64,000 bases of DNA from Clostridiaceae bacterium (GTDB lineage: Bacteria; Bacillota; Clostridia; Lachnospirales; Lachnospiraceae): contig CAJTGF010000002.1 of NCBI GenBank assembly GCA_910575585.1, positions 124,001-188,000 of the forward strand, given 5' to 3'. Shown here one piece after another: positions 1 through 64,000 of the stretch. The stretch's first letter is position 1. Every line of letters begins with the position of its first letter. The position numbers were made by a program, and so were the translations under genes. The notes beneath the pieces were generated by a model. That model had not been told where the DNA came from, did no database searches, and saw nothing but the letters and a program-made list of their open reading frames with translations.

Positions 1-671
1 CCTTCGATCACCTGATCCCCCGGCGCCACCGCCGCCTTCCCCTGGCGGACGATCATCCTGGTGATGGTGCCGGAATTGCCGGCGATCAGCTCACACGGTT
101 CATTTTCAGCCTTTGGAACCGCATAAAGCACCTCGTTCTCCTTTATCTTTACCAAAAGCCTGGTCCCTGATACGCGGGCCGACACCCAGGTCACCTCCGG
201 AAACGCGCTTCGGATGCCCTCCTCCAGCTCATCACAGGAAATGCCGAACTTCACCATGCCATACCGCACATCCTGGGTCTCAAGGTAATCCAGCAGAGTC
301 TCCCTGCTGTAATGCCAGTTCCCCTCAAACGAAATGTTCCAGATAAACAAGGACATCACATACAGATACACAAAAAAAGAAAGGATGGCAGCTGCCAAAG
401 CCTTTCTCTTTCGATTCCGGTACAAAACAAACGGCATCCCGGTCCGGGAAACGATCCGCATGGATACCTGCGCTTTGCGCAGAAGGGGCCGGATCTTGTA
501 AAAATCCTTAAGCCCCATGAAAAAGTAATACCCGTCCTTTTTCTGCCGGACACCCCAATAGCCTAAGCCCCCGCTCTTTAGCAGGTTCAAAAACCGCTCC
601 GCCCCATAGCCCTGTATTTTTAACCTTAAATACCCTTGCGCCCACCGGCCAAGCCTCTCGATCAACCCCAT
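1..671 (-). CDS. yqfD: Sporulation protein YqfD, cut by the window edge
   Basis: The minus-strand frame opens at an ATG at 671 behind a purine-rich AAAGGTGGA and runs off the left edge, so only about 223 N-terminal residues are visible. It begins MGLIERLGRWAQGYLRLK, followed by a basic stretch (YRNRKRK), one hydrophobic membrane segment near residues 95-115 and an extracytoplasmic part (GNWHYSRETLLDYL). This matches the YqfD/stage IV sporulation family, which acts in the mother cell during engulfment. It follows yqfC by about 30 bp on the same strand, the conserved yqfC-yqfD order, so the two are probably one operon. The C-terminal half is outside the window. Confidence 0.85.
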   Translation of the reverse strand, partial: MGLIERLGRWAQGYLRLKIQGYGAERFLNLLKSGGLGYWGVRQKKDGYYFFMGLKDFYKIRPLLRKAQVSMRIVSRTGMPFVLYRNRKRKALAAAILSFFVYLYVMSLFIWNISFEGNWHYSRETLLDYLETQDVRYGMVKFGISCDELEEGIRSAFPEVTWVSARVSGTRLLVKIKENEVLYAVPKAENEPCELIAGNSGTITRMIVRQGKAAVAPGDQVIE

Positions 672-702
672 TCCACCTTTCAGCCCTTTGCAGATCTTGC
701 CC

Positions 703-996
703 CTAACACTCCGTAGCCACCGACTGGATCAGGCCGGATATCAGGATATCATCCCCTGTATAGTATTCAATGGCCAGCCGCTTCCCCCGGACGATGATCC
801 GGCAGGTCTTCCCCTGGATCTTGATCTCGTCATCCATAAAGCTGACGATCCGCTTATAGTTCTCGATATATACATTTCTGCGCCCTGTAACCGTGATCAC
901 CGGCTCCCCTGCCGCCACATCCATGGGGATATGGAGCATGGCGCCCGCCTGTTCGATCATCTTCGCCATAGACCGATCCCATTTCTCACATGCCAA
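703..996 (-). CDS. yqfC: Sporulation protein YqfC (YabP/YqfC family)
   Basis: A 97-residue protein with the YabP/YqfC pattern: a short N-terminal helix, then a beta-rich domain with VTVTGRRNVYIENYKRI and a final GLIQSV strand. Length fits the family (about 90-100). The longest frame starts at a TTG at 996 without a visible ribosome-binding site; ATGs lie in frame at 969 and 960, so the true start is unsettled. YqfC is required for spore formation and is normally co-transcribed with yqfD, which follows here. It lies downstream of rpsU but is separated from it by a terminator hairpin. Confidence 0.85.
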   Translation of the reverse strand: MACEKWDRSMAKMIEQAGAMLHIPMDVAAGEPVITVTGRRNVYIENYKRIVSFMDDEIKIQGKTCRIIVRGKRLAIEYYTGDDILISGLIQSVATEC

Positions 997-1028
997 AGAT
1001 TACTAACAATCTATGTCATACACACAGA

Positions 1029-1062
1029 AAAAAGTCCTCAATCTTAAGATTAAGGACTTTTA
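1029..1062 (-). terminator. Intrinsic terminator after rpsU
   Basis: Read on the minus strand, AAAAGTCC(T/C)..AATCTT pairs with AAGATT..GGACTTTT in an almost perfect long hairpin, followed by a run of six T. It separates rpsU from yqfC-yqfD. Confidence 0.8.
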
Positions 1063-1075
1063 AAATTCCGGCAGC

Positions 1076-1252
1076 TTAATTGAACTTACGTTTTCTCGCA
1101 GCTTCAGACTTTTTCTTGCGTCTTACGCTGGGCTTCTCGTAATGCTCTCTTTTACGAATCTCCTGCTGAATGCCAGCCTTTGCGCAGTTTCTTTTGAATC
1201 TGCGTAAAGCGCTGTCTAACGATTCATTATCTTTAACAATAACGTTCGACAT
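1076..1252 (-). CDS. rpsU: 30S ribosomal protein S21
   Basis: A 58-residue protein starting [19 protein letters not shown], with the very basic C-terminal tail (KRKFN) typical of bacterial S21. Length is normal. The ATG at 1252 has a GGAGGGAGG ribosome-binding region 10-18 bp upstream. A strong promoter (TTGACG, 16-bp spacer, TATAAT) lies 77 bp upstream of the start and a terminator follows, so it appears to be a single-gene transcript. S21 binds the 30S platform and helps translation initiation. The next gene downstream, yqfC, is sporulation-specific and probably has separate control. Confidence 0.95.
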
Positions 1253-1328
1253 AGCTCACACCTAACCTCCCTCCAGTTGTGTACTTGTGCATAATACAAC
1301 TGTTTGGGTATTTTATAGCACTGCTATG

Positions 1329-1356
1329 ATTATAGCATAAATTATTCATTCGTCAA
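1329..1356 (-). promoter_or_regulatory. Sigma-A promoter of rpsU
   Basis: On the minus strand TTGACG (1351-1356), a 16-bp spacer ending in TGC, and TATAAT (1329-1334), an extended -10 element. Confidence 0.8.
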
Positions 1357-1394
1357 CTGGTTTTTGCAATTTTTTTAACGGATTTGGAATTTCC

Positions 1395-1427
1395 GTTACT
1401 GTTCACTGGTACCCAGCAAACAGTAAC
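1395..1427. repeat. Inverted repeat downstream of alaS
   Basis: GTTACTGTT (1395-1403) and AACAGTAAC (1419-1427) form a perfect 9-bp stem around a 15-nt loop. There is no T-tract, so it is not a typical intrinsic terminator. It sits in the 180-bp gap between alaS and the rpsU promoter; the rest of that gap shows nothing else. Confidence 0.5.
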
Positions 1428-1536
1428 CCAGTCCGCCATTCCAAATCGCCTCCGGCGATGGGCGGCCTGGCTCGCTGCCATTACGTGCATCCTCCCGGCT
1501 AATCAGCGTGGTGATCAGCAACTAATTTCCGCCAAC

Positions 1537-4179
1537 CTATGCCTGAACCTGCTCTTTTACCACCTCTGCCACTTTGGCCAGGGCGTCGTCCATGCCCGCC
1601 GGGTTCTTGCCCCCTGCCTGGGCCATATTGGGCCGTCCGCCGCCGCCGCCGCCCACAAGCCCGGCAATAGCTTTGATCAGGTTGCCCGCATGGGCGCCTT
1701 TTTTCTGAGCCTGGTCCGTGACCGTGGCCATCAGATTCACCTTGCCGCCCTGGGCAGACGCGATGACGATAACGCCCTCGCCCATCTTCTCCTTCATCTG
1801 GTCCCCCAGATTTCTAAGGCCGTTCATATCCACGTCCGCCACCTTGACAGCCAGAACCTTGACGCCGTTTATCTCCACAACCTGGCTCATAACGTCGCCC
1901 ATGGCATTGTTGGCCAGTTTGCTCTTAAGCTTCTCGTTTTCGGAACTTAACGCCTTAAGCTCGGCCAGAAGGCTTTCGATCCTGTGGGACAGCTCCCCGG
2001 GAGTGGTCTTTGCCGCGGCTGCAGCGGCGTAAAGCTGCCGCTCCGTCTCCGCGTAGTAGGCCATGAGCCCGTCTCCTGTAAGCGCCTCGATCCTGCGGAC
2101 GCCTGCGGCGATGCCTGTCTCGGACAGGATCTTAAAGGCCGTGATGGTCCCCGTATCCTTCACATGGGTGCCTCCGCACAGCTCCACGGAGAAATCCCCC
2201 ATCTTCACTACCCGCACGGTGTCGCCGTACTTTTCCCCAAACAGGGCCATGGCGCCGGATCTCTTGGCCTCCTCAAGGGACATCTCCTGGGTGACAACGG
2301 CCAGATCTTCCCGGATCTTCTCATTGACCAGATCCTCCACTTTCCTGACCTCTTCACGGGTCAGGGCGGAGAAATGGGTAAAGTCAAACCGCAGCCTGCC
2401 TGCGTCCACATAGGAGCCTGCCTGCTCCACGTGATCGCCCAAAACGGTCCGCAGCGCTTTCTGGAGAAGGTGGGTGGCGCTGTGGTTTTTGCCTGTGGAC
2501 AGTCGGTTCTTCTCGCACACTTCAAGAGTCACCTTATCCCCGGTCTTTAACATCCCTGCGGTCATCACGCCCACATGGCCTACCTTGCCGCCCTGAAGGT
2601 GTATGGTGTCCTCCACCTGAAATCTTCCGTTATCACAGAAAATAACGCCTACATCCGCCTGCTGGCCGCCCATGGTGCCGTAAAACGGAGTCTCCTCCAC
2701 AAGGATCGTCCCCCTCTGCCCGTCTGTAAGGGCCTCCACCATATCGTCCTCCGTAGTCAGAACCGTGATGACAGAATCGTGGCGCAGCCTGTCATAGCCC
2801 ACAAACCTGGTGGTAATTTCAGCGGGGATAGACTGGTACACGGTCACGTCGGCTCCCATGTAGTTGGTGGTCTTACGGGCTTTCTGGGCTTTCTTTCTCT
2901 GCTCTTTCATGGCGGCGTGAAACCCTTCCTCGTCCACCTTAAAGTCCTTCTCCTCCAGGATCTCAACCGTCAGATCCAGGGGGAACCCGTAGGTATCGTA
3001 CAGTTTAAACGCATCCTCCCCGGAAAGGACCCTCCGGCCCTGACTGGCCATGGCCTGCTCCATATCATTTAAAATGGCAAGGCCCTGATTGATGGTCTTG
3101 TTAAACTTATCCTCCTCCTCGCTGAGCACCTTGAGGATCATGGCCTTCTTCTCCTCCAGCTCCGGGTAACCGTCCTTTGACAGGGCGATGACCGTCTCGC
3201 TAAGCCCGGCCAAAAACTTCCCCTCAATACCCAGGATCCTTCCGTGGCGGGCGGCCCGGCGCAAAAGCCGGCGCAAAACATAGCCCCGCCCCTCGTTGGA
3301 GGGCATGATGCCGTCGGAGATCATGAAGGTGCAGGACTTTACGTGATCCGCGATGATGCGCAGAGACACATCTTTCTTCTCATCAATCTGGTACTGGGTC
3401 TTTGCCAGGGCGCAGACCTGATCCAGCAGCGCCTTGTTGGTATCCACCGTAAACAGGGAATCCGCGTCCTGAACCACCACGGCCAGACGCTCCAGTCCCA
3501 TGCCCGTGTCGATATTTTTCTGGACCAGCTCCGTGTAATGGCCCTGTCCGTCATTTTCAAACTGGGTGAACACATTGTTCCACACCTCAATATAGCGGTC
3601 GCAGTCGCAGCCTACGGTGCAGCCCGGCTTGCCGCAGCCGTACTTCTCTCCTCTGTCATAGTAGATCTCCGAGCAGGGACCGCAGGGGCCTGCCCCGTGC
3701 TCCCAGAAATTATCCTCCTTGCCGAAGCGGAAGATCCGCTCTTTCGGGATGCCCATCTCCTCATTCCAGATGGCAAACGCCTCGTCATCCTCCTCATAAA
3801 CCGACGGATACAGCCTGTCCGGCGCAAGCCCCACAACTTCGGTCAGAAACTCCCAGGACCAGTGGATGGCCTCGGTCTTAAAATAATCCCCAAAAGAAAA
3901 ATTGCCCAGCATCTCAAAAAAGGTGCCGTGGCGGGCAGTCTTTCCGATATTCTCGATATCGCCTGTGCGGATGCACTTCTGACAGGTGGTGACCCGCTTC
4001 CTTGGTGGGATCTCCTGCCCCGTAAAATAGGGCTTTAAGGGCGCCATGCCGGAATTGATCAGCAGCAGGCTGTTGTCGTTGTGAGGAACCAGGGAAAAGC
4101 TTTTCATGGCCAGATGGCCTTTGCTCTCGAAGAATTCCAAAAACATTTTTCTTAATTCGTTCACACCATACTTCTTCAC
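1537..4179 (-). CDS. alaS: Alanine--tRNA ligase
   Basis: An 880-residue protein, the normal length. It charges tRNA-Ala with alanine and edits mischarged Ser/Gly. It begins MKKYGVNELRKMFLEFFESKGH; the class II catalytic core contains RKRVTTCQKCIRTGDIENIGK and GNFSFGDYFK. The editing domain carries HSATHLL and the zinc-ligand motif CGGTH. The C-terminal DHHA1 part has the glycine-rich GGGGGGRPNMAQAGG signature. The 44-residue membrane protein upstream starts 151 bp before it and ends 16 bp before the alaS start, sharing the promoter at 4426-4454. No T-box leader was recognised. Confidence 0.97.
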   Translation of the reverse strand: MKKYGVNELRKMFLEFFESKGHLAMKSFSLVPHNDNSLLLINSGMAPLKPYFTGQEIPPRKRVTTCQKCIRTGDIENIGKTARHGTFFEMLGNFSFGDYFKTEAIHWSWEFLTEVVGLAPDRLYPSVYEEDDEAFAIWNEEMGIPKERIFRFGKEDNFWEHGAGPCGPCSEIYYDRGEKYGCGKPGCTVGCDCDRYIEVWNNVFTQFENDGQGHYTELVQKNIDTGMGLERLAVVVQDADSLFTVDTNKALLDQVCALAKTQYQIDEKKDVSLRIIADHVKSCTFMISDGIMPSNEGRGYVLRRLLRRAARHGRILGIEGKFLAGLSETVIALSKDGYPELEEKKAMILKVLSEEEDKFNKTINQGLAILNDMEQAMASQGRRVLSGEDAFKLYDTYGFPLDLTVEILEEKDFKVDEEGFHAAMKEQRKKAQKARKTTNYMGADVTVYQSIPAEITTRFVGYDRLRHDSVITVLTTEDDMVEALTDGQRGTILVEETPFYGTMGGQQADVGVIFCDNGRFQVEDTIHLQGGKVGHVGVMTAGMLKTGDKVTLEVCEKNRLSTGKNHSATHLLQKALRTVLGDHVEQAGSYVDAGRLRFDFTHFSALTREEVRKVEDLVNEKIREDLAVVTQEMSLEEAKRSGAMALFGEKYGDTVRVVKMGDFSVELCGGTHVKDTGTITAFKILSETGIAAGVRRIEALTGDGLMAYYAETERQLYAAAAAAKTTPGELSHRIESLLAELKALSSENEKLKSKLANNAMGDVMSQVVEINGVKVLAVKVADVDMNGLRNLGDQMKEKMGEGVIVIASAQGGKVNLMATVTDQAQKKGAHAGNLIKAIAGLVGGGGGGRPNMAQAGGKNPAGMDDALAKVAEVVKEQVQA

Positions 4180-4195
4180 GTCTGTTCCTCCGCGT

Positions 4196-4330
4196 CTATT
4201 TCGTATCCTTGCTGCCCTGGGCCTTCTTAGCGGCCATATTCTTCCCTACCATGATGCCTGCCCACGCGATGACTACAAACACCGCTACCTCAATGCCGTT
4301 TTGAATGATACTTCCAATGATCGCTCCCAT
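4196..4330 (-). CDS. Small membrane protein upstream of alaS (44 aa)
   Basis: Start chosen at ATG 4330, preceded by AGGAGGAACGATT, an excellent ribosome-binding site; a longer frame reaching 4396 lacks one. The product is 44 residues: one hydrophobic span (GIEVAVFVVIAWAGIMVG) followed by a basic, soluble tail (AAKKAQGSKDTK), so probably a single-pass inner-membrane peptide. I do not recognise a family. It stands between the promoter at 4426-4454 and alaS and should be co-transcribed with alaS. A leader-peptide role is possible but unsupported; it contains five alanine codons, not clustered. Confidence 0.6.
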   Translation of the reverse strand: MGAIIGSIIQNGIEVAVFVVIAWAGIMVGKNMAAKKAQGSKDTK

Positions 4331-4425
4331 AATCGTTCCTCCTGCTTCTATAAATATGCCGCGGACCGTCAGAGCCCCGGCGCCTGGCTGATCCATTGCA
4401 TCAAGCCACGAATCTAATCTTGTTT

Positions 4426-4454
4426 ATCGTATCACAAGGTATGGGATTTAGCAA
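4426..4454 (-). promoter_or_regulatory. Promoter of the small-protein/alaS unit
   Basis: Minus-strand TTGCTA (4449-4454), 17-bp spacer, TACGAT (4426-4431). Just upstream the AGCAAG/CTTGCT inverted repeat (4450-4468) overlaps the -35. Confidence 0.6.
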
Positions 4455-4539
4455 GCTATAATCTTGCTCTCCCCTCTGTCCTGGATGGTCCCTCAAAGCC
4501 GCGGGGGATCAAATTCATCAAATTGCTCCTTCCATCCGG

Positions 4540-4568
4540 TTGACAAATCCATCTATCCGTGAGATAAT
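4540..4568 (+). promoter_or_regulatory. Promoter of the alcohol/polyol dehydrogenase gene
   Basis: TTGACA (4540-4545), exact 17-bp spacer, GATAAT (4563-4568), 58 bp upstream of the start codon. Confidence 0.75.
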
Positions 4569-4625
4569 AGAACCACTTTATTAAACTATTTTATAAAACT
4601 ATACATAAAAGGAGGAACTATATCC

Positions 4626-5651
4626 ATGTTACAGCAGGTTATGACAGCCCCGGGCCAGATCATTTTCCAGGAGGTCCCCGTTCCGGAACCGGCAAAGGGC
4701 CAGGTACTGATCAAGATCATGAAGATCGGAGTCTGCGGCTCCGATATCCATGTATACCACGGGGAGCACCCCTTTACCTCCTATCCCGTGACCCAGGGAC
4801 ACGAGGTTTCCGGTGAGATCGCGAAACTTGGCGAGGGCGTAACGGGTTTTGAGCCGGGCCAGAAAGTCACCATCCAGCCGCAGGTGGTGTGCGGCCAGTG
4901 CCACCCCTGCCGCCACGGCAAGTACAATCTCTGCGAGGAATTAAAGGTCATGGGATTCCAGACCACCGGCACCGCCTCCCACTACTTTGCCGTTGACGCG
5001 GCAAAAGTAACGCCCCTTCCCCAGGACATGAGCTTTGATGAGGGGGCCATGATCGAGCCCCTTGCCGTAGCCGTCCATGCCGTAAAAAGAGCCGGGGACG
5101 TAACGGGACAGAAGATCGCCGTTTTAGGCGCAGGCCCCATCGGCATCCTGGTGGCCCAGACCGCCAAAGGCATGGGAGCCCACAGCGTTATGATCACCGA
5201 TGTCAGCGACATCCGCCTGGCCAAAGCGAAAGAATGCGGCGTGGATTTTACCGTCAACACCAAGGCCGCTGATTTCGGCGACGCCATGACCCGGCATTTC
5301 GGCCCCGACAAGGCGGACGTGATCTACGACTGCGCCGGCAACAACATCACCATGGGTCAGGCCATCCGGTACGCCAGAAAAGGCAGCGCTATCATCCTGG
5401 TGGCCGTTTTCGCCGGGGAAGCCAGGGTGGATCTGGCTGTATTAAACGATCATGAGCTGGATCTGAACACCTCCATGATGTACCGCAACGAAGACTATCT
5501 GGAAGCCATCCGCCTTGTAAATGAGAAAAAAGTGGCCCTGGCTCCCTTAGTATCCAAGCACTTCCCGTTTCGCGATTACTTAAAAGCATACCAGTACATT
5601 GACGAAAACCGGGAAAGCACTATGAAGGTCATCATCAACGTTCAGGAATAG
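4626..5651 (+). CDS. Zinc-dependent alcohol/polyol dehydrogenase (MDR family)
   Basis: A 341-residue medium-chain dehydrogenase with a good ribosome-binding site (AAAGGAGGAACTATATCC). It oxidises a secondary alcohol or polyol with NAD. Catalytic zinc ligands are Cys37, His59 and Glu60 (GHE), with Glu144 nearby; structural zinc cysteines are 89, 92, 95 and 103. The Rossmann motif GAGPIG is at 168-173 and the acidic residue after it (TD, 191-192) favours NAD. The family resembles sorbitol, threonine and L-idonate dehydrogenases; the substrate cannot be told from sequence. It stands alone with its own promoter and a hairpin after it. Confidence 0.88.
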   Translation: MLQQVMTAPGQIIFQEVPVPEPAKGQVLIKIMKIGVCGSDIHVYHGEHPFTSYPVTQGHEVSGEIAKLGEGVTGFEPGQKVTIQPQVVCGQCHPCRHGKYNLCEELKVMGFQTTGTASHYFAVDAAKVTPLPQDMSFDEGAMIEPLAVAVHAVKRAGDVTGQKIAVLGAGPIGILVAQTAKGMGAHSVMITDVSDIRLAKAKECGVDFTVNTKAADFGDAMTRHFGPDKADVIYDCAGNNITMGQAIRYARKGSAIILVAVFAGEARVDLAVLNDHELDLNTSMMYRNEDYLEAIRLVNEKKVALAPLVSKHFPFRDYLKAYQYIDENRESTMKVIINVQE

Positions 5652-5677
5652 CAGGTTTTTTCGGTGTCCTGAACCAC

Positions 5678-5728
5678 CAAGCCATGGGGTTTTGCCGGCC
5701 GCCGCGCCGCCCAAAGCCCCATGGCTTT
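5678..5728 (+). terminator. Hairpin after the dehydrogenase gene
   Basis: AAGCCATGGGG...TTTTG pairs with CAAAGCCCCATGGCTT in a long GC-rich stem. The following T content is weak (TCGTTTG), so termination efficiency is uncertain. Confidence 0.55.
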
Positions 5729-5895
5729 CGTTTGTTCCCCGATTTCTTTTGGTCATGTCCCACTGCCGGGCAACCCCTCCCTTTGCTCCGAATCCATCCC
5801 CTCATTGACACCGCGCCTGTTTGTGTGGTAAACTTTTTCCAATACTTAAACCTGACTTTATCTTAAAATACTTTCCTCAAGGGAGGCGATCATTG

Positions 5896-6333
5896 ATGTA
5901 CACCATAGGACAAATATCAAAACAATTCCATCTCCCCGTGTCCACCCTGCGCTACTATGACAAGGAAGGGCTTTTTCCCGGCATGGAGCGGCGCTCCGGC
6001 ATCCGCGTCTTCGGCGAAAAGGAGGTGGAAGCCCTGCGCATGATCGAATGCCTGAAAAAAACCGGCATGGAGATACGGGATATCAAAGAATTTATGCACT
6101 GGTGCCAGCAAGGGCCTGCCACCTACGAAAAGCGCAGGGACATGCTTCTTGAGCAAAAACAGGCCGTGGAGGCCGAGATGGCCCGCATGAGCCAGGTTCT
6201 GGACATGATCCGCTACAAATGCTGGTACTATGAGCAGGCCGCGGCAGACGGAAACGAGGACCGGCTCCGCTCTATGACCCTTATGGATATGCCCGAAGAG
6301 ATCCGCAGGGCATTTGAAAACGGCCATAAATGA
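5896..6333 (+). CDS. MerR-family transcriptional regulator
   Basis: A 145-residue protein starting MYTIGQISKQFHLPVSTLRYYDKEGLF, the MerR winged-helix signature, followed by the dimerisation helix (about 80-120, EQKQAVEAEMARMSQ). ATG 5896 follows GGGAGGCGATCATTG; longer frames upstream are not needed. A TTGACA box is at 5805-5810. There is no cysteine cluster, so a metal or redox sensor role is not indicated; the effector is unknown. No obvious target is adjacent: the dehydrogenase before it ends in a hairpin, and the chemotaxis receptor after it has its own promoter. Confidence 0.85.
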   Translation: MYTIGQISKQFHLPVSTLRYYDKEGLFPGMERRSGIRVFGEKEVEALRMIECLKKTGMEIRDIKEFMHWCQQGPATYEKRRDMLLEQKQAVEAEMARMSQVLDMIRYKCWYYEQAAADGNEDRLRSMTLMDMPEEIRRAFENGHK

Positions 6334-6381
6334 CCTCCTCCGCTTTGTATGGTAAAAAAGCAGAAAAATTACTGGCAATAG

Positions 6382-6410
6382 TTGAATTTTCCGGCAATAT
6401 TGTGTAAAAT
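6382..6410 (+). promoter_or_regulatory. Promoter of the chemotaxis receptor gene
   Basis: TTGAAT (6382-6387), 17-bp spacer, TAAAAT (6405-6410). No clear sigma-D (flagellar) consensus was seen. Confidence 0.55.
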
Positions 6411-6450
6411 ACAGATAAGAACATGTCACATATCATGGAGGAGTATGAAA

Positions 6451-8136
6451 ATGAAAAAAGCGATGAATCAATCAAAACTAATGCTGCTTCTAAACGGCAG
6501 CTCTATCGTGGCGCTCTTGCTTGTAGTCCTGCTTTTATTCATCAACAGCGGCGCCAGCAACCGTCTGCAGAAGGCCAACGCGGACAAGACCAACCTGACC
6601 TACAACGCCAATCTTTTTGTCAACGGCTCGTCCAGCCTTGTCCAGGATGTGCGCGCCTACGCGGCCACAGGAGACAAACAGTACTATGACAGTTACATGG
6701 ACGAAGTGAACACCGTAAAAAACCGGGAACAGGGCCTGGCCGCCCTTCAGGAAATCGGCATCACCTCCCAGGAGCAGGCCATGATCGACCAGATGTCCTC
6801 TTTGTCCAATAACCTGGTGCCCTTGGAGCAGGAAGCCATGAACCAGGTGCAAAACGGCCAGATCGACGCCGCCCTGGGCTATGTATACGGAAGCGAGTAC
6901 AGTTCGGCCATCAGCCAGATCAATTCCCTTAAAGAGAATTTCCTCTCCGCTTTAGAGGAACGGACCCAATCCCACGTCAACGCTCTTACCACCACCCAGA
7001 ATATGATAAGCGCCATCATCACCATCGCCGTGTTTTTGGTGGGCATTATGCAGGTCTGCGTCCTGTTGGTGACCCAGAAAAAGATCATCCGGCCGGTCAT
7101 CGCGGTCCGTGACCAGATGGGCGAGATCGCTCAGGGCAATCTTTCGGCTCATTTCCCGCTGGAACCGGACACCTCGGAGATCGGGATGCTGGTCCATTCC
7201 ATCCACCAGACGAGACAGCAGCTTAAAAAATACATATCTGACATTAATTCCAGCCTGGCCCAGATGGCGGAAGGCAAGATGGACATCACCATCAGCACGG
7301 ATTACAAGGGAGAATTTATCCCTATCCAGAAAGCCATGAACCAGATTTTGGATTCCCTCAACAACGCCCTGTTCCAGATCAACCTTACCACCAGCCACGT
7401 CTCGGACCAGTCCCAGCGCATGGCATCTGACGCCCAGCTTTTATCCAGCGGCGTGGTGCAGCAGGCTTCCGCCGTGGAGGAGCTGTCCTCCAGCATCCAG
7501 GCTCTGTCCGAGCAGGTCAACTCCACTTCCAGGGACGCGGATAATGCCCGCGCCTTCTCCACCGACGCTGCCATGCAGCTTCAGGCATGCAACCAGAAGA
7601 TGGCGGATCTGACCACGGCTATGGGAGATATCGCCCAGTCCTCCCGGCAGATCAGCGGCATCATCAAGACCATTGACGACATCTCCTTCCAGACCAACAT
7701 CCTGGCCCTTAACGCGGCGGTGGAGGCTGCCCGGGCAGGGGAAGCGGGAAAAGGCTTTGCCGTGGTTGCCGACGAGGTCCAGAGCCTTGCCAACAAAAGC
7801 TCCATGGCTGCCAAGGATATCTCCACTCTGATCCAAAATTCCATGAAGATGGTGGATCACGGCAATTCCCTTTCCGCGGACACTACCGCCGCCCTGTCCA
7901 CAGGCGTAGCCGGCGCCCATAAGTCCACGGAGCTGGTGGACCGCATCGCCCAGTCTGCCAGACATCAGGCGGAGGAATTGGCTCAGCTGACCCTTGGTAT
8001 GAACCAGATCTCCAACGTTGTCCAGACCAATGCCTCCACATCCGAGAAATCCGCCATGTCCGCCCAGGAACTCCAAAGCGAGGCCGAGGAGCTGTCCGTG
8101 TCCGTCCGCAGATTCCGGCTGAGAAACCGGCGATAA
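6451..8136 (+). CDS. Methyl-accepting chemotaxis protein
   Basis: Start at ATG 6451, seven bases after GGAGGAG; the product is 561 residues. It has a first membrane helix near 10-35 ([13 protein letters not shown]), a helical extracytoplasmic sensor domain (about 40-185), a second membrane helix (about 188-210), a HAMP domain and a long cytoplasmic coiled coil. The signalling tip reads [20 protein letters not shown], then [15 protein letters not shown], the invariant hairpin that contacts CheA/CheW. It transmits a ligand signal to the flagellar motor; the ligand is unknown. It is monocistronic with a hairpin after it. Confidence 0.93.
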
Positions 8137-8149
8137 GACCAGTACAAAT

Positions 8150-8191
8150 AGCAAGCCGCAAAAACTCCCTGACGGGAAGTTTTTGCGGCTT
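8150..8191 (+). terminator. Hairpin after the chemotaxis receptor gene
   Basis: AAGCCGCAAAAACT pairs with AGTTTTTGCGGCTT around a short loop; long and stable, with no extra T run beyond the stem. Confidence 0.6.
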
Positions 8192-8356
8192 ATGCATATA
8201 CCCCATGGGCTTCTTTGGAACGCCGTTCTCAAAAATCCCCCTCTCTGTACAAAAATTCGTGAACACCATTTCAGAATCCTCCATGCGCCTTGCCAAAACT
8301 TCCAAAATTTGGTTTAATAGAGCCATACAAGTCATTTGGAATTGGAGGTAAGTGAG

Positions 8357-8978
8357 ATGAAAGAGACAAAACATAAATCTTTACAGTGCGAGATCTATGA
8401 CCAGCTGGCTTCCATGAGCTGCGCCCGCATCAGGAAAAAGTGCGGGATCATCAGCTTTACCAATGAAGTCTACGAGGCATTTGTGGTTTTTCACGAAAAC
8501 AGCCTTATGGAGCTGTCCATCAAGGAAAAAAAGACCGGGGACACTCCCTTTTACCTTCACTTTGAGGCCAGGGAGCCCAGATCTGCCAGAGACAATTTCC
8601 AGGCATTTTTTGACTTTTTCAAAGATAAGACGCCTGCAAAAGAGCGCCTGGATGTGGACGCGGCCAAAAACGGTCCTTCCATGAAGCTTTTGGTAAGCTG
8701 CACCTCCGGCCTTACCTCCTCCTATTTTGCCTACACCATGAAAAACGCGCTGGAAAAGGCAGGGATCGACATAACCATAGACGCTGTCAGCTACACGGAG
8801 ATCGATAAAATGCAGAGCCTATATCCTTTTGGCTCCCCAGATCGCCTACAAGCTGCCGGAGTACCGCCAAAAGTATGGCGACCGGGTCATGACCGTGGAC
8901 AGCAGGGACTTCGCAAGCTACGACGTAAATCGGGTGTTAAACCGGCTGGTGCGCCTGGGCGGGCCGGGGGCCGCCTAG
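8357..8978 (+). pseudogene. PTS IIB-like protein gene, frameshifted
   Basis: ATG 8357 has GGAGG at 8344-8348. Residues 1-110 form an unrecognised domain; from about residue 113 the frame reads a lactose/cellobiose-type IIB domain (KLLVSCTSGLTSSYF, with the phospho-acceptor Cys position). After MQSLY (near 8823) the frame breaks. The family continuation (LLAPQIAYKLPEYRQKYGDR ... LGGPGAA, stop TAG 8976-8978) is in another frame starting near 8828. A small deletion between CTATAT and CCTTTTGG explains it. The IIB domain would carry phosphate between IIA and a sugar permease, but no IIA or IIC lies nearby. A sequencing error is possible. Confidence 0.75.
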
Positions 8979-9013
8979 AGCGTGGTTCATGCCCCCTCAT
9001 TTGGGCCAAATAC

Positions 9014-9060
9014 AAAAGACCTGTTAACTTCTGCAAAACGCAGGAAATAACAGGTCTTTT
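9014..9060. terminator. Bidirectional terminator between the PTS and GH31 genes
   Basis: AAAAGACCTGTTA pairs with TAACAGGTCTTTT; T runs on both strands, and it lies between convergent genes. Confidence 0.85.
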
Positions 9061-9086
9061 ATTTTACCTCTCCGCCAAAAACACGT

Positions 9087-11162
9087 CTACAAAAGCGTCC
9101 ACTCCGCCTTCAACGGTCCCTCTGCCGTCACCTGGCCGTCTGCCGTCACACGGACTTTCGTGATCCCGGCTTCCACATCGATCTTCTTGGCATACCCGTC
9201 GTCATCATACAACTCATAAACCGCCTCATCCCTGACAAAATGCATCAGCCGCAGCTTTGACATATCCACATCCGCCACACAGCGCCCGCCAAAAGACAGA
9301 GGGATCACATGATCCGGCCGGATAAACACCAGGACCTCATTCAGCTCGGCCCTGACGAAATGATGGCCCGCCTTAAGGACCTCCGTATCCGCGTCTGCAC
9401 AGCTTCGGAACCGATACAGCTTCATATCCTCCGGCAGATACACATACCGCCCTCTGGCATTCTGCCGGTAAACCGGGGCAATCATCATGCCGGAGCCCAC
9501 CATAAGCTGGTCCTCTGAAAGAACCGCCTCCTCATCACAAGGATACACAAAAGCCAGAGGCAGAAACATCATATCATCCCCCGCCGCCGCCTTCATAAAC
9601 TCACTGTACAGATACGGCAGCAGCGCATACCTAAGTCCGATTATATTGCGGAAATCCTCCACATGGCCGAAGCGGTAAAACTCCTGCTCTCTGGTCCCCA
9701 TGGCGGAATGGTTCCTCATCAGAGGCGTAAAGATACCCAGCTGCAGCCACCGCAGCAAAAGATCCTCCGTAGTATCGCAGCCAAACCCGCCCAGATCCGC
9801 TCCCGTGTACAGAAATCCGCACATATTCAGCCCCGGAAGCATCTGCAGATTCATCAGGATGTGGGACCACCAGGAGCTGTTATCCCCCGTCCACACACCG
9901 CCGTACCGGTGCATGCCCACATAGGAAGCCCGCGAAAACATCAGCACCCTCTTGTCCGGCTCCAGCTCATCAAACGCCTCCCCCGCCGACCTGGTCATGT
10001 AGTAGCCGTACAGATTGTGGACCTTGTCGTGACGCACCCGCTGCCCTTTGTACTCATGGTAAAAGCTTTCGTAATCCTCCTTCCGGTTGCTTAGCCCCAA
10101 AACCAGGTTTTTCATGCCGAAAAACGCGTGGAGATCCAACTCTTTCTTCCTGTACTCCTCCAGCTTGTCAAACACCTCCTGGAGGTAGTCCTCTCCGTAA
10201 AACAGCGCCGGCTCATTCATGTCGTTCCAGAAACCGTCGATGCCCTGATCCAGGAGAAACTTGTACTTACGGCCAAACCACCGTCTGGCGTCATCATTGA
10301 GCATATCGGGAAAATGAACCCGCCCCGGCCACACGCCGCCTACAAACTCCTTACCGTCCTCCTTCTTGCAGAAATATCCACGCTCCACGCCCTCGTCATA
10401 GACCGGATATCCCTCCTCAATCTTTACCCCGGCGTCGATAATGGGAACCAGATGGATGTTCTGGGCCTTCATCTCCTCCACAAACCGGGGGAAATTGGGG
10501 AACTTGCCCTCGTCCACCGTAAAATCCTTAAACCGCTCCATGTAGTCAATATCCATGTACACACTGTCAAGAGGCACCCCGGCGTCCCGGTGTTTTTGCA
10601 CCACCTGGCGGATATCTTCTTCGTTTTTATAGCCCCACCGGCTCTGGCCATATCCAAATCCCCACTTGGGAGGGATATAGCTTCTGCCGATAACCTGTCT
10701 GAACTCCCTTACCATCTGCCGCAGGTTGTCCCCCTCCAGGATATACAGGTCAAATCCTCCCTCGTCCACGGTGACAGTGATCCGGTCTCTGTCCGTGTAA
10801 CCTAGATCAAAGGCAACCTTCTGAGGCGCGTCCACAAACACCCCAAACCGCTCCCTGCCGTCTATGAGGAAAAAATTGTGGGACGCGTACAGGTTATGCC
10901 TGGCCTCCGTGTGGATCGGATCGTCAACACAGTCTGACACATAGAGCCATCCCCGCTTGTTTATGCCCCTAATATTCTCCCCAAGACCGTAAATCCGGTC
11001 ATGCTCCCCCATATCATAGGTGAGAACGCTGGCCTTACCGTCGCCTGGGCAGACCTTAGAAAAGAAGGGGACCTGCAAAAGCCCCTCCATCAAAACCACA
11101 GCCTCTCTCCTGATAACCGCCTCTGTCTCAATGGGCTTTCCCCATGGAAACCGTTTTATCAT
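9087..11162 (-). CDS. Glycoside hydrolase family 31 (alpha-glucosidase)
   Basis: Start set at ATG 11162 because GCGGAGGAC lies 6-14 bp upstream; a 12-residue longer frame is less well supported. The 691-residue protein has the GH31 N-terminal beta domain (YGLGENI at 59-65) and a TIM barrel. The nucleophile is Asp314 in WNDMNEP and the acid/base Asp427 in GVWTGDNSS. It also shows WGFGYGQSRWGY and RNHSAMG. It hydrolyses alpha-glucosidic bonds in maltose- or isomaltose-like sugars. No signal peptide, so it is cytoplasmic. It is monocistronic and convergent with the damaged PTS gene; the exact sugar is not readable. Confidence 0.92.
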   Translation of the reverse strand: MIKRFPWGKPIETEAVIRREAVVLMEGLLQVPFFSKVCPGDGKASVLTYDMGEHDRIYGLGENIRGINKRGWLYVSDCVDDPIHTEARHNLYASHNFFLIDGRERFGVFVDAPQKVAFDLGYTDRDRITVTVDEGGFDLYILEGDNLRQMVREFRQVIGRSYIPPKWGFGYGQSRWGYKNEEDIRQVVQKHRDAGVPLDSVYMDIDYMERFKDFTVDEGKFPNFPRFVEEMKAQNIHLVPIIDAGVKIEEGYPVYDEGVERGYFCKKEDGKEFVGGVWPGRVHFPDMLNDDARRWFGRKYKFLLDQGIDGFWNDMNEPALFYGEDYLQEVFDKLEEYRKKELDLHAFFGMKNLVLGLSNRKEDYESFYHEYKGQRVRHDKVHNLYGYYMTRSAGEAFDELEPDKRVLMFSRASYVGMHRYGGVWTGDNSSWWSHILMNLQMLPGLNMCGFLYTGADLGGFGCDTTEDLLLRWLQLGIFTPLMRNHSAMGTREQEFYRFGHVEDFRNIIGLRYALLPYLYSEFMKAAAGDDMMFLPLAFVYPCDEEAVLSEDQLMVGSGMMIAPVYRQNARGRYVYLPEDMKLYRFRSCADADTEVLKAGHHFVRAELNEVLVFIRPDHVIPLSFGGRCVADVDMSKLRLMHFVRDEAVYELYDDDGYAKKIDVEAGITKVRVTADGQVTAEGPLKAEWTLL

Positions 11163-11331
11163 CGCTTTGTCCTCCGCTCCTTTGGCGAGCATTTCCACCC
11201 CTTTGGCCCTGGGCGCCGGGTTAGGATCTGTGGAATGCTCTTGATTTATCGTCGTGATATGCTTCTTATTCTACCACAACTTCCACGAATATGATACGAA
11301 AATCAAAAAAATATTGTGACACTTATCCAAC

Positions 11332-11377
11332 AAAAAAGGAGCCCGGATCTCCGCTTGCAGATCCGGGCCGCCTTTTT
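11332..11377 (-). terminator. Terminator of the dehydratase operon
   Basis: GCCCGGATCT (11341-11350) pairs with AGATCCGGGC (11359-11368); a T6 tract follows on the minus strand, and T6 on the plus strand too. Confidence 0.85.
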
Positions 11378-11385
11378 TCGCCTTA

Positions 11386-13131
11386 TCAATAATCCAGATA
11401 AGCTCCCTTCATGGGGCTGGCCGCATGTTCGCTAAACAGCCGCAAAACTCCCTTGCTGTACTTTCTCTCTTTCGGCTTCCAGTTTTTACGTCTCAGGGCC
11501 AAAATCTCATCGATCTCCTGAGGCGTCTTTTTCTCCCCCTTGATGCCGATGATGTTTAACTTCCGCTCCATCACGTCGATCTCGATCAAGTCGCCTTCTT
11601 CCACCAGGGCAATGGGGCCTCCGTCCGCGGCTTCCGGGCTGCAGTGGCCGATCACAGGCCCTGTGGACGCGCCGGAAAACCGTCCGTCCGTGATCAGGGC
11701 AATGCTGCGCCCCAGTTCTTTATCGCTGCTGATGGCCTCGGATGTGTAGAACATCTCCGGCATGCCGCTGCCCTTTGGACCCTCGTAGCGGATAAACACC
11801 GCGTCTCCTTTTTGTACCTTATGTTTCAGGACCGCGTCCAGACACGCTTCCTCACTGTCAAATGGTCTGGCGTTTAAAACCGCCTTAAACATCTCTTTCG
11901 GACAGGCCGTGTGCTTGATAACCGCCCCTTCGGGAGCTAAGTTCCCCCGCAGAATGGCGATGCTGCCGTCGGTTCCGATGGCCTTGTCATAGGGACGGAT
12001 GATATCCTCCTTGGTCACATGGACGCCGTATCTGCCGTTAAAATCATCCAGCCATTTCCCGCACCGCTGATAGAAACCATTTTCCCTAAGTTCCTTTAAG
12101 TTCTCTCCCAAAGTCTTTCCGGTAATTGTCATCACATCCAGGTGGAGATGGTCTTTGATCTCCTCCATAATGGCCGGAACTCCGCCTGCATAGTAGAATA
12201 CCTCCGCAGGCCACCGTCCCGCAGGCCGCACATCCAGCAGATACCTGGCATTTCTGTGGAGCCTGTCAAAGGTATCCCCTGTGATGTCAATGCCGAACTC
12301 ATGGGCAATGGCCGGAATATGCAGCAGACAATTGGTGCTTCCTGAAATAGCCGCGTGGACCAGGATCGCGTTCTCAAAACTTTCCACAGTCACAATGTCC
12401 GACGGCCGCATATGTTCCATGGCAGCCAGCTTCACCGCCTGCCGCCCCGCCTGCCTGGCAAAGGCCAAAAGGTCCGGGCTGGTGGCGGGCATCAGAGCGC
12501 TTCCCGGCAGGGCCAGGCCCAAAGCTTCCGCCATGATCTGCATGGTGGAGGCGGTGCCGATAAAGGAGCAGGCTCCGCAGCTGGGACAGGCATTGCACTT
12601 GGCCCAGTTTAATTTTTCCTCATCGATCTCGCCCCTCTGATACTTGGCGCTGTACATGCCAAGCTGCTCCAGAGTCAGCATATCCGGTCCCGCGTTCATG
12701 GTCCCCCCCGGCACCACCACCGCAGGGGTGTCAACCCTTGCAAGGCCCATAAGATTCCCCGGCATCCCCTTATCACAGCTGGCCAGATACACGGCCCCGT
12801 CAAAAGGAGTCGCATTGCCGTGGATCTCGATCATCCCCGCAATGATCTCCCGGCTTACCAGGCTGAAATTAATGCCGTCTGTTCCCTGGCTTTCCCCGTC
12901 GCAGATATCCGTGCAGTAATACCGGGCTCCGTAGCCCCCTGCCTCCTCAACGCCCTTTCGCACCTCTTCCACCAGCACGTCCAAATGGCCGCTGCCCGGA
13001 TGGCTGTCTCCAAAAGTACTCTCGATCATGATCTGAGGTTTGTCAAGATCCTCCGGCTTCCACCCTGTCCCGATCCTAAGAGGGTCCAGCTCCGGCGCCA
13101 GCTTTCTCATTTTCTGACTTGTCAGTTCCAT
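11386..13131 (-). CDS. IlvD/Edd-family dehydratase, probably for a sugar acid
   Basis: A 581-residue Fe-S dehydratase. Likely cluster ligands are Cys77 (CDGES), Cys119 (CDKGMPG) and Cys188 (GACSFIGTASTM). The Mg/substrate region and C-terminal TDGRFSGAS are present. Family members dehydrate dihydroxy acids (IlvD), 6-phosphogluconate (Edd) or aldonic acids. Here the next upstream genes are a GntP-type permease and a GntR regulator, with no ilv genes, which points to a sugar acid such as gluconate or a relative rather than valine/isoleucine synthesis. GGGAGAG precedes the ATG. It shares the permease promoter and ends in a strong terminator. Confidence 0.85.
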   Translation of the reverse strand: MELTSQKMRKLAPELDPLRIGTGWKPEDLDKPQIMIESTFGDSHPGSGHLDVLVEEVRKGVEEAGGYGARYYCTDICDGESQGTDGINFSLVSREIIAGMIEIHGNATPFDGAVYLASCDKGMPGNLMGLARVDTPAVVVPGGTMNAGPDMLTLEQLGMYSAKYQRGEIDEEKLNWAKCNACPSCGACSFIGTASTMQIMAEALGLALPGSALMPATSPDLLAFARQAGRQAVKLAAMEHMRPSDIVTVESFENAILVHAAISGSTNCLLHIPAIAHEFGIDITGDTFDRLHRNARYLLDVRPAGRWPAEVFYYAGGVPAIMEEIKDHLHLDVMTITGKTLGENLKELRENGFYQRCGKWLDDFNGRYGVHVTKEDIIRPYDKAIGTDGSIAILRGNLAPEGAVIKHTACPKEMFKAVLNARPFDSEEACLDAVLKHKVQKGDAVFIRYEGPKGSGMPEMFYTSEAISSDKELGRSIALITDGRFSGASTGPVIGHCSPEAADGGPIALVEEGDLIEIDVMERKLNIIGIKGEKKTPQEIDEILALRRKNWKPKERKYSKGVLRLFSEHAASPMKGAYLDY

Positions 13132-13186
13132 AAACTTACTCTCCCTTCCCGTTTTCTCTTATTAATCAATGCCGATCCGCGTCATC

Positions 13187-14542
13187 CTACGCGAAAAATG
13201 ATATGATCAGCGCCACCACGAACCCGGTCCCGCCTACCAGCGTCTCCATAATGGTCCAGGTCTTAAGGGTAGTCTTCTCATCCAGCCCCACCAATGATTT
13301 CACCAGCCAGAATCCGGAATCATTAAAGTGGGAGCAGACTGTTGCGCCGCCTGCCACCGCCGCCGTGGTGCAGGCCAGATAGATGGGGGAAAGTTCCGCG
13401 ATCCCCGGCATAGCCGCGATGATGCCTGCCGCCATGGTCATAGCCACCGTAGCGGAACCTACGCAGATCCTTACAAGAGCCGCCACAATAAAGGCCACCA
13501 CCACAATAGGCAGATTGGCGGAAGCCACCGCGTTTCCGATCACATCCCCAAGGCCCGAATACTGGAGCATATACCGCAGAACGCCGCCGCAGGCAGTTAC
13601 CAGAAGGATGAGCCCCGTAGGCTCCAGGGATTTGGTCATGATCTTCTCCAGCTCCTCGGTGGTATATCCGTGCTTGATGCCCAGGACAAACATAGCCGCC
13701 ACCGTAGCGATGAGAAGGGCTACAAAAGGCTCGCCCAGAAAAGCCAGAACCGGTTCCACAGACGCCAGTCCGGGTACAACCCCTGCCACAGACTTAAAGA
13801 TGATCAGCACCAGAGGGATCAGGATGATGCCCACAATGGTCCCGAACGCGGGAAGCTTGGACTCGTCGATCTCCTCCTGGTTGGCCACATGGTCCGGAAC
13901 CGGGACAAAATACTTCTTGCCGCAGATAGAGCCCCACACAGGCCCGGACACGATCATGGCCGCCACACCGCAGGCAATTCCCACCAGAATCACCCAGCCA
14001 AGGTCCACATTAAGCATGGTAGCCACCAAAACCGGCCCCGGCGTAGGCGGGATAAACGCGTGGCCTACTGCCAGACCTGCCAGAAGGGGAATGGCGTAAA
14101 ACAGGGAGGACCGGTTGGTCCGTTTTGCCAGAGAAAAAGCCAGGGGAATCAGGATAATAAGCCCTGCGTCAAAAAATACCGGCATGGCGATGACCAGACC
14201 TGTGATGCCCAGAGCCCAGGCGGCCTTCTCGTCCCCGAACCGTTTCACCATGGTCACGGCCAGGGTCTGAGCCCCTCCCGACACTTCCAGAATGGCGCCG
14301 AACATGGAGCCCAGCCCTACCAGCAGAGCGATCCCCTTTAATGTGTTGCCAATACCGTCATTTACCGCCGTCACAATATCCGAAAACGGCATCCCGGCCA
14401 CCAGGCCGATGACCAGCGCTCCGATCAGAATGGAAATCATGGCGTGAATCTTAAACTTGATGATCAGCACAAGCAGCAGCGCCAGACCAATCAGGGCTGC
14501 AATGATAAGCCTTGTGGGATCAAGCATTGTGTCTGTTCCCAT
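13187..14542 (-). CDS. GntP-family gluconate/sugar-acid:H+ symporter
   Basis: A 451-residue polytopic membrane protein with about 12 hydrophobic segments, starting after GGAGGGTAACTATT. It shows GntP-family features: MPVFFDAGLIILIPLAF and HAFIPPTPGPVLVA, and the C-terminal ATVCSHFNDSGFWLV. Members import gluconate, idonate or related acids with protons. The dehydratase lies 55 bp downstream in the same operon and the GntR regulator is upstream on the same strand but in a separate transcript. The promoter region carries candidate GntR operators. The exact acid cannot be read from sequence. Confidence 0.9.
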   Translation of the reverse strand: MGTDTMLDPTRLIIAALIGLALLLVLIIKFKIHAMISILIGALVIGLVAGMPFSDIVTAVNDGIGNTLKGIALLVGLGSMFGAILEVSGGAQTLAVTMVKRFGDEKAAWALGITGLVIAMPVFFDAGLIILIPLAFSLAKRTNRSSLFYAIPLLAGLAVGHAFIPPTPGPVLVATMLNVDLGWVILVGIACGVAAMIVSGPVWGSICGKKYFVPVPDHVANQEEIDESKLPAFGTIVGIILIPLVLIIFKSVAGVVPGLASVEPVLAFLGEPFVALLIATVAAMFVLGIKHGYTTEELEKIMTKSLEPTGLILLVTACGGVLRYMLQYSGLGDVIGNAVASANLPIVVVAFIVAALVRICVGSATVAMTMAAGIIAAMPGIAELSPIYLACTTAAVAGGATVCSHFNDSGFWLVKSLVGLDEKTTLKTWTIMETLVGGTGFVVALIISFFA

Positions 14543-14647
14543 AATAGTTACCCTCCGTTATGTGTTTGTTGTTCATGAGTTTCTGTAACCTTGTGTTTCC
14601 GTTTTGCCTTCGTTTCAAACATCTGACGTCATATGTTTTATGTTATG

Positions 14648-14676
14648 ATTATAGTATTAAAGCATTTTATTGTCAA
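14648..14676 (-). promoter_or_regulatory. Promoter of the permease-dehydratase operon
   Basis: Minus strand TTGACA (14671-14676), exact 17-bp spacer, TATAAT (14648-14653): near consensus. Related motifs (ACATCTGACG near 14620 and GTCTGATGT near 14679) flank it and may be GntR-type operators, one upstream of the -35 and one in the leader. Confidence 0.8.
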
Positions 14677-14714
14677 TATGTCTGATGTATTTCTCTTTCA
14701 TTCTCCTTTATGCA

Positions 14715-14754
14715 CAAAAAAACAGCAGTTTTACCCTTTGTAAAGCCACTGTTT
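14715..14754 (-). terminator. Terminator of the GntR regulator gene
   Basis: On the minus strand AACAGTGGCTTTAC pairs, with two G-T pairs and one mismatch, with GTAAAACTGCTGTT and is followed by T7. Confidence 0.7.
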
Positions 14755-14818
14755 TGTACGTTTTATACAAATATTCCCTGTTCTGGTACAGGCAAGGCAG
14801 CCTTCCCCCGGAAGGCGC

Positions 14819-15568
14819 TCATTCGAGACGGGTCTGCTGCTGGCCTTCCTCTTTCTGGTTCTCCTCCGCCTGATGCTCCTCCATCATCTTCACCAGCATC
14901 TGCCTGTTATACGTCAGATGCATGATCATGGCGCACTTGGCCCCCACCGAATCGCCGCGGACAATGGCGTCGGTTACGGCCCTGTGGGTCTCAATGGTCT
15001 CTTTTTTCAGCTTCCGGTGTGTCAGGCTGCCAAAGGTAATGACTGCGGAATTGATCAGAGGCACCAGCATCTCCACCACCCGGTTCTGGCTGCACCTGGC
15101 AATGTGGGTGTGAAACTCCACATCCTTTTCCAGATGATCCTCCTCATCGGTATACAGCCGCTCCACCAGATCGCACAGTTCCTCCAGCCGCTTTTTCTCC
15201 TCATGCCCCGCCTTCTGGGCAGCCAGGGACGCGATCTCCGGCTCGATCATCAGCCGCAGCTCAAAAAGCTCCAGCGCCAGCTTGTATTTATCCTCCAGCC
15301 TGGCAAGGCCAAGGGGGTCCTCCTCCAGGGAATGGTGGCTCACCACGAAGGTTCCGGCCCCCCTGCGCACCTCCAGGATCCCCTTGGTCACCAGCCCTTT
15401 CACCGCCTCCCGCACCGTGCTGCGGCCTACCCCGAACCGTTGGGCCAGCTCAAATTCATTGGGGATCTTCTGCCCTACCTCCACCGGGGCTTTTAAGATA
15501 TAATTTAACAACTCATCTTCCAGCCGTATGCCTAACTGCTGCTTTCCCATTTTCTCAATCTGATACAT
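14819..15568 (-). CDS. GntR-family (FadR subfamily) regulator
   Basis: A 249-residue protein; start at ATG 15568 behind AAGGAGAGATTTCTGTATC (an internal ATG at 15550 is an alternative). The N-terminal winged helix contains GQKIPNEFELAQRFGVGRS, then TVREAVKGL and GILEVRRGAGTFV. The all-helical FadR-type effector domain carries metal-binding positions (ELRLMIEPE, HTHIARCSQN, THRAVTDAI). It likely represses the adjacent permease-dehydratase operon and is released by a sugar acid, by analogy with other GntR/FadR regulators of aldonate use. It has its own promoter (15627-15655) and terminator. Confidence 0.88.
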   Translation of the reverse strand: MYQIEKMGKQQLGIRLEDELLNYILKAPVEVGQKIPNEFELAQRFGVGRSTVREAVKGLVTKGILEVRRGAGTFVVSHHSLEEDPLGLARLEDKYKLALELFELRLMIEPEIASLAAQKAGHEEKKRLEELCDLVERLYTDEEDHLEKDVEFHTHIARCSQNRVVEMLVPLINSAVITFGSLTHRKLKKETIETHRAVTDAIVRGDSVGAKCAMIMHLTYNRQMLVKMMEEHQAEENQKEEGQQQTRLE

Positions 15569-15626
15569 GATACAGAAATCTCTCCTTGCCTTCCTTCGGC
15601 ATCGCTTATCACTCAATTCTGCTACA

Positions 15627-15655
15627 ATTCTAACATGGGTCAAATAAAATAGCAA
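15627..15655 (-). promoter_or_regulatory. Promoter of the GntR regulator gene
   Basis: Minus strand TTGCTA (15650-15655), 17-bp spacer, TAGAAT (15627-15632). Confidence 0.5.
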
Positions 15656-15787
15656 TATCTGTCCTGCTGCCATTCCATTTCCACAACATTTATGGTATCA
15701 TATGCCCATTATCCGATCAGATAAAAATTTACACAAAAATAGAACTGGGAATGCCTTAACCACAGGCTCAGTTCTATTTAGATGCGC

Positions 15788-15982
15788 TTAAATCTTTGCA
15801 CGCAGACCATCAATTTCCTCAATTGGTCTATTGCGTGTGAGCAATTTTCTGGCAAATCCAAGTTTCTCTTCATACCTTGCGTTGTGTAATGCCTGTGCCT
15901 CGTCATGCCTTGCCTTCGCGCGGAGCCTTTCCTTTTCTCGGAATGGCAAAATAATGGAATTGCTGTATTGTTGAGTGAGCAA
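15788..15982 (-). pseudogene. C-terminal scrap of an Rpn-type nuclease/transposase
   Basis: A 64-residue frame. Its end (EEKLGFARKLLTRNRPIEEI) resembles the C-terminal tail of Rpn (recombination-promoting nuclease, PD-(D/E)XK) proteins, which are normally about 300 residues. The catalytic nuclease domain is missing and no related sequence is visible upstream. A hairpin (AATAGAACTG/CAGTTCTATT, about 15739-15780) follows it. It probably marks the worn left side of the mobile region. Similarity was judged by eye only. Confidence 0.45.
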
Positions 15983-16166
15983 AGGCGGGGATAGTCGCGG
16001 AGCCAGGGAGGGAAGGCAGGCTGTGTGCCGTCCGGGTGAATCTATGCCATGGAGATGAGACCCAATGTCATTAAGTTAAGCTGATTGAAAAAATCTCATC
16101 CTACGGTCTAACTCAAATTTATCAATAATTTTAAGAAAAGGGGTTGACACAGAGACCAAAATGTGC

Positions 16167-16213
16167 GGCCGCTCTCGCTGCTGATTGTATTTTAAGAAGC
16201 AGCGAGAGCGGCC
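16167..16213. repeat. Perfect 16-bp inverted repeat
   Basis: GGCCGCTCTCGCTGCT (16167-16182) and AGCAGCGAGAGCGGCC (16198-16213) around a 15-nt loop. No coding frame is convincing in 15983-16235, and a TTGACA box (16144-16149) lies just to its left. It may be a terminator without T-tract or an end of a decayed insertion element. Confidence 0.6.
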
Positions 16214-16235
16214 CTTGATATTGAACTCAGAACTA

Positions 16236-16424
16236 TCATTTCAATTTCAAGGTGATAGCCGTCGTGTAAAGAAAAAGGAAATAAGGAAACAAAAAACGGC
16301 CAAGGGTGATTTTATGTTCTAATTTTGAAGAAGTAATGGAACGGGGCAGAGAAAGCCAGACAACCATCCTTTGGAAAATATAAATGGAAATTTGAGCGTC
16401 AGTGCTGCCTGTTCCCTGAACCAT
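16236..16424 (-). pseudogene. Decayed or spurious frame under the MerR-controlled promoter
   Basis: ATG 16424 has a fine ribosome-binding site (GAAGGAGGATTTTCAA) and lies directly downstream of the MerR-type promoter at 16457-16487. The 62-residue product (MVQGTGSTDAQISIY...) has no recognisable domain and ends soon after. Other frames look equally unlike protein. I read this as the 5' stub of the gene the MerR protein once controlled, with its body replaced by unrelated sequence. It could also be a real small protein. Confidence 0.3.
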
Positions 16425-16453
16425 TTGAAAATCCTCCTTCGATTTGGTATAAT
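16425..16453 (+). promoter_or_regulatory. Rightward promoter of the second merR gene
   Basis: TTGAAA (16425-16430), 17-bp spacer, TATAAT (16448-16453). It overlaps the leftward MerR-type promoter region, so binding of MerR should affect both. Confidence 0.6.
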
Positions 16454-16456
16454 CCA

Positions 16457-16487
16457 ACCATACAATGTAGAGTAAACTCTATGTCAA
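16457..16487 (-). promoter_or_regulatory. MerR-type promoter with 19-bp spacer and dyad operator
   Basis: Minus strand TTGACA (16482-16487) and TATGGT (16457-16462) are separated by 19 bp. The palindrome TAGAGTAAACTCTA (16468-16481) fills the spacer. This over-long spacer with a central dyad is the classic MerR activation site. Confidence 0.8.
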
Positions 16488-16506
16488 GAGGATTGAGGTG
16501 ATTTTT

Positions 16507-16887
16507 TTGGAATACTCCATCGGAGATTTTGCAAAACTGACGGGGCTGGGCATCCATACCCTGCGCTATTATGAACACGAAGGGCTGATTGCCCCGGAAC
16601 GTAATTCCAGCAACCGCCGCTGTTTTTCTGATAAAGACTTCACATGGATTGAATTTATCAAACGCCTGAAAGATACCGGAATGCCTATTAAGGAAATCAG
16701 GCACTATGCCAGACTCCGGGCTGATGGTGATTCCACCCTTTCTGAAAGGATGGAAATGCTGGTACAGCATCGACAGGTGCTTGATGAGCAGATAGCGCGG
16801 CTGCAGGAACATAAGATAAAATTGGATGAGAAAATAGAATTTTACAAGGAAGAAATAGAACGTGTCAACACCAGAGGGACAGGATAA
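16507..16887 (+). CDS. MerR-family regulator (second copy)
   Basis: Start chosen at TTG 16507 (MEYSIGDFAKLTGLGIHTLRYY) because GAGGTG lies 7-12 bp upstream; a GTG at 16498 overlaps that site. The 126-residue product has the MerR winged helix (residues 1-70) and a coiled-coil dimer helix (RQVLDEQIARLQEHK). It lacks a C-terminal sensing domain or conserved metal cysteines. It belongs to the class of MerR proteins that recognise TAGAGT-type dyads in promoters of oxidoreductase genes. Its own dyad lies immediately upstream facing left, where no intact target remains. The MFS gene is convergent and not downstream of that promoter. Confidence 0.85.
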   Translation: MEYSIGDFAKLTGLGIHTLRYYEHEGLIAPERNSSNRRCFSDKDFTWIEFIKRLKDTGMPIKEIRHYARLRADGDSTLSERMEMLVQHRQVLDEQIARLQEHKIKLDEKIEFYKEEIERVNTRGTG

Positions 16888-16909
16888 CCCGCCCCTCTGT
16901 ATAGTCCAA

Positions 16910-18187
16910 TCAGTTTAATTTCCTTATTTCCCGGTTGAAACAGGATACCAGGCTCACTGTAAAGCCGCATATCCCTGTACACAGGAACATTGCCGCCATG
17001 CCGCTTCCTGCGCTATTCCCTACGATTATTCCCAGTATCCCTGCCAGCCGGTTCCCGGAAGACATAAAAGGCTCAAAGACATAATCTGCCAGCCAGCCTC
17101 CGAGGATAATGCCAGCCGGGATTGTGCTGTACTGGACAGCATTCCTGACGGCAAACACTCTCCCCTGCATAACAATAGGAATCTTACGGTACAGTATCGT
17201 ATTCTGGGATGCCTGTATAAAGGGAATCGGCAGGCTGGCAGCGACCGCAGCCGCCGACCACCAGAATACATTTTTCCCAACTGCCATCATCAGGTCACCA
17301 AACAGAAATGACAATGCCGCCGGAACATAAATTGCCACAGCCTTATGGCGGCTTTCTTTCTTTACGGAAACAATGATACCCCCGGCAATCCCGCCTATCC
17401 CCATGCAGGCATTTACAGTTCCAAGCACAATGCTGTTCCCGGAGCTTCTTGCCAGGATCATTGGTGATAAAATATTCTCATAGGTCAGCCTTGAACAGAA
17501 ATTGATCAGTGCCATTGTAACCATGATATAAAATATGCCTTTTTCCTTTTTCAGAAAACCAAATCCTTCTGCTATTCCGGCAAATGGAGAGCTGTACTTC
17601 TTTTCCTGCTCCTGTTCCGGGATAGTGATAAAGAACAGCAATACGCAAAATGCAAAGACAAAGCTCGCCATATCTACCAGCAGAATCAGAGGGAGCCCTC
17701 CTGCCGCAAACAGGAATGCCGCAAGCATGGGGCTGAATACCACAATAAGGTTATTGGAAAAAGAATTCATCCCGCTGACATTTGAAATTTTCTCCTTTGG
17801 CACAAGCCTTCCCGTTGCCACTGCGGATGCAGGCTGCTGGAAAGCATTCGTTATACCGACCACTACATTTATGGCACAGATATTCCAGACTTCCAGACAT
17901 CCTGCAAACAGAAATGCCAATACTGCCAGTGAGCCAGCAGCCGCAATGCTGTCCGAAACCAGCATGATTGTTTTCTTCTTATGCCTGTCTATAAAGCCGC
18001 CGACAAACAGGCTTAAAAATACATATGGCACATAATTGCAAAAGGACATCAGCGAAACGGACATTGCCGAATGGCTCTGTCCATACGCCCACAGGACAAG
18101 CGCAAACCCGGTCATGGAACTTCCAAGCCCTGATATGCTCTGGCTTAACCACAAAATAATATATTTCTCAAATGATTTTTCTTCCAT
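16910..18187 (-). CDS. MFS efflux transporter
   Basis: A 425-residue protein with about 12 membrane spans, beginning MEEKSFEKYIILWLSQSISGLGS, typical of the MFS_3 (enterobactin/macrolide exporter-like) group. The cytoplasmic loop between spans 2 and 3 has the motif GGFIDRHKKKTIM, and NAFQQPASAVATGRLVP follows span 4. It presumably exports a drug or metabolite by proton antiport; the substrate is unknown. Its upstream region holds an 11-bp inverted repeat (18262-18302), a candidate repressor site, but no regulator gene is adjacent. It is convergent with merR. Confidence 0.85.
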   Translation of the reverse strand: MEEKSFEKYIILWLSQSISGLGSSMTGFALVLWAYGQSHSAMSVSLMSFCNYVPYVFLSLFVGGFIDRHKKKTIMLVSDSIAAAGSLAVLAFLFAGCLEVWNICAINVVVGITNAFQQPASAVATGRLVPKEKISNVSGMNSFSNNLIVVFSPMLAAFLFAAGGLPLILLVDMASFVFAFCVLLFFITIPEQEQEKKYSSPFAGIAEGFGFLKKEKGIFYIMVTMALINFCSRLTYENILSPMILARSSGNSIVLGTVNACMGIGGIAGGIIVSVKKESRHKAVAIYVPAALSFLFGDLMMAVGKNVFWWSAAAVAASLPIPFIQASQNTILYRKIPIVMQGRVFAVRNAVQYSTIPAGIILGGWLADYVFEPFMSSGNRLAGILGIIVGNSAGSGMAAMFLCTGICGFTVSLVSCFNREIRKLN

Positions 18188-18261
18188 TGAATTTTCTCCA
18201 TTCTATTCTTTATTTTTTCAGAATAAAAAGTACAAAATCCAATGTGGACGATGGTTTTTAC

Positions 18262-18302
18262 CTCTGTACAAATTTCGTCCAGTCATCAGACTTTGTACAG
18301 AG
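18262..18302. promoter_or_regulatory. 11-bp inverted repeat upstream of the MFS gene
   Basis: CTCTGTACAAA (18262-18272) and TTTGTACAGAG (18292-18302) are perfect arms with a 19-bp spacer; a third GTACAAA lies near 18229. This looks like an operator array for an unlinked repressor. Confidence 0.55.
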
Positions 18303-18413
18303 TCCTTTGTTTAAGTCAATCACTAAATGGCAGAGCATATTTCCACCTCCCTCAGTTATCTTTTCGCAGGACCGTATAGCATGGAAGGTTTCTTTAGCAA
18401 TCTGCCTGCAATA

Positions 18414-18920
18414 TTACATTTTTTCATATATCCCTTTCAGGGTAAACTGCCCTAAGATGTGACCGTCCATTTCACGGTAAAGCTCATTCAGCAGAAAGCC
18501 CCTCTCCAAATCCAGCATCTTATCCAAGGCATATACATGAAGTTCATATATGTGTGGCTTATCGGGCGGCGTCATCCCGCCGTAATAACAGGAAAGCTCC
18601 GTGGACTGCTCTCCGCCCTGTATGCTCGTCCAGCTATTCCTTCCCTGCACCAAGTCATCCGCCGTCTGGCTCTCATTCTCTTTGATCTCAAAACGGGTTA
18701 TGTTTGCCGCCAGCCAGTGTATCCATGCGAATCCCCCTGTCACCGGATATGCGTCCTTGTCCTCCAAAACAATGGCAATCGACACCGTTTCCTGTGGCGC
18801 ATCTTCCACCTTAAAGGGTAAAGAATAAGTAGGGATGCCGTTTTCATTGAATTGCGTCCCATGCCCGCCATATTGGGGCTGGATTACCCCGTTTATAATA
18901 CCGCTGCTCGTAACATTCAT
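18414..18920 (-). CDS. YbhB/YbcL-family (PEBP) protein
   Basis: A 168-residue protein of the phosphatidylethanolamine-binding-protein fold. It starts MNVTSSGIINGVIQPQYGGHG and has the PEBP landmarks: a buried ligand pocket with DKDAYPVTGGFAWIHWLA and the YYGGMTPPDKPHIYELHVYALD segment (equivalent to the GPxPPxG.HrY motif). Bacterial members are cytoplasmic and have no settled function. It has its own promoter (18954-18982) and sits 83 bp downstream of an HxlR regulator on the same strand. A palindrome beside the -35 suggests HxlR control. Confidence 0.85.
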   Translation of the reverse strand: MNVTSSGIINGVIQPQYGGHGTQFNENGIPTYSLPFKVEDAPQETVSIAIVLEDKDAYPVTGGFAWIHWLAANITRFEIKENESQTADDLVQGRNSWTSIQGGEQSTELSCYYGGMTPPDKPHIYELHVYALDKMLDLERGFLLNELYREMDGHILGQFTLKGIYEKM

Positions 18921-18953
18921 CTTCGATAACCTCCAATCCGATTTTATGATGAT

Positions 18954-19003
18954 ATTATAAGCGGCGGTTCCCTGACAGTAAATTACCCACTTTTTCGTGG
19001 GTA
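18954..19003 (-). promoter_or_regulatory. PEBP gene promoter with adjoining palindrome
   Basis: Minus strand TTTACT (18977-18982), 17-bp spacer, TATAAT (18954-18959). TACCCAC (18984-18990) and GTGGGTA (18997-19003) form a palindrome directly upstream of the -35 and abut the stop codon of the HxlR gene. Confidence 0.6.
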
Positions 19004-19369
19004 CTAATCCGGGACTACGCCCTTCTCCTCCAAAATATGTTCCATGCCGTTTGCTTTCAGATAGTCAATCCCGATATGCTGCATGATCCTTAACGCTTCC
19101 AGTATTTTCATTCCCATATCATCCGTTAAAGAATATTCCACCCGGAGCGGGTATCCCTCATAGGATTTCTTTTCCACAAATCCATAGTCCATCAGCTCCT
19201 TTAACTGCTCCAGCAGCATTTTTTGTGTTATGCCGTCTATGTCACGTTCCAGTTTCGCCAGGGATGTCGCCCCTAAACGCAGCCGCCATAAGATGATCGG
19301 TTTCCATTTCCCTTTAATCATGTCATGCACTAATTCCAAAGGGCAGGTGTATTCCGTTCTCATTTTCAT
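19004..19369 (-). CDS. HxlR-family regulator
   Basis: A 121-residue winged-helix protein with the HxlR signature CPLELVHDMIKGKWKPIILW at residues 9-28 and LRVEYSLTD in the wing. Cys9 occupies the position used as a redox/electrophile sensor in HypR/QorR-type members. It would regulate the PEBP gene immediately downstream, judging by the palindrome between them. HxlR proteins act as dimers and often respond to aldehydes, quinones or disulphide stress. It has no obvious promoter of its own within the 100 bp upstream. Confidence 0.88.
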   Translation of the reverse strand: MKMRTEYTCPLELVHDMIKGKWKPIILWRLRLGATSLAKLERDIDGITQKMLLEQLKELMDYGFVEKKSYEGYPLRVEYSLTDDMGMKILEALRIMQHIGIDYLKANGMEHILEEKGVVPD

Positions 19370-19571
19370 AGGCTGATGCCCCTTTCCGTTCTTTCCTATT
19401 ACTTCGGCAGAAAGCCGTTCCTGCTAAAGCAAAAGCATCCACTGAATTATACCATAAAAAATTTCTGTTTTTCACCCGATGGCACGAAATGACTATTTTT
19501 CGGGAGTGGAAAGAAAAAAAGCCATCGAAAAAGCCCTTTTCTCTCGTTATCTTTTTTCAATTTTTCTGTAT

Positions 19572-19644
19572 ACTATCACGCAAAACCCCAAACTATCACG
19601 GAAACCCCGGACTTTTGCGTGAAAGTATACTTTTGCCTGATAGT
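19572..19644. repeat. Four-copy 14-bp element, two direct and two inverted
   Basis: ACTATCACGCAAAA (19572-19585) and ACTATCACGGAAAC (19592-19605) read on the plus strand; ACTTTCACGCAAAA (19613-19626) and ACTATCAGGCAAAA (19631-19644) read on the minus strand. Starts are 20, 21 and 18 bp apart, close to two helical turns. It lies in a 590-bp gene-free gap (19370-19959) near the toxin-antitoxin pair and recombinase. The arrangement resembles arm-type sites or replication iterons. Confidence 0.7.
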
Positions 19645-19691
19645 ACGATTTTTGCCCCTATCGCCATCCTATCAGCGGCATCCAAAAACAC

Positions 19692-19728
19692 GAAAAAGCG
19701 GGGTCCACCACCCACCGTGATGAACCCC
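19692..19728 (-). terminator. Terminator after the GNAT toxin operon
   Basis: On the minus strand GTGGGGTTCA ... TGGACCCCGC then T5; a GC-rich stem 230 bp downstream of the toxin gene. Confidence 0.5.
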
Positions 19729-19959
19729 ACCAAGCCTAAAAAACCTTGATTTTAAGCCATTCTTCCATACTTTCGCCTGCGAGTACCCAAAATCCTATGG
19801 CATAATTTGGAAATTGCCGCCTGTGCCGCTGTTATACTTTGATGACTTTTACCCTGCTTTACCCCATTTACCCCACCCAATTCGACATTCGACAAACGGG
19901 ATTCGACAAATTGCTCCTTTACCGGCAAAATCCATGCTTTCCAGTGCGACGCAATCGCA

Positions 19960-20574
19960 TTAGAGTAGCCTTAAAAGCTGTACCAGCTCATGCGCCTCGT
20001 CCGCATCTGATGAGGTCTGCCTGGTATCGAACTGCGAAAAGCGGTTGTCACGGTAAAATGATAACAGCTTTTCCTCATTCTCAGCTTCTAAGAAGGTCAC
20101 TACGCCTCCGCCCAAATACTGTATCTCTTTAATTTTGTCCCACGCAAGTTTAAGCAGTTCTGCCCCGGTGATTTCTGTTCCGCCACTCTCCGAGAAGTTT
20201 TTTCCAAGTTGTGCAATCAGATATGCCGACATGGTATAGGTATCCGATTTTTCATCCAACTCACTGATTCGTAACAGCTTTCTTTTCATGGTATTGCTCA
20301 CTGTTTCACCCCTTACCGTCAATGGTTTTAATGCAAGGGTAAAATATCCAAGTAATCTGACATCCTCTGCTGAAACTACAAGATATGTAACAGACTGGTT
20401 CTTTTTCGTGAATTCTATGGCACTTTTTTTCAAAAAACGTTCCACGTCCTTATTCTTCGGACTGGAAAAGCCGGAAAGCAACTCAACCAGTGCTGGCTCT
20501 CCGGCTTCTTCATCATTCCCCAATGCCAAATACTCACGGATATTGACTGAAAAGAATTTATCATTTTCCAGCAT
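19960..20574 (-). CDS. GNAT-fold toxin of a toxin-antitoxin pair
   Basis: A 204-residue GCN5-related acetyltransferase. Beta strands and the acetyl-CoA region are seen around VTYLVVSAEDVRLLGYFTLA, YTMSAYLIAQLGKNF (substrate site) and the C-terminal VTFLEAENEEKLLSFYRDNRF. Toxins of this group (TacT/AtaT type) acetylate aminoacyl-tRNA and block translation. Its start overlaps the end of a 68-residue antitoxin by 14 bp, the usual coupled arrangement. It begins after AAAGGAGAAGG. The pair lies within the mobile region, where such modules stabilise elements. The identity of the acetylated target is inference. Confidence 0.75.
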   Translation of the reverse strand: MLENDKFFSVNIREYLALGNDEEAGEPALVELLSGFSSPKNKDVERFLKKSAIEFTKKNQSVTYLVVSAEDVRLLGYFTLALKPLTVRGETVSNTMKRKLLRISELDEKSDTYTMSAYLIAQLGKNFSESGGTEITGAELLKLAWDKIKEIQYLGGGVVTFLEAENEEKLLSFYRDNRFSQFDTRQTSSDADEAHELVQLLRLL

Positions 20575-20767
20575 TTTCCTTCTCCTTTATTTTCATCTTC
20601 CGCAGCCGCATCATTTCCCTTAATTCAGGTTCTCCCTTTATCTCTCTTGCCGCTACGGGTATATGAACAGGACGGTTCTTGGCAGATTCTTCAATCGCAT
20701 TGACAAACATCTCCACCTGTTCCTTGCCGGAAATGACAAAATTCTTTGTGATACTTGAAGTTGCCAT
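20561..20767 (-). CDS. Antitoxin of the GNAT toxin
   Basis: Start at ATG 20767 behind GGAGGTGTTTATT; the 68-residue product begins MATSSITKNFVISGKEQVEMF. It has a short N-terminal beta/helix segment that could form a DNA-binding ribbon-helix-helix or Phd-like part, and a charged C-terminal helix (ELREMMRLRKMKIKEKE) fit to wrap the toxin. It precedes and overlaps the GNAT gene by 14 bp. Such antitoxins usually repress their own operon. The assignment rests on size, charge and gene order. Confidence 0.65.
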   Translation of the reverse strand: MATSSITKNFVISGKEQVEMFVNAIEESAKNRPVHIPVAAREIKGEPELREMMRLRKMKIKEKENAGK

Positions 20768-20949
20768 AATAAACACCTCCTTTGTTAGTATGGTTCTTCC
20801 GCTACAATTCATACTTTTCTATCTCTATTTTATTATCTTATATCGGTTAATGCAACAAAACATTTTATGAAATTTTTATAACTTATTTTCTACTTGCAAT
20901 CCCGCCAAAACAGAGGTAAGCTACGACACCACAGAGAGGAGGGATTGGA

Positions 20950-21258
20950 TTGGAAAAAGATTCTGCATTATACCAGCTCATGGACACACGCATGAACGGC
21001 GTCATGAACGACATTGTGAGCGGTGACGGGGAATACCAGGCGATTCTCCGCAAGTCGGACATATACTCCGGCGAACTGGACAGGATGGATTTATCAAAAG
21101 AAATCCGGCTGCTGATTGACCGCTACGTCAGCGAGCAGAACGCTCTCGGCTCCCGGTTTGGGATGCTCGCCTACCTGCTTGGCTTTTCCGACTGCAAGGC
21201 CATGTTCTTGGGGAAATGCCTGCCGACAGAAGCAAAAGAAATGACCGCAGAACTGTAA
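20950..21258 (+). CDS. Small mobile-element protein (possibly DUF6809 type)
   Basis: A 102-residue acidic, helical protein starting at TTG 20950 (MEKDSALYQLMDTRMNGVMND) with AGAGAGGAGGG 10-20 bp upstream. It shows no catalytic motif. I recall such proteins beside site-specific recombinases in Lachnospiraceae elements, but the DUF number is from memory. It converges on the serine recombinase gene, 65 bp away, and so may lie at the element edge. No function can be given. Confidence 0.65.
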   Translation: MEKDSALYQLMDTRMNGVMNDIVSGDGEYQAILRKSDIYSGELDRMDLSKEIRLLIDRYVSEQNALGSRFGMLAYLLGFSDCKAMFLGKCLPTEAKEMTAEL

Positions 21259-21323
21259 CCGCAAATTGACTGACAGGGCGGAAAGGCTGCGCCACAGCCC
21301 TTCTGCCCTGTCCCTCTTTCGTT

Positions 21324-23036
21324 TTAAATGAATATCCACGCCTCCAGCTCCGCGTACCTGTTGGACTTTGACCACTGCGGGTGCTTCCTGAACCACGCCC
21401 GCTCGTCATCCGGCGTGACCGTTATCTTCTTGAAATAAACGGGGGAACCGGCATCATCCAGTCCCCCTCCCGCATCGGGGCTTAGGTTTAGGAGCCACTC
21501 GAAGCGGTCTTCGTAAACCCTCACCCCTGACACATATTTATCCATTTCCTCTTCCGAAAACTCGCCATCCTCCGGCATGGAGAACTGCCCCATGAGCTTT
21601 TGCAGGTTTTCCAGCTTGCCGCTCACGTCCGCCTCCGTGGCGGGCTCCACGTCTCCGTACTGCGCCATCCGCTGCTCCAACTCCGCTATCTTCTCCCCCA
21701 CCTCCTGCTGCTTGCGGCTGAATACTTCCTTCGGTATCTCGTTGTTCATCCTCATATCGAGGAGCGTCTCATACCTGCCCTGCTCTTTTTTAAGCTGTTC
21801 CTCTATGATTTCCTTGTCACGCAGGACTTCCGACTGCTCCACCCCCGCGATGCCGCACCCCAGCACCGCCGCCGCGTCCAGGAGCGTCCCCTCCGGGTCA
21901 TCGAACACGGCGTGGAGGACTTTCTGCGCCATCGTGTACATCTTCCAGTCCTGCACCAGCGGCGAGCGGCAGACGTTCTCAATGCTCAGGCCGTTTTTCA
22001 GCCTTGCCGCTATGGTCCCCGTCCGGGTCTGGTCGTAGCACTTGTAGGTGTAGGTGATGAAGTCCGTCTTGGTATGCCACTTGGTCTTTGCGAAGGCGTG
22101 GCCGCACTGGCACCTCATCTTCCTGCGCCAGAGGTCGTCCGAATGGACGCCCTTGTTCTTCCGGCGCTGCCCCATCTGCGCGTCCTTTTCCGCCATCATC
22201 TTCTGCACCCTCTCGAATTCCTCCTTGGTGACGATGGACTGGTGCTTCCCCTCCACGATGACGCGCTCCAGCTCCCCCTTGTTCTTCGCCCTTTTCTGTT
22301 CCAGGTAGTCCGGCACATATTCCTTCCGGTATTCCATCTCCCCGCAGTAGAGGCGGTTTTTCAGGATATGGCCGACGGTGGCGTAATGCCACATCGTCTT
22401 CCCCATCGCCGTGCGGCGGCCTTCCTTTTCAAGCTGTTTCATTATTTTATGGTAGCCGTTGCCCGCAAGGTACAGGTCGAATATCCTCCTGACCGTTTCC
22501 GCCTGTTCCTCATTGATGACGTACTCCGGCCCCACTTTGTCGTAGCCAAGCACGTTCCCGGTGCCGTAGACCACCCCGTTCTGGAAGGATACCATCTGCC
22601 CCGCCTTCACCCGCATGGAGGTCTTTTTCGATTCGTTCTGCGCGAGGGTGGCCATGATGGTCAGCCGAAGCTCCCCGTCCTCATCGTTCATGGTCCATAT
22701 GCCGTCCTCGGTGAAGTACACCTCAATCCCCATCCGCTTCAAGAGCCTCGTCTGCTGGAGGGTGTCCACCGTGTTCCTTGCGAACCTTGATACCTCCCTC
22801 GTCACGATTAAATCGAAATGGCCGTTTTTTGCGTCCTCCATCATCCGCACGAAGTTTTTCCGCTTGGATATGGAGGTGCCGGTTATCCCTTCATCGATAT
22901 ACCGGCGGTAAAGCACCCAGTCCGGGTGCCTGTCTATCAGGTCATCATAATACTGCACCTGGTTCTCCAATGCTGAAAGCTGTGCCTCATGCTCTGTTGA
23001 AACCCTTGCATATATCGCAACTTTCCGTATCCGCAT
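21324..23036 (-). CDS. Large serine recombinase (phage/ICE integrase)
   Basis: A 570-residue protein; ATG 23036 is nine bases from GGAG, and an ATG at 23042 is too close to it. The N-terminal resolvase domain has the nucleophile Ser13 in YARVSTEHE, then DEGITGTSISKRKNF and TREVSRFARNTVD. The recombinase domain follows (GYHKIMKQL), then a zinc ribbon (CQCGHAF...YKCYDQ) and a coiled coil (EEQLKKEQGRYETLLD). It integrates and excises the element at short att sites. It lies 3' of the lysis genes, a known integrase position. An overlapping 60-residue frame precedes it. No att duplication was found by eye. Confidence 0.93.
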   Translation of the reverse strand: MRIRKVAIYARVSTEHEAQLSALENQVQYYDDLIDRHPDWVLYRRYIDEGITGTSISKRKNFVRMMEDAKNGHFDLIVTREVSRFARNTVDTLQQTRLLKRMGIEVYFTEDGIWTMNDEDGELRLTIMATLAQNESKKTSMRVKAGQMVSFQNGVVYGTGNVLGYDKVGPEYVINEEQAETVRRIFDLYLAGNGYHKIMKQLEKEGRRTAMGKTMWHYATVGHILKNRLYCGEMEYRKEYVPDYLEQKRAKNKGELERVIVEGKHQSIVTKEEFERVQKMMAEKDAQMGQRRKNKGVHSDDLWRRKMRCQCGHAFAKTKWHTKTDFITYTYKCYDQTRTGTIAARLKNGLSIENVCRSPLVQDWKMYTMAQKVLHAVFDDPEGTLLDAAAVLGCGIAGVEQSEVLRDKEIIEEQLKKEQGRYETLLDMRMNNEIPKEVFSRKQQEVGEKIAELEQRMAQYGDVEPATEADVSGKLENLQKLMGQFSMPEDGEFSEEEMDKYVSGVRVYEDRFEWLLNLSPDAGGGLDDAGSPVYFKKITVTPDDERAWFRKHPQWSKSNRYAELEAWIFI

Positions 23037-23169
23037 CTGCATCCGCTCCTTTCCTTCCCTGCCCCGCAGGGCTCCCGCATTTTTCTTTAAAACAAGGCCC
23101 CGCATCCTTTGGGTTTCCCACCCTGCAGTAGATTGACGCCCTCAGTTTTTTTCCCTCATTCTCTGTCAT
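22987..23169 (-). CDS. Small ORF overlapping the recombinase start
   Basis: A 60-residue frame with its own AAAGGAGCGCAACGGAT ribosome-binding site. It begins MTENEGKKLRASIYCRVGNPKDAG, which mimics a serine-recombinase N-terminus (IYCRVS) but has Gly in place of the nucleophile Ser. It then continues into Cys-rich sequence and overlaps the recombinase gene by 50 bp in another frame. Translation through it would couple the recombinase. It could be a regulatory leader, a degenerate recombinase fragment, or an inhibitory mimic; only the frame and the site are observed. Confidence 0.5.
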   Translation of the reverse strand: MTENEGKKLRASIYCRVGNPKDAGPCFKEKCGSPAGQGRKGADADADTESCDICKGFNRA

Positions 23170-23267
23170 ATCCGTTGCGCTCCTTTCGTTTTGGGTAGTC
23201 TATTAATCACTCTGAAAGGCCGTAAAGTCAAGCGGTCTGGCCGCTTTCTTCCTATATAAATGCCGCC

Positions 23268-24581
23268 TTACATTCGGGTGGTGAACGCAAGCGAAATCCA
23301 CCCGTCCCGTTTTTCCTGATAGGCTTTCAGCAGCCCCCAGCCGTCCTTTTCCTCCACGATATTGAATACACCCACACCCGTGAATTTGCCCGTCTTGGGA
23401 AAATCCGTTCCGGGGCCACGGCGGATATTCAAATCGGGAATGGATACGCGCACCATGTAGGGTGCGGAAAAGGTAAGGCTCTCCATGAACTGCACTTTCC
23501 CTTCTTCCATAATGGCTTTCAGGATGAAGAATATCTTCTCCCCATACTTCTCCCCTGCCGCCCAGCCTTTCCCCTGCGGGTTTTCCTTCTGGCCGAGCCA
23601 TTCCACGTAGGGCGCACAGCCCCTTTTCACATAGCGGAAACGCGGGTCTATAAGTGCGTTCCGCAGTTTATCCGTAGAGGCATAGGCTTTGAGGTGCTGA
23701 ATCTGCGCCCGGATGCCAAGCTGCGGCGTATCAAAGGACAGCCCCGTTTTGCCCCTCTGCGTCACCCCAAGGCCGCAGAAATTGTTCTGTGAAAGGGTGA
23801 CCGCCGAGCCGGAAAAGGTAAAGTTCCCGGTCTCAAGGCAGGACTGCGCAAAGGCGATATCGCCCCTCACGCCCTCCGCCTCCCCTTCCGAAAGGTACAG
23901 CGGGAGCATATCCAATACAGACTGCGGCACGGAGGGATTTTTCTTTTTCAGATAGGATTTCATCTGCTCCGTCGTGGCCTGCGCTTTCCCCATAATGGCG
24001 GTAAGGGAATCCTCCGCCGAGCCGCCCTTCATCGCCGCTTTGATGTCTTTTCTAAACTGCTCCATCGACAATCCAAACTTAGACCATAAATGCTCCACGT
24101 CCCCGTGGTTGCTGGCAATGCCTCTTTTACATCCCTCGGAATGGGAAATCACCACGCCATCCGCAAGTGGGTCCAAACGGAACTGCTGACAGAGATGTGC
24201 AAACAATTCCACTGCATATCTGTAGGTGGCAAGCACATGGGCTTTCGTATTCTCCCCGTCCCCGGTTTCCGCCCAGCTTGCGCCGCCTACATATTTAATG
24301 GTGGCAGGCTCCGTCATCTCCACACCGATATGGGTATTGTTTGCACCGCCTCCGCAGTGCCACCCACGGAAATCCCACGGGAGCAGTTGGTACACGTCCC
24401 CGTCCGGCTCTACGATGGCATGGACGCAGGCATTGGCGTCAGCCCTGTTCCAGTTCTTCATGAACGCATCCGCCTTTGGCTGCGGGCATCCCACCGAATG
24501 GATCATAAGACCTTTCACGGTGATGTGCCTCCCCGCCTTATAACAGCCAGACTCTGTAAGGTAATTCTTTATCAGATTCAT
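23268..24581 (-). CDS. Phage endolysin: amidase + glucosaminidase + SH3
   Basis: Start at ATG 24581 (MNLIKNYLTESGCYKAGR) after GAGAGGGAAATGG; 437 residues. The N-terminal Amidase_2 domain (about 20-165) has zinc-ligand histidines in GLMIHSVGCP, GWHCGGGANN and ISHSEGCKRG and cuts the peptide stem from muramic acid. A glucosaminidase-like domain (about 215-330, QSCLETGNFTFSG) follows, then a C-terminal SH3b wall-binding region (LNIRRGPGTDFPKTG). Together with the holin two genes upstream it forms the lysis module. An intrinsic terminator lies just upstream of its start. Confidence 0.9.
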   Translation of the reverse strand: MNLIKNYLTESGCYKAGRHITVKGLMIHSVGCPQPKADAFMKNWNRADANACVHAIVEPDGDVYQLLPWDFRGWHCGGGANNTHIGVEMTEPATIKYVGGASWAETGDGENTKAHVLATYRYAVELFAHLCQQFRLDPLADGVVISHSEGCKRGIASNHGDVEHLWSKFGLSMEQFRKDIKAAMKGGSAEDSLTAIMGKAQATTEQMKSYLKKKNPSVPQSVLDMLPLYLSEGEAEGVRGDIAFAQSCLETGNFTFSGSAVTLSQNNFCGLGVTQRGKTGLSFDTPQLGIRAQIQHLKAYASTDKLRNALIDPRFRYVKRGCAPYVEWLGQKENPQGKGWAAGEKYGEKIFFILKAIMEEGKVQFMESLTFSAPYMVRVSIPDLNIRRGPGTDFPKTGKFTGVGVFNIVEEKDGWGLLKAYQEKRDGWISLAFTTRM

Positions 24582-24607
24582 TCCATTTCCCTCTCTTTCC
24601 GCGCACG

Positions 24608-24631
24608 AAAAAAGCACCGCCGCAGCGATGC
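24608..24631 (-). terminator. Terminator between the lysis genes
   Basis: Minus strand GCATCGC-TGCG-GCGGTGC followed by T6; it lies 20 bp after the small basic protein gene and 27 bp before the endolysin start. Confidence 0.65.
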
Positions 24632-24650
24632 CCTTCCAAAAATTATCCTG

Positions 24651-24950
24651 TTATCTTTCCATCCGTCTCAGCATGGCGCGGCACACCTGCCTTGCCCTCT
24701 TTTTCAGCGGGCGTTTCCATCTGCGGATGGATGCCGCTTTGGTGTGGTTCCTCGACCAGCCGCCGTAATCCTCCAGCGTGTACTTCCCATGCTGTTCCAT
24801 CTCTCCGTATGCCCTCATCCTTAAGCCCTCCGTCCCTGTATTCCGGTTCCCCCGGTCACAGACATGTTCGCTCTGGACGGGCATAATAGCAAGCGGGAAT
24901 GGAACCATAAACTGCACAAACATCATCTGAAAATTTGTGCAGCATATCAT
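24651..24950 (-). CDS. Small basic phage protein between holin and endolysin
   Basis: A 99-residue frame whose ATG overlaps the holin stop codon (ATGA at 24947-24950), which supports coupled translation. It has a hydrophobic N-terminus (FVQFMVPFPLAIMPV), then a strongly basic C-terminal half (RRWKRPLKKRARQVCRAML). I know no family. Position suggests a lysis accessory (for example an antiholin or spanin-like role), but nothing in the sequence proves it. A terminator follows. Confidence 0.55.
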   Translation of the reverse strand: MICCTNFQMMFVQFMVPFPLAIMPVQSEHVCDRGNRNTGTEGLRMRAYGEMEQHGKYTLEDYGGWSRNHTKAASIRRWKRPLKKRARQVCRAMLRRMER

Positions 24951-25351
24951 TCCTCTTTTTCCTCCCGTAACTGCTCCAACACGGCCTTTAGCTTCCCCGG
25001 AATGGGCAGCCCCGTCCGGGCGGCATTCTCCAGGATGGAAATGCCTTCATTGGAAAGGTAAAAGAAGATGACCGCCGTCCGCAGGACGCTCCCCTCCCGG
25101 ATGACGTGGGCGTCTATGATATGCCCCACCGCCACAAGGCTGAAAATAATGACCTTCTTGAAGATGCCCTTGAATCCCACTTCGCTGGAGAGCTTCTTCT
25201 CCACCGCTGCCGCCATCAATCCCGTGGCATAATCCACGATGACAAACACCACCAAAGCATAAAGGAAGCCGTCAAAGCCTCCCATGACCGCGCCCAGCGC
25301 ACCGCCGAGCGCCGCGAACGCATACTGCGCCGCCTCGATAAAATTCTTCAT
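24947..25351 (-). CDS. Phage holin
   Basis: A 134-residue membrane protein with GGAGGAACTGGA before its ATG. It shows hydrophobic spans at about 10-30, 32-50, 65-85 and 88-103 and a charged C-terminus (LEQLREEKEE). The pattern IVDYATGLMAA ... GFKGIFKKVIIF ... FYLSNEGISILEN is the phage_holin_4/toxin-secretion holin family. It opens the membrane to release endolysin. It heads the lysis module and overlaps the next small gene by 4 bp. A weak terminator hairpin separates it from the receptor-binding gene upstream. Confidence 0.9.
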   Translation of the reverse strand: MKNFIEAAQYAFAALGGALGAVMGGFDGFLYALVVFVIVDYATGLMAAAVEKKLSSEVGFKGIFKKVIIFSLVAVGHIIDAHVIREGSVLRTAVIFFYLSNEGISILENAARTGLPIPGKLKAVLEQLREEKEE

Positions 25352-25377
25352 TCCAGTTCCTCCTTCAAATCTGACAT

Positions 25378-25402
25378 CAAAAAAAGCACCTCATAGGGTG
25401 CA
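25378..25402 (-). terminator. Terminator after the receptor-binding protein gene
   Basis: Minus strand GCACC-CTATGA-GGTGC then T7; short but GC-rich, 8 bp past the stop codon. Confidence 0.6.
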
Positions 25403-25409
25403 GTTACTG

Positions 25410-27533
25410 TTACGCGCATTCCACATACCGGATGAATGCCCTGCCGTTCCCCTCGTTCACCCCTGCCTCGGTCTCTGCGGGGTAATATTTCCCGTTGTGG
25501 GTGAATGGCGCGACACCGTCCACATAGCCGGAACCGCCTGCGCCGGACTGCCCGTACATTCCATAGTTCCCGCCGAACCATCCGCCACCGCCGCCGGAAG
25601 AAGCGGCACTGCTTGATGAATAATAATCCCCCATGCCAAAGTTTTCAGACGGGCTGCTCCCCGTGGAAATCTGCCGGCCTCCCAATGCGCCGCCGGAGCC
25701 GTTCCCGCCACGCTCCCCGCCGCCGTCTCCTCCCTTGTGGGCTGTGCCGTTGTCTATCCCGCCGCCACCGCCGCCTCCCGCCACGATCAGGATGCTGGAG
25801 CGGTTGGCATAGGACGGCCCGCTGGAACTGTTCGTGCCAAGTCCATAAGGTTTTGTGGCCACATGGGTGGAACCGCCGCCTCCTGCCCCGTACTGCTTGC
25901 TGCTGGCATAATTGTAACCGTTCCCGCCTCCGTTCGCCCCATAAGATGTGCCTTTCGGTGATCCGCCGTTATAGACATAGATCACTTCATCCTTCTTCAT
26001 CTTCTTATAACCTTTGGAATGGCCGCCAAGCCCTCCCTCCGCCACAAGGGAATCCACCTTCGCCGCAGCGCCGGATGCGCCCCACACTTCAAACTCATAG
26101 ATGCCGTCCTGGGGGATAACAAACTGCACATAATTCCCTGTGTAGGGGAAGTCATACTCCGTGGTCACCCACATGGCATAGAGCGTGGCCCCGGCAGGGA
26201 ACACGCCTTTCTCTCCCGGCTTATAGGACGGTGTGGAAAGGGAGTCTATGCTCCATCCGCAGAAGGACATATTCTTTCTCGTGTAGGGGCTTGCCGGGAC
26301 CGTGGTAGGTTCGCTCTGGGAATTCCCGTTGTTGTAATAACAAAAAGCGGTAAAGGACTCCGCCGAACCGCTCCCGGCCAGAGTGCCGCCGTTCGGCATC
26401 AGCCCTATGATCATCTGCTTTTTGAACACCGCATAGAGCGTGACGGGTTCTTCACTGCTGATGATAAACTCGGAAAGCACTTTCTTTTCCGCCTGCTCAT
26501 CCTGCCGCCACCCTACAAAAGAATATCCCTCCAGAGAGGCGGGCGGTGCGGCGGCAATGGCGTCCTCCCTGTCCGGCACAGTCCTTTCTAATGCATACCC
26601 CGTGTCGATCTGATACGTCACCTTAACGCCAGCCGCATACACCTTGTCCTCGCCTACGAAAATCCGCGTCACCCTTTTTGTGGCTTCATCCTCATAACAG
26701 AGGTAAATGGTGGTGGCGCTGTAGCTTTCCATTGCCCGGTACTCGTCAAGGCTCACCAGTTTCATCACAAGCCCGGTGCTGCTCATCATCTCCGCCACTT
26801 TTTCGTCCAGAGTCTGCACAGATTCCCCAAGGGATGCATTGGAAGAAATAACACCGTCCAGCTCCCCGATGATGTTCCTTGCAGTAAATACCGCGGTTCC
26901 GTCTAAAACCCTGTCCCCCACTTTGGTGATCCTCGAATACCCGGAAGGCTCCGATGCCGCCGTGGTGCCTGCCTGTGTGCATACAAAAGTCGCCCAGCCC
27001 GGAGCGCCTACTGCGGTCACCGCATCACCAACAGCATAAGAGGTTGCGCGGGTGAGCGTCTCCCCGCCGCCCCCGCCGCCCCCGCTCCCGGCTTTCAGCG
27101 TGGGAAACACCTTTGTCAGCCCGTCCAATCCTGCGGAAGATACGGTGAAGATGGCAAGTTCCAGATCGTAGGAAGAATTGTTGTAATTGATGTTCACATC
27201 CGCGTCCAGCGGCGGAAGCTCCACTGCCGCCTGCGCCAGTATCTTGATGGGTTCATCCGCATTGGATAAATCGAGATGGATATACACCCGCCCCTGCAAT
27301 GTCTCCCCCACATCCGCAAGGCGCACGTCTATCTCCGTTTCATACACTTCAAAGAACCGCCCCCGTATCATGCCAAAGCCCTGCGAGATGTGCAGCACAT
27401 TCCCTCTGGCATACGTCACTTCGCAGCCTTTGAAGATGCCACTGCCGGGGATCGCCGTCTCGTAGATGATGGCGTCATCCTGCGGTGTGACATTGCCGCC
27501 CTTATAGGTTTTCAGTGTGATATTATCAGCCAT
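25410..27533 (-). CDS. Phage receptor-binding/baseplate protein with InlB-like repeats and Gly-rich tip
   Basis: A 707-residue structural protein. Residues 1-150 (MADNITLKTYKGGNVTPQDD...) look like a baseplate attachment domain. A poly-Gly hinge follows near 152-158. Two modules of the InlB/Flg_new repeat type follow around 305-460 (EGYSFVGWRQDEQAEKKV, NMSFCGWSIDSLS, ATLYAMW). The last 240 residues are glycine-rich (VEVWGASGAAA-like start, IVAGGGGGGGI, GWFGGNYGM) and end in RAFIRYVECA, like Gly-rich tip domains. It probably binds the host surface. It lies between tail genes and the lysis module, the usual site of a host-range protein. Confidence 0.75.
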   Translation of the reverse strand: MADNITLKTYKGGNVTPQDDAIIYETAIPGSGIFKGCEVTYARGNVLHISQGFGMIRGRFFEVYETEIDVRLADVGETLQGRVYIHLDLSNADEPIKILAQAAVELPPLDADVNINYNNSSYDLELAIFTVSSAGLDGLTKVFPTLKAGSGGGGGGGETLTRATSYAVGDAVTAVGAPGWATFVCTQAGTTAASEPSGYSRITKVGDRVLDGTAVFTARNIIGELDGVISSNASLGESVQTLDEKVAEMMSSTGLVMKLVSLDEYRAMESYSATTIYLCYEDEATKRVTRIFVGEDKVYAAGVKVTYQIDTGYALERTVPDREDAIAAAPPASLEGYSFVGWRQDEQAEKKVLSEFIISSEEPVTLYAVFKKQMIIGLMPNGGTLAGSGSAESFTAFCYYNNGNSQSEPTTVPASPYTRKNMSFCGWSIDSLSTPSYKPGEKGVFPAGATLYAMWVTTEYDFPYTGNYVQFVIPQDGIYEFEVWGASGAAAKVDSLVAEGGLGGHSKGYKKMKKDEVIYVYNGGSPKGTSYGANGGGNGYNYASSKQYGAGGGGSTHVATKPYGLGTNSSSGPSYANRSSILIVAGGGGGGGIDNGTAHKGGDGGGERGGNGSGGALGGRQISTGSSPSENFGMGDYYSSSSAASSGGGGGWFGGNYGMYGQSGAGGSGYVDGVAPFTHNGKYYPAETEAGVNEGNGRAFIRYVECA

Positions 27534-27544
27534 TCTCCTGCCTC

Positions 27545-28603
27545 CTAAATCTTAGTCAAATCCAGCCGCACCGTGCCGAACACCAGCTTTGTATTTTTGC
27601 CACGCTCCCTGCCCGTGAGGATGCTGCGGTAACTCTCCCCATCCGATATGATGTCCGCCACCTGCCCGAATTCCAGTTCTTCCGGCTTCACCAAAGCGTC
27701 ACCGTTCATCATGGTAAGTTCGATTAAATTTGAATAGGATAAATTTGCGAACTTGTTATGGGCGGCGCTGATCGCAGCGCTCTCAAAGCTGCTCCCCTCC
27801 TCATGGGAAACCGCCTGCATCTCACACACCACCGGGGTAATGCGGTCACGGTCTTTCGTGTCATAGCCAAGATCGGGATGAAGGTAATAAATCCGGGTAT
27901 TGGAATAATCCTCTGCATCATAAATGATGATTTTATTCACATCCGCGCTGACCTGCTTGATGGTGACGCTCTTTTTGATGATGTTCGGCAGGTCGCTCTC
28001 TATGGTGATGATGCCAGCCGCCGCCCTGCCCACAATGATCTGCACTTCCCGGTTCTGGATATCCAGCTTTGTCTTTACAAGGATGCTGTACTTTTCCATT
28101 GCCGGAATGATCACGGAATCAATGAGGTTTACAATGTTGTAATGTCCACCCTTATCGGAGGGCGTGATGTGCAGGCTCCAGTCCTTTGTGGCCGTTGCCG
28201 CCATAACCGAAAGCCCTTTGATATTCTGCATCCCATCCTCATTGGTGATGAACATTTCACGGATGCGGTCACAGATAAACTGCTCCATGCTCCCCTGCCC
28301 CTGCAGGTCTACATCGAAAAGCACATCCGTATTGAGCAGCTCCATCAATGGCTTGTAGGAAATGGTCTGTAACTTCTTTGACTTGTCCGTTCCATACCCT
28401 ATTTCCGTCACGATTCCGGCATACTCTTCATTTCCTCTGCTGATGCGGATGTAATCCTGCTTTTTCACACCGGGCAGGGCAAGCACCGTGACCGTGTTCC
28501 CATCGGAAGATAGATAGTCCTCTTTGTAGGTGATCTCATTTACATTTGTATTTCCCACCATCTCAAAATCCTGCGTGAATATCTCCACGTTATACGGTCT
28601 CAT
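27545..28603 (-). CDS. Phage tail protein (Gp37-like, Dit-proximal)
   Basis: Start at ATG 28603 (MRPYNVEIFTQDFEMVG) after GGGGAGGATCAGCT; 352 residues, overlapping the upstream Dit gene by 14 bp. It has a tail-hub-like beta-rich N-terminus and a middle part (DWSLHITPSDKGGHYNIVNLID) typical of siphovirus ReqiPepy6 Gp37-like proteins. It should sit at the distal tail end between the Dit ring and the receptor-binding protein. The name is by recall of gene order and sequence style; no enzymatic motif is present. Confidence 0.7.
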   Translation of the reverse strand: MRPYNVEIFTQDFEMVGNTNVNEITYKEDYLSSDGNTVTVLALPGVKKQDYIRISRGNEEYAGIVTEIGYGTDKSKKLQTISYKPLMELLNTDVLFDVDLQGQGSMEQFICDRIREMFITNEDGMQNIKGLSVMAATATKDWSLHITPSDKGGHYNIVNLIDSVIIPAMEKYSILVKTKLDIQNREVQIIVGRAAAGIITIESDLPNIIKKSVTIKQVSADVNKIIIYDAEDYSNTRIYYLHPDLGYDTKDRDRITPVVCEMQAVSHEEGSSFESAAISAAHNKFANLSYSNLIELTMMNGDALVKPEELEFGQVADIISDGESYRSILTGRERGKNTKLVFGTVRLDLTKI

Positions 28604-29426
28604 AGCTGATCCTCCCCTCAACCATAACATTCAGAACATTCAGCCCCTCATGCACCACGGAAATGCGGTTGCTGCCGTACTGCAGGTGGAAGAACCGCTC
28701 CGTGGTGAAATCGCACATCTGGTATCTGTCCGCCACCACCTCGTCACTGACGCCCCGCTCCGTGATGCTGTAGGGAATCTGCGTGGTGTCAATGACCAGC
28801 TTATGCCCGTCCGGGATATTCCCTTCGTACCGCCCGGTCTCATATAGGACATTATTTACATAGTGCTTCCATACCGGGTTCGTGCAGGGGCCGTATACAG
28901 TCACTTTACATGGGCTGTCCCCGTGGCTGTCGCTGTCGATCATCAGCGTGTTCTGCGTCACATCCGCATAGGCATAGGTGTATTCGTATGGATAGATTTT
29001 CCCGCCAATGGAGAGCGTCCCGCTGTAGCCGGAAACATTCTTATAAAACAGCCCGGTTGCCGTAAATGCAACTTCACAATCCAACCCCGCCCTGCCAGTG
29101 ATTAACTCACTCTTTGCGATTTCCGTCATCCGCACCGGAACACGGAACGCCTCCTCCATCTCGTAGACGAGAGTGAGCGGCACCGCCCGGACGAACCGGG
29201 AAAAGGCTCTGTAGTTTTTGTATGCGTTTATCCCGCCAAAGAAAATGCGCCCGGTCATCACGCCCTGTGAGAATAATTCCTCCAGGGGGATGAAGTCCGT
29301 GCCAATCTGTTCATACTGTGTCCCGTCCTGATAGCCGAAGCCGCCGATGGAATGGAAAAAGGATGTCCGGGCGTTTAAGTCCCACGACATCTCTTCCCCG
29401 TTTATAAGCCTGAATTTCCTGATCAT
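28590..29426 (-). CDS. Distal tail (Dit-like) protein
   Basis: A 278-residue protein beginning MIRKFRLINGEEMSWDLN, with the GFGYQDGTQYEQIGTDFIPL segment common at the N-terminal ring-forming domain of siphophage Dit proteins, and a galectin-like C-terminal half (YPYEYTYAYADVTQNTLMID, KHYVNNVLYETG). It forms the hexameric hub joining tail tube and adsorption apparatus. Its ATG overlaps the stop of the tape measure gene (ATGA), the order expected in siphophages. Confidence 0.78.
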   Translation of the reverse strand: MIRKFRLINGEEMSWDLNARTSFFHSIGGFGYQDGTQYEQIGTDFIPLEELFSQGVMTGRIFFGGINAYKNYRAFSRFVRAVPLTLVYEMEEAFRVPVRMTEIAKSELITGRAGLDCEVAFTATGLFYKNVSGYSGTLSIGGKIYPYEYTYAYADVTQNTLMIDSDSHGDSPCKVTVYGPCTNPVWKHYVNNVLYETGRYEGNIPDGHKLVIDTTQIPYSITERGVSDEVVADRYQMCDFTTERFFHLQYGSNRISVVHEGLNVLNVMVEGRISYETV

Positions 29427-32400
29427 GAATACGCCTTTCCCAGCTCCCGGTTCAGCCCGTCTGACAGTTCCCCGACCAGCACCCCGGAATCCAATACCAC
29501 CTGGCTGTTTGCCAATCGCGGCAGATACTTTGTTACCACTTCATACATGGCATCCAGCCTTGCCGCCAGTGAAGCATTCCCGTTCCCGCCATTCCCGGAT
29601 GATGTGATGCTTTCCATTGCCCCCGCCTCTGGAATAAGCATCCCCGCCAGTTCCTTCATGGGGCCGGTCAGCTTCCCTAAATTCCCACGGATGCCTTTTC
29701 CGAGTAAATCAATCATATCCGGCATGAACGTGTGGAAGTTGGAAAGCGGCCCCTCGTCAGGCTCGGAGAAATGTAGGAAGGACGCAATCGTCCCCGCGAT
29801 ATCCTTCACACTGTCCACAAGACCGCTAATCTTGGACTTGATGCCGTCTATCAGCCCGCCAATGATATCCTTGCCCCACTGCAATGCCTGTGAGGGCAGG
29901 CTCTTGATAAAATTAATAGCCGCATCGAATCCACTCTTCACCGCCCCGGCGATTCCACTCATGGCATTTTTGATTCCTGAAAGCAGGCTGTTAAACACAT
30001 TTACAACCGCATCTTTCAGGCCGCCCACGATACTGGTGACCGTGGACTTGATGGCGTTCCAGACGGAAGTTATGACCTCTTTTATCGCACCCACCACGGA
30101 GCTTACTGCGGATTTGATGGCTTCCCATGCCGCCACAGCCACATTTTTTATCGCTTCAATCGCAGAGGACACCGCGCTCTTTATTGCTTCCCATGCGGCA
30201 ATGACCGCAGAACGTATCGCCTCCATTGCTGTGGAAATGGCATTCTTGATTGCCTCCCACGCAGAGACCACCACATCCTTGATGGCAGAAAGCACCGCCG
30301 TCACTGCGGTTTTGATTGCCTCCCATACTGTGGTAATGACGTTTCTGATCGCCTCCATTACCGTGGTGACAGTATTCCGTATTGCCTCCCACGCAGAGGA
30401 AATGAAGGAGCCGATGGCATTTGTCACGGTCTCGATCACGGTTTTTATCGCATTCCATACCGTGGAAACCACCGTCTGTATCACATTCAGCACGGTTGTA
30501 ATGATCAGCTTATAGAACTCGAACCGCGCCACAATCAGCGTCTTTATCACATCCAGCACAGTCTGGAAGATATTTTTTATCCCTTCCCACAGGCCGCTAA
30601 AGAAATCTTTCAGCCCATTCCAGATGGACTGCGCCGCCCCGGTGATGGCGTTCCAGATGTTGGAAAAGAAGTCTTTCAGCCCATTCCATACCGCAACAGC
30701 CGCTTCTTTTATCACATTCCATAAATTTATCCAGAACTCACGGAATTCCTCGCAGTTATTCCATAAAGCCACGAAGATAGCTATTAATGCAGCTATGGCA
30801 GCGATCACTAAAGTGACCGGGTTTGCGGCGAGTATTCCCCACAGCGCACTTAAGCCTCCGCCGATACTGGAAATGCCGCCGATCAGTGTGGGGATGAAGG
30901 TCATAATGCTGCCCACAGCCGACACAACTTTTCCTATGACGATAAGCACGGGGCCGATTGCCGCCGCAAGCAGGCCGATTGTGACGATGGTGTTCTTGGT
31001 GCCTTCATCCATGCCGTTGAGCTTGTCAACAAAGCCCTGCACCCATGTGACGATCTGGCGGATGGCAGGCATTAATATCTCACCAAAGGAAATGGCAAGC
31101 TCCTCCAACTGGCTTTTCAGAATGGTAAGCTGCCCGGCAAGGTTATCCTGCATGGTTGCCGCCATCTCCGCAGACTTCCCGTCGCAGTTTGCTATGGCGC
31201 TGCTCACCTTCTCGATATCCGCAGGGGCGGCGTTCATCAGTGCGAGGAATCCTGACATGGCGTTTTTACCTACCAAAGCCTCTGCCGCCGCTGCCTTCTC
31301 CGATTCCGACAATCCCCCGAATGCTGTCCGGCAGTCAGCCAGGATAGCACTCAAATCCCTCATGCTCCCGTCCGCATTGGTGGTGGCGATTGTGACCTCA
31401 CCGATGCTCGAACCACAGATTTTTACTTCCCCGGAAAGGTTGCTCATAATGGTGCGGAGCGCGGTACCGGCCTGCGTGGACTTGATGCCTGCATTTCCCA
31501 TCAGCCCGATTGCCTCTGCGGTATCTTCCGCAGAAAAACCAAGCGCCCCGGCAATGGGCGCACAGTATTTGAAGGTCTCGCCCATCATGGAGACGTTGGT
31601 ATTGGCGTTACTGGATGCCGCCGCAAGGATATCCGCGAAATGCCCGGAATCTGCTGCGGTAAGGCCGAAAGCGGTAAGCGCATCCGTCACGATATCGGAG
31701 GTAGTTGCCAAATCTTCCCCGGATGCCGCGGCCAAATTCATGATGCCCTCGATGCCGGAGAGCATATCCGAAGTTTTCCAGCCGGCCATCGCCATGTAGT
31801 TCATTGCCTCGGCTGCCTCCGATGCGGAGAACTTGGTCTTGCTCCCCATCTCGCGGGCTTTATCCCGCAGGGCTTCCAGCTCGCTCCCGGTTGCCCCGGA
31901 AACCGCCCCGACCTGGCTCATGGCAGTATCGAAATCAGCAGCAGTCTTTACCGCCATTGTGCCAAGCCCCACAATGGGCGCGGTCACGGTCTTGGTGAGG
32001 GTAGTGCCGACACCGGAAATCTTATCCCCAAGGTTCTTCAAGTCCTCCCCCACGGCGGCGATCTTCTGCACCGCCACCGCTGACTGGCTGGCCTGTTCTT
32101 CGAGGCTTTTCAGCCTTTCCTCGGTCTCGATAATCTCCCGCTGCAGCCCGTCATACTGCTCCTGTGTGATCTCGCCCTTTGCCAATGCCTCGTTTGCCTG
32201 TTCCGCAGCGGCTTTCAGGGTTTCCAGCTTTTCCTTCGTCTCCCGCACCGCATCCGCAAGGAGCCGGTGCTTCTGTGCCAGCAGTTCCGTGTTGCCGGGG
32301 TCCAGCTTTAAGAGCCGCTCCACGTCCCGTAACTGTGACTGCGTGGTGCGTATCTCCCCGTTTACCCCTTTCAGCGCGGCTGTCAGCTTTGTGGTGTCGC

Positions 32401-32443
32401 CGCCGATCTCCACCGTGATTCCCTGTATCCTTGACGCTCCCAC
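29423..32443 (-). CDS. Phage tail tape measure protein
   Basis: Start assigned to GTG 32443 (MGASRIQGITVEIGGDTTKL) with GGGGAGGTG upstream; an upstream in-frame extension crosses terminator hairpins and is unlikely. The 1006-residue protein has an N-terminal coiled coil (ALKGVNGEIRTTQSQLRDVE), a TP901-type core with AMNYMAMAGWKTSDML, membrane-like helices around 500-570, and a long amphipathic repeat region built from units like AWEAIKSAVSSAIEAIKN. It sets tail length and goes through the membrane at DNA entry. Two terminators stand just upstream of its start. Confidence 0.9.
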   Translation of the reverse strand: MGASRIQGITVEIGGDTTKLTAALKGVNGEIRTTQSQLRDVERLLKLDPGNTELLAQKHRLLADAVRETKEKLETLKAAAEQANEALAKGEITQEQYDGLQREIIETEERLKSLEEQASQSAVAVQKIAAVGEDLKNLGDKISGVGTTLTKTVTAPIVGLGTMAVKTAADFDTAMSQVGAVSGATGSELEALRDKAREMGSKTKFSASEAAEAMNYMAMAGWKTSDMLSGIEGIMNLAAASGEDLATTSDIVTDALTAFGLTAADSGHFADILAAASSNANTNVSMMGETFKYCAPIAGALGFSAEDTAEAIGLMGNAGIKSTQAGTALRTIMSNLSGEVKICGSSIGEVTIATTNADGSMRDLSAILADCRTAFGGLSESEKAAAAEALVGKNAMSGFLALMNAAPADIEKVSSAIANCDGKSAEMAATMQDNLAGQLTILKSQLEELAISFGEILMPAIRQIVTWVQGFVDKLNGMDEGTKNTIVTIGLLAAAIGPVLIVIGKVVSAVGSIMTFIPTLIGGISSIGGGLSALWGILAANPVTLVIAAIAALIAIFVALWNNCEEFREFWINLWNVIKEAAVAVWNGLKDFFSNIWNAITGAAQSIWNGLKDFFSGLWEGIKNIFQTVLDVIKTLIVARFEFYKLIITTVLNVIQTVVSTVWNAIKTVIETVTNAIGSFISSAWEAIRNTVTTVMEAIRNVITTVWEAIKTAVTAVLSAIKDVVVSAWEAIKNAISTAMEAIRSAVIAAWEAIKSAVSSAIEAIKNVAVAAWEAIKSAVSSVVGAIKEVITSVWNAIKSTVTSIVGGLKDAVVNVFNSLLSGIKNAMSGIAGAVKSGFDAAINFIKSLPSQALQWGKDIIGGLIDGIKSKISGLVDSVKDIAGTIASFLHFSEPDEGPLSNFHTFMPDMIDLLGKGIRGNLGKLTGPMKELAGMLIPEAGAMESITSSGNGGNGNASLAARLDAMYEVVTKYLPRLANSQVVLDSGVLVGELSDGLNRELGKAYS

Positions 32444-32463
32444 CCCCAAAGCACCTCCCCACG

Positions 32464-32487
32464 AAAAAAGGAAGCCAAAAGGCTCCC
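32464..32487 (-). terminator. Terminator directly before the tape measure gene
   Basis: Minus strand GGGAGCC-TTTT-GGCTTCC then T6, ending about 20 bp before the GTG start. Confidence 0.7.
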
Positions 32488-32500
32488 TGAAAAAATGCGC

Positions 32501-32532
32501 AAAAAAAGACACCTGCTGTTATGGCAAGTGCC
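32501..32532 (-). terminator. Terminator of the DUF1835/DUF3658 moron gene
   Basis: Minus strand GGCACTTGC pairs, with two G-T pairs, with GCAGGTGTC around a 7-nt loop, then T7; it lies 32 bp after the stop codon. Confidence 0.75.
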
Positions 32533-32563
32533 TATGTAAGAAATCTATTAAATTTTCCCAAAC

Positions 32564-33451
32564 TTATCTTCTGCCGCAGATTATCCGCGCATATTTATTT
32601 TCTGAATCTTCAATAACCTGTATCTGACCCTGTTGAATATAATATTCAATTCTTCTGGCATACCACCAGTCCCCCACGCCAAGCTGTGAATGGCCGATAA
32701 TATCACCAATCAGCCTAGCCTCTTTTATCGGAGCATCTTTCAGCCATTTCCATATCAGAAAATCGTAGAAATCCTCCGGGACACTGAGGACTCTGCTATT
32801 GACCACCGCACGGAGAGGGCTGTTTTCCTCTGCCAGAATGCCCCACAGCATGGCATACATATGAATTTCTTCTTTTGAAAGCGTCTTCTCATAGGGTAAA
32901 AAAACTGCAAACTCTTCTGCCGAAACCTCACCCCAGCTATGATAAGAGACAATATTTTTATCGCGGACTACATACTCCGGAATCTTAACTGCCGATATCT
33001 GGTTGTCATACCCCTTTAATATCTGGCACAGGCTGTATAGACCGCATCGGGAATAAGGGGCATCGCTGTACCATATTCTGACAGATTCCCCTTCGTCCAG
33101 AAAATCCCGTAACCGCCGCAATTCTTTTACATAAAAATCACCGGCACTTTTTAACTCATTTCCTATCTCTTCATCCTGCGCCCATTGTTCTTGTGCATAC
33201 ATGGAATAGATCAGTTCCCTGCGGTATGGGCTTTCCATTGGTTCCCTGATGTTTCCTATATCCATTATAAATCCAAGACAAATAACTTCTTCCGATGTTC
33301 CTTCTATCCAGCCGCTGAAAGGCTTTTGGGGTGGTGCTTTTTTCCCGGCCATCCAGACGGACGTAGGGCCATTGACTGTTCCCACAATTATTTTATTCTT
33401 TGCCGCTTTCATGGAAGCGGCTTCACTCTCGCCAAACAATACCTCTATCAC
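32564..33451 (-). CDS. DUF1835/DUF3658 protein, phage moron
   Basis: Start set at GTG 33451 (MIEVLFGESEAASMKAAKN), with AAAGGAG 12-18 bp upstream; a longer frame to 33499 overlaps the promoter. The 295-residue protein has the DUF1835 N-terminal domain (FGESEAASMKAA, VRIWYSDAPYSRCGLYSLC) and a DUF3658 C-terminal part (LIGDIIGHSQLGVGDWWYARRIEYYI). Its biochemical function is unknown. It interrupts the tail operon between the chaperones and the tape measure gene and has its own promoter (33499-33527) and terminator, so it should be expressed in the lysogen. Confidence 0.8.
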   Translation of the reverse strand: MIEVLFGESEAASMKAAKNKIIVGTVNGPTSVWMAGKKAPPQKPFSGWIEGTSEEVICLGFIMDIGNIREPMESPYRRELIYSMYAQEQWAQDEEIGNELKSAGDFYVKELRRLRDFLDEGESVRIWYSDAPYSRCGLYSLCQILKGYDNQISAVKIPEYVVRDKNIVSYHSWGEVSAEEFAVFLPYEKTLSKEEIHMYAMLWGILAEENSPLRAVVNSRVLSVPEDFYDFLIWKWLKDAPIKEARLIGDIIGHSQLGVGDWWYARRIEYYIQQGQIQVIEDSENKYARIICGRR

Positions 33452-33498
33452 AGCAATCAAATCTCCTTTAACGATTTCACAGCCTTTTCCCACTACCA

Positions 33499-33527
33499 AT
33501 CATAGCAGAAAAAGGCTGTTTTTTCAA
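33499..33527 (-). promoter_or_regulatory. Promoter of the moron gene
   Basis: Minus strand TTGAAA (33522-33527), exact 17-bp spacer, TATGAT (33499-33504), placed immediately after the stop codon of the preceding tail gene. Confidence 0.75.
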
Positions 33528-33692
33528 TCAAAATGCGTCATACGCAGCCTGATCAGCCAGTACAGCGTAGGAAAAGGAATCATTGCGGCTCTCGCAGTAC
33601 ATATCATTGATAAGCCCGATGGAGAGCAGGTCAAGGTCCGACATCGAAAGCCCTAGCTGCACACACCGCAGAAGAAACAGCGGCGTGGTCAT
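33528..33692 (-). CDS. Small tail-assembly protein
   Basis: A 54-residue frame starting MTTPLFLLRCVQLGLSMSDLDLL and ending AAYDAF. Its ATG overlaps the stop of the upstream chaperone gene by 4 bp (ATGA at 33689-33692). Position and the style GLSMSDLDLLSIGLINDMYCES match the small second chaperone (gpGT-tail equivalent) that precedes the tape measure gene in Lachnospiraceae siphophages. Here it appears as a separate gene rather than a ribosomal frameshift product. Confidence 0.7.
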   Translation of the reverse strand: MTTPLFLLRCVQLGLSMSDLDLLSIGLINDMYCESRNDSFSYAVLADQAAYDAF

Positions 33693-34003
33693 TTCCCGCT
33701 CAGTTGGGCGAAGTTTTTTTTAGCCTCCACATCCGTCTTTACATTCAATCCCCACAGTTCTATCAATTGTGGCAGGACCTGATAAATGGAAAAGGTGTTG
33801 AAACCGTCCAACCATTCATCCACTTCATTCGGTATCTGTGGGTCGGCGTGCTTCGCCATCGTGTAGGCGATATTCTCGAACATCTCCAATGAGAACAGGT
33901 CGAGGTTGGAATTTTCCTCATCACCCTCGCCTATGCTCTTTTCCAGAATCCGCAAATCCTTAACTGTTCCAGAAAGGAGTGGCAGGAATGAAAAAAAGTA
34001 CAT
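33689..34003 (-). pseudogene. Tail-assembly chaperone, 5' truncated
   Basis: From about residue 15 (KDLRILEKSIGEGDEEN) to the end the 104-residue frame reads like a phage tail chaperone (EMFENIAYTMAKHADP, VDEWLDGFNTFSIY). The first 14 residues (MYFFSFLPLLSGTV) are unlike it and are antisense to the 5' end of the HxlR gene on the other strand. So the phage gene has lost its N-terminus at about 33962, which marks the right edge of the surviving phage DNA. Everything normally upstream (major tail, capsid, portal, terminase) is absent. Confidence 0.75.
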
Positions 34004-34317
34004 CGGCTGTTGAACGCTGCAAAACAGTTTCTACCATACAAAAAATTTTAGGCGGTAAATGGAAAATTGAAATCATTTATTACATCGCTTTTCGGGATAT
34101 ACACCGCTTCGGAGAGCTTCGCAGGCATATCGGCGATATTACGGAATCGAGCCTGACAAAGCAACTTCGGGAATTGGAAGCAGACGGATTCATTACTCGC
34201 CATGATTACAAAGAAGTTCCTCCCCATGTGGAATATAATCTTACTGACTTGGGGAAAAGCTTCATTCCCGTCTTTGAGCATATGAAACAATGGGGAGATG
34301 AAAACCTCAGCGAGTAA
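33988..34317 (+). CDS. HxlR-family regulator (second copy)
   Basis: Start at ATG 33988 after AAGGAGTGGCAGGA; 109 residues. It shows the HxlR core KILGGKWKIEIIYYI, the recognition helix TESSLTKQLRELEADGF and the wing PPHVEYNLTDLGKS. Cys11 (VERCKTV) precedes the helix as in redox-type members. The region is AT-rich compared with neighbours. It lies at the junction with the phage remnant and is followed 49 bp later by an AraC regulator, so the two may be one operon. Its target is not visible here. Confidence 0.85.
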   Translation: MKKSTSAVERCKTVSTIQKILGGKWKIEIIYYIAFRDIHRFGELRRHIGDITESSLTKQLRELEADGFITRHDYKEVPPHVEYNLTDLGKSFIPVFEHMKQWGDENLSE

Positions 34318-34366
34318 ATAACGCACATTATCTGGCAGGCACATAAATAGTTAGGAAGTAATACTT

Positions 34367-35170
34367 ATGGCAACAAATAGCATACGCTACATATATAATT
34401 CTAATATGGGCATGGAATTGATTTTCTGTGAACATTCAACAATATCCTATCCCACTCATAACCATGTTTCCGTGCTTACAATCGGCATTGTGTTAGATGG
34501 CTCTATTGTGCTTACTGCGAATAGTAATGTAAAGGTTTATGAAAAAAATCAGACCTTTATCATCTGCCCATATATGCCGCATAGCATTTCAACACATAGC
34601 AGCTATACTTTGCTAAGTTTATGTATTGATAAAAATATTGCCGCACACTATTCCGCCGATAAAATAAGGCATAACATAATGGTTCTGTTAATGAATGCTT
34701 TAAATACAGAAAGAATCAAACAGTACCAGATATTACAATTATTGGACTGCTTAAACTCGTTTGCCGCCTATACAGATTGGCACTCTGAAAGCCAAAATCC
34801 ATTTATCAATAACCTAAAAAAGCAGTTGGAATTATACCCCGAAGCCAAAGTTAGTATTGAAGAAATGGCTCAAAACGCATTTATCAGTAAATACCATTTC
34901 ATCCGAAGTTTTAAGGCCGAAGTGGGACTTACACCGCATCAGTTTCAACTTCAAAACCGCATTCGCAAGGCACAACGATTGATGCACAATGCTGAAACAA
35001 TAACAGAAGTGGCTTTGACCACAGGTTTTTGCGACCAAAGCCACTTCATAAAACAATTTGAAAAGCAGGTAGGCTTACCTCCGCTAACTTATAAATTATC
35101 TTCCCAAACAATCTTAAAGGATACCTCTATACCATTTGGCAATATTGAGGAAATTAAAACTGGGAAATGA
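34367..35170 (+). CDS. AraC-family regulator
   Basis: A 267-residue protein with a cupin-like N-terminal sensor domain (SYPTHNHVSVLTIGIVLDGS, residues 30-50) and a C-terminal pair of helix-turn-helix motifs (VSIEEMAQNAFISKYHFIRSF and ITEVALTTGFCDQSHFIKQF), ending in the PPLTYK signature. The coding DNA is AT-rich and differs from the flanking chromosome, which suggests recent transfer. No structural gene follows; 35171-35392 holds no gene that I can support. The inducer is unknown. Confidence 0.88.
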   Translation: MATNSIRYIYNSNMGMELIFCEHSTISYPTHNHVSVLTIGIVLDGSIVLTANSNVKVYEKNQTFIICPYMPHSISTHSSYTLLSLCIDKNIAAHYSADKIRHNIMVLLMNALNTERIKQYQILQLLDCLNSFAAYTDWHSESQNPFINNLKKQLELYPEAKVSIEEMAQNAFISKYHFIRSFKAEVGLTPHQFQLQNRIRKAQRLMHNAETITEVALTTGFCDQSHFIKQFEKQVGLPPLTYKLSSQTILKDTSIPFGNIEEIKTGK

Positions 35171-35356
35171 GTTAGCACAATGCAGGCATAAATTTTGCAA
35201 ACAGATAAAGACCATCTTCTCCTGCAATGACTTCATGCCATAATAAATTTATTTAGACTATGCAAAATGATTTTTCTTGGATTCGATATAAAAACCATAA
35301 ATTTTACAAATCAATTATACAACAAACGCATTAAGATTTCTACTCTCATAAGATTA

Positions 35357-35389
35357 AAGGCGGCATCAGCTTCACGCCGATGCCGTCCC
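35357..35389 (-). terminator. Terminator after tnpV
   Basis: Minus strand GGCATCGGC-GTGAA-GCTGATGCC stem (one G-T pair) then TTTAAT, a few bases past the stop. Confidence 0.6.
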
Positions 35390-35392
35390 TAA

Positions 35393-35740
35393 TTAGCTAT
35401 AAATCATTTCTTTTAAAACGATTTCTTCCGCCTGTTGCCTAACGCAATTCATAATTTTTGTCCATTTTATAGGATTATTCTCTTTTAATTGTTCGGTAAT
35501 ACCTTGGGCTTGTTTCATCTGTTCTACAATCCGAAAGACACGCCTTTGTGCTTGACTGTCAATTTCAATAAGGTACTCATTAAGATAAGTTATTCTAAGG
35601 TAATGTTGTAGAAAATATAAATGTCGCTGTCCATAAATACCAATTTCAAAATTTCCTGTGTCTGGTGTTTCAAGATTAGGAACTGCATAATCGCTTTCTT
35701 TTCGGTATGTACCGCCGAATTGCTCAAATAATGATTTCAT
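35393..35740 (-). CDS. TnpV-like transposon protein
   Basis: Start at ATG 35740 (MKSLFEQFGGTYRKESDY) after TTGGAGGAAACTACA; 115 residues. The order PNLETPDTGNFEIGIYGQRH, EIDSQAQRRVFRIVEQMKQA, GITEQLKENNPIKW matches TnpV proteins of Tn4451-like mobilisable transposons, whose role is not established. No tnpX, tnpZ or other transposon genes lie beside it, so it is a stranded remnant or accessory. It marks the right end of the mobile region. Confidence 0.8.
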   Translation of the reverse strand: MKSLFEQFGGTYRKESDYAVPNLETPDTGNFEIGIYGQRHLYFLQHYLRITYLNEYLIEIDSQAQRRVFRIVEQMKQAQGITEQLKENNPIKWTKIMNCVRQQAEEIVLKEMIYS

Positions 35741-35855
35741 TGTAGTTTCCTCCAATTATATTTAGTTATTCCTACAAATTCATCGTATCCAACCGTCATT
35801 ATAAATTTTCTAAAACGCCACAAGAGACACTTCCTTATGTGAAGTATCCCTTTGG

Positions 35856-36092
35856 GGGCTCATTGATTTCGGCATCCTGGGCGCCGGCGATCCCTCCTGC
35901 GACTATGCCATGGCCTGGACCTATTTTGACCGCCCGTCCAGAACCACGTTTCTAAAGGGACTGTCTGACGATATGATCAGCCGCGCCATGGGATGGGCCT
36001 TATGGAAGGCATTGATCACTTATGATGATGAGAATCCGGACGTTAAAAATAATGCGCGTTATACGGTTGAGACGATCCTTAAGGAAGCCTGA
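35856..36092 (+). pseudogene. 3' stump of an APH-family phosphotransferase gene
   Basis: The frame reads GLIDFGILGAGDPSCDYAMA from 35856, the DFG metal-binding motif and following helix of aminoglycoside/macrolide-phosphotransferase-like kinases, and ends SRAMGWALWKALITYDD ... ETILKEA. The N-lobe, the HGD catalytic loop and about two thirds of a normal 300-residue gene are missing. The upstream join is near 35850, next to the TnpV promoter region. The chromosome was evidently cut here by the arrival or partial loss of mobile DNA. The missing 5' part was not found elsewhere in the window. Confidence 0.7.
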
Positions 36093-36154
36093 AGGCATAT
36101 GCCGTTACGCTCCCAGGGCTCCGGGGATCATAACAAAATTTACACGTTTGCCAC

Positions 36155-36183
36155 TTGCGCTCATTCCCTAAATATGGTACGAT
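36155..36183 (+). promoter_or_regulatory. Promoter of the SprA-like gene
   Basis: TTGCGC (36155-36160), 17-bp spacer, TACGAT (36178-36183). Confidence 0.5.
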
Positions 36184-36369
36184 AGTCATATATTTATCTA
36201 CGCTGAAATCATTTTTCAGCCTGTTCCCGCGGCACATCCTTTTTCAATGACCGTCGGGAACAGATGGACATTATCCAACCATGATAAATAAGGGGGCGAT
36301 TTTATCAACTATTCAATATCTTTTAACAATTTATCATTTCAATCCCCTGCCCGTTATCCGTCCAGGTCC

Positions 36370-36819
36370 ATGACACCGGCTTCATCGCCGAACCAGGTTC
36401 CTGTCAACGGCGTCTACGGCCAGGAGAACCAGGAAGCCTTTGGAAAGCAGGTAGGAAAAGCCGGCAGGCAGCCGGACACCGATACCTACGAATGTCAGAC
36501 CTGCAAAAACCGCACATACCAGGACGGTTCCAACGACCCTTCCGTATCCTTTAAGACTCCCACCAAGCTCAGTCCCGAACGGGCCGCCTCTGCAGTCCGC
36601 TCCCATGAGATGGAGCATGTGGCCCACGCCAAGCAGAAGGCTATGCGGGAGGACGAGGAGATTGTATCCCAGTCTGTTACCTACCGCACAGGCGTCTGTC
36701 CCGAATGTGGAAAGACATATATTGCCGGAGGCAACACCAGGACGGTTTTCCGCTCCTCTCCCGACACCTATGAAGCTGACCCCATTACAAAGGGAGCCAA
36801 CGTAGACCTTTTCGCTTAA
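36370..36819 (+). CDS. SprA-related putative zinc metalloprotease
   Basis: The 149-residue frame has a first metal knuckle (YECQTCKNRTYQDGS), the gluzincin motif HEMEH in SHEMEHVAHAK, and a second knuckle (CPECGKTYIAGG). This fits the SprA-related family (CJM1_0395-type putative metalloproteases). The ATG at 36370 has no good ribosome-binding site. The frame stays open upstream to about 36290 with family-like residues and AGGGGG at 36291-36296, pointing to a start at the ATC codon 36304. If so the protein has 171 residues. It has its own promoter and a perfect terminator. Substrate unknown. Confidence 0.75.
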   Translation: MTPASSPNQVPVNGVYGQENQEAFGKQVGKAGRQPDTDTYECQTCKNRTYQDGSNDPSVSFKTPTKLSPERAASAVRSHEMEHVAHAKQKAMREDEEIVSQSVTYRTGVCPECGKTYIAGGNTRTVFRSSPDTYEADPITKGANVDLFA

Positions 36820-36863
36820 GGCTTAACCGTCTTAAACCATAGCAGAACTAAATAGGATCCATA

Positions 36864-36890
36864 AAGAGACGGCATGCCGTCTCTTTTTTC
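36864..36890 (+). terminator. Terminator after the SprA-like gene
   Basis: AGAGACGGCA pairs perfectly with TGCCGTCTCT, followed by T6. Confidence 0.85.
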
Positions 36891-36917
36891 TCGTCTCCTA
36901 TCTCCAGATCCTTTTCG

Positions 36918-38936
36918 TTACCCTTTCTTCTTGTGGACATTGCGGATGGTCTTTTTCGGTCTGGTCTGCTGGATGTCTCTCCCTTTTTCCGTCAGACGGT
37001 TTCCCTGCCCCCTGCCGTCCCGTCTTTGCTGTCCCCGCTTCTCTCTCACCTCGCTGCCGCCAGCCAGACGTTTGCGGCCTGGCTGGCTGGCCCTGCCCGT
37101 TAGCCCCTTTTTCTCGCCTTCCCGGCTATCCCCGCCGCTTTGCCGGGGACGTATGAGGCATCGTTTGTCATATCCGATCAGATCCGTTCTCCCCGCAAGC
37201 CTTAAAGCCTCCTCCACCAGCCCGTAATTCTTTGGATTCCGGTACTGGATCAGCGCCCTCTGCATGGCTTTCTCATGGGGATTGGTGGGAACATACACCT
37301 TTTCCATAGTCCTGCAGTCATACCCCGTATAGTACATGCAGGTGGAAATGGTGGACGGCGTGGGGTAAAAGTCCTGGACCTGCTCCGGCATATACCCAAG
37401 ATCCCGCAGATACTCTGCCAGCTCCACAGCTTCCTTCATGGTAGAACCGGGGTGAGAGGACATCAGATACGGCACCAGGTACTGTTTCTTCCCGATCCGC
37501 CGGTTCATCTCCTCATATTCCCGGACAAACTGCCGGTACACCTTATTCTCCGGCTTGCCCATACGTTTCAGTACCTGGTCCGCCACGTGCTCCGGCGCCA
37601 CTTTCAGCTGCCCGCTGACATGGTGTTCGCACAGTTCCCGCAAAAACTTACCGCCTGTGTCCGCCAAAACATAATCAAACCGGATCCCGGAGCGGATAAA
37701 CACCTTCTTCACCTTTGGCAGTGACCTTAATTTCCGCAGAAGCTCTATATAATCGCTGTGGTCCGCCCGCAGATTCCCGCAGGGCTTTGGAAAGAGGCAC
37801 TGCCTGTCCCTGCAGGCCCCGGCAGTCAGCTGTTTTGCGCAGGCCGGAAACCGAAAATCCGCCGTAGGTCCCCCCACGTCATGGATATACCCCTTAAAAT
37901 CCGCCTCCTCTGTCAAAAGCCTGGCCTCCTTCACCAGAGACTCATGGCTTCTGGCCTGGATGATCCGCCCCTGATGAAAGGTCAGGGCGCAGAAACTGCA
38001 GGCTCCAAAACACCCCCGGCTGCTGATCAGGCTGAACTTGATCTCCCGGATAGCCGGCACGCCCCCCAATTCCTCGTAAGAAGGATGGTAGCTGCGCATG
38101 TAGGGCAGGTCGTAGACCCTGTCCATCTCCTCCTGGCTCAAAGGCTTTGACGGCGGGTTCTGGATCACAAACAGCTTCCCGTCATAAGGCTCCGCCAGAC
38201 GCCTGCCTGTAAAAGGGTCCGTATTGGAATACTGGACGAAAAAACTTCTGGCATATGCTTTCTTATCCTCTAAAAGCTCCCGGTGATCCGGAAGGAGCTC
38301 ATAGTCATACACATGCTCCAAACTTCCCGTCTTATACACCGTTCCGTCCACAAAGGTAATATCTTTCACGTCAATGCCGCTGTTTAGGGCATCGGCGATC
38401 TCCACCATCGACCGCTCCCCCATACCATAGGAGATAAGATCCGCCTGGGAGTCCAAAAGGATGGACCGTTTCAGTCTGTCGGACCAGTAGTCATAGTGGG
38501 CCAGACGCCGCAGGCTGGCCTCGATCCCGCCGATGATGATGGGACTGTCCTTGTATACGGACCGGACAAGGTTGCAGTACACAACCGTAGCGTGATCCGG
38601 CCGCTTGCCCATGACGCCTCCCGGCGTATAGGAATCTTCCTTCCGCCTTTTCTTGGAAACGGAATAGTGGTTCACCATGGAATCCATATTGCCCGCCGAC
38701 ACTAAGAATCCAAGTCTGGGCTTTCCCAGGACGGCAATGCTTTTTTCGTCTTTCCAATCCGGCTGGGCAATGATCCCTACCTTATAGCCGTGGGCTTCCA
38801 GCACCCGGGATATGACGGCATGGCCAAAGGAGGGGTGATCCACATAGGCATCCCCGCAAATATACACAAAATCACACTGATTCCATCCCCGGATGCTCAT
38901 GTCCGCCCGGCTTACGGGCAAAAAATCCGGCTTCAT
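36918..38936 (-). CDS. YgiQ-family radical SAM protein
   Basis: A 672-residue protein with a B12-binding-like N-terminal domain (QCDFVYICGDAYVDHPSFG), the radical SAM motif CFGACSFC in ISSRGCFGACSFCAL, and the YgiQ-specific region KVAPEHVADQVLKRMGKPE. It uses a 4Fe-4S cluster and SAM for an unknown radical reaction. The last 80 residues are basic and low-complexity (RPRQSGGDSREGEKKG...KKTIRNVHKKKG), a typical tail. Its ATG overlaps the stop codon of the upstream HAD gene by 4 bp, so both are translated together. Confidence 0.9.
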   Translation of the reverse strand: MKPDFLPVSRADMSIRGWNQCDFVYICGDAYVDHPSFGHAVISRVLEAHGYKVGIIAQPDWKDEKSIAVLGKPRLGFLVSAGNMDSMVNHYSVSKKRRKEDSYTPGGVMGKRPDHATVVYCNLVRSVYKDSPIIIGGIEASLRRLAHYDYWSDRLKRSILLDSQADLISYGMGERSMVEIADALNSGIDVKDITFVDGTVYKTGSLEHVYDYELLPDHRELLEDKKAYARSFFVQYSNTDPFTGRRLAEPYDGKLFVIQNPPSKPLSQEEMDRVYDLPYMRSYHPSYEELGGVPAIREIKFSLISSRGCFGACSFCALTFHQGRIIQARSHESLVKEARLLTEEADFKGYIHDVGGPTADFRFPACAKQLTAGACRDRQCLFPKPCGNLRADHSDYIELLRKLRSLPKVKKVFIRSGIRFDYVLADTGGKFLRELCEHHVSGQLKVAPEHVADQVLKRMGKPENKVYRQFVREYEEMNRRIGKKQYLVPYLMSSHPGSTMKEAVELAEYLRDLGYMPEQVQDFYPTPSTISTCMYYTGYDCRTMEKVYVPTNPHEKAMQRALIQYRNPKNYGLVEEALRLAGRTDLIGYDKRCLIRPRQSGGDSREGEKKGLTGRASQPGRKRLAGGSEVREKRGQQRRDGRGQGNRLTEKGRDIQQTRPKKTIRNVHKKKG

Positions 38937-39601
38937 AGTCTGCCCCCGTCCATGATCTCAAAATAATCGCTGATAAAATAATCCGCCAATCCCCGCTTCT
39001 CCTCCTCCATATGTCTGGAAAACGCATCCTCCACCGCGCACACGGTCATACCGGCCCGCTTCCCGGCCAAAATCCCCGCAGGCACATCCTCAAACACCAG
39101 ACACTGTCCGGGGGATACGTGAAGATCTTCGGCCACTTTCAGATAGATATCCGGGCTGGGCTTGCCGGCCTTCACCTGGCATGCCGTGGTCACAACCTGA
39201 AAAAACGGCCTCATGCCCAGGGAATCCAAAACCGCGTCCACCATCTCCCAGCTGTTGCTGGTGGCAATACCGCACAGCATCCCTCTGTCTCTGGCATAGG
39301 ACAAAAACTCCTTAGCCCCCCTTTTAGCTGGAACCTCACGGCGGTACTTGTCTATGGACATCTCTATCCAGGCTCTCTTGATCTGCTCCACCGTCAAGGG
39401 CAGACAAAACTTCTCCTTAAAATACATGGCCGTCTCCGTAAAGCTCATGCCCTCGATGGCCTTCTGAAGCTCCGGCGGACACGAATGGCCGTATCTGGCC
39501 AAAAACTCCATGTCAATACGCTTCCACATCCACATGGAATCCACCAAGGTCCCGTCCAGATCAAAAATGATCGCTTTCTTTTCCTTTAAAATATCTGTCA
39601 T
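38933..39601 (-). CDS. HAD-family phosphatase/phosphoglucomutase-like
   Basis: A 222-residue HAD hydrolase. Motif I is FDLDGTLVDS (nucleophile Asp at the first D), motif II is the Ser/Thr of IATSNSW, motif III Lys lies in KAGKPSPD, and motif IV is VFEDVPAG. A helical cap of the beta-phosphoglucomutase type lies between. It acts on a small phosphorylated metabolite that cannot be named. GGGAGAGGAT precedes the ATG; mazG ends 24 bp upstream, so read-through from the nucleotide operon is possible. It overlaps ygiQ by 4 bp. Confidence 0.88.
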   Translation of the reverse strand: MTDILKEKKAIIFDLDGTLVDSMWMWKRIDMEFLARYGHSCPPELQKAIEGMSFTETAMYFKEKFCLPLTVEQIKRAWIEMSIDKYRREVPAKRGAKEFLSYARDRGMLCGIATSNSWEMVDAVLDSLGMRPFFQVVTTACQVKAGKPSPDIYLKVAEDLHVSPGQCLVFEDVPAGILAGKRAGMTVCAVEDAFSRHMEEEKRGLADYFISDYFEIMDGGRL

Positions 39602-39625
39602 ATCCTCTCCCGCTCTAATTACACC

Positions 39626-39955
39626 TTATGTTTCTAATCTATAAATTGATTTTTCCGTATCAAAACCCTCTGGATATCTTTTTTTTAATTTTTCAATGTT
39701 TTTAGCAAGCACCTCGTCTAAATTTATTTCCAAAGCGCTTGCTGTTTCCGCAAGATACCATGCGATATCCCCAAGTTCTTTGATTAACCCCTCTCTATCC
39801 AATTCGTGTCCCTGTGCCAAATGTTTTTTAACAATATTTATTGCCTCGCCTGACTCACCACAAAGTCCCATCACTCCATTTATTAAAATGTTCTTTTTAT
39901 CCAATTCTGTATTCAACGTTGCCATTGCCAAACTTTGATATTCATTTACAGTCAT
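39626..39955 (-). CDS. MazG-like nucleotide pyrophosphohydrolase
   Basis: Start chosen at ATG 39955, eight bases after GGAG; 109 residues. The MazG helical core shows GLCGESGEAINIVKK (ExxE) and KELGDIAWYL (ExxD), the four acidic metal ligands. Such single-domain enzymes hydrolyse (d)NTPs to NMP and pyrophosphate. It is the last gene of an AT-rich operon with a kinase-like protein and a dCTP-deaminase-fold protein, so a role in nucleotide depletion or clean-up is likely. AT-rich codon use differs from the HAD gene next to it. Confidence 0.85.
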   Translation of the reverse strand: MTVNEYQSLAMATLNTELDKKNILINGVMGLCGESGEAINIVKKHLAQGHELDREGLIKELGDIAWYLAETASALEINLDEVLAKNIEKLKKRYPEGFDTEKSIYRLET

Positions 39956-39994
39956 AGTCATATCTCCCATACAAATTCTGTAATATTTCTTAAT

Positions 39995-41047
39995 TCATAT
40001 AATCTCTAACTCACATTTTTGTATGCCTAGCAAACCATAGGAATAGTAATGGCATTTGTTGCATCCAGAGCATTTGTTAATCTCTGACTCGCGATGTTGT
40101 CTAATTTTCAATATCGTTTTCGGATCAGACAACAATTGACGTCCTAATGAAAACGTCAGATTCGGCGGAAATGCTTTTCTGCTCTGTAATACAAATTCCA
40201 TATTACCCGCAACATTCCAAAACATATCCTGATATGTTCCAGCTAACGTTTCGGCTTCTTTTAGAATCGCTGTACGATCTTGTTTAACAGGATAGATCAT
40301 GTTTTTGTCAATATTATAAAACCCATTTGATAAGCTTATGAGATTAAACCCACATTCCTGAAAAAATTCAAATAGTCTTGTTTTATACGCCCATTCATCG
40401 GATCCATCATTGATGCCCTCATAGAGAGAAATTCTTATATCCAGGATTCCCTCTCTTTTTAACAGCTTATCAACAATCTGCCGAATCAGTCTGGCTCCCT
40501 TTGTTTCCCTTGGATTCTCACATCTGCTAACCTCTCTGCTAAGTAATAATGATAACCCGTATCCATGAGCAGCGTGAAGCTGGATTACCTGGAATCCGTC
40601 TTGAAAAGCTTGAGAAATACTTTCCGAAAACAGAGTACTTACCTGATCAAATTGATCAAAACTATCATAAAATTGTCTAAAATATACTAATTGCCCTAAT
40701 ACATCTCCAGTAACAAATTCTTTCTGCATCTTTATTGCTTCAGGCTTCCATGCCAGCTGAATACCTGCATAAGAACCATTTTTCTTTATTTCAGATGCCA
40801 ACGCGCTCCAACACACAGATTTATTTTGAGAAAATACTGCTGTATTTATATTACTTGACCAATTAGTCAAAAGCGAAACATTTCCAATATAGCAGATACC
40901 AATATCCAATCCTGACCGCTCAATAAAAAAATCCTTAAATTCTTTTGATAAAATACCATTAACGCAATACCCTGGGTTAATAGGAGAAAAAAAAACATTC
41001 GTTGGTATATCTAACGAATTAATCTTTATTGAATGAATATTTTCCAT
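39995..41047 (-). CDS. Old-yellow-enzyme-like flavin oxidoreductase, divergent
   Basis: Start at ATG 41047 (MENIHSIKINSLDIPTNVFF) after AGAGGAAAATTA; 350 residues, overlapping the preceding gene by 29 bp. It has the TIM-barrel marks of NADH:flavin oxidoreductases: IQLHAAHGYGLSLLLSREVS (equivalent to HxAHGYLxxQFLSP), AGNME near 305 and SLGRQLLSDP for FMN phosphate. Near the C-terminus CSGCNKC recalls the 4Fe-4S motif of dienoyl-CoA-reductase-type members, but only three cysteines are grouped. The NADH/FAD domains are absent. Its link to nucleotide genes is unusual. Confidence 0.7.
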   Translation of the reverse strand: MENIHSIKINSLDIPTNVFFSPINPGYCVNGILSKEFKDFFIERSGLDIGICYIGNVSLLTNWSSNINTAVFSQNKSVCWSALASEIKKNGSYAGIQLAWKPEAIKMQKEFVTGDVLGQLVYFRQFYDSFDQFDQVSTLFSESISQAFQDGFQVIQLHAAHGYGLSLLLSREVSRCENPRETKGARLIRQIVDKLLKREGILDIRISLYEGINDGSDEWAYKTRLFEFFQECGFNLISLSNGFYNIDKNMIYPVKQDRTAILKEAETLAGTYQDMFWNVAGNMEFVLQSRKAFPPNLTFSLGRQLLSDPKTILKIRQHRESEINKCSGCNKCHYYSYGLLGIQKCELEII

Positions 41048-41834
41048 TAATTTTCCTCTTATAATTCGATACAAAAAAAACACCTATGGCGTAAATTATA
41101 TTTGTTACTATACCGATAAAAACACTGGTCACAGGACTCAGCCAATCCGCTCCGGCACCAACACCCATAATTATTAAGGTAATTATAATGTATAGGATAG
41201 TTGCTATCAAAAAACGACGCTCTGTAATCAAGACTCTCTCTATAATATTAGCGACAGGTATCCCCAAAGTATCCCTTATTTGATCTATTTCATTATAATT
41301 TCCCAAATATTTCTTTAACTCGCCCTTATTTTTGACTATTTGATCATGGCGAATCGGCCAAATTCCGGTTTCATACCCATGTTGTCCATGGTATATATTT
41401 TTTACCGGACTCTGCAATCTGTCAAACTCAATTTTCGCAATGGGATCACCACTGGTTATCTTTAAATAATTGTTTGATAAATTCTGCATAACAATCCCCA
41501 TTCTGCCGACAAAACCTGGATCCGCATAAGTATTTACAGGAACAATGCCGAGAGAAAACAATGACCCTTTTGACAAAACTCTTGCCAGTACATCCTGTGG
41601 AATTTGTAACTTTTCTTTGGTTAAAATGACAATTCTCTGGTGCGGCTTAATCAAAATAATCTCTCCATCCGCAACAGAATGCCTTTCTTCACCTGAATTT
41701 AAATCATAATAGCAATTGCCTGCCCTTAATTCATAACAAGCTTGCTTTATATTCTTTTTATCAAAATCCTCACTGATCAGCTTCCCCTCTTTTACAAACT
41801 GCTCTATCTCTAAATCATTTAATGTACCATACAT
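41019..41834 (-). CDS. dCTP-deaminase/dUTPase-fold protein with C-terminal membrane spans
   Basis: A 271-residue protein. Residues 1-150 follow the Dcd/dUTPase trimer fold: KGSLFSLGIVPVNTYADPGF, then GRMGIVMQNLS and the GDPIAKIEF strand. Compared with active dCTP deaminases, the arginine after the Ser (RSSLxR) and the catalytic Glu in the xxLEFxN strand are replaced (here SLFSLG and IVMQN), so deaminase activity is doubtful. Residues about 205-260 contain two or three membrane spans (FLIATILYIIITLIIMGVG; VFIGIVTNIIYAIGVFFV). The soluble fold plus membrane tail looks like a nucleotide sensor joined to a membrane effector. It sits mid-operon. Confidence 0.75.
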   Translation of the reverse strand: MYGTLNDLEIEQFVKEGKLISEDFDKKNIKQACYELRAGNCYYDLNSGEERHSVADGEIILIKPHQRIVILTKEKLQIPQDVLARVLSKGSLFSLGIVPVNTYADPGFVGRMGIVMQNLSNNYLKITSGDPIAKIEFDRLQSPVKNIYHGQHGYETGIWPIRHDQIVKNKGELKKYLGNYNEIDQIRDTLGIPVANIIERVLITERRFLIATILYIIITLIIMGVGAGADWLSPVTSVFIGIVTNIIYAIGVFFVSNYKRKINGKYSFNKD

Positions 41835-41866
41835 AACCTTTTCTCCCTAGTAAATATCAAAATACT

Positions 41867-42427
41867 CTATCTGCCATAAATATTTATGTTATCTAATGTG
41901 AATAAATTATACAAAAATCGACAAAAACATTCTCCAATCTTTTCAATCGGTTCATTATTCCAGAAAATATAATCATACTCAAATGATTCCACCTCATCAT
42001 CCGAGACATTTCCGAGATGAGTCTTGTCCAATCCATCGCGGTCAGACATGATCAATAAAGAATAATTCTTTATTTGGATGCAGCTTCTAAATGCTTCAAT
42101 TTGGTCCTTTTCCCTAATCTGTACAAACAAAATATCTATATCTTCATTTAAAAAAGTTTTATACTCTTTTACAAGATATGTTGTTGGTAAATCATTATAG
42201 TCTATTAACAAGCGTTTTAGATCAGATAAAAACTTTCGAGACTTTTTATCCTTTTCACCATTCCAGCCACACCTTTGGGCGATCTCCTTAACAGGGGTGA
42301 TTGCTGATATCATTCTCGTTGAATAATAATCATGCGCCGCGTTACATAATGTATCTTTTCCCACCCCGCCTTTACCATTAATAATAATTACAATCTTTTC
42401 TGAAAGCTCATATTTATTTCCTGTCAT
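41867..42427 (-). CDS. P-loop kinase, deoxynucleotide-monophosphate-kinase-like
   Basis: A 186-residue protein with a Walker A motif GKGGVGKDT at residues 18-26 (GKDT is typical of dNMP kinase-like proteins), followed by an alpha/beta fold with FVQIREKDQIEAFRSC (LID-like arginines) and a C-terminal NNEPIEKIGECF segment common in this family. It probably transfers phosphate to a nucleoside monophosphate or acts as a nucleotide-binding switch. It starts 5 bp after the upstream unknown gene and ends 32 bp before the Dcd-fold gene, so it is co-transcribed. The substrate is unknown. Confidence 0.7.
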   Translation of the reverse strand: MTGNKYELSEKIVIIINGKGGVGKDTLCNAAHDYYSTRMISAITPVKEIAQRCGWNGEKDKKSRKFLSDLKRLLIDYNDLPTTYLVKEYKTFLNEDIDILFVQIREKDQIEAFRSCIQIKNYSLLIMSDRDGLDKTHLGNVSDDEVESFEYDYIFWNNEPIEKIGECFCRFLYNLFTLDNINIYGR

Positions 42428-42432
42428 TCACA

Positions 42433-42744
42433 TCACCTCAAAATAAGCTTTCTAAAATTAAAATACATACTTAATACCTCTTTAGTATATACACCATATT
42501 CTTCGTGCATATATTCGGAAACTTTTATAAATCGTTCCGCAGAATAATAGTCCATATCTTCATGTAAATATAAAAATAGCATCGCATTTAAAAGCTTCTC
42601 GTCAGAATAATTATCTTTTTCAAAAAAATCTTTTAAACATTCCCTGCTTCTGTCAAACGTATCTTTATATTTCTTATAGCAATCTTGCAAATTATTATAA
42701 TTCCCCATTTTAAGATACTCAAGCATTTCTATCGTTGCAGTCAT
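42433..42744 (-). CDS. Unknown small helical protein, first gene of the nucleotide operon
   Basis: A 103-residue, all-helical, charged protein (MTATIEMLEYLKMGNYNNLQ ... YTKEVLSMYFNFRKLILR) with no motif that I recognise and no membrane segment. AGAGAGGGTTCACA precedes the ATG. It is the promoter-proximal gene of the operon running to mazG. Its position suggests a regulator or partner of the kinase-like protein, which is inference only. The DNA is AT-rich like the rest of the operon. Confidence 0.65.
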   Translation of the reverse strand: MTATIEMLEYLKMGNYNNLQDCYKKYKDTFDRSRECLKDFFEKDNYSDEKLLNAMLFLYLHEDMDYYSAERFIKVSEYMHEEYGVYTKEVLSMYFNFRKLILR

Positions 42745-42777
42745 TGTGAACCCTCTCTTCTATTGTTTACCGCAATT

Positions 42778-42806
42778 ATTGTAACACACTATATTTAATT
42801 TTACAA
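42778..42806 (-). promoter_or_regulatory. Promoter of the nucleotide operon
   Basis: Minus strand TTGTAA (42801-42806), 17-bp spacer, TACAAT (42778-42783), 34 bp upstream of the first start codon. Confidence 0.6.
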
Positions 42807-42814
42807 CTCATCAC

Positions 42815-44599
42815 TCACTCATAGATCTTTTCAAAAATCTCCGTGTTCACCATCACATCCCCCGGAAATTCCACCCCTGCCGCTGCCTCCCGGTCCACAG
42901 AGACCGCTTCCAGTTTCCTGCACGCCAAAAGAGGCGACAAATCCCGAATGTCATTGTCCATAAGACTGCAGGCCCTTAGATCACCCAACTCCTCCACAAA
43001 GGAGATATCCGTCAGCCCGCACGCATCCAGATACAGCCTTTTCAGCCCCCCAAACCTGGATACAAAGCCGAAATCCCCGTCCTCCTCTGTCTCAAGATCC
43101 TTTATCACGCAATTTATAATCCCCAGTTCCTCCAGTCCGGCATTTCCCTCCAAAGCCTCCGTATCTATCAGGATCTGGGAATCACTGCCTGTCCCCTGGT
43201 CTAAGCGGAACGCTTTCAGGCTGGGAAGGCTTAAAAGCGTTTCCACCCCCACAAACTGGCCGCCCCAGAAATTATCCATGGAAAGCCGCTGCAGCTGCCC
43301 AAGACCAGCCAGCGGCGACACATCCACAGGAGTCTCATACTCCTTGATCGCCATGTGCAGATCCAGGCTTTTCAGCCCCTCAAATCCCCCCAGGATCTCC
43401 AGGCACTGGGGCTCCTTTACCGCGACCCGCAAATTCTCAACCCCCTTAAGCCTTGAAAGTTCCTGGGGCATGATATAACACTGATCCAGAAAATCCACCT
43501 TTTTCAGATTGGGCAGGGCATCCAGCGCAGACAGATCCGCGTCCTCACCGGTGTAGATGGAAAGCTCTTCCAGCTGGCCAAGCCCCTCCAAAAATCCCCA
43601 CTGCTCTGCCGTCATCTTGTCAATATACAGACTTTTTAACTGCTTTAACTCTTTTAAGCTTTCCAGCCCCTTATAGCTCTCCCCGCATCGAAGCTTTAAG
43701 CTTTTCAGTTTGCCGCACTGGCTGATGCCGGTAATATCCGTCTCTCTGGAAGACAGATTGGTGTCCACATCCAGTTCCTCCAGATTTATAAACTGACCGA
43801 TATCCTGCAGGTTATTTCCCATGATGCCGATGCGCAGAATCTTCACATACTTAGGATCCACCACGCCGGCAACCGTGTCCAGCCTGTCGTCCGTATTAAC
43901 GCAGGAGATCCGGCTGTCCGGGTGAAACGTCACCAGGGAAAGCCACACCGCGTCCGTGTTGTCAATCCTGGTAAGCCCTTTAAACATGGTGTAATCCGAT
44001 GGCCAGCTGACCATTTTCGTCCGGTAGGTCCACTTCTTCACCGTGTCCTGAAACGCTTCCTCACTTTCACAGTCCTCATAATCCGTAAAACTGTAGGAGA
44101 TCACATTAAAAGTCTCTCCTCCCTCCCGCTCATAGGCGCACCGGATGTATTTGATCGAGTCAAATTCTTCCTGCGTAATGTCCTCATACTCTTTTCCGAA
44201 AATATCCTTGCAGAAGATCCGAAGGAGCATCCCGTTTTCGTCCACCGGAGCGTCCGCGTCCGACTTGGAAAACACGGACTTTCTGGCCGCGATGTTAAAT
44301 GCCAGGATAATGGCCGCGATCACCGACGCAATGACCAAAAATATAATAAGCGTCCTTTTGGTGCTGTTGACCGCTTCCATCATCTCCTCGCCGCCGCTGT
44401 AATCCACCTGGACATTGATAATGGTCCCCTTGGCCTCGTCAATCAGATATTTCTGACCGCAGTAAGGGCATACTGCGTGGGTTTTATCCGTCAGCTCCAG
44501 AAATCCGCCGCAGTTTTTACACTGCAGCTCCAAAAGCTCCGCCTTCTCGTTGTCATTGGATGTGCGGATCACGTACCCTTCCTTTCTAAGATCCCTCAT
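42815..44599 (-). CDS. Zinc-ribbon, membrane-anchored leucine-rich-repeat protein A
   Basis: Start at ATG 44599 after AAAGGGGGACAGGAACG; 594 residues. The N-terminal zinc ribbon has two CxxC pairs (CKNCGGF ... CPYCGQKY), followed by one membrane span (TLIIFLVIASVIAAIILAF). The external part has an alpha/beta region (ITQEEFDSIKYIRCAYE) and about ten leucine-rich repeats (LEELSIYTGEDADLSALDAL, LKRLYLDACGLTDISF). The topology gives a cytoplasmic zinc knuckle and an outer LRR surface for binding. Function unknown. A shorter paralogue is encoded directly upstream. GC-rich, unlike the nucleotide operon that follows it. Confidence 0.75.
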   Translation of the reverse strand: MRDLRKEGYVIRTSNDNEKAELLELQCKNCGGFLELTDKTHAVCPYCGQKYLIDEAKGTIINVQVDYSGGEEMMEAVNSTKRTLIIFLVIASVIAAIILAFNIAARKSVFSKSDADAPVDENGMLLRIFCKDIFGKEYEDITQEEFDSIKYIRCAYEREGGETFNVISYSFTDYEDCESEEAFQDTVKKWTYRTKMVSWPSDYTMFKGLTRIDNTDAVWLSLVTFHPDSRISCVNTDDRLDTVAGVVDPKYVKILRIGIMGNNLQDIGQFINLEELDVDTNLSSRETDITGISQCGKLKSLKLRCGESYKGLESLKELKQLKSLYIDKMTAEQWGFLEGLGQLEELSIYTGEDADLSALDALPNLKKVDFLDQCYIMPQELSRLKGVENLRVAVKEPQCLEILGGFEGLKSLDLHMAIKEYETPVDVSPLAGLGQLQRLSMDNFWGGQFVGVETLLSLPSLKAFRLDQGTGSDSQILIDTEALEGNAGLEELGIINCVIKDLETEEDGDFGFVSRFGGLKRLYLDACGLTDISFVEELGDLRACSLMDNDIRDLSPLLACRKLEAVSVDREAAAGVEFPGDVMVNTEIFEKIYE

Positions 44600-44662
44600 C
44601 GTTCCTGTCCCCCTTTGTCCCAATTTCTCTTTTGGCTTTCTTCCTCCCGGCCATCCGTTATG

Positions 44663-45643
44663 CTAATCTCGGCTTAAAACAATCTTCCCGTCATAAAGCT
44701 CCCGCCACTTCTCCCACTGTTCCTCCGTAATATACCATGCCGTTTTCCCTTCTATATGAAAATACTCCAAAGAGGGCAGAGAAAGGATCCCTTCCACGAT
44801 AACCGCCGCGTCCTCCTCGTCCATTTCCACCTGATACAGGATCAGACGCTCCAGGTCGTCAAACCCCTCAAACATCTCCCCGTTTTTCAAAACAGCCTTG
44901 TGGAGCAAACATGTATGGACACCTTTTAAATCTTCCATAAACGAAAAATCCTTAAGCTCCCCTGCCTCCATGATGGCCACCTCCTCCAAAGTGTCCGGAT
45001 TCACCCGTGTAAAGAACTGGGGGGTACCGTATTTGGACAGTCCGTCCAGGCAATAAATGCTTCTTAACTGATTTTCCTCCGGAAGAACGTAATTTTCCCA
45101 CACATCCGTGTACAATTCCAGTTTCGTAAGACCTGTGAAATACTGGATATTGGTGGGAGAAAAATCATCTCTGGGCGCGTCTACGGAAATGGTCCGAAGA
45201 GTCTGCCCAAACGCGTCTTCATCCCTGTAGTCGTAGTAGTCCTCAAAGCTGTAGGTAAACATGTACTCCTTGTCTTTTTCGATTTTCAGATATTTTATTT
45301 TCCTCAAATCCTCTTCCTGTATCTCCGCAACCGGCTTTTCATAAACCTCCATGAGAAAGTCCCGAAATGCCACGCAAAACCGGCTGGCCGACTGCACCAG
45401 GCGCCCTGTGTAGTACTGATACCCGGCAACCGCCGCCCCTGTCACCGCAATGGCCGCCAGGGAACAGATCAGGATCATCTTTCCTGCCGACAGTCGGACC
45501 GATATCTTGTGGGCGCGGTCCGCCGAAATATAGTAACTCCGCCCGCAGGAAGTACACACGCAGGTGTAGGCGTCTTTTTCTGCCAGCTGCCCCCCGCAGG
45601 AAGCGCAAATGGTCTGCCTCCCCTTTATTTTCTTCTGTTTCAT
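44663..45643 (-). CDS. Zinc-ribbon, membrane-anchored leucine-rich-repeat protein B
   Basis: Start at ATG 45643 (MKQKKIKGRQTICASCGGQL) with GGGGAGATCGTTTG before it; 326 residues. It repeats the plan of the next gene: zinc ribbon (CASCGGQ ... CTSCGRSYYIS), one membrane span (MILICSLAAIAVTGAAVAGY), a region with EEDLRKIKYLKIEKDKEYMF that matches the paralogue's ITQEEFDSIKYI, and a short LRR part (TKLELYTDV, LEYFHIEGK). The two lie 63 bp apart and probably arose by duplication. Function unknown. It sits 18 bp downstream of rluB. Confidence 0.72.
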   Translation of the reverse strand: MKQKKIKGRQTICASCGGQLAEKDAYTCVCTSCGRSYYISADRAHKISVRLSAGKMILICSLAAIAVTGAAVAGYQYYTGRLVQSASRFCVAFRDFLMEVYEKPVAEIQEEDLRKIKYLKIEKDKEYMFTYSFEDYYDYRDEDAFGQTLRTISVDAPRDDFSPTNIQYFTGLTKLELYTDVWENYVLPEENQLRSIYCLDGLSKYGTPQFFTRVNPDTLEEVAIMEAGELKDFSFMEDLKGVHTCLLHKAVLKNGEMFEGFDDLERLILYQVEMDEEDAAVIVEGILSLPSLEYFHIEGKTAWYITEEQWEKWRELYDGKIVLSRD

Positions 45644-45661
45644 CAAACGATCTCCCCTTTT

Positions 45662-46456
45662 TCAAACATGCTCTAACATGGCCAGCTCCTCTTTTGTAAG
45701 CTCCCGGTACTCCCCCGGCTTTAACCGCTCATCCAGTTTAAGGCTTCCCATGGAAAGCCGCTTTAAAAATACCACCCTGCACCCTACCGCCTCAAACATC
45801 CGCTTCACCTGATGAAATTTCCCTTCCCCTATGGTCAGGAGTACCTCCTGGATCCCCCGCGGCTCCTCCTTTTCCAAAGGGGTCACGATCTCCAGCTTTG
45901 CAGGCATGAGCCCCGCGCCGTCGGACAACGTGATCCCGTTCCAAAACCGCTCCTTTACGTCTTCTGGCAAACGCCCTTCCACTTTCGCAAAATACGTCTT
46001 GTCCACATGGCGTTTCGGTGACAGCAGCCTGTGAGCCAGATCCCCGTCATTGGTAATAAGCAGCAGCCCCTGGGTGTCAATATCCAGCCGCCCTACCGGA
46101 AACAGATCTTTTCTCCTGGGTCCCCGGGCCCGCTGCCCCTCTTCTATCCCATCGCCCTCAAATGTCCTGGGCGGATTCTTCCTGATCACGTCCAGCACCG
46201 TCTCATGAAGGTTATCCTCCGTGGCCGACACCACTCCCTGAGGCTTGTTCAGCATGTAATACTCATTCTTCGCGTAATCGATCCTTTGCCCATCGCAAAA
46301 CACAACATCCCTGCCGGGTTCAATCCTAGTGTCGGCCTTCTTCACCGTCGCGCCGTTTACCTGTATCCGACCCTGTCTGGCCATCTCCTTCACCTGGCTT
46401 CTTGTCCCCACTGCCATGTCCGCCAAAAACCGGTCCAGGCGCATGCTCTTATCCAT
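45662..46456 (-). CDS. RsuA/RluB-family pseudouridine synthase
   Basis: Start at ATG 46456, overlapping the rsmF stop codon (TGATG). The 264-residue protein has an N-terminal S4 RNA-binding domain (MRLDRFLADMAVGTRSQVKE) and the catalytic motif GRLDIDTQGLLLITNDGDLA, in which the Asp of GRLD attacks the uridine. It modifies uridine in 16S or 23S rRNA (RsuA and RluB cannot be separated with certainty). It is translationally coupled to rsmF, another rRNA-modifying enzyme, in one operon. Confidence 0.9.
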   Translation of the reverse strand: MDKSMRLDRFLADMAVGTRSQVKEMARQGRIQVNGATVKKADTRIEPGRDVVFCDGQRIDYAKNEYYMLNKPQGVVSATEDNLHETVLDVIRKNPPRTFEGDGIEEGQRARGPRRKDLFPVGRLDIDTQGLLLITNDGDLAHRLLSPKRHVDKTYFAKVEGRLPEDVKERFWNGITLSDGAGLMPAKLEIVTPLEKEEPRGIQEVLLTIGEGKFHQVKRMFEAVGCRVVFLKRLSMGSLKLDERLKPGEYRELTKEELAMLEHV

Positions 46457-48000
46457 CACTGCCACCGCCATCCGGCATAATATTTGTTTTTAATGGTCAT
46501 CCCGTTCCCCTTTCCAAATCCAAGCGCAAATCCGTCCACACACACCAGACACCACCCCTGTACCGGACCTTCCCCCTCTTCCAGGCTGATGGTCTCACCC
46601 TTCAGATACCGCACCACCCTAATGTCCTCCCTGCCAAAGGAGACACAGTTGGGATATCCTTTGTTGTCAAGCGTCATGGCAATGGCCTGGCTGGGTTCAA
46701 ACCTTCCATTTTTTATGGTACCCATCCACAGCCCTGTCCGCAGAAATCGAAGCCCCGTTCCCTCCACAAACCCCTCCGGCAGATAGTAGACCATGTCATG
46801 TTTTCTGATGATGCGGGAACCATCCCACACCATCTTTGTCTCTTTCAAAAAATCCTCCAGCTCTCCCCCAAGATCCATGCCGGGATCGTTTGCCGAACGA
46901 TGGTTCTCCCTGTGCTTGCCTCTCCTGCGGCTGTATTCCAGGGTTTTCTTTGACTCTTTCAACGCCTCCGTCCGCTGTCCCATTTTTTCCCGGCCGCTGC
47001 CCTTCTTTCTTTGTTTCAAGTTTTCCCCGCAGCCGCTTTCCGGAAAGGGACCCTGGGATTTCTGGAATTTCATGTCCCCGCTCTTTGCCGTCTGTTCCAC
47101 TTCCTCTTTTGCCTCCCGCTTTCGCAGCAGTGCCGCAAAATGCCCTTCTCCCCGAATTTTATGGGGAAACAATCGGATGCAGCCGGTCAGCCCGATGCCC
47201 CCGGATGCCCCCTCAAAAAGCGGGACGGACATCAGTTCCATGTCAGGAAATCCATCCAATACCCACTGAACGATCTCCTCGTCTTCCTCCCGGGAAAACG
47301 TGCAGGTTGAATACAAAAGATACCCTCCCGCTTTCAGCATCTTTACCGCCTCCTCCATAATATCCCGCTGGAGCGCGCTGTAATATTCAGGTCCCTTTTC
47401 CTCCCATTCTTTCACCATTCCTCTGTCCTTGCGAAACATTCCCTCCCCGGAGCAAGGGGCATCCACTAAAATCTTGTCAAAAAAGCCGGGAAACGCGCCG
47501 CTTAGCCGCTGGGGCGTCTCGCTGAGCACACACATGTTGGATATGCCGAATCGTTCCAAGTTTTTCAAAAGCGCTTTTGCCCTGGAATTGCTGATGTCAT
47601 TGGCCACCAGCATCCCTCTCCCTTTAAGCTTTGCCCCCAGCTCGGTGCTCTTCCCCCCGGGAGCCGCGCACAGATCCAATACCATGTCCCCCGGCTCCAC
47701 AGGCAGCAGCGATGCCGGAGTCATGGCGCTTGGCTCCTGGAGATAATACAGCCCCGCAAAATAGTAAGGATCCTTGGAAAGCCGGTCTTCCCCCTCATAA
47801 AAAAGCCCGTTGGCGATCCATGGAACGGCTTTTGTCCTCCATGGCATCTTCTCCATGCACTCCTGTCGGTCCCATTTCAGCGTGTTCACCCGCAGTCCCC
47901 GGCTTACAGGTCTTTCAAAACTCTCCAGATACTGACCGTACTCTTCGCCCAGAATCTCCTGCATCTCCTTCTTAAACCCTTCCGGAAGCCAATCTGCCAC
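46456..48000 (-). CDS. rsmF: RsmF-type 16S rRNA m5C methyltransferase
   Basis: Start assigned to GTG 48000 (MADWLPEGFKKEMQEILGEEY) because GAGGAGGG lies 5-12 bases upstream; longer frames start inside a TTTACA/TAGAAT promoter-like sequence. The 514-residue protein has the NOL1/NOP2/Sun core: SAM motif LDLCAAPGGKST, VDAPCSGEGMF (Cys of PCSG), and YSTCTFSREEDEE (catalytic Cys in TC). A low-complexity charged linker around 290-340 leads to the C-terminal RNA-binding domain. It methylates cytosine-5 in 16S rRNA. Confidence 0.9.
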   Translation of the reverse strand: MADWLPEGFKKEMQEILGEEYGQYLESFERPVSRGLRVNTLKWDRQECMEKMPWRTKAVPWIANGLFYEGEDRLSKDPYYFAGLYYLQEPSAMTPASLLPVEPGDMVLDLCAAPGGKSTELGAKLKGRGMLVANDISNSRAKALLKNLERFGISNMCVLSETPQRLSGAFPGFFDKILVDAPCSGEGMFRKDRGMVKEWEEKGPEYYSALQRDIMEEAVKMLKAGGYLLYSTCTFSREEDEEIVQWVLDGFPDMELMSVPLFEGASGGIGLTGCIRLFPHKIRGEGHFAALLRKREAKEEVEQTAKSGDMKFQKSQGPFPESGCGENLKQRKKGSGREKMGQRTEALKESKKTLEYSRRRGKHRENHRSANDPGMDLGGELEDFLKETKMVWDGSRIIRKHDMVYYLPEGFVEGTGLRFLRTGLWMGTIKNGRFEPSQAIAMTLDNKGYPNCVSFGREDIRVVRYLKGETISLEEGEGPVQGWCLVCVDGFALGFGKGNGMTIKNKYYAGWRWQ

Positions 48001-48330
48001 TTTTCCCTCCTCATGAAACCTTTTTATGTGCTTATGTTTCGGCGCTTTTTCGCCAATGGCGCCGCGATCATCTGCCGTCCATTCTATCATAATAAAAATG
48101 TCCTGTAAACACTGTGACATGCCCCCAATCAGATACAACACAGCACAAAACAGCTGGATATTCAATAATTGAACTGCTTTCATCTCTCAAAACCGTTATT
48201 GTCTTATACCCTATCATCAGAAATCGTACAGTTTTTACTCATGTAGGTTACCCGTTTCTTTTTCATTTCCGTATAATCCCGCAAAAACCGGTAATTTATG
48301 TAAATCTAACCCCATATGTAATACATACGT

Positions 48331-48359
48331 TTGCTTTCAGCATACAATAGTGCTATAAT
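48331..48359 (+). promoter_or_regulatory. Promoter of the relB-like antitoxin gene
   Basis: TTGCTT (48331-48336), 17-bp spacer, TATAAT (48354-48359). The preceding 240 bp (48091-48330) hold no gene. Confidence 0.65.
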
Positions 48360-48392
48360 AATCACAACTCGAATACGAAAGGAGAGATACCT

Positions 48393-48662
48393 ATGGCACT
48401 GGCAACTTTAACCGCAAGGGTAGACGAAAAAGATAAGGCCAGCTTTGACACCTTCTGCTCCAATGTTGGCCTGAATACTTCTACCGCAATCAACCTTTTT
48501 GTGAAAGCAGTTTTACGCGAAAACCGCATCCCGTTTGAGATCACCCAGACTACCGACCCATTTTTCTCCGAGGCGAACATGGCCTATGTGAAGAAATCCG
48601 TCCAGGAGCTGAGGGCCGGGAAAGGCACCGCCCATGAACTGATCGAGGTGGACGATGAGTGA
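48393..48662 (+). CDS. RelB/DinJ-family antitoxin
   Basis: An 89-residue protein with a ribbon-helix-helix N-terminus (MALATLTARVDEKDKASFDTF, then LNTSTAINLFVKAVLRENRI) of the RelB/DinJ type and a C-terminal toxin-binding tail (ELRAGKGTAHELIEVDDE). AAAGGAGAGATACC precedes the ATG. It would bind its own promoter and neutralise a YoeB/RelE toxin. The toxin gene overlaps its end by 8 bp but is truncated, so the antitoxin is an orphan here. Confidence 0.88.
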   Translation: MALATLTARVDEKDKASFDTFCSNVGLNTSTAINLFVKAVLRENRIPFEITQTTDPFFSEANMAYVKKSVQELRAGKGTAHELIEVDDE

Positions 48663-48792
48663 AAAAATATGGTCGGATGATGCCTGGGAGGACTACCTCT
48701 ACTGGCAGACGCAGGATAAAAAAACACTAAAGCGAATCAACCAGCTCATTCAGGATATCGAGCGGAACGGCTGTATGCACCATTCCGGCTGA
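48655..48792 (+). pseudogene. YoeB/Txe-type toxin, 3' truncated
   Basis: ATG 48655 overlaps the antitoxin stop. The 45-residue frame (MSEKIWSDDAWEDYLYWQ, then TLKRINQLIQDIERNG) matches the N-terminal half of YoeB/Txe mRNA interferases. After RNG (about 48771) it runs into foreign sequence (CMHHSG, stop). The C-terminal half with the catalytic Glu/Arg/His (GxPEPLK ... RRI ... HRLVY) is lost, so it should be inactive. Confidence 0.8.
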
Positions 48793-49034
48793 AGCTTCAC
48801 CGCGCCGGAACCTGTGGGAACACCGTCCTTCACGCTCTCCATGTATTCCCTTATGGTCTCAATATTATCCCTTTCCTTATCATTAAACACTCCTTCATCA
48901 AATTGATCCGGCTCCACAATCCCATAATACCAGGATTTCCCATCAAAATAATCCTGTAGAATCTTATCTTTAAACTTCCGTCCATGACGGGCATAGATCT
49001 CATTTAACGCCAGCCGCGCCTCCTGATAAGTCAT
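48750..49034 (-). CDS. YARHG-domain fragment
   Basis: A 94-residue frame starting MTYQEARLALNEIYARHGRKF, the YARHG domain, then the tail DKERDNIETIREYMESVKDG. No signal peptide is present, though YARHG proteins are normally exported, so the 5' part is missing. Its last 10 or so residues are antisense to the truncated toxin, and the two genes appear to have been joined near 48772. Its ATG overlaps the stop codon of the OB-fold fragment upstream (ATGA). Likely non-functional. Confidence 0.55.
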   Translation of the reverse strand: MTYQEARLALNEIYARHGRKFKDKILQDYFDGKSWYYGIVEPDQFDEGVFNDKERDNIETIREYMESVKDGVPTGSGAVKLQPEWCIQPFRSIS

Positions 49035-49353
49035 TCGATCGAAACAATATCTTCCTTAACATTGTTGATCGCTCTTGTCATCTTTATTGAACCGGTATAT
49101 TCCCCCACACTACAATAATATCATCGTTAAGGATACGCAAATCTTTATTTACCCGGTCATCTTCGATATAGTATTCCTCATCCGTATACCATCCATCACC
49201 GTTGGAATCACTATAACATCTCAATCCATTCTCCATGACCTGGGCAACTTCAAGATAAACAAATACGTTAGTCCCTTTATACTTTTCTTCATATCGAAAA
49301 AACTCCCGATAATCCATATACTGGCACTGGGTTTTATAAGCTTCCCTTAAATT
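49031..49353 (-). pseudogene. OB-fold lipoprotein-type fragment with a G-run frameshift
   Basis: From about 49353 the frame reads EAYKTQCQYMDYREFFRYEE then KYKGTNVFVYLEVAQVMENG, the OB-fold domain found in exported Firmicutes proteins that also carry YARHG or zinc-ribbon parts. The frame breaks at TGGGGGAAT (plus-strand 49111-49115). One extra G would restore VWGEYTGSIKMTRAINNVKE and the natural end VSIE-stop at 49031-49033. The N-terminal signal peptide part is absent. It is thus a decayed piece, or the G-run varies in length. Confidence 0.6.
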
Positions 49354-49440
49354 TCTTCTTTAAGATTATCACAATGGATTCCCAATAGCAAGTCACTGTT
49401 GATCCATACTTTTTCTTATAAAGCCGCTCTGGTTATTGCG

Positions 49441-49480
49441 CAAAAAACCCCCAGATCAAAATCAACAATCTGGGGATTTT
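49441..49480 (-). terminator. Terminator after the small membrane protein gene
   Basis: Minus strand CCCCAGAT-loop-ATCTGGGG then GGTTTTTT. It also has T4 on the plus strand. Confidence 0.8.
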
Positions 49481-49589
49481 GTTGTACAATATTACCTTTT
49501 CCTGTCTAACCAAAATAAGCGCCTGCCATAAACACAACCTCTATTTACACCAGACGCCGGCTCATGCCTGAGCGTGCGAAAAGCTCCCT

Positions 49590-49730
49590 CTAACAGCGGC
49601 AAAACAGATGATATCCCACTGTCATAAGCCCGATGATAAAGATCAGCAATGCCAATGTGGTGGGGATCAGCACTTTGATGGCCATCCCCACCCCAACGCA
49701 AAAAAGAATCAGGCCGCATAGTCGTCTCAT
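49590..49730 (-). CDS. Small membrane protein (46 aa)
   Basis: Start at ATG 49730 (MRRLCGLILFCVGVGMAIKV) with GGCAGGGATTTTT before it. The 46-residue product has a basic N-terminus and two hydrophobic stretches (LCGLILFCVGVGMAIKVLI; LALLIFIIGLMTVGYHLF). I recall similar tiny proteins beside gerW in Lachnospiraceae, but have no family name. The terminator at 49441-49480 follows. The gap 49803-50010 before gerW holds nothing recognisable. Confidence 0.5.
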   Translation of the reverse strand: MRRLCGLILFCVGVGMAIKVLIPTTLALLIFIIGLMTVGYHLFCRC

Positions 49731-50010
49731 AAAAATCCCTGCCTTTAAAATACTCGGTACCGCAGACCTGTGCTTCCGGTTAAAACCGATCCGTCCGCGC
49801 ATCCGCCAAACGTTCCTACACTTTATCCTATGCGCCTGGGCCTGTCCCTATGCCAAGTCTCCCGCCTTTCCTCACAGCCTGCATCTTTCACTCCTGAAGC
49901 ATGCGAAAATTCATTTCCATCATCTGCACGCCCCGATCTGGTGCTCTTTCAGGCCCGATCTTCCGCAGACTATGACGCATGTCTGACAGAAAGCAATTTC
50001 CAGACACGTT

Positions 50011-50433
50011 CTAATCCGCTCTCCCGGCCATCTCCTCCGCAGCCTTCACCGCGTCGGCCGAAAACGGCTCTCCCACATGCACCTTCCCTCCCGTAAACCG
50101 GTTCACAAGGTCCGGCACCATGTCAAGCATCTTATTGACCGTATTCTGATTCTTTATATTCACCAGCCTGGTACTGCCGTTTTGGATCACCAGGACCGCG
50201 CTGGGGCTTAACTTGGCGCTCATGCCTCCGGCCCCTTTATTCTTAGCGTTTTCCGCAAATGTGCCGGCAGCCATACCGCAGGTCACATCCATCAGCGGAA
50301 GGATTATGGCGTCGTCCACGCGGACCGCGTCCCCCACCACCGTCTTTGTGGCCACCAGATGGTCCATTCCCTGAAACAGCGCCTCCACTGCCGCCGAAAA
50401 CCCGCTCTGGCCTCCTGTCTTAATCTCTGCCAT
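50011..50433 (-). CDS. gerW: GerW-family sporulation protein (YtfJ)
   Basis: A 140-residue protein (MAEIKTGGQSGFSAAVEALFQ) with the YtfJ/GerW order TVVGDAVRVDDAIILPLMDV, GAGGMSAKLSPSAVLVIQNG and PDLVNRFTGGK. In Bacillus it is needed for spore germination with L-alanine; the mechanism is unknown. The DUF2953 gene ends 2 bp upstream, a pairing typical of endospore formers, so the two form an operon. Confidence 0.92.
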   Translation of the reverse strand: MAEIKTGGQSGFSAAVEALFQGMDHLVATKTVVGDAVRVDDAIILPLMDVTCGMAAGTFAENAKNKGAGGMSAKLSPSAVLVIQNGSTRLVNIKNQNTVNKMLDMVPDLVNRFTGGKVHVGEPFSADAVKAAEEMAGRAD

Positions 50434-50435
50434 CC

Positions 50436-51557
50436 TTATTTTCCTCCATTCTTAAGAAAGCCCCACAACAGCCTTCTGAAATTTTTATTTAATAAGACCC
50501 GAACGCACCGGGCTCCCAGAACACCTGCCTGCACCCGGCCTTTCAGGCTCCCTTCCGCTTCCAGGATCTTTTGATCAAACATAGGCACGATCTCAACCTT
50601 GTCCCCGTAACAGGCATAGACCACGCTTAAGCCGGATAACACCTTCCCCGTAACAGCCGGATCCTCAAATCCGAAAACCACCTTTCCCCGGACCTTTCTC
50701 GGAAGAACGTGGCGGATCATGGCCTTTACCTGGCGAAGGATCACCCGGATGGTCTTTTGATTGCTCTCGTCATTCCAAAATGCCCAAGCCTTCTCTTTGT
50801 ACTCTTTTATCCTGGACCAGGCATTTTTCGCGGAAGCTGCCGCCCTCTTTGCCTTCTCTCCCAGCCCTTTTGAACGATCGTCTCCATCCTCCTGCCCGTC
50901 AAACATATCCTCATCCCGGCGGCAGCGTTTCTTTCCCCTTTTTCTGCCCTTCCTGGTTCCTCTCCCCGCTCCATCTTCTGTTGTAGGTTCCTCTTCCTCA
51001 GACTGCGGCCAAAACTCCTCCTCTTCCTCCAGCGCTTCGTCCTGCCAGATCTTAGGGTCCCTGCCTTCCGCTTTTACACCAGCAGGCTGTGAAACAGTTT
51101 CTCCCCGTTCTTCCTTTTCGCCGGTTTCTGCTGCCGTCTCCCATGCCGGCATGTCCTGGGACCCGGCATTACTATCCCGCCATCCTTCCTCATCCGTCTC
51201 CACAAAGTCCACTCCCAGCTCTTTCCCGGCCAGATCAAGGGCCTGACAGGCTCCATCCTCCAGGCTGTCTTCCACCTGCTGCCTAAGGCGGGATTTGTCC
51301 TCTTTCTTCTGAAACACCCGCTTTCCCAGCACCCGCACCGTCATATCCAGCCCGTCCTCATATGTAGCCTTCACCCGCAGGGCGCTTAGAAGCCAGGTAA
51401 GCTTCACCGTACCCTGTATCCTGCCGTAATAAGAGCCGGACACGCTGTACCGGACAGGCGCCAGGAGCACCAGAAGAAGGACCGCAAACACCAGCCCCAG
51501 CACCGCCAGTATCACAATCCCTATGATCTTCAATATCATCAATAGAATCGGAAGCAT
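50436..51557 (-). CDS. DUF2953-domain sporulation-associated membrane protein
   Basis: Start at ATG 51557 (MLPILLMILKIIGIVILAVLG) after AGGGTGTGATCAG; 373 residues. One N-terminal membrane anchor, then a DUF2953 beta-rich region (APVRYSVSGSYYGRIQGTVK, WLLSALRVKATYED), a highly charged low-complexity middle (EEEEFWPQSEEEE, KGRKRGKKRCRRDEDMF) and the conserved C-terminal half (VIFGFEDPAVTG-like, KIVPMFD-like). DUF2953 genes stand next to ytfJ in many Clostridia and Bacilli. Function unknown. Confidence 0.82.
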   Translation of the reverse strand: MLPILLMILKIIGIVILAVLGLVFAVLLLVLLAPVRYSVSGSYYGRIQGTVKLTWLLSALRVKATYEDGLDMTVRVLGKRVFQKKEDKSRLRQQVEDSLEDGACQALDLAGKELGVDFVETDEEGWRDSNAGSQDMPAWETAAETGEKEERGETVSQPAGVKAEGRDPKIWQDEALEEEEEFWPQSEEEEPTTEDGAGRGTRKGRKRGKKRCRRDEDMFDGQEDGDDRSKGLGEKAKRAAASAKNAWSRIKEYKEKAWAFWNDESNQKTIRVILRQVKAMIRHVLPRKVRGKVVFGFEDPAVTGKVLSGLSVVYACYGDKVEIVPMFDQKILEAEGSLKGRVQAGVLGARCVRVLLNKNFRRLLWGFLKNGGK

Positions 51558-51561
51558 CTGA

Positions 51562-51885
51562 TCACACCCTATTGCCCCTTTCCGCCAGAAATTCGTCAAG
51601 ACAGAAACCGCCTGTCAGCCTGTACATATCGCCTGCAATGGTCCCTGCCAGCCTTAAAGCCTCCTGATACCCCAGGGCAATGCCCAGGATGGAAAACTCT
51701 TTCTCCCGAAACTGCCCCAAAAGAAGCATATACCCGGGATAAATGTCAAGGATATTATTCCCGTTTGACGGGGGAGTAATCACGTAGATCCCCGGGCGGT
51801 ACGTCTTTTCCCGAATACTCTGGATAATGGACGCCCGGTGTTTCTTCGCCTTCTCTCCCACGTAAAGATGTCTATACCAGAACAT
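51562..51885 (-). CDS. Conserved hypothetical protein (107 aa)
   Basis: A 107-residue protein (MFWYRHLYVGEKAKKHRASI) overlapping the preceding gene by 14 bp and ending 4 bp before DUF2953. It has an alpha/beta composition with VITPPSNGNNILDIYP and GYQEALRLAGTIAGDMYR. I do not recognise a domain, though the gene seems to travel with the DUF2953-gerW cluster. It is soluble, with no membrane segment. Confidence 0.7.
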   Translation of the reverse strand: MFWYRHLYVGEKAKKHRASIIQSIREKTYRPGIYVITPPSNGNNILDIYPGYMLLLGQFREKEFSILGIALGYQEALRLAGTIAGDMYRLTGGFCLDEFLAERGNRV

Positions 51886-53179
51886 GCTCTATCAACCTCT
51901 GCTCCCTTAAGGACTGCTCTAAAAGCTCCATAGACGCCTCCCGCTCCGCAAAATCCACGCAGCTTTCCAGTCCATTTACCAAATACTCCCGCACCTGACT
52001 GCTGTTGGTAAACACCATAGGAAGGCTGGAGATCACCTTGGCCATCACCGCCCGGACCACGTGCTTGGGGTGCTGGGCAAACATGCCGTCCAACTGCTGA
52101 CACAGCTTCCTGGCCTCTTCGTCGATCCACTGCCTGTCCGCCGCATCCTCACACACCGGCTCAGGATCAACCGGCATAAAAAAGCTTCCCGACACCAGAC
52201 GCTCCACCTTGTCCAGAACGTCGTCCTGATACTGGCCTCCTGCCATGACCAGATCCATGGTTGACTCCTGGATGCCCTCCATGTTAGTCAGGATCTCCTC
52301 CCTAAGGAGAGATCTGTCCCCTTGCTTTAACGCGTCCAGGATCATTTCCGCGCTTTCGCGAAATGCCGCGTCCTCCGCGGCGTCCATTATCCGCTCTCTG
52401 GCTGTCAAAAACAGCGCATAAAGGTTATTGACCATCTGCTCCACAGCCAGAGAGCGATCCGTCTTCTCTGTCAAAATCCTGCTGCCTCGTCCCAAAGCGT
52501 CGACGCATCTGTCAAACCCTCCCTTGTCAAGGTTCTTATAGTCCGCCCTACGGAGACATTCCAGCAGCCCGTACAGCTCCTCCTCCTGCTCCATGTCCTC
52601 TGGAAGCAAAAGCATCACCGAGCTTTTCAGCCTGTCCAGATACCCTTCCACACTGCCTCGGTCAAGCCCTACATAGGAAGTAAGCCGCTCCATGACCATG
52701 GCATAAAACTTTTTTCTGGTAAAGCGCACCGGAAGCTGGGCCACAAGTTCCCGCAGCCAGGCGTTTTGCTGGGCCGGCTCCTTCATGGAAGCCATGGTCT
52801 CCACCAGGGCCTGGGCCAGTTCCTGCGGAGTGTACTCCAAAGCCTCCAGAGTCACAAACCGCCGCTCCATCCGGTTTAACACATACTCATAGATCTGGAA
52901 GCAGTCGGAAAACGCCGTCAGCCGCTCCATCTTTTTGATCAGCCCCTCCCGCAGGGCCTTCAGCTGCCCAAAGGCATCCTCTGTGTCGGACCCATCCCTG
53001 TTTTCAAGAAACATCCGAAAGATCCTGGCCAAAGCCTGCCCCGCGGCATCCTCATAACCGGAAAGATCCGCCTCTTTCTCCAGCCGCTCCTCACAGTAGA
53101 GCCACAGCTGCAGCACCAAACCGGAAAAACAGTACCGGTATGCCGCTGATATCCGTTTCTTTCTTGTCCTGGTATCCAA
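51872..53179 (-). CDS. Conserved hypothetical helical protein (435 aa)
   Basis: A 435-residue, nearly all-helical, acidic protein (MDTRTRKKRISAAYRYCFSG) with no catalytic motif seen. It contains repeated helix pairs such as LVERLVSGSFFMPVDPEPV and AQHPKHVVRAVMAKVISSLP. It starts the unit that runs into the 107-residue protein, DUF2953 and gerW, with 14-bp overlap to the next gene. The best guess is a scaffold or sporulation accessory, without direct support. Confidence 0.65.
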   Translation of the reverse strand: MDTRTRKKRISAAYRYCFSGLVLQLWLYCEERLEKEADLSGYEDAAGQALARIFRMFLENRDGSDTEDAFGQLKALREGLIKKMERLTAFSDCFQIYEYVLNRMERRFVTLEALEYTPQELAQALVETMASMKEPAQQNAWLRELVAQLPVRFTRKKFYAMVMERLTSYVGLDRGSVEGYLDRLKSSVMLLLPEDMEQEEELYGLLECLRRADYKNLDKGGFDRCVDALGRGSRILTEKTDRSLAVEQMVNNLYALFLTARERIMDAAEDAAFRESAEMILDALKQGDRSLLREEILTNMEGIQESTMDLVMAGGQYQDDVLDKVERLVSGSFFMPVDPEPVCEDAADRQWIDEEARKLCQQLDGMFAQHPKHVVRAVMAKVISSLPMVFTNSSQVREYLVNGLESCVDFAEREASMELLEQSLREQRLIEHVLV

Positions 53180-53266
53180 ATCCCTACCCCCTTGTCAAAT
53201 AAATGCATGCCTTTTCGCGTCTCCCACAGCAAACGCCGCCGGTCCACGCTGCCCATCCGCCAAACC

Positions 53267-54514
53267 CTACTGGCAGTTTTCCAGAATCGTCCGCCTTACC
53301 AGATCCAGCGCGCGCACGGCGGCATGCTCCCGCACCTTATGGCGGTTTCCCTTAAACTGATACTTCTCCACCGCCACCTGATCCTTAAAACAGCAGGCCA
53401 TGTACACCAGCCCCACCGGCTTTTCCTCCGTGCCGCCGTCAGGCCCCGCGATCCCCGTAATGGATACGCAGATATCCGAGTCCGTGGCAAACGCGCCGCC
53501 GATGGCCATCTCCCTGGCCGTCTCCCTGCTGACCGCCCCGTACTTTTTCAGGGTGCTCTTGCTCACATCCAAATGCTTTCTCTTTGCCTTGTTGGAATAA
53601 GTGACAAATCCTTCCTTGAACACGTCCGACGCGCCGGCCACATTAACGATGCGGGCCGCCAAAAGCCCTCCCGTACACGACTCCGCCGTGGCTACGGTCA
53701 GCTCATGCTTTTTCAAAAGCCGCACCAAGGCTGTCTCCAGGTCCTCCTCCTCCCTGACGGAATACACGGCCCTGCCTAACCGCTTTTTGATCTCCTTTAC
53801 CACCGGCTTTATAAGCTTTTCCGCCGCTTCCTCATCCAAAGCCGACGCTGTCACCCGCACATGGACCTCCCCGGTCTTGGCGTAGGTGGCAATGGTGGGA
53901 TTGGTCTGGCTGTCGATCAGATCAAGAAGCGCATCCTCCACCTGGCTCTCCCCCATGCCGCAGATCTTCACCATCCTGGATAGGAGAAATCCCGGTTTCA
54001 GCTTTCGAAGGTAAGGCTCCACCTGGCCGTTAAAAAGAGGGATCATCTCCCCCGGAGGCCCCGGCAGCAGAATCAGGCGCTTTTCGTCCTTCTCCATAAT
54101 CAATCCCGGCGCCGTGCCGTTGTCATTGTCAAGGACCAAAGCCCCCTGAGGCACCATGGCCTGCTTCCAGTTATTCTTTGGAATGTCTTTATAAATACTG
54201 TTCCTGAAAAATTCCTCAATCCGCTTTCTGGTATGCCCATCCTCCACCAGAGCGCATCCAAATACCTCCGCGCAGGTCTCCTTGGTCAAATCATCCTCGG
54301 TAGGCCCAAGCCCTCCTGTAAGAATCACCATATCCGACCTGGATAACGCCGTTTCCACCGCGCTCTTTAACCGCTGCCCATTGTCCCCAACTACGGTCTG
54401 GCTGTACATGGACAGTCCCAGGCACGCGCACTTTTCAGCCAGAAACCGGGCGTTGGTATTGACAATGCTGCCGAGAAGAAGTTCCGTTCCCACGCTTAAC
54501 AGTTCCACAACCAT
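53267..54514 (-). CDS. cinA: CinA-type competence/damage-inducible protein
   Basis: A 415-residue protein. The N-terminal molybdopterin-binding-like domain (MVVELLSVGTELLLGSIVNT; GGLGPTEDDLTKE) and the C-terminal NMN deamidase-type domain (VATAESCTGGLLAARI; SITGIAGPDGGTEEKPVGL) are both complete. It recycles pyridine nucleotides by removing amide from NMN or breaks ADP-ribose. The ATG lies 1 bp after the pgsA stop codon, so it is part of the rimO-pgsA-cinA unit. recA, often the next gene, is not found here. Confidence 0.93.
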   Translation of the reverse strand: MVVELLSVGTELLLGSIVNTNARFLAEKCACLGLSMYSQTVVGDNGQRLKSAVETALSRSDMVILTGGLGPTEDDLTKETCAEVFGCALVEDGHTRKRIEEFFRNSIYKDIPKNNWKQAMVPQGALVLDNDNGTAPGLIMEKDEKRLILLPGPPGEMIPLFNGQVEPYLRKLKPGFLLSRMVKICGMGESQVEDALLDLIDSQTNPTIATYAKTGEVHVRVTASALDEEAAEKLIKPVVKEIKKRLGRAVYSVREEEDLETALVRLLKKHELTVATAESCTGGLLAARIVNVAGASDVFKEGFVTYSNKAKRKHLDVSKSTLKKYGAVSRETAREMAIGGAFATDSDICVSITGIAGPDGGTEEKPVGLVYMACCFKDQVAVEKYQFKGNRHKVREHAAVRALDLVRRTILENCQ

Positions 54515-54515
54515 G

Positions 54516-55061
54516 TCACATACTCCCTTCCGTCAAAACCTTGTGATTTTTCTTGATGTAATCCATCAGGGACACCACGGTCAGGACCACGGCGGCCCAC
54601 AAAAAGATATCCGTCACTACAGACAGCGCATCAATCTTCACGATCAGCAAGACCACGGCGATCATCTGGAAAACGGTCTTAAACTTCCCCCAGTAGCTGG
54701 CCGCGATGACCACGCCGTTGTCCGACGCCACCAGCCGAAAACCGCTGATGATAAACTCCCGGCTGATGATGACAATGACCATCCAGGCCGGTATGTCATC
54801 CAATTCAATAAGGCAGATCAGGGCGGCGCACACTAAAAGCTTGTCCGCCAGAGGATCCATAAATTTTCCGAAATTAGTCACCAGGTTATACTTCCTGGCG
54901 ATCTTGCCGTCCAGAAGGTCCGTTAAGCTGGCCGCGATAAAGATCCCCGCGGCCACATACCGCAGCGTCATATTCTCCCCTTTGTCCCACAAAAGGGCGG
55001 CCACAAAAAACGGGATCAAAAGCACTCTAAGAACGGTCAGTTTATTTGGCAGATTCATCAT
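54516..55061 (-). CDS. pgsA: CDP-diacylglycerol--glycerol-3-phosphate 3-phosphatidyltransferase
   Basis: A 181-residue integral membrane enzyme that makes phosphatidylglycerol phosphate. The CDP-alcohol phosphotransferase motif DGKIARKYNLVTNFGKFMDP is at about 49-68, with the downstream Asp of LADK. About five hydrophobic segments surround it (LRVLLIPFFVAALLW, AWMVIVIISREFIISGF). AGGAGAGATAT precedes the ATG, which lies within the end of rimO (20-bp overlap). Length is normal. Confidence 0.93.
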   Translation of the reverse strand: MMNLPNKLTVLRVLLIPFFVAALLWDKGENMTLRYVAAGIFIAASLTDLLDGKIARKYNLVTNFGKFMDPLADKLLVCAALICLIELDDIPAWMVIVIISREFIISGFRLVASDNGVVIAASYWGKFKTVFQMIAVVLLIVKIDALSVVTDIFLWAAVVLTVVSLMDYIKKNHKVLTEGSM

Positions 55062-56379
55062 ATATCTCTCCTATCAAATCATATTCCAGAGCCCCGGTCA
55101 CCTGGACCTTTACAAAGTCTCCGGACATCAGCGTTTCATCCGTATTCACAAACACCAGCCCGTCCACAGATGGGGCGTCCATGTAGGTACGGCCCACATA
55201 CACATTCTCATCGGCAACCTTGCCCTCAATAAGAACCTCCAGGACGCGGCCTTCCATGGCCTTTGACCCTTCTAGGGAAATGTCCTGCTGCAGCTCCATC
55301 AGCTCCTGCCTGCGGCTTTCCTTCACCTCATCCTCCACCTGGTCCTCAAACCCGGCAGCCGGCGTGTCCTCCTCCTGGGAGTAGGCAAACACCCCAAGGC
55401 GTTCAAACTCCATCTCATTTACAAAATCCATCAGTATCTCATGGTCCTCTTTTGTCTCCCCGGGAAAGCCGGAGATCAGGGTGGTGCGAAGGACAATGTC
55501 CGGGATCTCCCTGCGCAGAAGACCGATGATCTCTTTTAACTGCCTCTGGTTCGTTCTCCTCCCCATCCGCTTTAAGATCCTGTCGCTGGCATGCTGGATG
55601 GGGATATCCAGATAGTGGCACACCTTTGGCTCGGTCTTCACTGCCTGGATCAGCTCCATGGTGATCTCCTCGGGATAGCAGTACAAGATCCGTATCCACT
55701 GGATGCCGCCAACGCCGCAAAGCTCATGGAGCAGCTTTGGAAGCATCTTCTCCCCGTACAGATCCACTCCGTAAACCGTGGTCTCCTGGGCCACCAGGAT
55801 CAGCTCCCGCACTCCGGCTTTAGCCAATTCCCCGGCCTCCTCCACCAGTTCTTCCATGGGAACGCTCCGATATCGCCCCCGGACCTTTGGGATCACGCAG
55901 TACGCGCAGTGTTTGTCGCACCCTTCGGCGATCTTTAAAAACGCGTAGTGGCCTCCTGTGGTGACGATCCTGGAAGCCTTTGTCCCGCAAAGGCGGTCCA
56001 CATCCGCAAAACACATCTCCTTTTTCCCTTCAAGGGTCTCCCTTATGACCCGGGCGATCTCGTCATACGCCGTGGTGCCCACACAGGCATCCACCTCCGG
56101 CATCTCCTCCATGATCTCGGTCCGGTATCTCTGGGCCAGGCACCCGGCCACGATCAGCGCCCGGCAGTTTCCGGACTCCTTTAACTGCCCCAACTCCAAA
56201 ATGGTGTTGATGCTCTCCTCCTTGGCGTCGCCGATAAAACAGCAGGTGTTCACCAGAATGATATCCGCCTCCGTCTCGTCATCCGTAAACGTGTATCCTT
56301 CCGCCCTTAAGATCCCCAGCATCTTCTCCGTATCCACCAGATTCTTATCGCAGCCAAGCGAAACACAAAGTATCTTCAT
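55042..56379 (-). CDS. rimO: Ribosomal protein S12 methylthiotransferase
   Basis: A 445-residue radical SAM enzyme that adds a methylthio group to an Asp of ribosomal protein S12. It has the UPF0004 N-terminal domain with cysteines in LGCDKNLVDTE, NTCCFIGDAKEES and GCLAQRY, the radical SAM motif CDKHCAYC, and a C-terminal TRAM domain (RVLEVLIEGKVADENVYVG). AAGGAGATTATAAGATTAG precedes the ATG. It overlaps pgsA by 20 bp, a common arrangement in Clostridia. Confidence 0.95.
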   Translation of the reverse strand: MKILCVSLGCDKNLVDTEKMLGILRAEGYTFTDDETEADIILVNTCCFIGDAKEESINTILELGQLKESGNCRALIVAGCLAQRYRTEIMEEMPEVDACVGTTAYDEIARVIRETLEGKKEMCFADVDRLCGTKASRIVTTGGHYAFLKIAEGCDKHCAYCVIPKVRGRYRSVPMEELVEEAGELAKAGVRELILVAQETTVYGVDLYGEKMLPKLLHELCGVGGIQWIRILYCYPEEITMELIQAVKTEPKVCHYLDIPIQHASDRILKRMGRRTNQRQLKEIIGLLRREIPDIVLRTTLISGFPGETKEDHEILMDFVNEMEFERLGVFAYSQEEDTPAAGFEDQVEDEVKESRRQELMELQQDISLEGSKAMEGRVLEVLIEGKVADENVYVGRTYMDAPSVDGLVFVNTDETLMSGDFVKVQVTGALEYDLIGEIYDESAK

Positions 56380-56471
56380 CTAATCTTATAATCTCCTTAC
56401 ATGTGGAACCGTTGCTATTGAACGCGTTCATAGTATCTGCCGCCTGCTTACCCTTTCCTCTCTCCTCTGCA

Positions 56472-56505
56472 AGAAAAGCCATCTCCTATCTGTTGAGACG
56501 GCTTC
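56472..56505 (-). terminator. Terminator after rpoZ
   Basis: Minus strand AAGCCGTCTC pairs (one G-T) with GAGATGGCTT, followed by TTTTCTT. It lies 130 bp past the rpoZ stop; the rest of 56380-56634 shows no gene. Confidence 0.65.
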
Positions 56506-56634
56506 CTTCCCAGAATGTGTAAAACGAATGCATCGCTGCACAAAGATCAAACACGATTTACTTCAGAATTCATGCAGCGACGCGCCAAGGCCTCATCCGC
56601 CGCGCTGCGGACAAACATCCAAAACAGTGAACCA

Positions 56635-57012
56635 TCAGGCTTTTACCGTCTCGTCCTCATCCTGGGATTCCTGGGCCATGGCCTCCTCGCCGAAAACCTC
56701 TGCCTCCACATCCCCAGGCGCCTGTCCGCCGTCCTCTCCAGATCCCTCCTGGATGGAAAGAGACTCCCCTTCCCCGGCGTCCTCCTCGCTTAAGATCTTC
56801 ACCTTGGACTCGTACAGCTCCTCCACGGCCACGGACAGCGGTTTCTTGTTATAAGCGTGAGGCACCATAGGCTCCTCCCCCGCGATCAGCTGCCTGGCCC
56901 TCTTGGCTGTGGCGATGACGATGGAATAGCGGCTCTGCACCACCGGTTCCTCCCCCGGCTCCACGCCGCTGTTTACTGCATTGATCAAATCTGTGTATGA
57001 CGGATGTAACAT
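56635..57012 (-). CDS. rpoZ: RNA polymerase omega subunit with long acidic tail
   Basis: A 125-residue protein whose first 70 residues are omega: MLHPSYTDLINAVNSGVEPG, RYSIVIATAKRARQLIAGEE and KPLSVAVEELYE. The remaining 50 residues are very acidic and rich in Glu, Gly and Asp, an extension of the kind seen in some Lachnospiraceae. Omega helps fold the beta-prime subunit and contributes to ppGpp binding in some bacteria. It follows gmk by 67 bp in the normal order. Confidence 0.9.
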   Translation of the reverse strand: MLHPSYTDLINAVNSGVEPGEEPVVQSRYSIVIATAKRARQLIAGEEPMVPHAYNKKPLSVAVEELYESKVKILSEEDAGEGESLSIQEGSGEDGGQAPGDVEAEVFGEEAMAQESQDEDETVKA

Positions 57013-57079
57013 ATATGGTCTCCTCGCTTTCTAAATTTCTCAGCAGCCGCCGGCCTTGCCGGCCCCAAATCCCCGGATC

Positions 57080-57700
57080 TCACCTATCCGTAAGCTCCGA
57101 CTTCATCTGCTGGATAAACTCCAGGTTCTGGCTGACTCTTTTGTGCTGGGCCTGGATTAACTGGTGCATCTCCTCCACGCACTGATCCAAGGCGTCATTG
57201 ATCAGGATATAATCATAGGATGTGATGCCTGCCGCCTCCTGCCCTGCCCGCCGCATCCGCTTGTCAATGACTTCCATGGTCTCGGTCCCCCGGCCCACCA
57301 GCCTTCGTTTCAGCTCGTCGGCGCTGGGAGGCATCACGAAGATCAGCAGCGCCTCGGGAAACCGTTCCTTGATCTTTAAGGCCCCCTGGATCTCGATCTC
57401 CAGGATCACGTCCCGCCCGTCGGCCATCTGCTGGAACACATACTGCCTGGGAGTGCCGTAATAATTGTTGACGTACTGAGCGTGTTCGATCAGCTGTCCC
57501 TTCTGGATCATCTCCTCAAAAGCTTCCTTCGTCACGAAAAAATACTCCCGCCCGTCTGTCTCCCCCTCCCGGGGTTCTCTGGTGGTGGCGGAAATGGACA
57601 GCGCGTAGTTGTGGTGCTTTTCCAGCAAAGCCTTCATAAGCGTTCCCTTTCCCGCCCCGGAAAAACCGGACACCACTGCTAAAATCCCCTGGTCACTCAT
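57080..57700 (-). CDS. gmk: Guanylate kinase
   Basis: A 206-residue enzyme that phosphorylates GMP to GDP. The P-loop is GFSGAGKGT near residue 12, followed by the GMP-binding ATTREPREGETDGREYFF and the lid region (RLVGRGTETMEVIDKRMRRA). Length is normal. The yicC gene ends 12 bp upstream; in many relatives the small remA gene stands between them, but there is no room for it here. Confidence 0.96.
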   Translation of the reverse strand: MSDQGILAVVSGFSGAGKGTLMKALLEKHHNYALSISATTREPREGETDGREYFFVTKEAFEEMIQKGQLIEHAQYVNNYYGTPRQYVFQQMADGRDVILEIEIQGALKIKERFPEALLIFVMPPSADELKRRLVGRGTETMEVIDKRMRRAGQEAAGITSYDYILINDALDQCVEEMHQLIQAQHKRVSQNLEFIQQMKSELTDR

Positions 57701-57712
57701 GCTTATCAGCTC

Positions 57713-58591
57713 CTACTCAATATTTTGTATCTGTTCCCTGATCTTCTCGATCTCTGTCTTGAGGGCAATGGCCTTATCGGAAAGCTCCAGGTCATTGGCC
57801 TTGGACAAAATGGTGTTGGCCTCCCGGTTCATCTCCTGGGCCAGAAAATCCAGCTTTCTGCCCACTCCGCCGCCGGACTTAAGCTCGTTTTCCATGTGGC
57901 TGATATGGCTCTTTAACCGGACGATCTCCTCGTCCACGCATACCTTGTCGGCAAAAATAGTCACCTCGGTCACAATGCGGCTCTCGTCAATGCCGCTGCC
58001 GCCCAGCAGCTCCTTAACCTTTGCCTCCAGCTTTCCCTGGTACTCCGCCACAATGGCCGGAGACCGCTGTTCCACAAAAGCCACCAGCTCCGCCATGGTC
58101 TTTAGCTTGCCTAAAAGGTCCTCCTTTAGGCTCTCCCCTTCCTGGGAACGGCTCTCCACAAACTTTTTGGCCGCCTCCTCCACAGCCTGGGACAAAATCT
58201 TCCACATGGCCTCCTCGTCCTCCGCCTCCTGCTCCATGGTCAGGACTTCCGGCATCCTGGCAAGGACCCCTGCGGTCATGTCGTTGTCTATGGAAAACTT
58301 CTCGCTCATCTGCTTAAAATACTGTACATACTCCCCTGCCAGGCTCTCGTTGTATTTCAGGCACAGCTTCTGTCCGGTGTAATCCTCATAGCTGATAAAA
58401 AGATCCACCTTCCCCCGCTGAATATAGGTTTTTAACAGGCCCCGGATCCCTGATTCGAAATAATTAAACCTTTTCGGCATCTTGATGCCAAGGTCCAGAT
58501 ACCGATGGTTCACTGCCTTCATCTCCACCGAGATCTTGTACTGCTCCGTGACATTTTCGCATCTGCCGAACCCTGTCATGCTCCTTATCAT
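57713..58591 (-). CDS. yicC: YicC-family endoribonuclease
   Basis: Start at ATG 58591 (MIRSMTGFGRCE), with AGAGG nine bases upstream; 292 residues. The family N-terminus MxxSMTGFGR, the VEMKAVNHRYLDLGIKMP segment and the C-terminal GGVGRKLDFLAQEMNREANTI block are intact. Members are endoribonucleases that target sRNA or mRNA in E. coli. It leads the yicC-gmk-rpoZ cluster. Confidence 0.93.
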   Translation of the reverse strand: MIRSMTGFGRCENVTEQYKISVEMKAVNHRYLDLGIKMPKRFNYFESGIRGLLKTYIQRGKVDLFISYEDYTGQKLCLKYNESLAGEYVQYFKQMSEKFSIDNDMTAGVLARMPEVLTMEQEAEDEEAMWKILSQAVEEAAKKFVESRSQEGESLKEDLLGKLKTMAELVAFVEQRSPAIVAEYQGKLEAKVKELLGGSGIDESRIVTEVTIFADKVCVDEEIVRLKSHISHMENELKSGGGVGRKLDFLAQEMNREANTILSKANDLELSDKAIALKTEIEKIREQIQNIE

Positions 58592-58644
58592 CCGCAAATC
58601 AGCCTCTCTTTCGTCATAGATACTTTTCATTATAAGTCAAATAG

Positions 58645-58685
58645 AAAAACAAGTCAAAACTTTTCTGGAAAAAGTTTTGACTTGT
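58645..58685 (-). terminator. Terminator between the 157-residue protein gene and yicC
   Basis: Minus strand ACAAGTCAAAACTTTT pairs with AAAAGTTTTGACTTGT, then T4-5: very stable. Confidence 0.85.
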
Positions 58686-58723
58686 CGTCCTTCCTGTTTG
58701 TTGTTTGCTGTCCCGCCAAAGCC

Positions 58724-59197
58724 TTAAGCGCTTACATCCACGTATTCACCCGTCTTTGTCCCAAGTTCCACATTCTCCCCGGACTGGTCGTAGATCACGC
58801 CCTCACAGGCGTCGGCAGCCTCATAGCCGCCAGTCTCCGGCTGGATCTTTCCTTCCTGGCTTATCTCCACAGAGTCGAAGCTGCCGCTTTCTCCTTGTTC
58901 CTCTCCCCGCAGCCGTTTTTCCTGCTCCTGCCGTTCCTGTCTTATAGCTTCCGCAAGCTGTTCCTGACGCAGTTCCTCCTGCTTCTTTGCCTCCTTGGCA
59001 TCTTCCTCCATGCCCTTGTCGGCTTTCTTGGTGTACTCTTCGGCCTGATCCTTAAGCTCGCCGGCATATCCCAGAGCTCGCTGCATCTTGTCCGTATCCC
59101 CTTTTCGCTCCGCCTCCTTGGCAATATTCATGGGAGTCGCGATCAGGCTGGCGCTAACGCTTGCCCCTGCCAGCCCCTCTATGGTCATCACGTTCAT
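58724..59197 (-). CDS. Hypothetical coiled-coil protein (157 aa)
   Basis: Start at ATG 59197 (MNVMTIEGLAGASVSASLIA), seven bases after AAAGGAGG. The 157-residue protein has a long charged coiled coil at about 40-105 (DAKEAKKQEELRQEQLAEAI) and an acidic, Gly-rich C-terminus. No signal peptide or known motif was found. It lies alone between terminators, downstream of the histidine kinase gene. The 130-bp gap to the kinase stop shows no other feature. Confidence 0.65.
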   Translation of the reverse strand: MNVMTIEGLAGASVSASLIATPMNIAKEAERKGDTDKMQRALGYAGELKDQAEEYTKKADKGMEEDAKEAKKQEELRQEQLAEAIRQERQEQEKRLRGEEQGESGSFDSVEISQEGKIQPETGGYEAADACEGVIYDQSGENVELGTKTGEYVDVSA

Positions 59198-59327
59198 CCT
59201 TTGGCCTCCTTTCTTTCTCACATCAAACGGTTGACAAGGATAACTTCGACCCCTTTCCGGCAGGTTTTAGAATCATGGCGTAAACGGTTTCTTTCATGTT
59301 ATGTGCGGCATATCTGTCAAACACGCT

Positions 59328-60674
59328 CTAATTTTCCCGGTACAGCGGCACAAGGACCGATATGGTAAAGACCCCTTCCTTTGCCTCCGCATGCACCGCG
59401 CCGTTATAGGCCGCCGCCGCGGCCCTGACATTGCCAAGCCCCAATCCGTGTCCCAGTCCATCCTCCTTTGTGCTGACGCCTATCGGCGGCGCGGCGGATA
59501 TGCCCGCGGAGTTTTGCGCTTCCAGCAAAAGACATTGCTTCACCTGCCCCATATAGATCCGGATAAACGGATCCTCCTTCCCCGCAAGCCTTGCGCAGGC
59601 TTCCAGCGCATTGTCCAGGATATTTCCCACTATGACGCACAGATCCATCTCCTTCACCGGACAATCGGAAGGCGCCCGCACATCGCACTGCCAGAGGATC
59701 CCCTGCTCCATGGCCTGCCGCTTTTTATGGTAAAGAAGGGCATCCAGCACCAGGCTTCCCGTAACCTCATCCCCGGCCTCCACGCTGCCGGTCTCTGTCA
59801 TCTCCCTTAAATATCCGCAGGCTTCCTCCCACCGGCGGTTGCGCACCAGGTTTTCCAACGCCAGCATATGATTCTTCATATCATGCCTTAACCGCTCCAT
59901 CCGGCTGTACTGGTCCTCCATCATCTCATAGTAAGCCACCTTTGCCCGGTACTGTTCCCCGTCCCGCTCCTGCCTGTCGATCCGGTCCATCCCAAAGACA
60001 AATAACCCTGTCACCGCCATGGACAGACCGAAAAAAAGGCATAGAGCCATGTTGCTGAAAAGCTGATTCTCATACACCCCAAAACTCCCCCAATCATGGA
60101 CCATGATGCCGTTGCTGGCGGCCCAGTTGACCAGATCCGTTATAAAGACCACGGCTCCCAGCACAAAGCTCCCGCAGAGATACCAGCTTTTTCTCTTGCC
60201 CTCAAAGATTGGCGTAAGCGGCTTTGACAGCCCGTTTACGGCCATGATTCCGGCCCCGTAAGTCAAGACCATAAGGATCAGGCCGTCTATTTCCTCTTTT
60301 TTTCCTGTGAACCGAAAAAATAGCAGTCCGCCGCAGACCAGAACCGCCTCGCTGAAATTCCATATTAATTCCGTCATCGCCGCCACAACGGCAGCCGCAA
60401 ACACCCGTTTCTCCCTTTCCCCTCCAAACACCGCCGTCACCAGGATCACAAGCAGAACGTGGCTTAAGGCCGCAGCCAGAATATAGGGGACCCCGATATC
60501 CTCCAGCCACAGCCTTCTGACCATGCGCGCGCAAAAAAGAAGCCCGCCAAAGATCCATGCCTGTGCCGGCTTCCCCCTAAGGCGCTTTTTGAGAAAACAG
60601 GAAACACGCATCCCATACAGCAGATAACAAGCCGCGGACAGCCCCATTTCCCAGCTGCCCCACGACCCGCTCAT
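59328..60674 (-). CDS. GHKL-type sensor histidine kinase (AgrC-like)
   Basis: A 448-residue kinase with about six N-terminal membrane helices (residues 10-250). The phospho-acceptor His is in RLRHDMKNHMLALE, and the N box is VIVGNILDNALEACARL. The G box is GHGLGLGNVRAAA, of the GHKL class used in quorum-sensing and LytS/AgrC systems. It would sense a peptide or small molecule at the membrane. Its ATG overlaps the stop codon of the response regulator by 4 bp. No AgrB/AgrD genes are visible nearby, so its ligand is unknown. Confidence 0.9.
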   Translation of the reverse strand: MSGSWGSWEMGLSAACYLLYGMRVSCFLKKRLRGKPAQAWIFGGLLFCARMVRRLWLEDIGVPYILAAALSHVLLVILVTAVFGGEREKRVFAAAVVAAMTELIWNFSEAVLVCGGLLFFRFTGKKEEIDGLILMVLTYGAGIMAVNGLSKPLTPIFEGKRKSWYLCGSFVLGAVVFITDLVNWAASNGIMVHDWGSFGVYENQLFSNMALCLFFGLSMAVTGLFVFGMDRIDRQERDGEQYRAKVAYYEMMEDQYSRMERLRHDMKNHMLALENLVRNRRWEEACGYLREMTETGSVEAGDEVTGSLVLDALLYHKKRQAMEQGILWQCDVRAPSDCPVKEMDLCVIVGNILDNALEACARLAGKEDPFIRIYMGQVKQCLLLEAQNSAGISAAPPIGVSTKEDGLGHGLGLGNVRAAAAAYNGAVHAEAKEGVFTISVLVPLYREN

Positions 60675-61387
60675 AAGATCCCTCCGTTTTTTCTCATGTA
60701 TGCCAGCATCTCCTGGCCAAACGCCTCGTACCTGCGCCTGGCGATCAGAATCCGTTCCCCGTTGTCAAGGACTGCCTCCTGCCGGTTATAAACCTCCACA
60801 TACCTTAGATTCAGCAGATAACTTTTGTGGCACCGGAAAAATCCCTTTCCCTTAAGCTGCTTTTCCAGCGTTCCGATCTGCTCATACCAGGTAAAGACTT
60901 CCCCCTTCTCATGGACCTGTATCTGCCTTCCCCGAATCTCAAAATACCGGACATTATCCAAAAAAAGCTTTCTGCTCTGCCTGTCTTTGCTGATCACCAT
61001 ATAGTCCCGGGCAACCTGCCGCTGCCGCTCCACGGCCCGCTTAAGCACAAAGCGAAGCTTTCCCTCATCCACAGGCTTTACCAGATAGTGGAAAGCCTCC
61101 ACATCATAGGCGTCAAACACGTACTTCCGGCTGGAAGAAAGGAAGACCAGCGCCTTGTCATAGGCAAGCTCCCGGCATCTTTTGGCAGTCTCCATACCGT
61201 TCATGCCGTCCATAAGGATGTCCAGGAAAATAAGATCAAACCGCCCCAAAGCTTTTAACAGCTCTCCTCCGCTGCCAAACTGGTGGATGGAGCAGGCGAT
61301 GCCCATGTCCTCCATGATGGTCCTGATCTTTGCCGATATGGTCAGGCAGTCCAAAAGCTCGTCATCGCAAACCGCAATCGATACCAT
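60671..61387 (-). CDS. LytTR-type response regulator
   Basis: A 238-residue regulator with a receiver domain (phospho-acceptor Asp56 in LIFLDIL, Lys104 in YLVKP) and a C-terminal LytTR DNA-binding domain (IRGRQIQVHEKGEVFTWYEQ; FFRCHKSYLLNLRYVEVYN). It controls genes through direct repeats typical of LytTR proteins and is encoded first in its operon, with the kinase coupled by a 4-bp overlap. The promoter is at 61593-61621, and the leader in between is a long imperfect palindrome. Confidence 0.93.
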   Translation of the reverse strand: MVSIAVCDDELLDCLTISAKIRTIMEDMGIACSIHQFGSGGELLKALGRFDLIFLDILMDGMNGMETAKRCRELAYDKALVFLSSSRKYVFDAYDVEAFHYLVKPVDEGKLRFVLKRAVERQRQVARDYMVISKDRQSRKLFLDNVRYFEIRGRQIQVHEKGEVFTWYEQIGTLEKQLKGKGFFRCHKSYLLNLRYVEVYNRQEAVLDNGERILIARRRYEAFGQEMLAYMRKNGGIL

Positions 61388-61413
61388 ATCCCAACTCCTC
61401 CTGACATCCTTTA

Positions 61414-61574
61414 TGTACTCTCGGAGTCTCTTTGTGCCTGATTTTGTGAGATGATTTTTTGTCAGATGCGCATAAATTTATGAGGCGTACGTGGAACGTA
61501 CGTTGATTAAATTTATGTGCATCTGACGGAAAATCATCCACAAAGGCAGGTGCAGGAGAGATTCCGAGAGTACA
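61414..61574. repeat. 161-bp imperfect palindrome in the leader of the two-component operon
   Basis: Left arm 61414-61492 and right arm 61496-61574 are near-complementary, from TGTACTCTCGGA at the outer ends to CGTACGT/ACGTACG around a 3-nt centre (GGA). Matching inner blocks include TGATTTT, GTCAGATG and CATAAATTTA. The region between promoter and start codon is otherwise gene-free. Confidence 0.85.
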
Positions 61575-61592
61575 TCTTTTTTGTACGCTGTC

Positions 61593-61621
61593 ATTATACC
61601 ACCAGATCTTCCTTTGCTCAA
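61593..61621 (-). promoter_or_regulatory. Promoter of the LytTR/GHKL operon
   Basis: Minus strand TTGAGC (61616-61621), 17-bp spacer, TATAAT (61593-61598); the transcript would start near 61586 and carry the palindrome as its leader. Confidence 0.7.
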
Positions 61622-61663
61622 CCGATATGGTGTAAAATAACCGTTTCTTGTGGCAGACGAAAG

Positions 61664-62827
61664 TTACGGTTCACCCCCCAGTACCAACACCTCATACTCC
61701 CGAAGCTTTAGTCTCCCGCCTTCTACCATCCTTCCCTCATAATTCCCCAAAATCTTCTCCTGCTCCTCCCACTCCTTTTTTGCCCAAACTTCACGCGCGC
61801 GCGCCGTCAGATTGCAGATCACCGTCAGCCTTTTCCCCTCATAATCCCTTGTATAGGCCAGCACGTCCGGATTCTCCCGCTCAAAGAAGGCGATGCTCCC
61901 CTTAGCGATCACATCCCTTTCCTTCCGCAGCCGTATCAGCTCCTTATAGAACCCGTACACCGAATCCGGATCCCCCACCTGGTCCTCTGCATTGATCTCT
62001 CTTACGTTATCCGCCGTCTCAATCCATGGCTCCCCGTGGGTAAACCCCCCGTTTTTCTCGCCGCGCCACTGCATCGGCGTCCTGCTGTTGTCCCTGGACC
62101 GGGCTGCCAGGATCTCAAGAGCCTCCCTTTTTGTCTTCCCTTTCTCCAAAAGGATCCGGTAATAATTCAGGCTCTCCACGTCCCGGTACTGGTCAATGCG
62201 GTCAAAATGCGGGTTGGTCATGCCGATCTCCTCCCCCTGATAGATATAAGGGGTGCCGCGCATCAGGTGGATCGCCGCCAGCATCTTGGCCGACGCCTTC
62301 CAGTGCTTTCCCTCATGGCCCATGCGGCTGACGATCCGGGGCTGGTCATGGTTGCACCAGAACAGGGCGTTCCACCCGTTTCCCCGTTCCATGCCCACCT
62401 GCCACTCTTCAAACAGTTTTTTCAAAGCCATCCGGTCCGGCTCCATCAGCGCCCACTTATCCCCGTCTTTGTAATCCACCTTCAGGTGATGGAAATGAAA
62501 ACACATGGAAAGTTCCCGCTGCCCCGCCCCCTGATAGGAGTATTGGATGCAGTCCTCCAGATGGGTGGAGGACATCTCCCCCACGGTCACCATGTCCGCC
62601 ATGGTCCCAAACCTGGGGTCTATGGCGCAGTAATCCGCCACGTCATACCCGTTGTCCTTTTGAGGCGAGGGGAACACCGGCGTAAGCCACAGAAAGGAAA
62701 CCCCCGGCTCCTTAAGATAATCCAGCTTTTTTATGATGCCCCGCAGATCCCCTACGCTGTCCCCGTCAGAATCCATAAATGACCTTGGATAGATCTGACA
62801 GATCACCTTATCTCTAAACGCTTCCAT
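61664..62827 (-). pseudogene. GH13 oligo-1,6-glucosidase with internal deletion
   Basis: The 387-residue frame has both ends of an alpha-glucosidase (normally about 555): N-terminal [20 protein letters not shown] and region III VGEMSS (acid/base Glu), then [12 protein letters not shown] (region IV). After [10 protein letters not shown] (about residue 78) it jumps directly to VTVGEM. About 165 residues are lost, including region I (DxVxNH) and region II with the nucleophile Asp (GFRxD). The deletion keeps the frame, but the product should be inactive. Confidence 0.85.
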
Positions 62828-62937
62828 ATCCTCGCTCCTTTTCCTTACTGGATCCTCATGATCACCGTCTCTTTTTCCTTAACATCCATTTCCAGGACAA
62901 CGCGGTGCGGCGGGGATAACATAGACAGCAAAAAACC

Positions 62938-62982
62938 AAAGGCGCAGGCCCCTCATAGATCCTATGAAGTCCTGCGCCTTTT
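62938..62982 (-). terminator. Terminator after the YhcH gene
   Basis: Minus strand AAAAGGCGCAGG pairs with CCTGCGCCTTT, then GGTTTTTTG. Confidence 0.75.
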
Positions 62983-63003
62983 CCTTAACGGCATCCTAAT
63001 TAT

Positions 63004-63468
63004 TTAATTCTCTTTGATCTTAACCACGATCTTCTTTACATGGCAGGGTTTGCCGTCCGCCGCCTTGGGCTTGTGGCCGTCCCAGGGATTAAAGACCACA
63101 AACTCCCCGGCATGGACCGGCACCCGCAGTCCGGCCACGGAGTTGTCATAAAACGCCACATCCTTCTCCTCATTATAGGGGACCGCAACCTTCAGCTGAT
63201 CCACCGGAGCATAGGTCATGACCTCGCATCCCTCCACGATATACTGGATATCCGTGTAATCCCTGTGGGACTCATACTTAGCCTCCTCCCAGGGCACGGT
63301 CTCCAGTTCCATCACATTGGCGTACACGTTCATGCCGTCAATCTCATGCCTGCCGTTTTCCAGAGTCTTTAAATCGTGGCTCTTCAAAAAATCCACCGCC
63401 TTGGCGTAGCGTCCCTCAATGCCCAGATTTCGGTAAAAGTCCAGGTTTGCCGCAAAATCAAAAATCAT
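63004..63468 (-). CDS. YhcH/YjgK/YiaL-family protein
   Basis: Start at ATG 63468 (MIFDFAANLDFYRNLGIEG), seven bases after AAAGGAGG; 154 residues. A cupin-like beta barrel with likely metal-binding residues (ESHRDYTDIQYIVEG, GEFVVFNPWDGHKPK). The group includes EbgC-like sugar-modifying proteins and is often linked with sialic acid or glycoside use. Here it stands alone with a terminator and no sialic acid genes around. Confidence 0.9.
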   Translation of the reverse strand: MIFDFAANLDFYRNLGIEGRYAKAVDFLKSHDLKTLENGRHEIDGMNVYANVMELETVPWEEAKYESHRDYTDIQYIVEGCEVMTYAPVDQLKVAVPYNEEKDVAFYDNSVAGLRVPVHAGEFVVFNPWDGHKPKAADGKPCHVKKIVVKIKEN

Positions 63469-63548
63469 TGGTCTGCCTCCTTTGTGACATATTTCCACGA
63501 GTTGTTTCCCATTCAGTATACACCACAGACCCTGGTTTCCACAATCCC

Positions 63549-64000
63549 CTATTTATAAAATTCGTGTCCCTGATACCCAAACAGGTAGGTCAGTTTCCCG
63601 TCAAACCACCGGACCGCCCTGCTGCGGGACGCGGACCGGTTCATAAAGTACAAAGCGCCCTGGGAATAATCCTCCCCCTTTAAAGCCCGGTCCACGCTGT
63701 CTTTGGTCTCATTGCTGACTTTGCAGGTGTTGATGCTGCCGTTGGACACCGGGGAAAACTGGGAAGGCTGATACACCACGCCGGTGACGGAATCGGGAAA
63801 TTCGTCGCTCTTTACCCGGTTTAAGATCACATTGGCCACCAGGATCTTCCCCTTCCTGTCACAGACCCCAGCCTCGGCCTCCACGATCTTTAAAAGGACC
63901 TGGTAGTCCTCCCGGCTTATGGATACGGCTCCATTTCCACCGGCCGCCTCCACGGCCTGACCGTCATCTCCCTGCCCTGCCCCCTGGTCCCCCTCCTCCT
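63549..64000 (-). CDS. SleB-type cell wall hydrolase, cut by the window edge
   Basis: The frame enters from the right edge (at least 150 residues); a start near 63953 is only nominal. The hydrolase_2 domain is visible: EDYQVLLKIVEAEAGVCDRK (catalytic Glu region), GKILVANVILNRVKSDEFPD and GALYFMNRSASRSRAVRWFD. An acidic/Gln-rich linker (GDQGAGQGDDGQAVEAAG) precedes it. Such enzymes cut spore cortex or cell wall peptidoglycan. The signal peptide would lie outside the window. Confidence 0.82.
   Translation of the reverse strand, partial: EEGDQGAGQGDDGQAVEAAGGNGAVSISREDYQVLLKIVEAEAGVCDRKGKILVANVILNRVKSDEFPDSVTGVVYQPSQFSPVSNGSINTCKVSNETKDSVDRALKGEDYSQGALYFMNRSASRSRAVRWFDGKLTYLFGYQGHEFYK

Follow-up and report, generated by a model that had tools for sequence, protein, structure and literature searches.

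Organization of the locus

The window, a 64,000-nucleotide stretch of a Lachnospiraceae contig, carries a cassette of five open reading frames, A to E, which the ORF listing places on the minus strand between positions 39626 and 42744. Gene A (42433–42744), at the head of the cassette, encodes a 103-residue protein that is predicted to be helical and belongs to no family. It is followed by gene B (41867–42427), encoding a P-loop (GKDT) protein of 186 residues that resembles deoxynucleoside-monophosphate kinases, and by the two core genes. The product of gene C (41019–41834; 271 residues) combines a domain of the dCTP-deaminase/dUTPase fold with two C-terminal membrane helices, and that of gene D (39995–41047; 350 residues) is an FMN TIM barrel of the Old Yellow Enzyme type with a cysteine motif in its C-terminal part. 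For D we took the in-frame ATG at 41047 as the start; the ORF listing gives a longer GTG-start frame from 41083. Gene E (39626–39970) encodes a MazG-type nucleotide pyrophosphohydrolase of 114 residues.

The original prediction described five tightly spaced minus-strand genes under one promoter. All five ORFs are present, separated by gaps of 5 nt (A–B), 32 nt (B–C) and 24 nt (D–E), with an overlap of 29 nt between C and D, and another 24 nt lie between E and the next gene. A promoter-like site (TTGTAA-17-TACAAT, minus strand, 42778–42806) is found 5′ of A as a consensus match only; such matches number 19 in the region compared with 15.3 ± 4.5 in shuffled sequences, an excess that is not significant. 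The gene arrangement is therefore as described, and a single promoter for A–E is no more than plausible.

The cassette occupies an inserted block (39602–42814) between a HAD gene (38933–39601) and an LRR/zinc-ribbon gene (42815–44623), neighbors that by their domains are not defense genes. Genes A–E have a GC content of 0.28–0.35 and a GC3 of 0.28–0.32, compared with 0.50–0.56 and 0.62–0.69 for the five nearest flanking genes (36918–38936, 38933–39601, 42815–44623, 44663–45646 and 45662–46471), so that the block is indeed far more AT-rich than its flanks. The cassette is absent from 4 of the 14 sister loci examined, where the same flanking genes lie 24–26 bases apart, stop codon included. No target-site duplication was seen by eye at the insertion. 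The A–E block was acquired horizontally and is of foreign origin. Further AT-rich stretches of the window lie at about 16–21 kb, 33.5–36 kb and 48–50 kb.

The core proteins C and D

Gene C matches the Pfam DCD family (67.1 bits; cut-off 27) and scores 82.7 bits against the NCBIfam dCTP_deam equivalog model, below its cut-off of 92.8. The DCD-fold domain spans approximately residues 1–160, and hydropathy places two hydrophobic C-terminal segments at approximately residues 192–263. In the AlphaFold2 model (pLDDT 87.5, pTM 0.70), the best PDB folds are archaeal dUTPases followed by dCTP deaminases (Foldseek E-value 3.2e-13 to 9ln0), and the fold is closest to a dUTPase in complex with dUMP. The best structural match, sharing the same fold, is the DCD-type dUTPase of Thermococcus pacificus (PDB entries 8y1w and 9ln0). 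The deaminase Glu is also missing from 8y1w in the alignment, as it is from C. However, the dUTPase retains RSSLAREG where most C rows have (S/T)KGxLFSxG, and C, unlike DCD-type dUTPases, carries membrane helices.

In dCTP deaminases, a Glu and the RSSxxR motif provide catalytic and active-site residues. Both are missing in all 29 C rows and kept in all 13 ordinary DCD proteins; within C, the Asp of the ADPGF motif is invariant and the SSxxR residues are lost. An active dCTP-deaminase effector was rejected on account of this loss in 29 of 29 rows. That C is an enzyme depleting dCTP is therefore unlikely, and because the deaminase residues are lost, C is probably a nucleotide binder, as judged from its alignment. 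At one locus (L081), C is fused to MazG, with D adjoining, and the MazG domain takes the place of the membrane helices. Membrane-pore killing, which we considered as a general mechanism, can therefore not be general, since this fusion has no membrane segment.

Gene D matches Pfam Oxidored_FMN (38.9 bits; cut-off 27). Its AlphaFold2 model (pLDDT 91.6, pTM 0.92) is an FMN TIM barrel that aligns with YqjM (Foldseek E-value 4.2e-15). In alignments that omit two near-duplicates (L023 and L047) and one truncated sequence (L026), residues A161, H162, G163, Y164 and R206 are invariant and H159 is at least 90% conserved. D thus has the defining features of an Old Yellow Enzyme, an FMN TIM barrel with an HxxHxY active site. 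Three cysteines of the C-terminal motif are invariant in 26 aligned sequences, and the second Cys of the CxxC is present in 9 of 23 rows, including the D of the window. The barrel and the HAAHGY-type active site are common to D and to both short (YqjM/NamA) and long Old Yellow Enzymes. The cysteine motif is in register with the 4Fe-4S motif of the long enzymes (2,4-dienoyl-CoA reductase type), but those continue into a C-terminal FAD/NAD(P)H domain, whereas D ends just past the motif and has none. An INTG/INPG N-terminal loop is specific to D relative to Old Yellow Enzymes.

Genes A, B and E

No family above cut-off was found for A in profile searches and no match among plasmids; in 31 genomes, A matched only its own genome plus one weak hit (6e-4), and it has no convincing relative. 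For B, no Pfam or NCBIfam model scored above its cut-off, and the GKDT P-loop protein is remotely similar to the deoxynucleoside-monophosphate kinases of phages in PHROG 139 (3.4e-9). Phages, including those of Enterocloster, carry relatives of it, one of them annotated as a deoxynucleoside monophosphate kinase, and further relatives are found in 9 of 392 genomes (own genome included; 8 with E-values below 1e-39). We did not retain B as a marker, since these genomic relatives have no partner in common with the window, and B-type kinases are mostly found without C or D. Its linkage to the cassette regained support from a single locus, L027, where a B relative (E-value 1.7e-48) lies directly upstream of C, the order B-C-D is repeated, and C and D are 50–51% identical to those of the window. 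E is a Pfam MazG protein (38.3 bits; cut-off 22; PHROG 229, 2.3e-40) and shares 26–31% identity with its MazG counterparts at three C-E-D loci. The domains originally assigned to B–E (P-loop kinase, DCD fold, OYE-like protein and MazG) are thus upheld by profile searches.

Conservation of the C–D pair

D adjoins C in 20 of the 24 C loci from genome contigs, in all three from IMG/VR viral contigs and in all five plasmids, the last having been found through D. Around ordinary dCTP deaminases, by contrast, D was near none of 13, and a weak MazG match was near one of 13 (within about 1.5 kb). An intact MazG gene is present in 20 of the 28 C–D loci. Other loci carry different nucleotide enzymes: a NUDIX protein in L029, whose D (3e-34) scores little above an ordinary NADPH dehydrogenase NamA in L022 (6e-27); a B-type kinase in L027; and a thymidylate kinase (TMPK) in L031, L032, L035, L043 and L046. 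For L047, the kinase and the small protein were assigned solely from their resemblance to L046. In L037, which has C and D, neither searches nor inspection by eye revealed a hydrolase or kinase. L033 pairs C with a deoxynucleoside kinase and has no D, and two distant C relatives without D adjoin a Flavin_Reduct gene (6.4e-17 and 2.1e-20). The order in the window is C-D-E, compared with the usual C-E-D.

The core is therefore C plus D, with MazG, NUDIX or a nucleotide kinase as interchangeable accessories. A five-gene system had been proposed; its C–D core stands, and a fixed five-gene unit does not, since the accessories swap and A has no convincing relative. We also reject a plain salvage operon: under the test set in advance, neither rare co-occurrence nor a salvage-only context was found for C and D (20/24, with MazG in 20/28), in keeping with the original doubt that this is a salvage pathway.

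Distribution and genomic setting

Searches with a C profile found cassette matches in 2 of 249 genomes of one order, 1 of 219 genomes of one class and 1 of 235 genomes of another order, counting the starting genomes. When D was searched against the order (392 genomes, 1e-12) and the phylum (398 genomes, 1e-25), the own genome was each time the only cassette-type match; in the latter search, 23 of 24 matches (E-values 1e-32 to 1e-25) score like ordinary Old Yellow Enzymes, mostly in frames of ~640–750 residues. Nothing among the 50,697 phage records searched matched D, and the C matches listed from the same records (20 of 24) were only ordinary archaeal-virus dCTP deaminases and dUTPases. In viral contigs, single-sequence scans using either D or C retrieved no relative; the C loci in genome and viral contigs were retrieved with a C alignment. 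Plasmid-borne cassettes include those of Priestia megaterium (L022) and of Sinorhizobium meliloti RU11/001 (L025), both with the order C-MazG-D. The C–D pairing is rare but widely scattered in bacteria, including on plasmids.

Several of these cassettes adjoin defense genes. Directly upstream are a full-length Gabija pair in L024, GajA (1.4e-279) and GajB (6.9e-248), and a CBASS cyclase (3.3e-124) with its phospholipase effector (5.1e-164) in L026. Other neighbors matching PADLOC include PDC-S28 (4.7e-266) in L038, PDC-M37B (1.4e-132) in L022, CARF6 (1.1e-121) in L044 and a type I methyltransferase (2.4e-182) in L030. At 1e-5, PADLOC matched 15 of 20 neighbors chosen by eye from 189, which had been picked because they looked defense-like. 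Among neighbors picked mainly by position and size, 3 of 10 matched, compared with 2 of 10 in a control of ordinary OYE neighbors from another genome group that was not genome-matched. Rarity, scatter, plasmid carriage and the adjoining Gabija and CBASS genes suggest a defense role, for which the cassette is a candidate only. Against PADLOC-DB 2.0.0 (2023), A–E gave nothing better than an E-value of 0.0029, and C gave nothing at E-values up to 1. Prokaryotic viperin systems combine a radical-SAM viperin with a nucleotide kinase, and A–E contain no radical-SAM match.

Proposed function and alternatives

We propose, with a probability of roughly 0.55, that the acquired C–D cassette and its swappable deoxynucleotide enzymes form a system against phages or mobile elements that senses and alters deoxynucleotides. 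Beyond the C–D linkage and the fold, lost deaminase residues and membrane segments of C, the following steps may be envisaged. The dUTPase-like domain of C would bind a deoxypyrimidine nucleotide that changes in amount or in form on infection. The accessory hydrolase (MazG or NUDIX pyrophosphohydrolase) or kinase (thymidylate, dNMP-type or deoxynucleoside) would set the phosphorylation state of this nucleotide, and D would perform flavin chemistry on the nucleotide or on a redox partner. Signaling could run in either of two ways, with C sensing the product of D or with C docking D and MazG. The outcome at the membrane might be growth arrest or a loss of usable precursors.

In uracil and thymine, the 5,6-double bond is an activated alkene of the Old Yellow Enzyme type, and FMN TIM barrels that reduce pyrimidines include dihydrouridine synthase and the dihydropyrimidine and dihydroorotate dehydrogenases. 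Immunity might accordingly work through ene reduction: MazG or NUDIX would supply a dNMP for reduction by D, whose electrons would come in via the Cys/Fe-S motif, a thymidylate- or dNMP-type kinase would re-phosphorylate the product, and C would bind substrate or product at the membrane. Usable dTTP or dUTP precursors would then be lost, or phage DNA would be poisoned with dihydropyrimidines. We consider this specific scheme unlikely.

Every accessory is a nucleotide enzyme, and both MazG and NUDIX count among the classical sanitation folds, as would suit a membrane-anchored house-cleaning of damaged or non-canonical dNTPs in which MazG or NUDIX hydrolyses, D reduces and the kinase re-phosphorylates, useful in stress rather than against phage. 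Such a role should occur more regularly, however, whereas the cassette is very rare and patchy, is carried on plasmids and IMG/VR contigs and in the window forms a recent, AT-rich insertion, and we regard this role as unlikely. The five plasmid records and three IMG/VR contigs, together with the phage-borne relatives of B, would instead fit a fitness or counter-defense module of mobile elements that adjusts host dNTP supply or overcomes nucleotide-depleting defenses. Yet most loci (24) come from genome contigs, several of them beside complete defense systems, and the phage records yielded no D and, among the matches listed, only the ordinary C-type enzymes described above, so that this explanation appears improbable.

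An Old Yellow Enzyme, a nucleotide kinase and a pyrophosphohydrolase could also make up a small pathway that produces a nucleotide-like antimetabolite or confers self-resistance to it, D being the tailoring reductase, and the plasmid locus L022 lies near lantibiotic genes. This neighborhood is missing, however, from the second Priestia plasmid (L023), and inspection of the 28 C–D loci revealed no exporter or further biosynthetic gene common to them, making the idea decidedly improbable. There is only a very slight chance that the five genes of the window are unrelated cargo inserted together: the lack of a convincing relative of A, the relatives of B that mostly occur apart from C and D, and the unusual gene order would fit, but the B-C-D order recurs in L027 and C, D and MazG occur together in most C–D loci.

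Comparison with known systems

Defense by dCTP deaminases and by other dNTP-depleting enzymes is known. We found no system of the present composition in PADLOC-DB or in the literature searched, as the original prediction had supposed, and the C–D cassette is a good candidate for an undescribed anti-virus defense. The main text of DefensePredictor (PMC13092281) gives MazG, MazG-C kinase and dUTPase domains as predicted, unvalidated defense domains; it names no flavoenzyme for the MazG/dUTPase systems, and the words "flavin" and "oxidoreductase" appear 0 times there. It cites Burroughs et al. 2015 (PMC4678834) for predicted nucleotide-modifying defense domains; a mention of a DCD–flavoenzyme cassette in that work is possible, and none was found in the parts of PMC12445080 and PMC9503650 that were covered or elsewhere in the literature searched.

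If the cassette does act in defense, flavin chemistry would join the means by which infected bacteria manipulate nucleotides, and a dUTPase/deaminase fold that has lost catalysis would serve as a membrane-tethered nucleotide receptor. The swappable MazG, NUDIX and kinase partners lead to testable predictions about the nucleotide involved. The plasmid cassettes of P. megaterium and S. meliloti are small and their hosts easily grown, and a direct test is therefore feasible. With dCTP-deaminase defense the cassette has in common a DCD-fold protein, a nucleotide theme and a patchy occurrence; it differs in the missing Glu and RSSxxR residues of C, in the membrane helices of C and in the tie between C and a flavoenzyme.

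Layout and insertion of the cassette

ORF calling delineated five open reading frames on the minus strand (39626–42744), encoding a predicted helical protein (A), a P-loop dNMP-kinase-like protein (B), a DCD/dUTPase-fold protein with membrane helices (C), an OYE-type flavoprotein (D) and MazG (E). Family and profile searches likewise upheld the original prediction's gene calls. As read from the sequence, intergenic gaps are 5, 32 and 24 nt, with one overlap of 29 nt. GC3 is 0.28–0.32 in A–E versus 0.62–0.69 in the five nearest flanking genes.

The block lies between a HAD gene (38933–39601) and an LRR/zinc-ribbon gene (42815–44623). A close relative of the downstream HAD gene occurs in 26/26 genus genomes searched, own included. 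Among 14 sister loci fetched, 24–26 bases, counting the stop codon, separate the LRR gene from the HAD gene in four (L084, L085, L086, L088), and a pseudouridine-synthase-like gene takes the upstream place of the LRR gene in ten; C, D and E were absent from the ~1.5-kb flanks of all 14. The A–E block is an insertion.

Elsewhere in the window, a phage-like block was recognized by eye (21324–32512), with a serine-recombinase-like gene (21324–23105) followed by phage tail/holin-like genes. Two AT-rich stretches (33500–36000 and 16000–21000; GC 0.38–0.48) carry regulator-like genes (HxlR-/AraC-like by eye) and an MFS-like transporter and are possibly other imported segments.

Conservation of the C–D core

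Searching with D (tblastn) returned five plasmid records (Priestia 2, Sinorhizobium 2, Rhizobium 1), all with a C protein (257–289 aa) just upstream of D; an intact MazG separates the two in four, and in the fifth (L023) it is broken into short frames. A search built on an alignment of four C proteins, whose pattern matched 82 stretches in genome_contigs, found 24 C loci there and three in viral_contigs (IMG/VR). D adjoins C in 20/24 and 3/3, respectively. The four loci without D comprise C with a deoxynucleoside kinase (L033), a truncated C (L045) and two distant C proteins (L049, L050). As a control, 13 loci of ordinary dCTP deaminases from one order were checked within about 1.5 kb: none had D, and one had a weak MazG match.

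By record title, C hosts span Bacillota, Actinomycetes, Bacteroidota, Planctomycetota, Verrucomicrobia, Desulfuromonadaceae, Nitrospinaceae and alpha-, beta- and gammaproteobacteria, some group names being presumed from the genus. Occurrence is sparse: the C profile matched three of 249 genomes of one order (the starting genome, the C–MazG fusion L081 and one remote relative), only the starting genome among 219 of one class and, among 235 of another order, 13 ordinary dCTP deaminases besides the starting genome. D had one clear member, in its own genome, among 398 genomes of the window's phylum; 23 other matches score like ordinary OYEs. Each of 19 genomes checked carries one copy. In L026 (8983–9726), D is truncated (247 aa vs 324 in L025, from Sinorhizobium meliloti), with IS66-type genes directly downstream.

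Accessory enzymes and partner swaps

Among 28 C–D loci (5 plasmid, 20 genome, 3 viral), MazG is intact in 20 and broken in L023, and a NUDIX gene lies between C and D in L029, whose D is divergent (3e-34 vs 6e-27 for an ordinary NamA in the Priestia plasmid L022). Six have neither MazG nor NUDIX: in L027, C is immediately preceded by a B-type kinase; L031, L043 and L046 have a thymidylate kinase; L047 resembles L046; and in L037, read by eye, neither kinase type was found. L032 and L035 combine thymidylate kinase with MazG. Small proteins lacking a Pfam match sit beside the kinase in L031, L043 and L046, as gene A sits beside B. The cassette itself is conserved. Of the five genes whose co-occurrence the original prediction proposed to check, C and D recur as neighbours, mostly with MazG, but the set of five is not fixed: MazG, NUDIX or a nucleotide kinase can stand in for one another, and relatives of the B-type kinase mostly lie apart from C and D.

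L081 encodes a fusion of MazG to the first ~180 residues of C; the fusion protein has no hydrophobic segment, and its gene is followed by D. In L049 and L050, C is followed by a Flavin_Reduct protein (6.4e-17, 2.1e-20), a flavoprotein of a fold other than OYE; thus a flavoprotein partners C even without OYE, except in L033 and in L082, a more distant C-like locus whose next gene is phosphopantetheinyl-transferase-like by eye.

In the Priestia plasmid pB1.1 (L023 8607–8978), C and D remain open beside the fragmented MazG, which may be dispensable, or the locus may be decaying. Relatives of B occur in Enterocloster bolteae phages (OP172753–OP172757, OQ326496; 29–32% identical over 74%), with a deoxynucleoside monophosphate kinase annotation on one of them; gene B may be phage-derived. 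Another relative (L014, genome G379, 7890–11947) lies near a caspase-like 615-aa protein and a radical-SAM-like gene (by eye, from translation starts), perhaps another conflict system employing this kinase.

Features of proteins C and D

In the C model (pLDDT 87.5, pTM 0.70), two long helices (192–226, 232–263) come after a DCD domain. Among 29 C sequences, hydrophobic C-terminal segments are two and separate in 24, merged into one long segment in two, and single in three (L043, L049, L050). Among solved structures, archaeal dUTPases (one bound to dUMP) are nearest in fold, followed by dCTP deaminases carrying dTTP, dUTP or dCTP. ADPGF is invariant and a GQHGxxxxxWP tail nearly so. Because V, I or T stands in place of the deaminase Glu and RSSxxR is missing in 29/29 rows, C is unlikely, on sequence grounds, to be a deaminase; both features are kept in 13/13 ordinary enzymes. 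Our best inference is that C binds a nucleotide.

The D model is an OYE barrel (pLDDT 91.6, pTM 0.92; YqjM match 4.2e-15). With residues counted from codon 41050, three bases ahead of the ATG, 26 rows show no variation at A161–Y164 of the HAAHGY motif or at R206, and almost none at H159. Three invariant cysteines after the barrel align with the 4Fe-4S cysteines found in six long OYEs. D lacks the C-terminal domain of the long OYEs; the second Cys of CxxC is kept in 9/23 rows, including the window's D.

Genomic setting and possible defence association

Next to the cassette, PADLOC models matched, among others, both Gabija genes in L024, a CBASS cyclase with its phospholipase in L026, PDC-S28 in L038, PDC-M37B in L022, CARF6 in L044 and L040, and methyltransferases of restriction-modification type in L030, L036 and L053. 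Among neighbours selected as promising-looking, 15/20 match at 1e-5, including one from the D-less locus L049. When neighbours were selected mainly by position and size, 3/10 matched versus 2/10 in the control of neighbours of ordinary OYE genes, both control matches being cross-matches of common domains; individual loci therefore show a striking link to defence, without statistical support overall.

A recurring cluster lies beside the cassette in L025 (10023–14789), L039 (2288–7747) and L040 (10180–14107), comprising a CARF6-like protein (tested in L040), an ORC-CDC6-like ATPase (tested in L025), and two further proteins, a metallophosphoesterase and a DNA methyltransferase, that are annotated as such in L025 and were tested in L039. 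In L044, too, a methyltransferase accompanies the CARF6 match. The cluster is possibly a separate defence unit.

Proposed function and comparison with known systems

Across loci, a nucleotide-binding fold and a flavoprotein are constant, and enzymes altering deoxynucleotide phosphorylation state vary. The cassette would recognize and modify a deoxynucleotide, most likely a pyrimidine given the dUTPase fold of C and the accessory thymidylate kinase. At its boldest, this proposal would have D reduce the pyrimidine. Phage defence is the leading predicted purpose, given patchy occurrence, mobile carriers and adjoining defence systems. PADLOC-DB has no model for the cassette, and no description of a DCD–flavoenzyme cassette was found in the literature searched. 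The DefensePredictor text consulted (PMC13092281) lists MazG and dUTPase domains among its predicted defence components and mentions no flavoenzyme.
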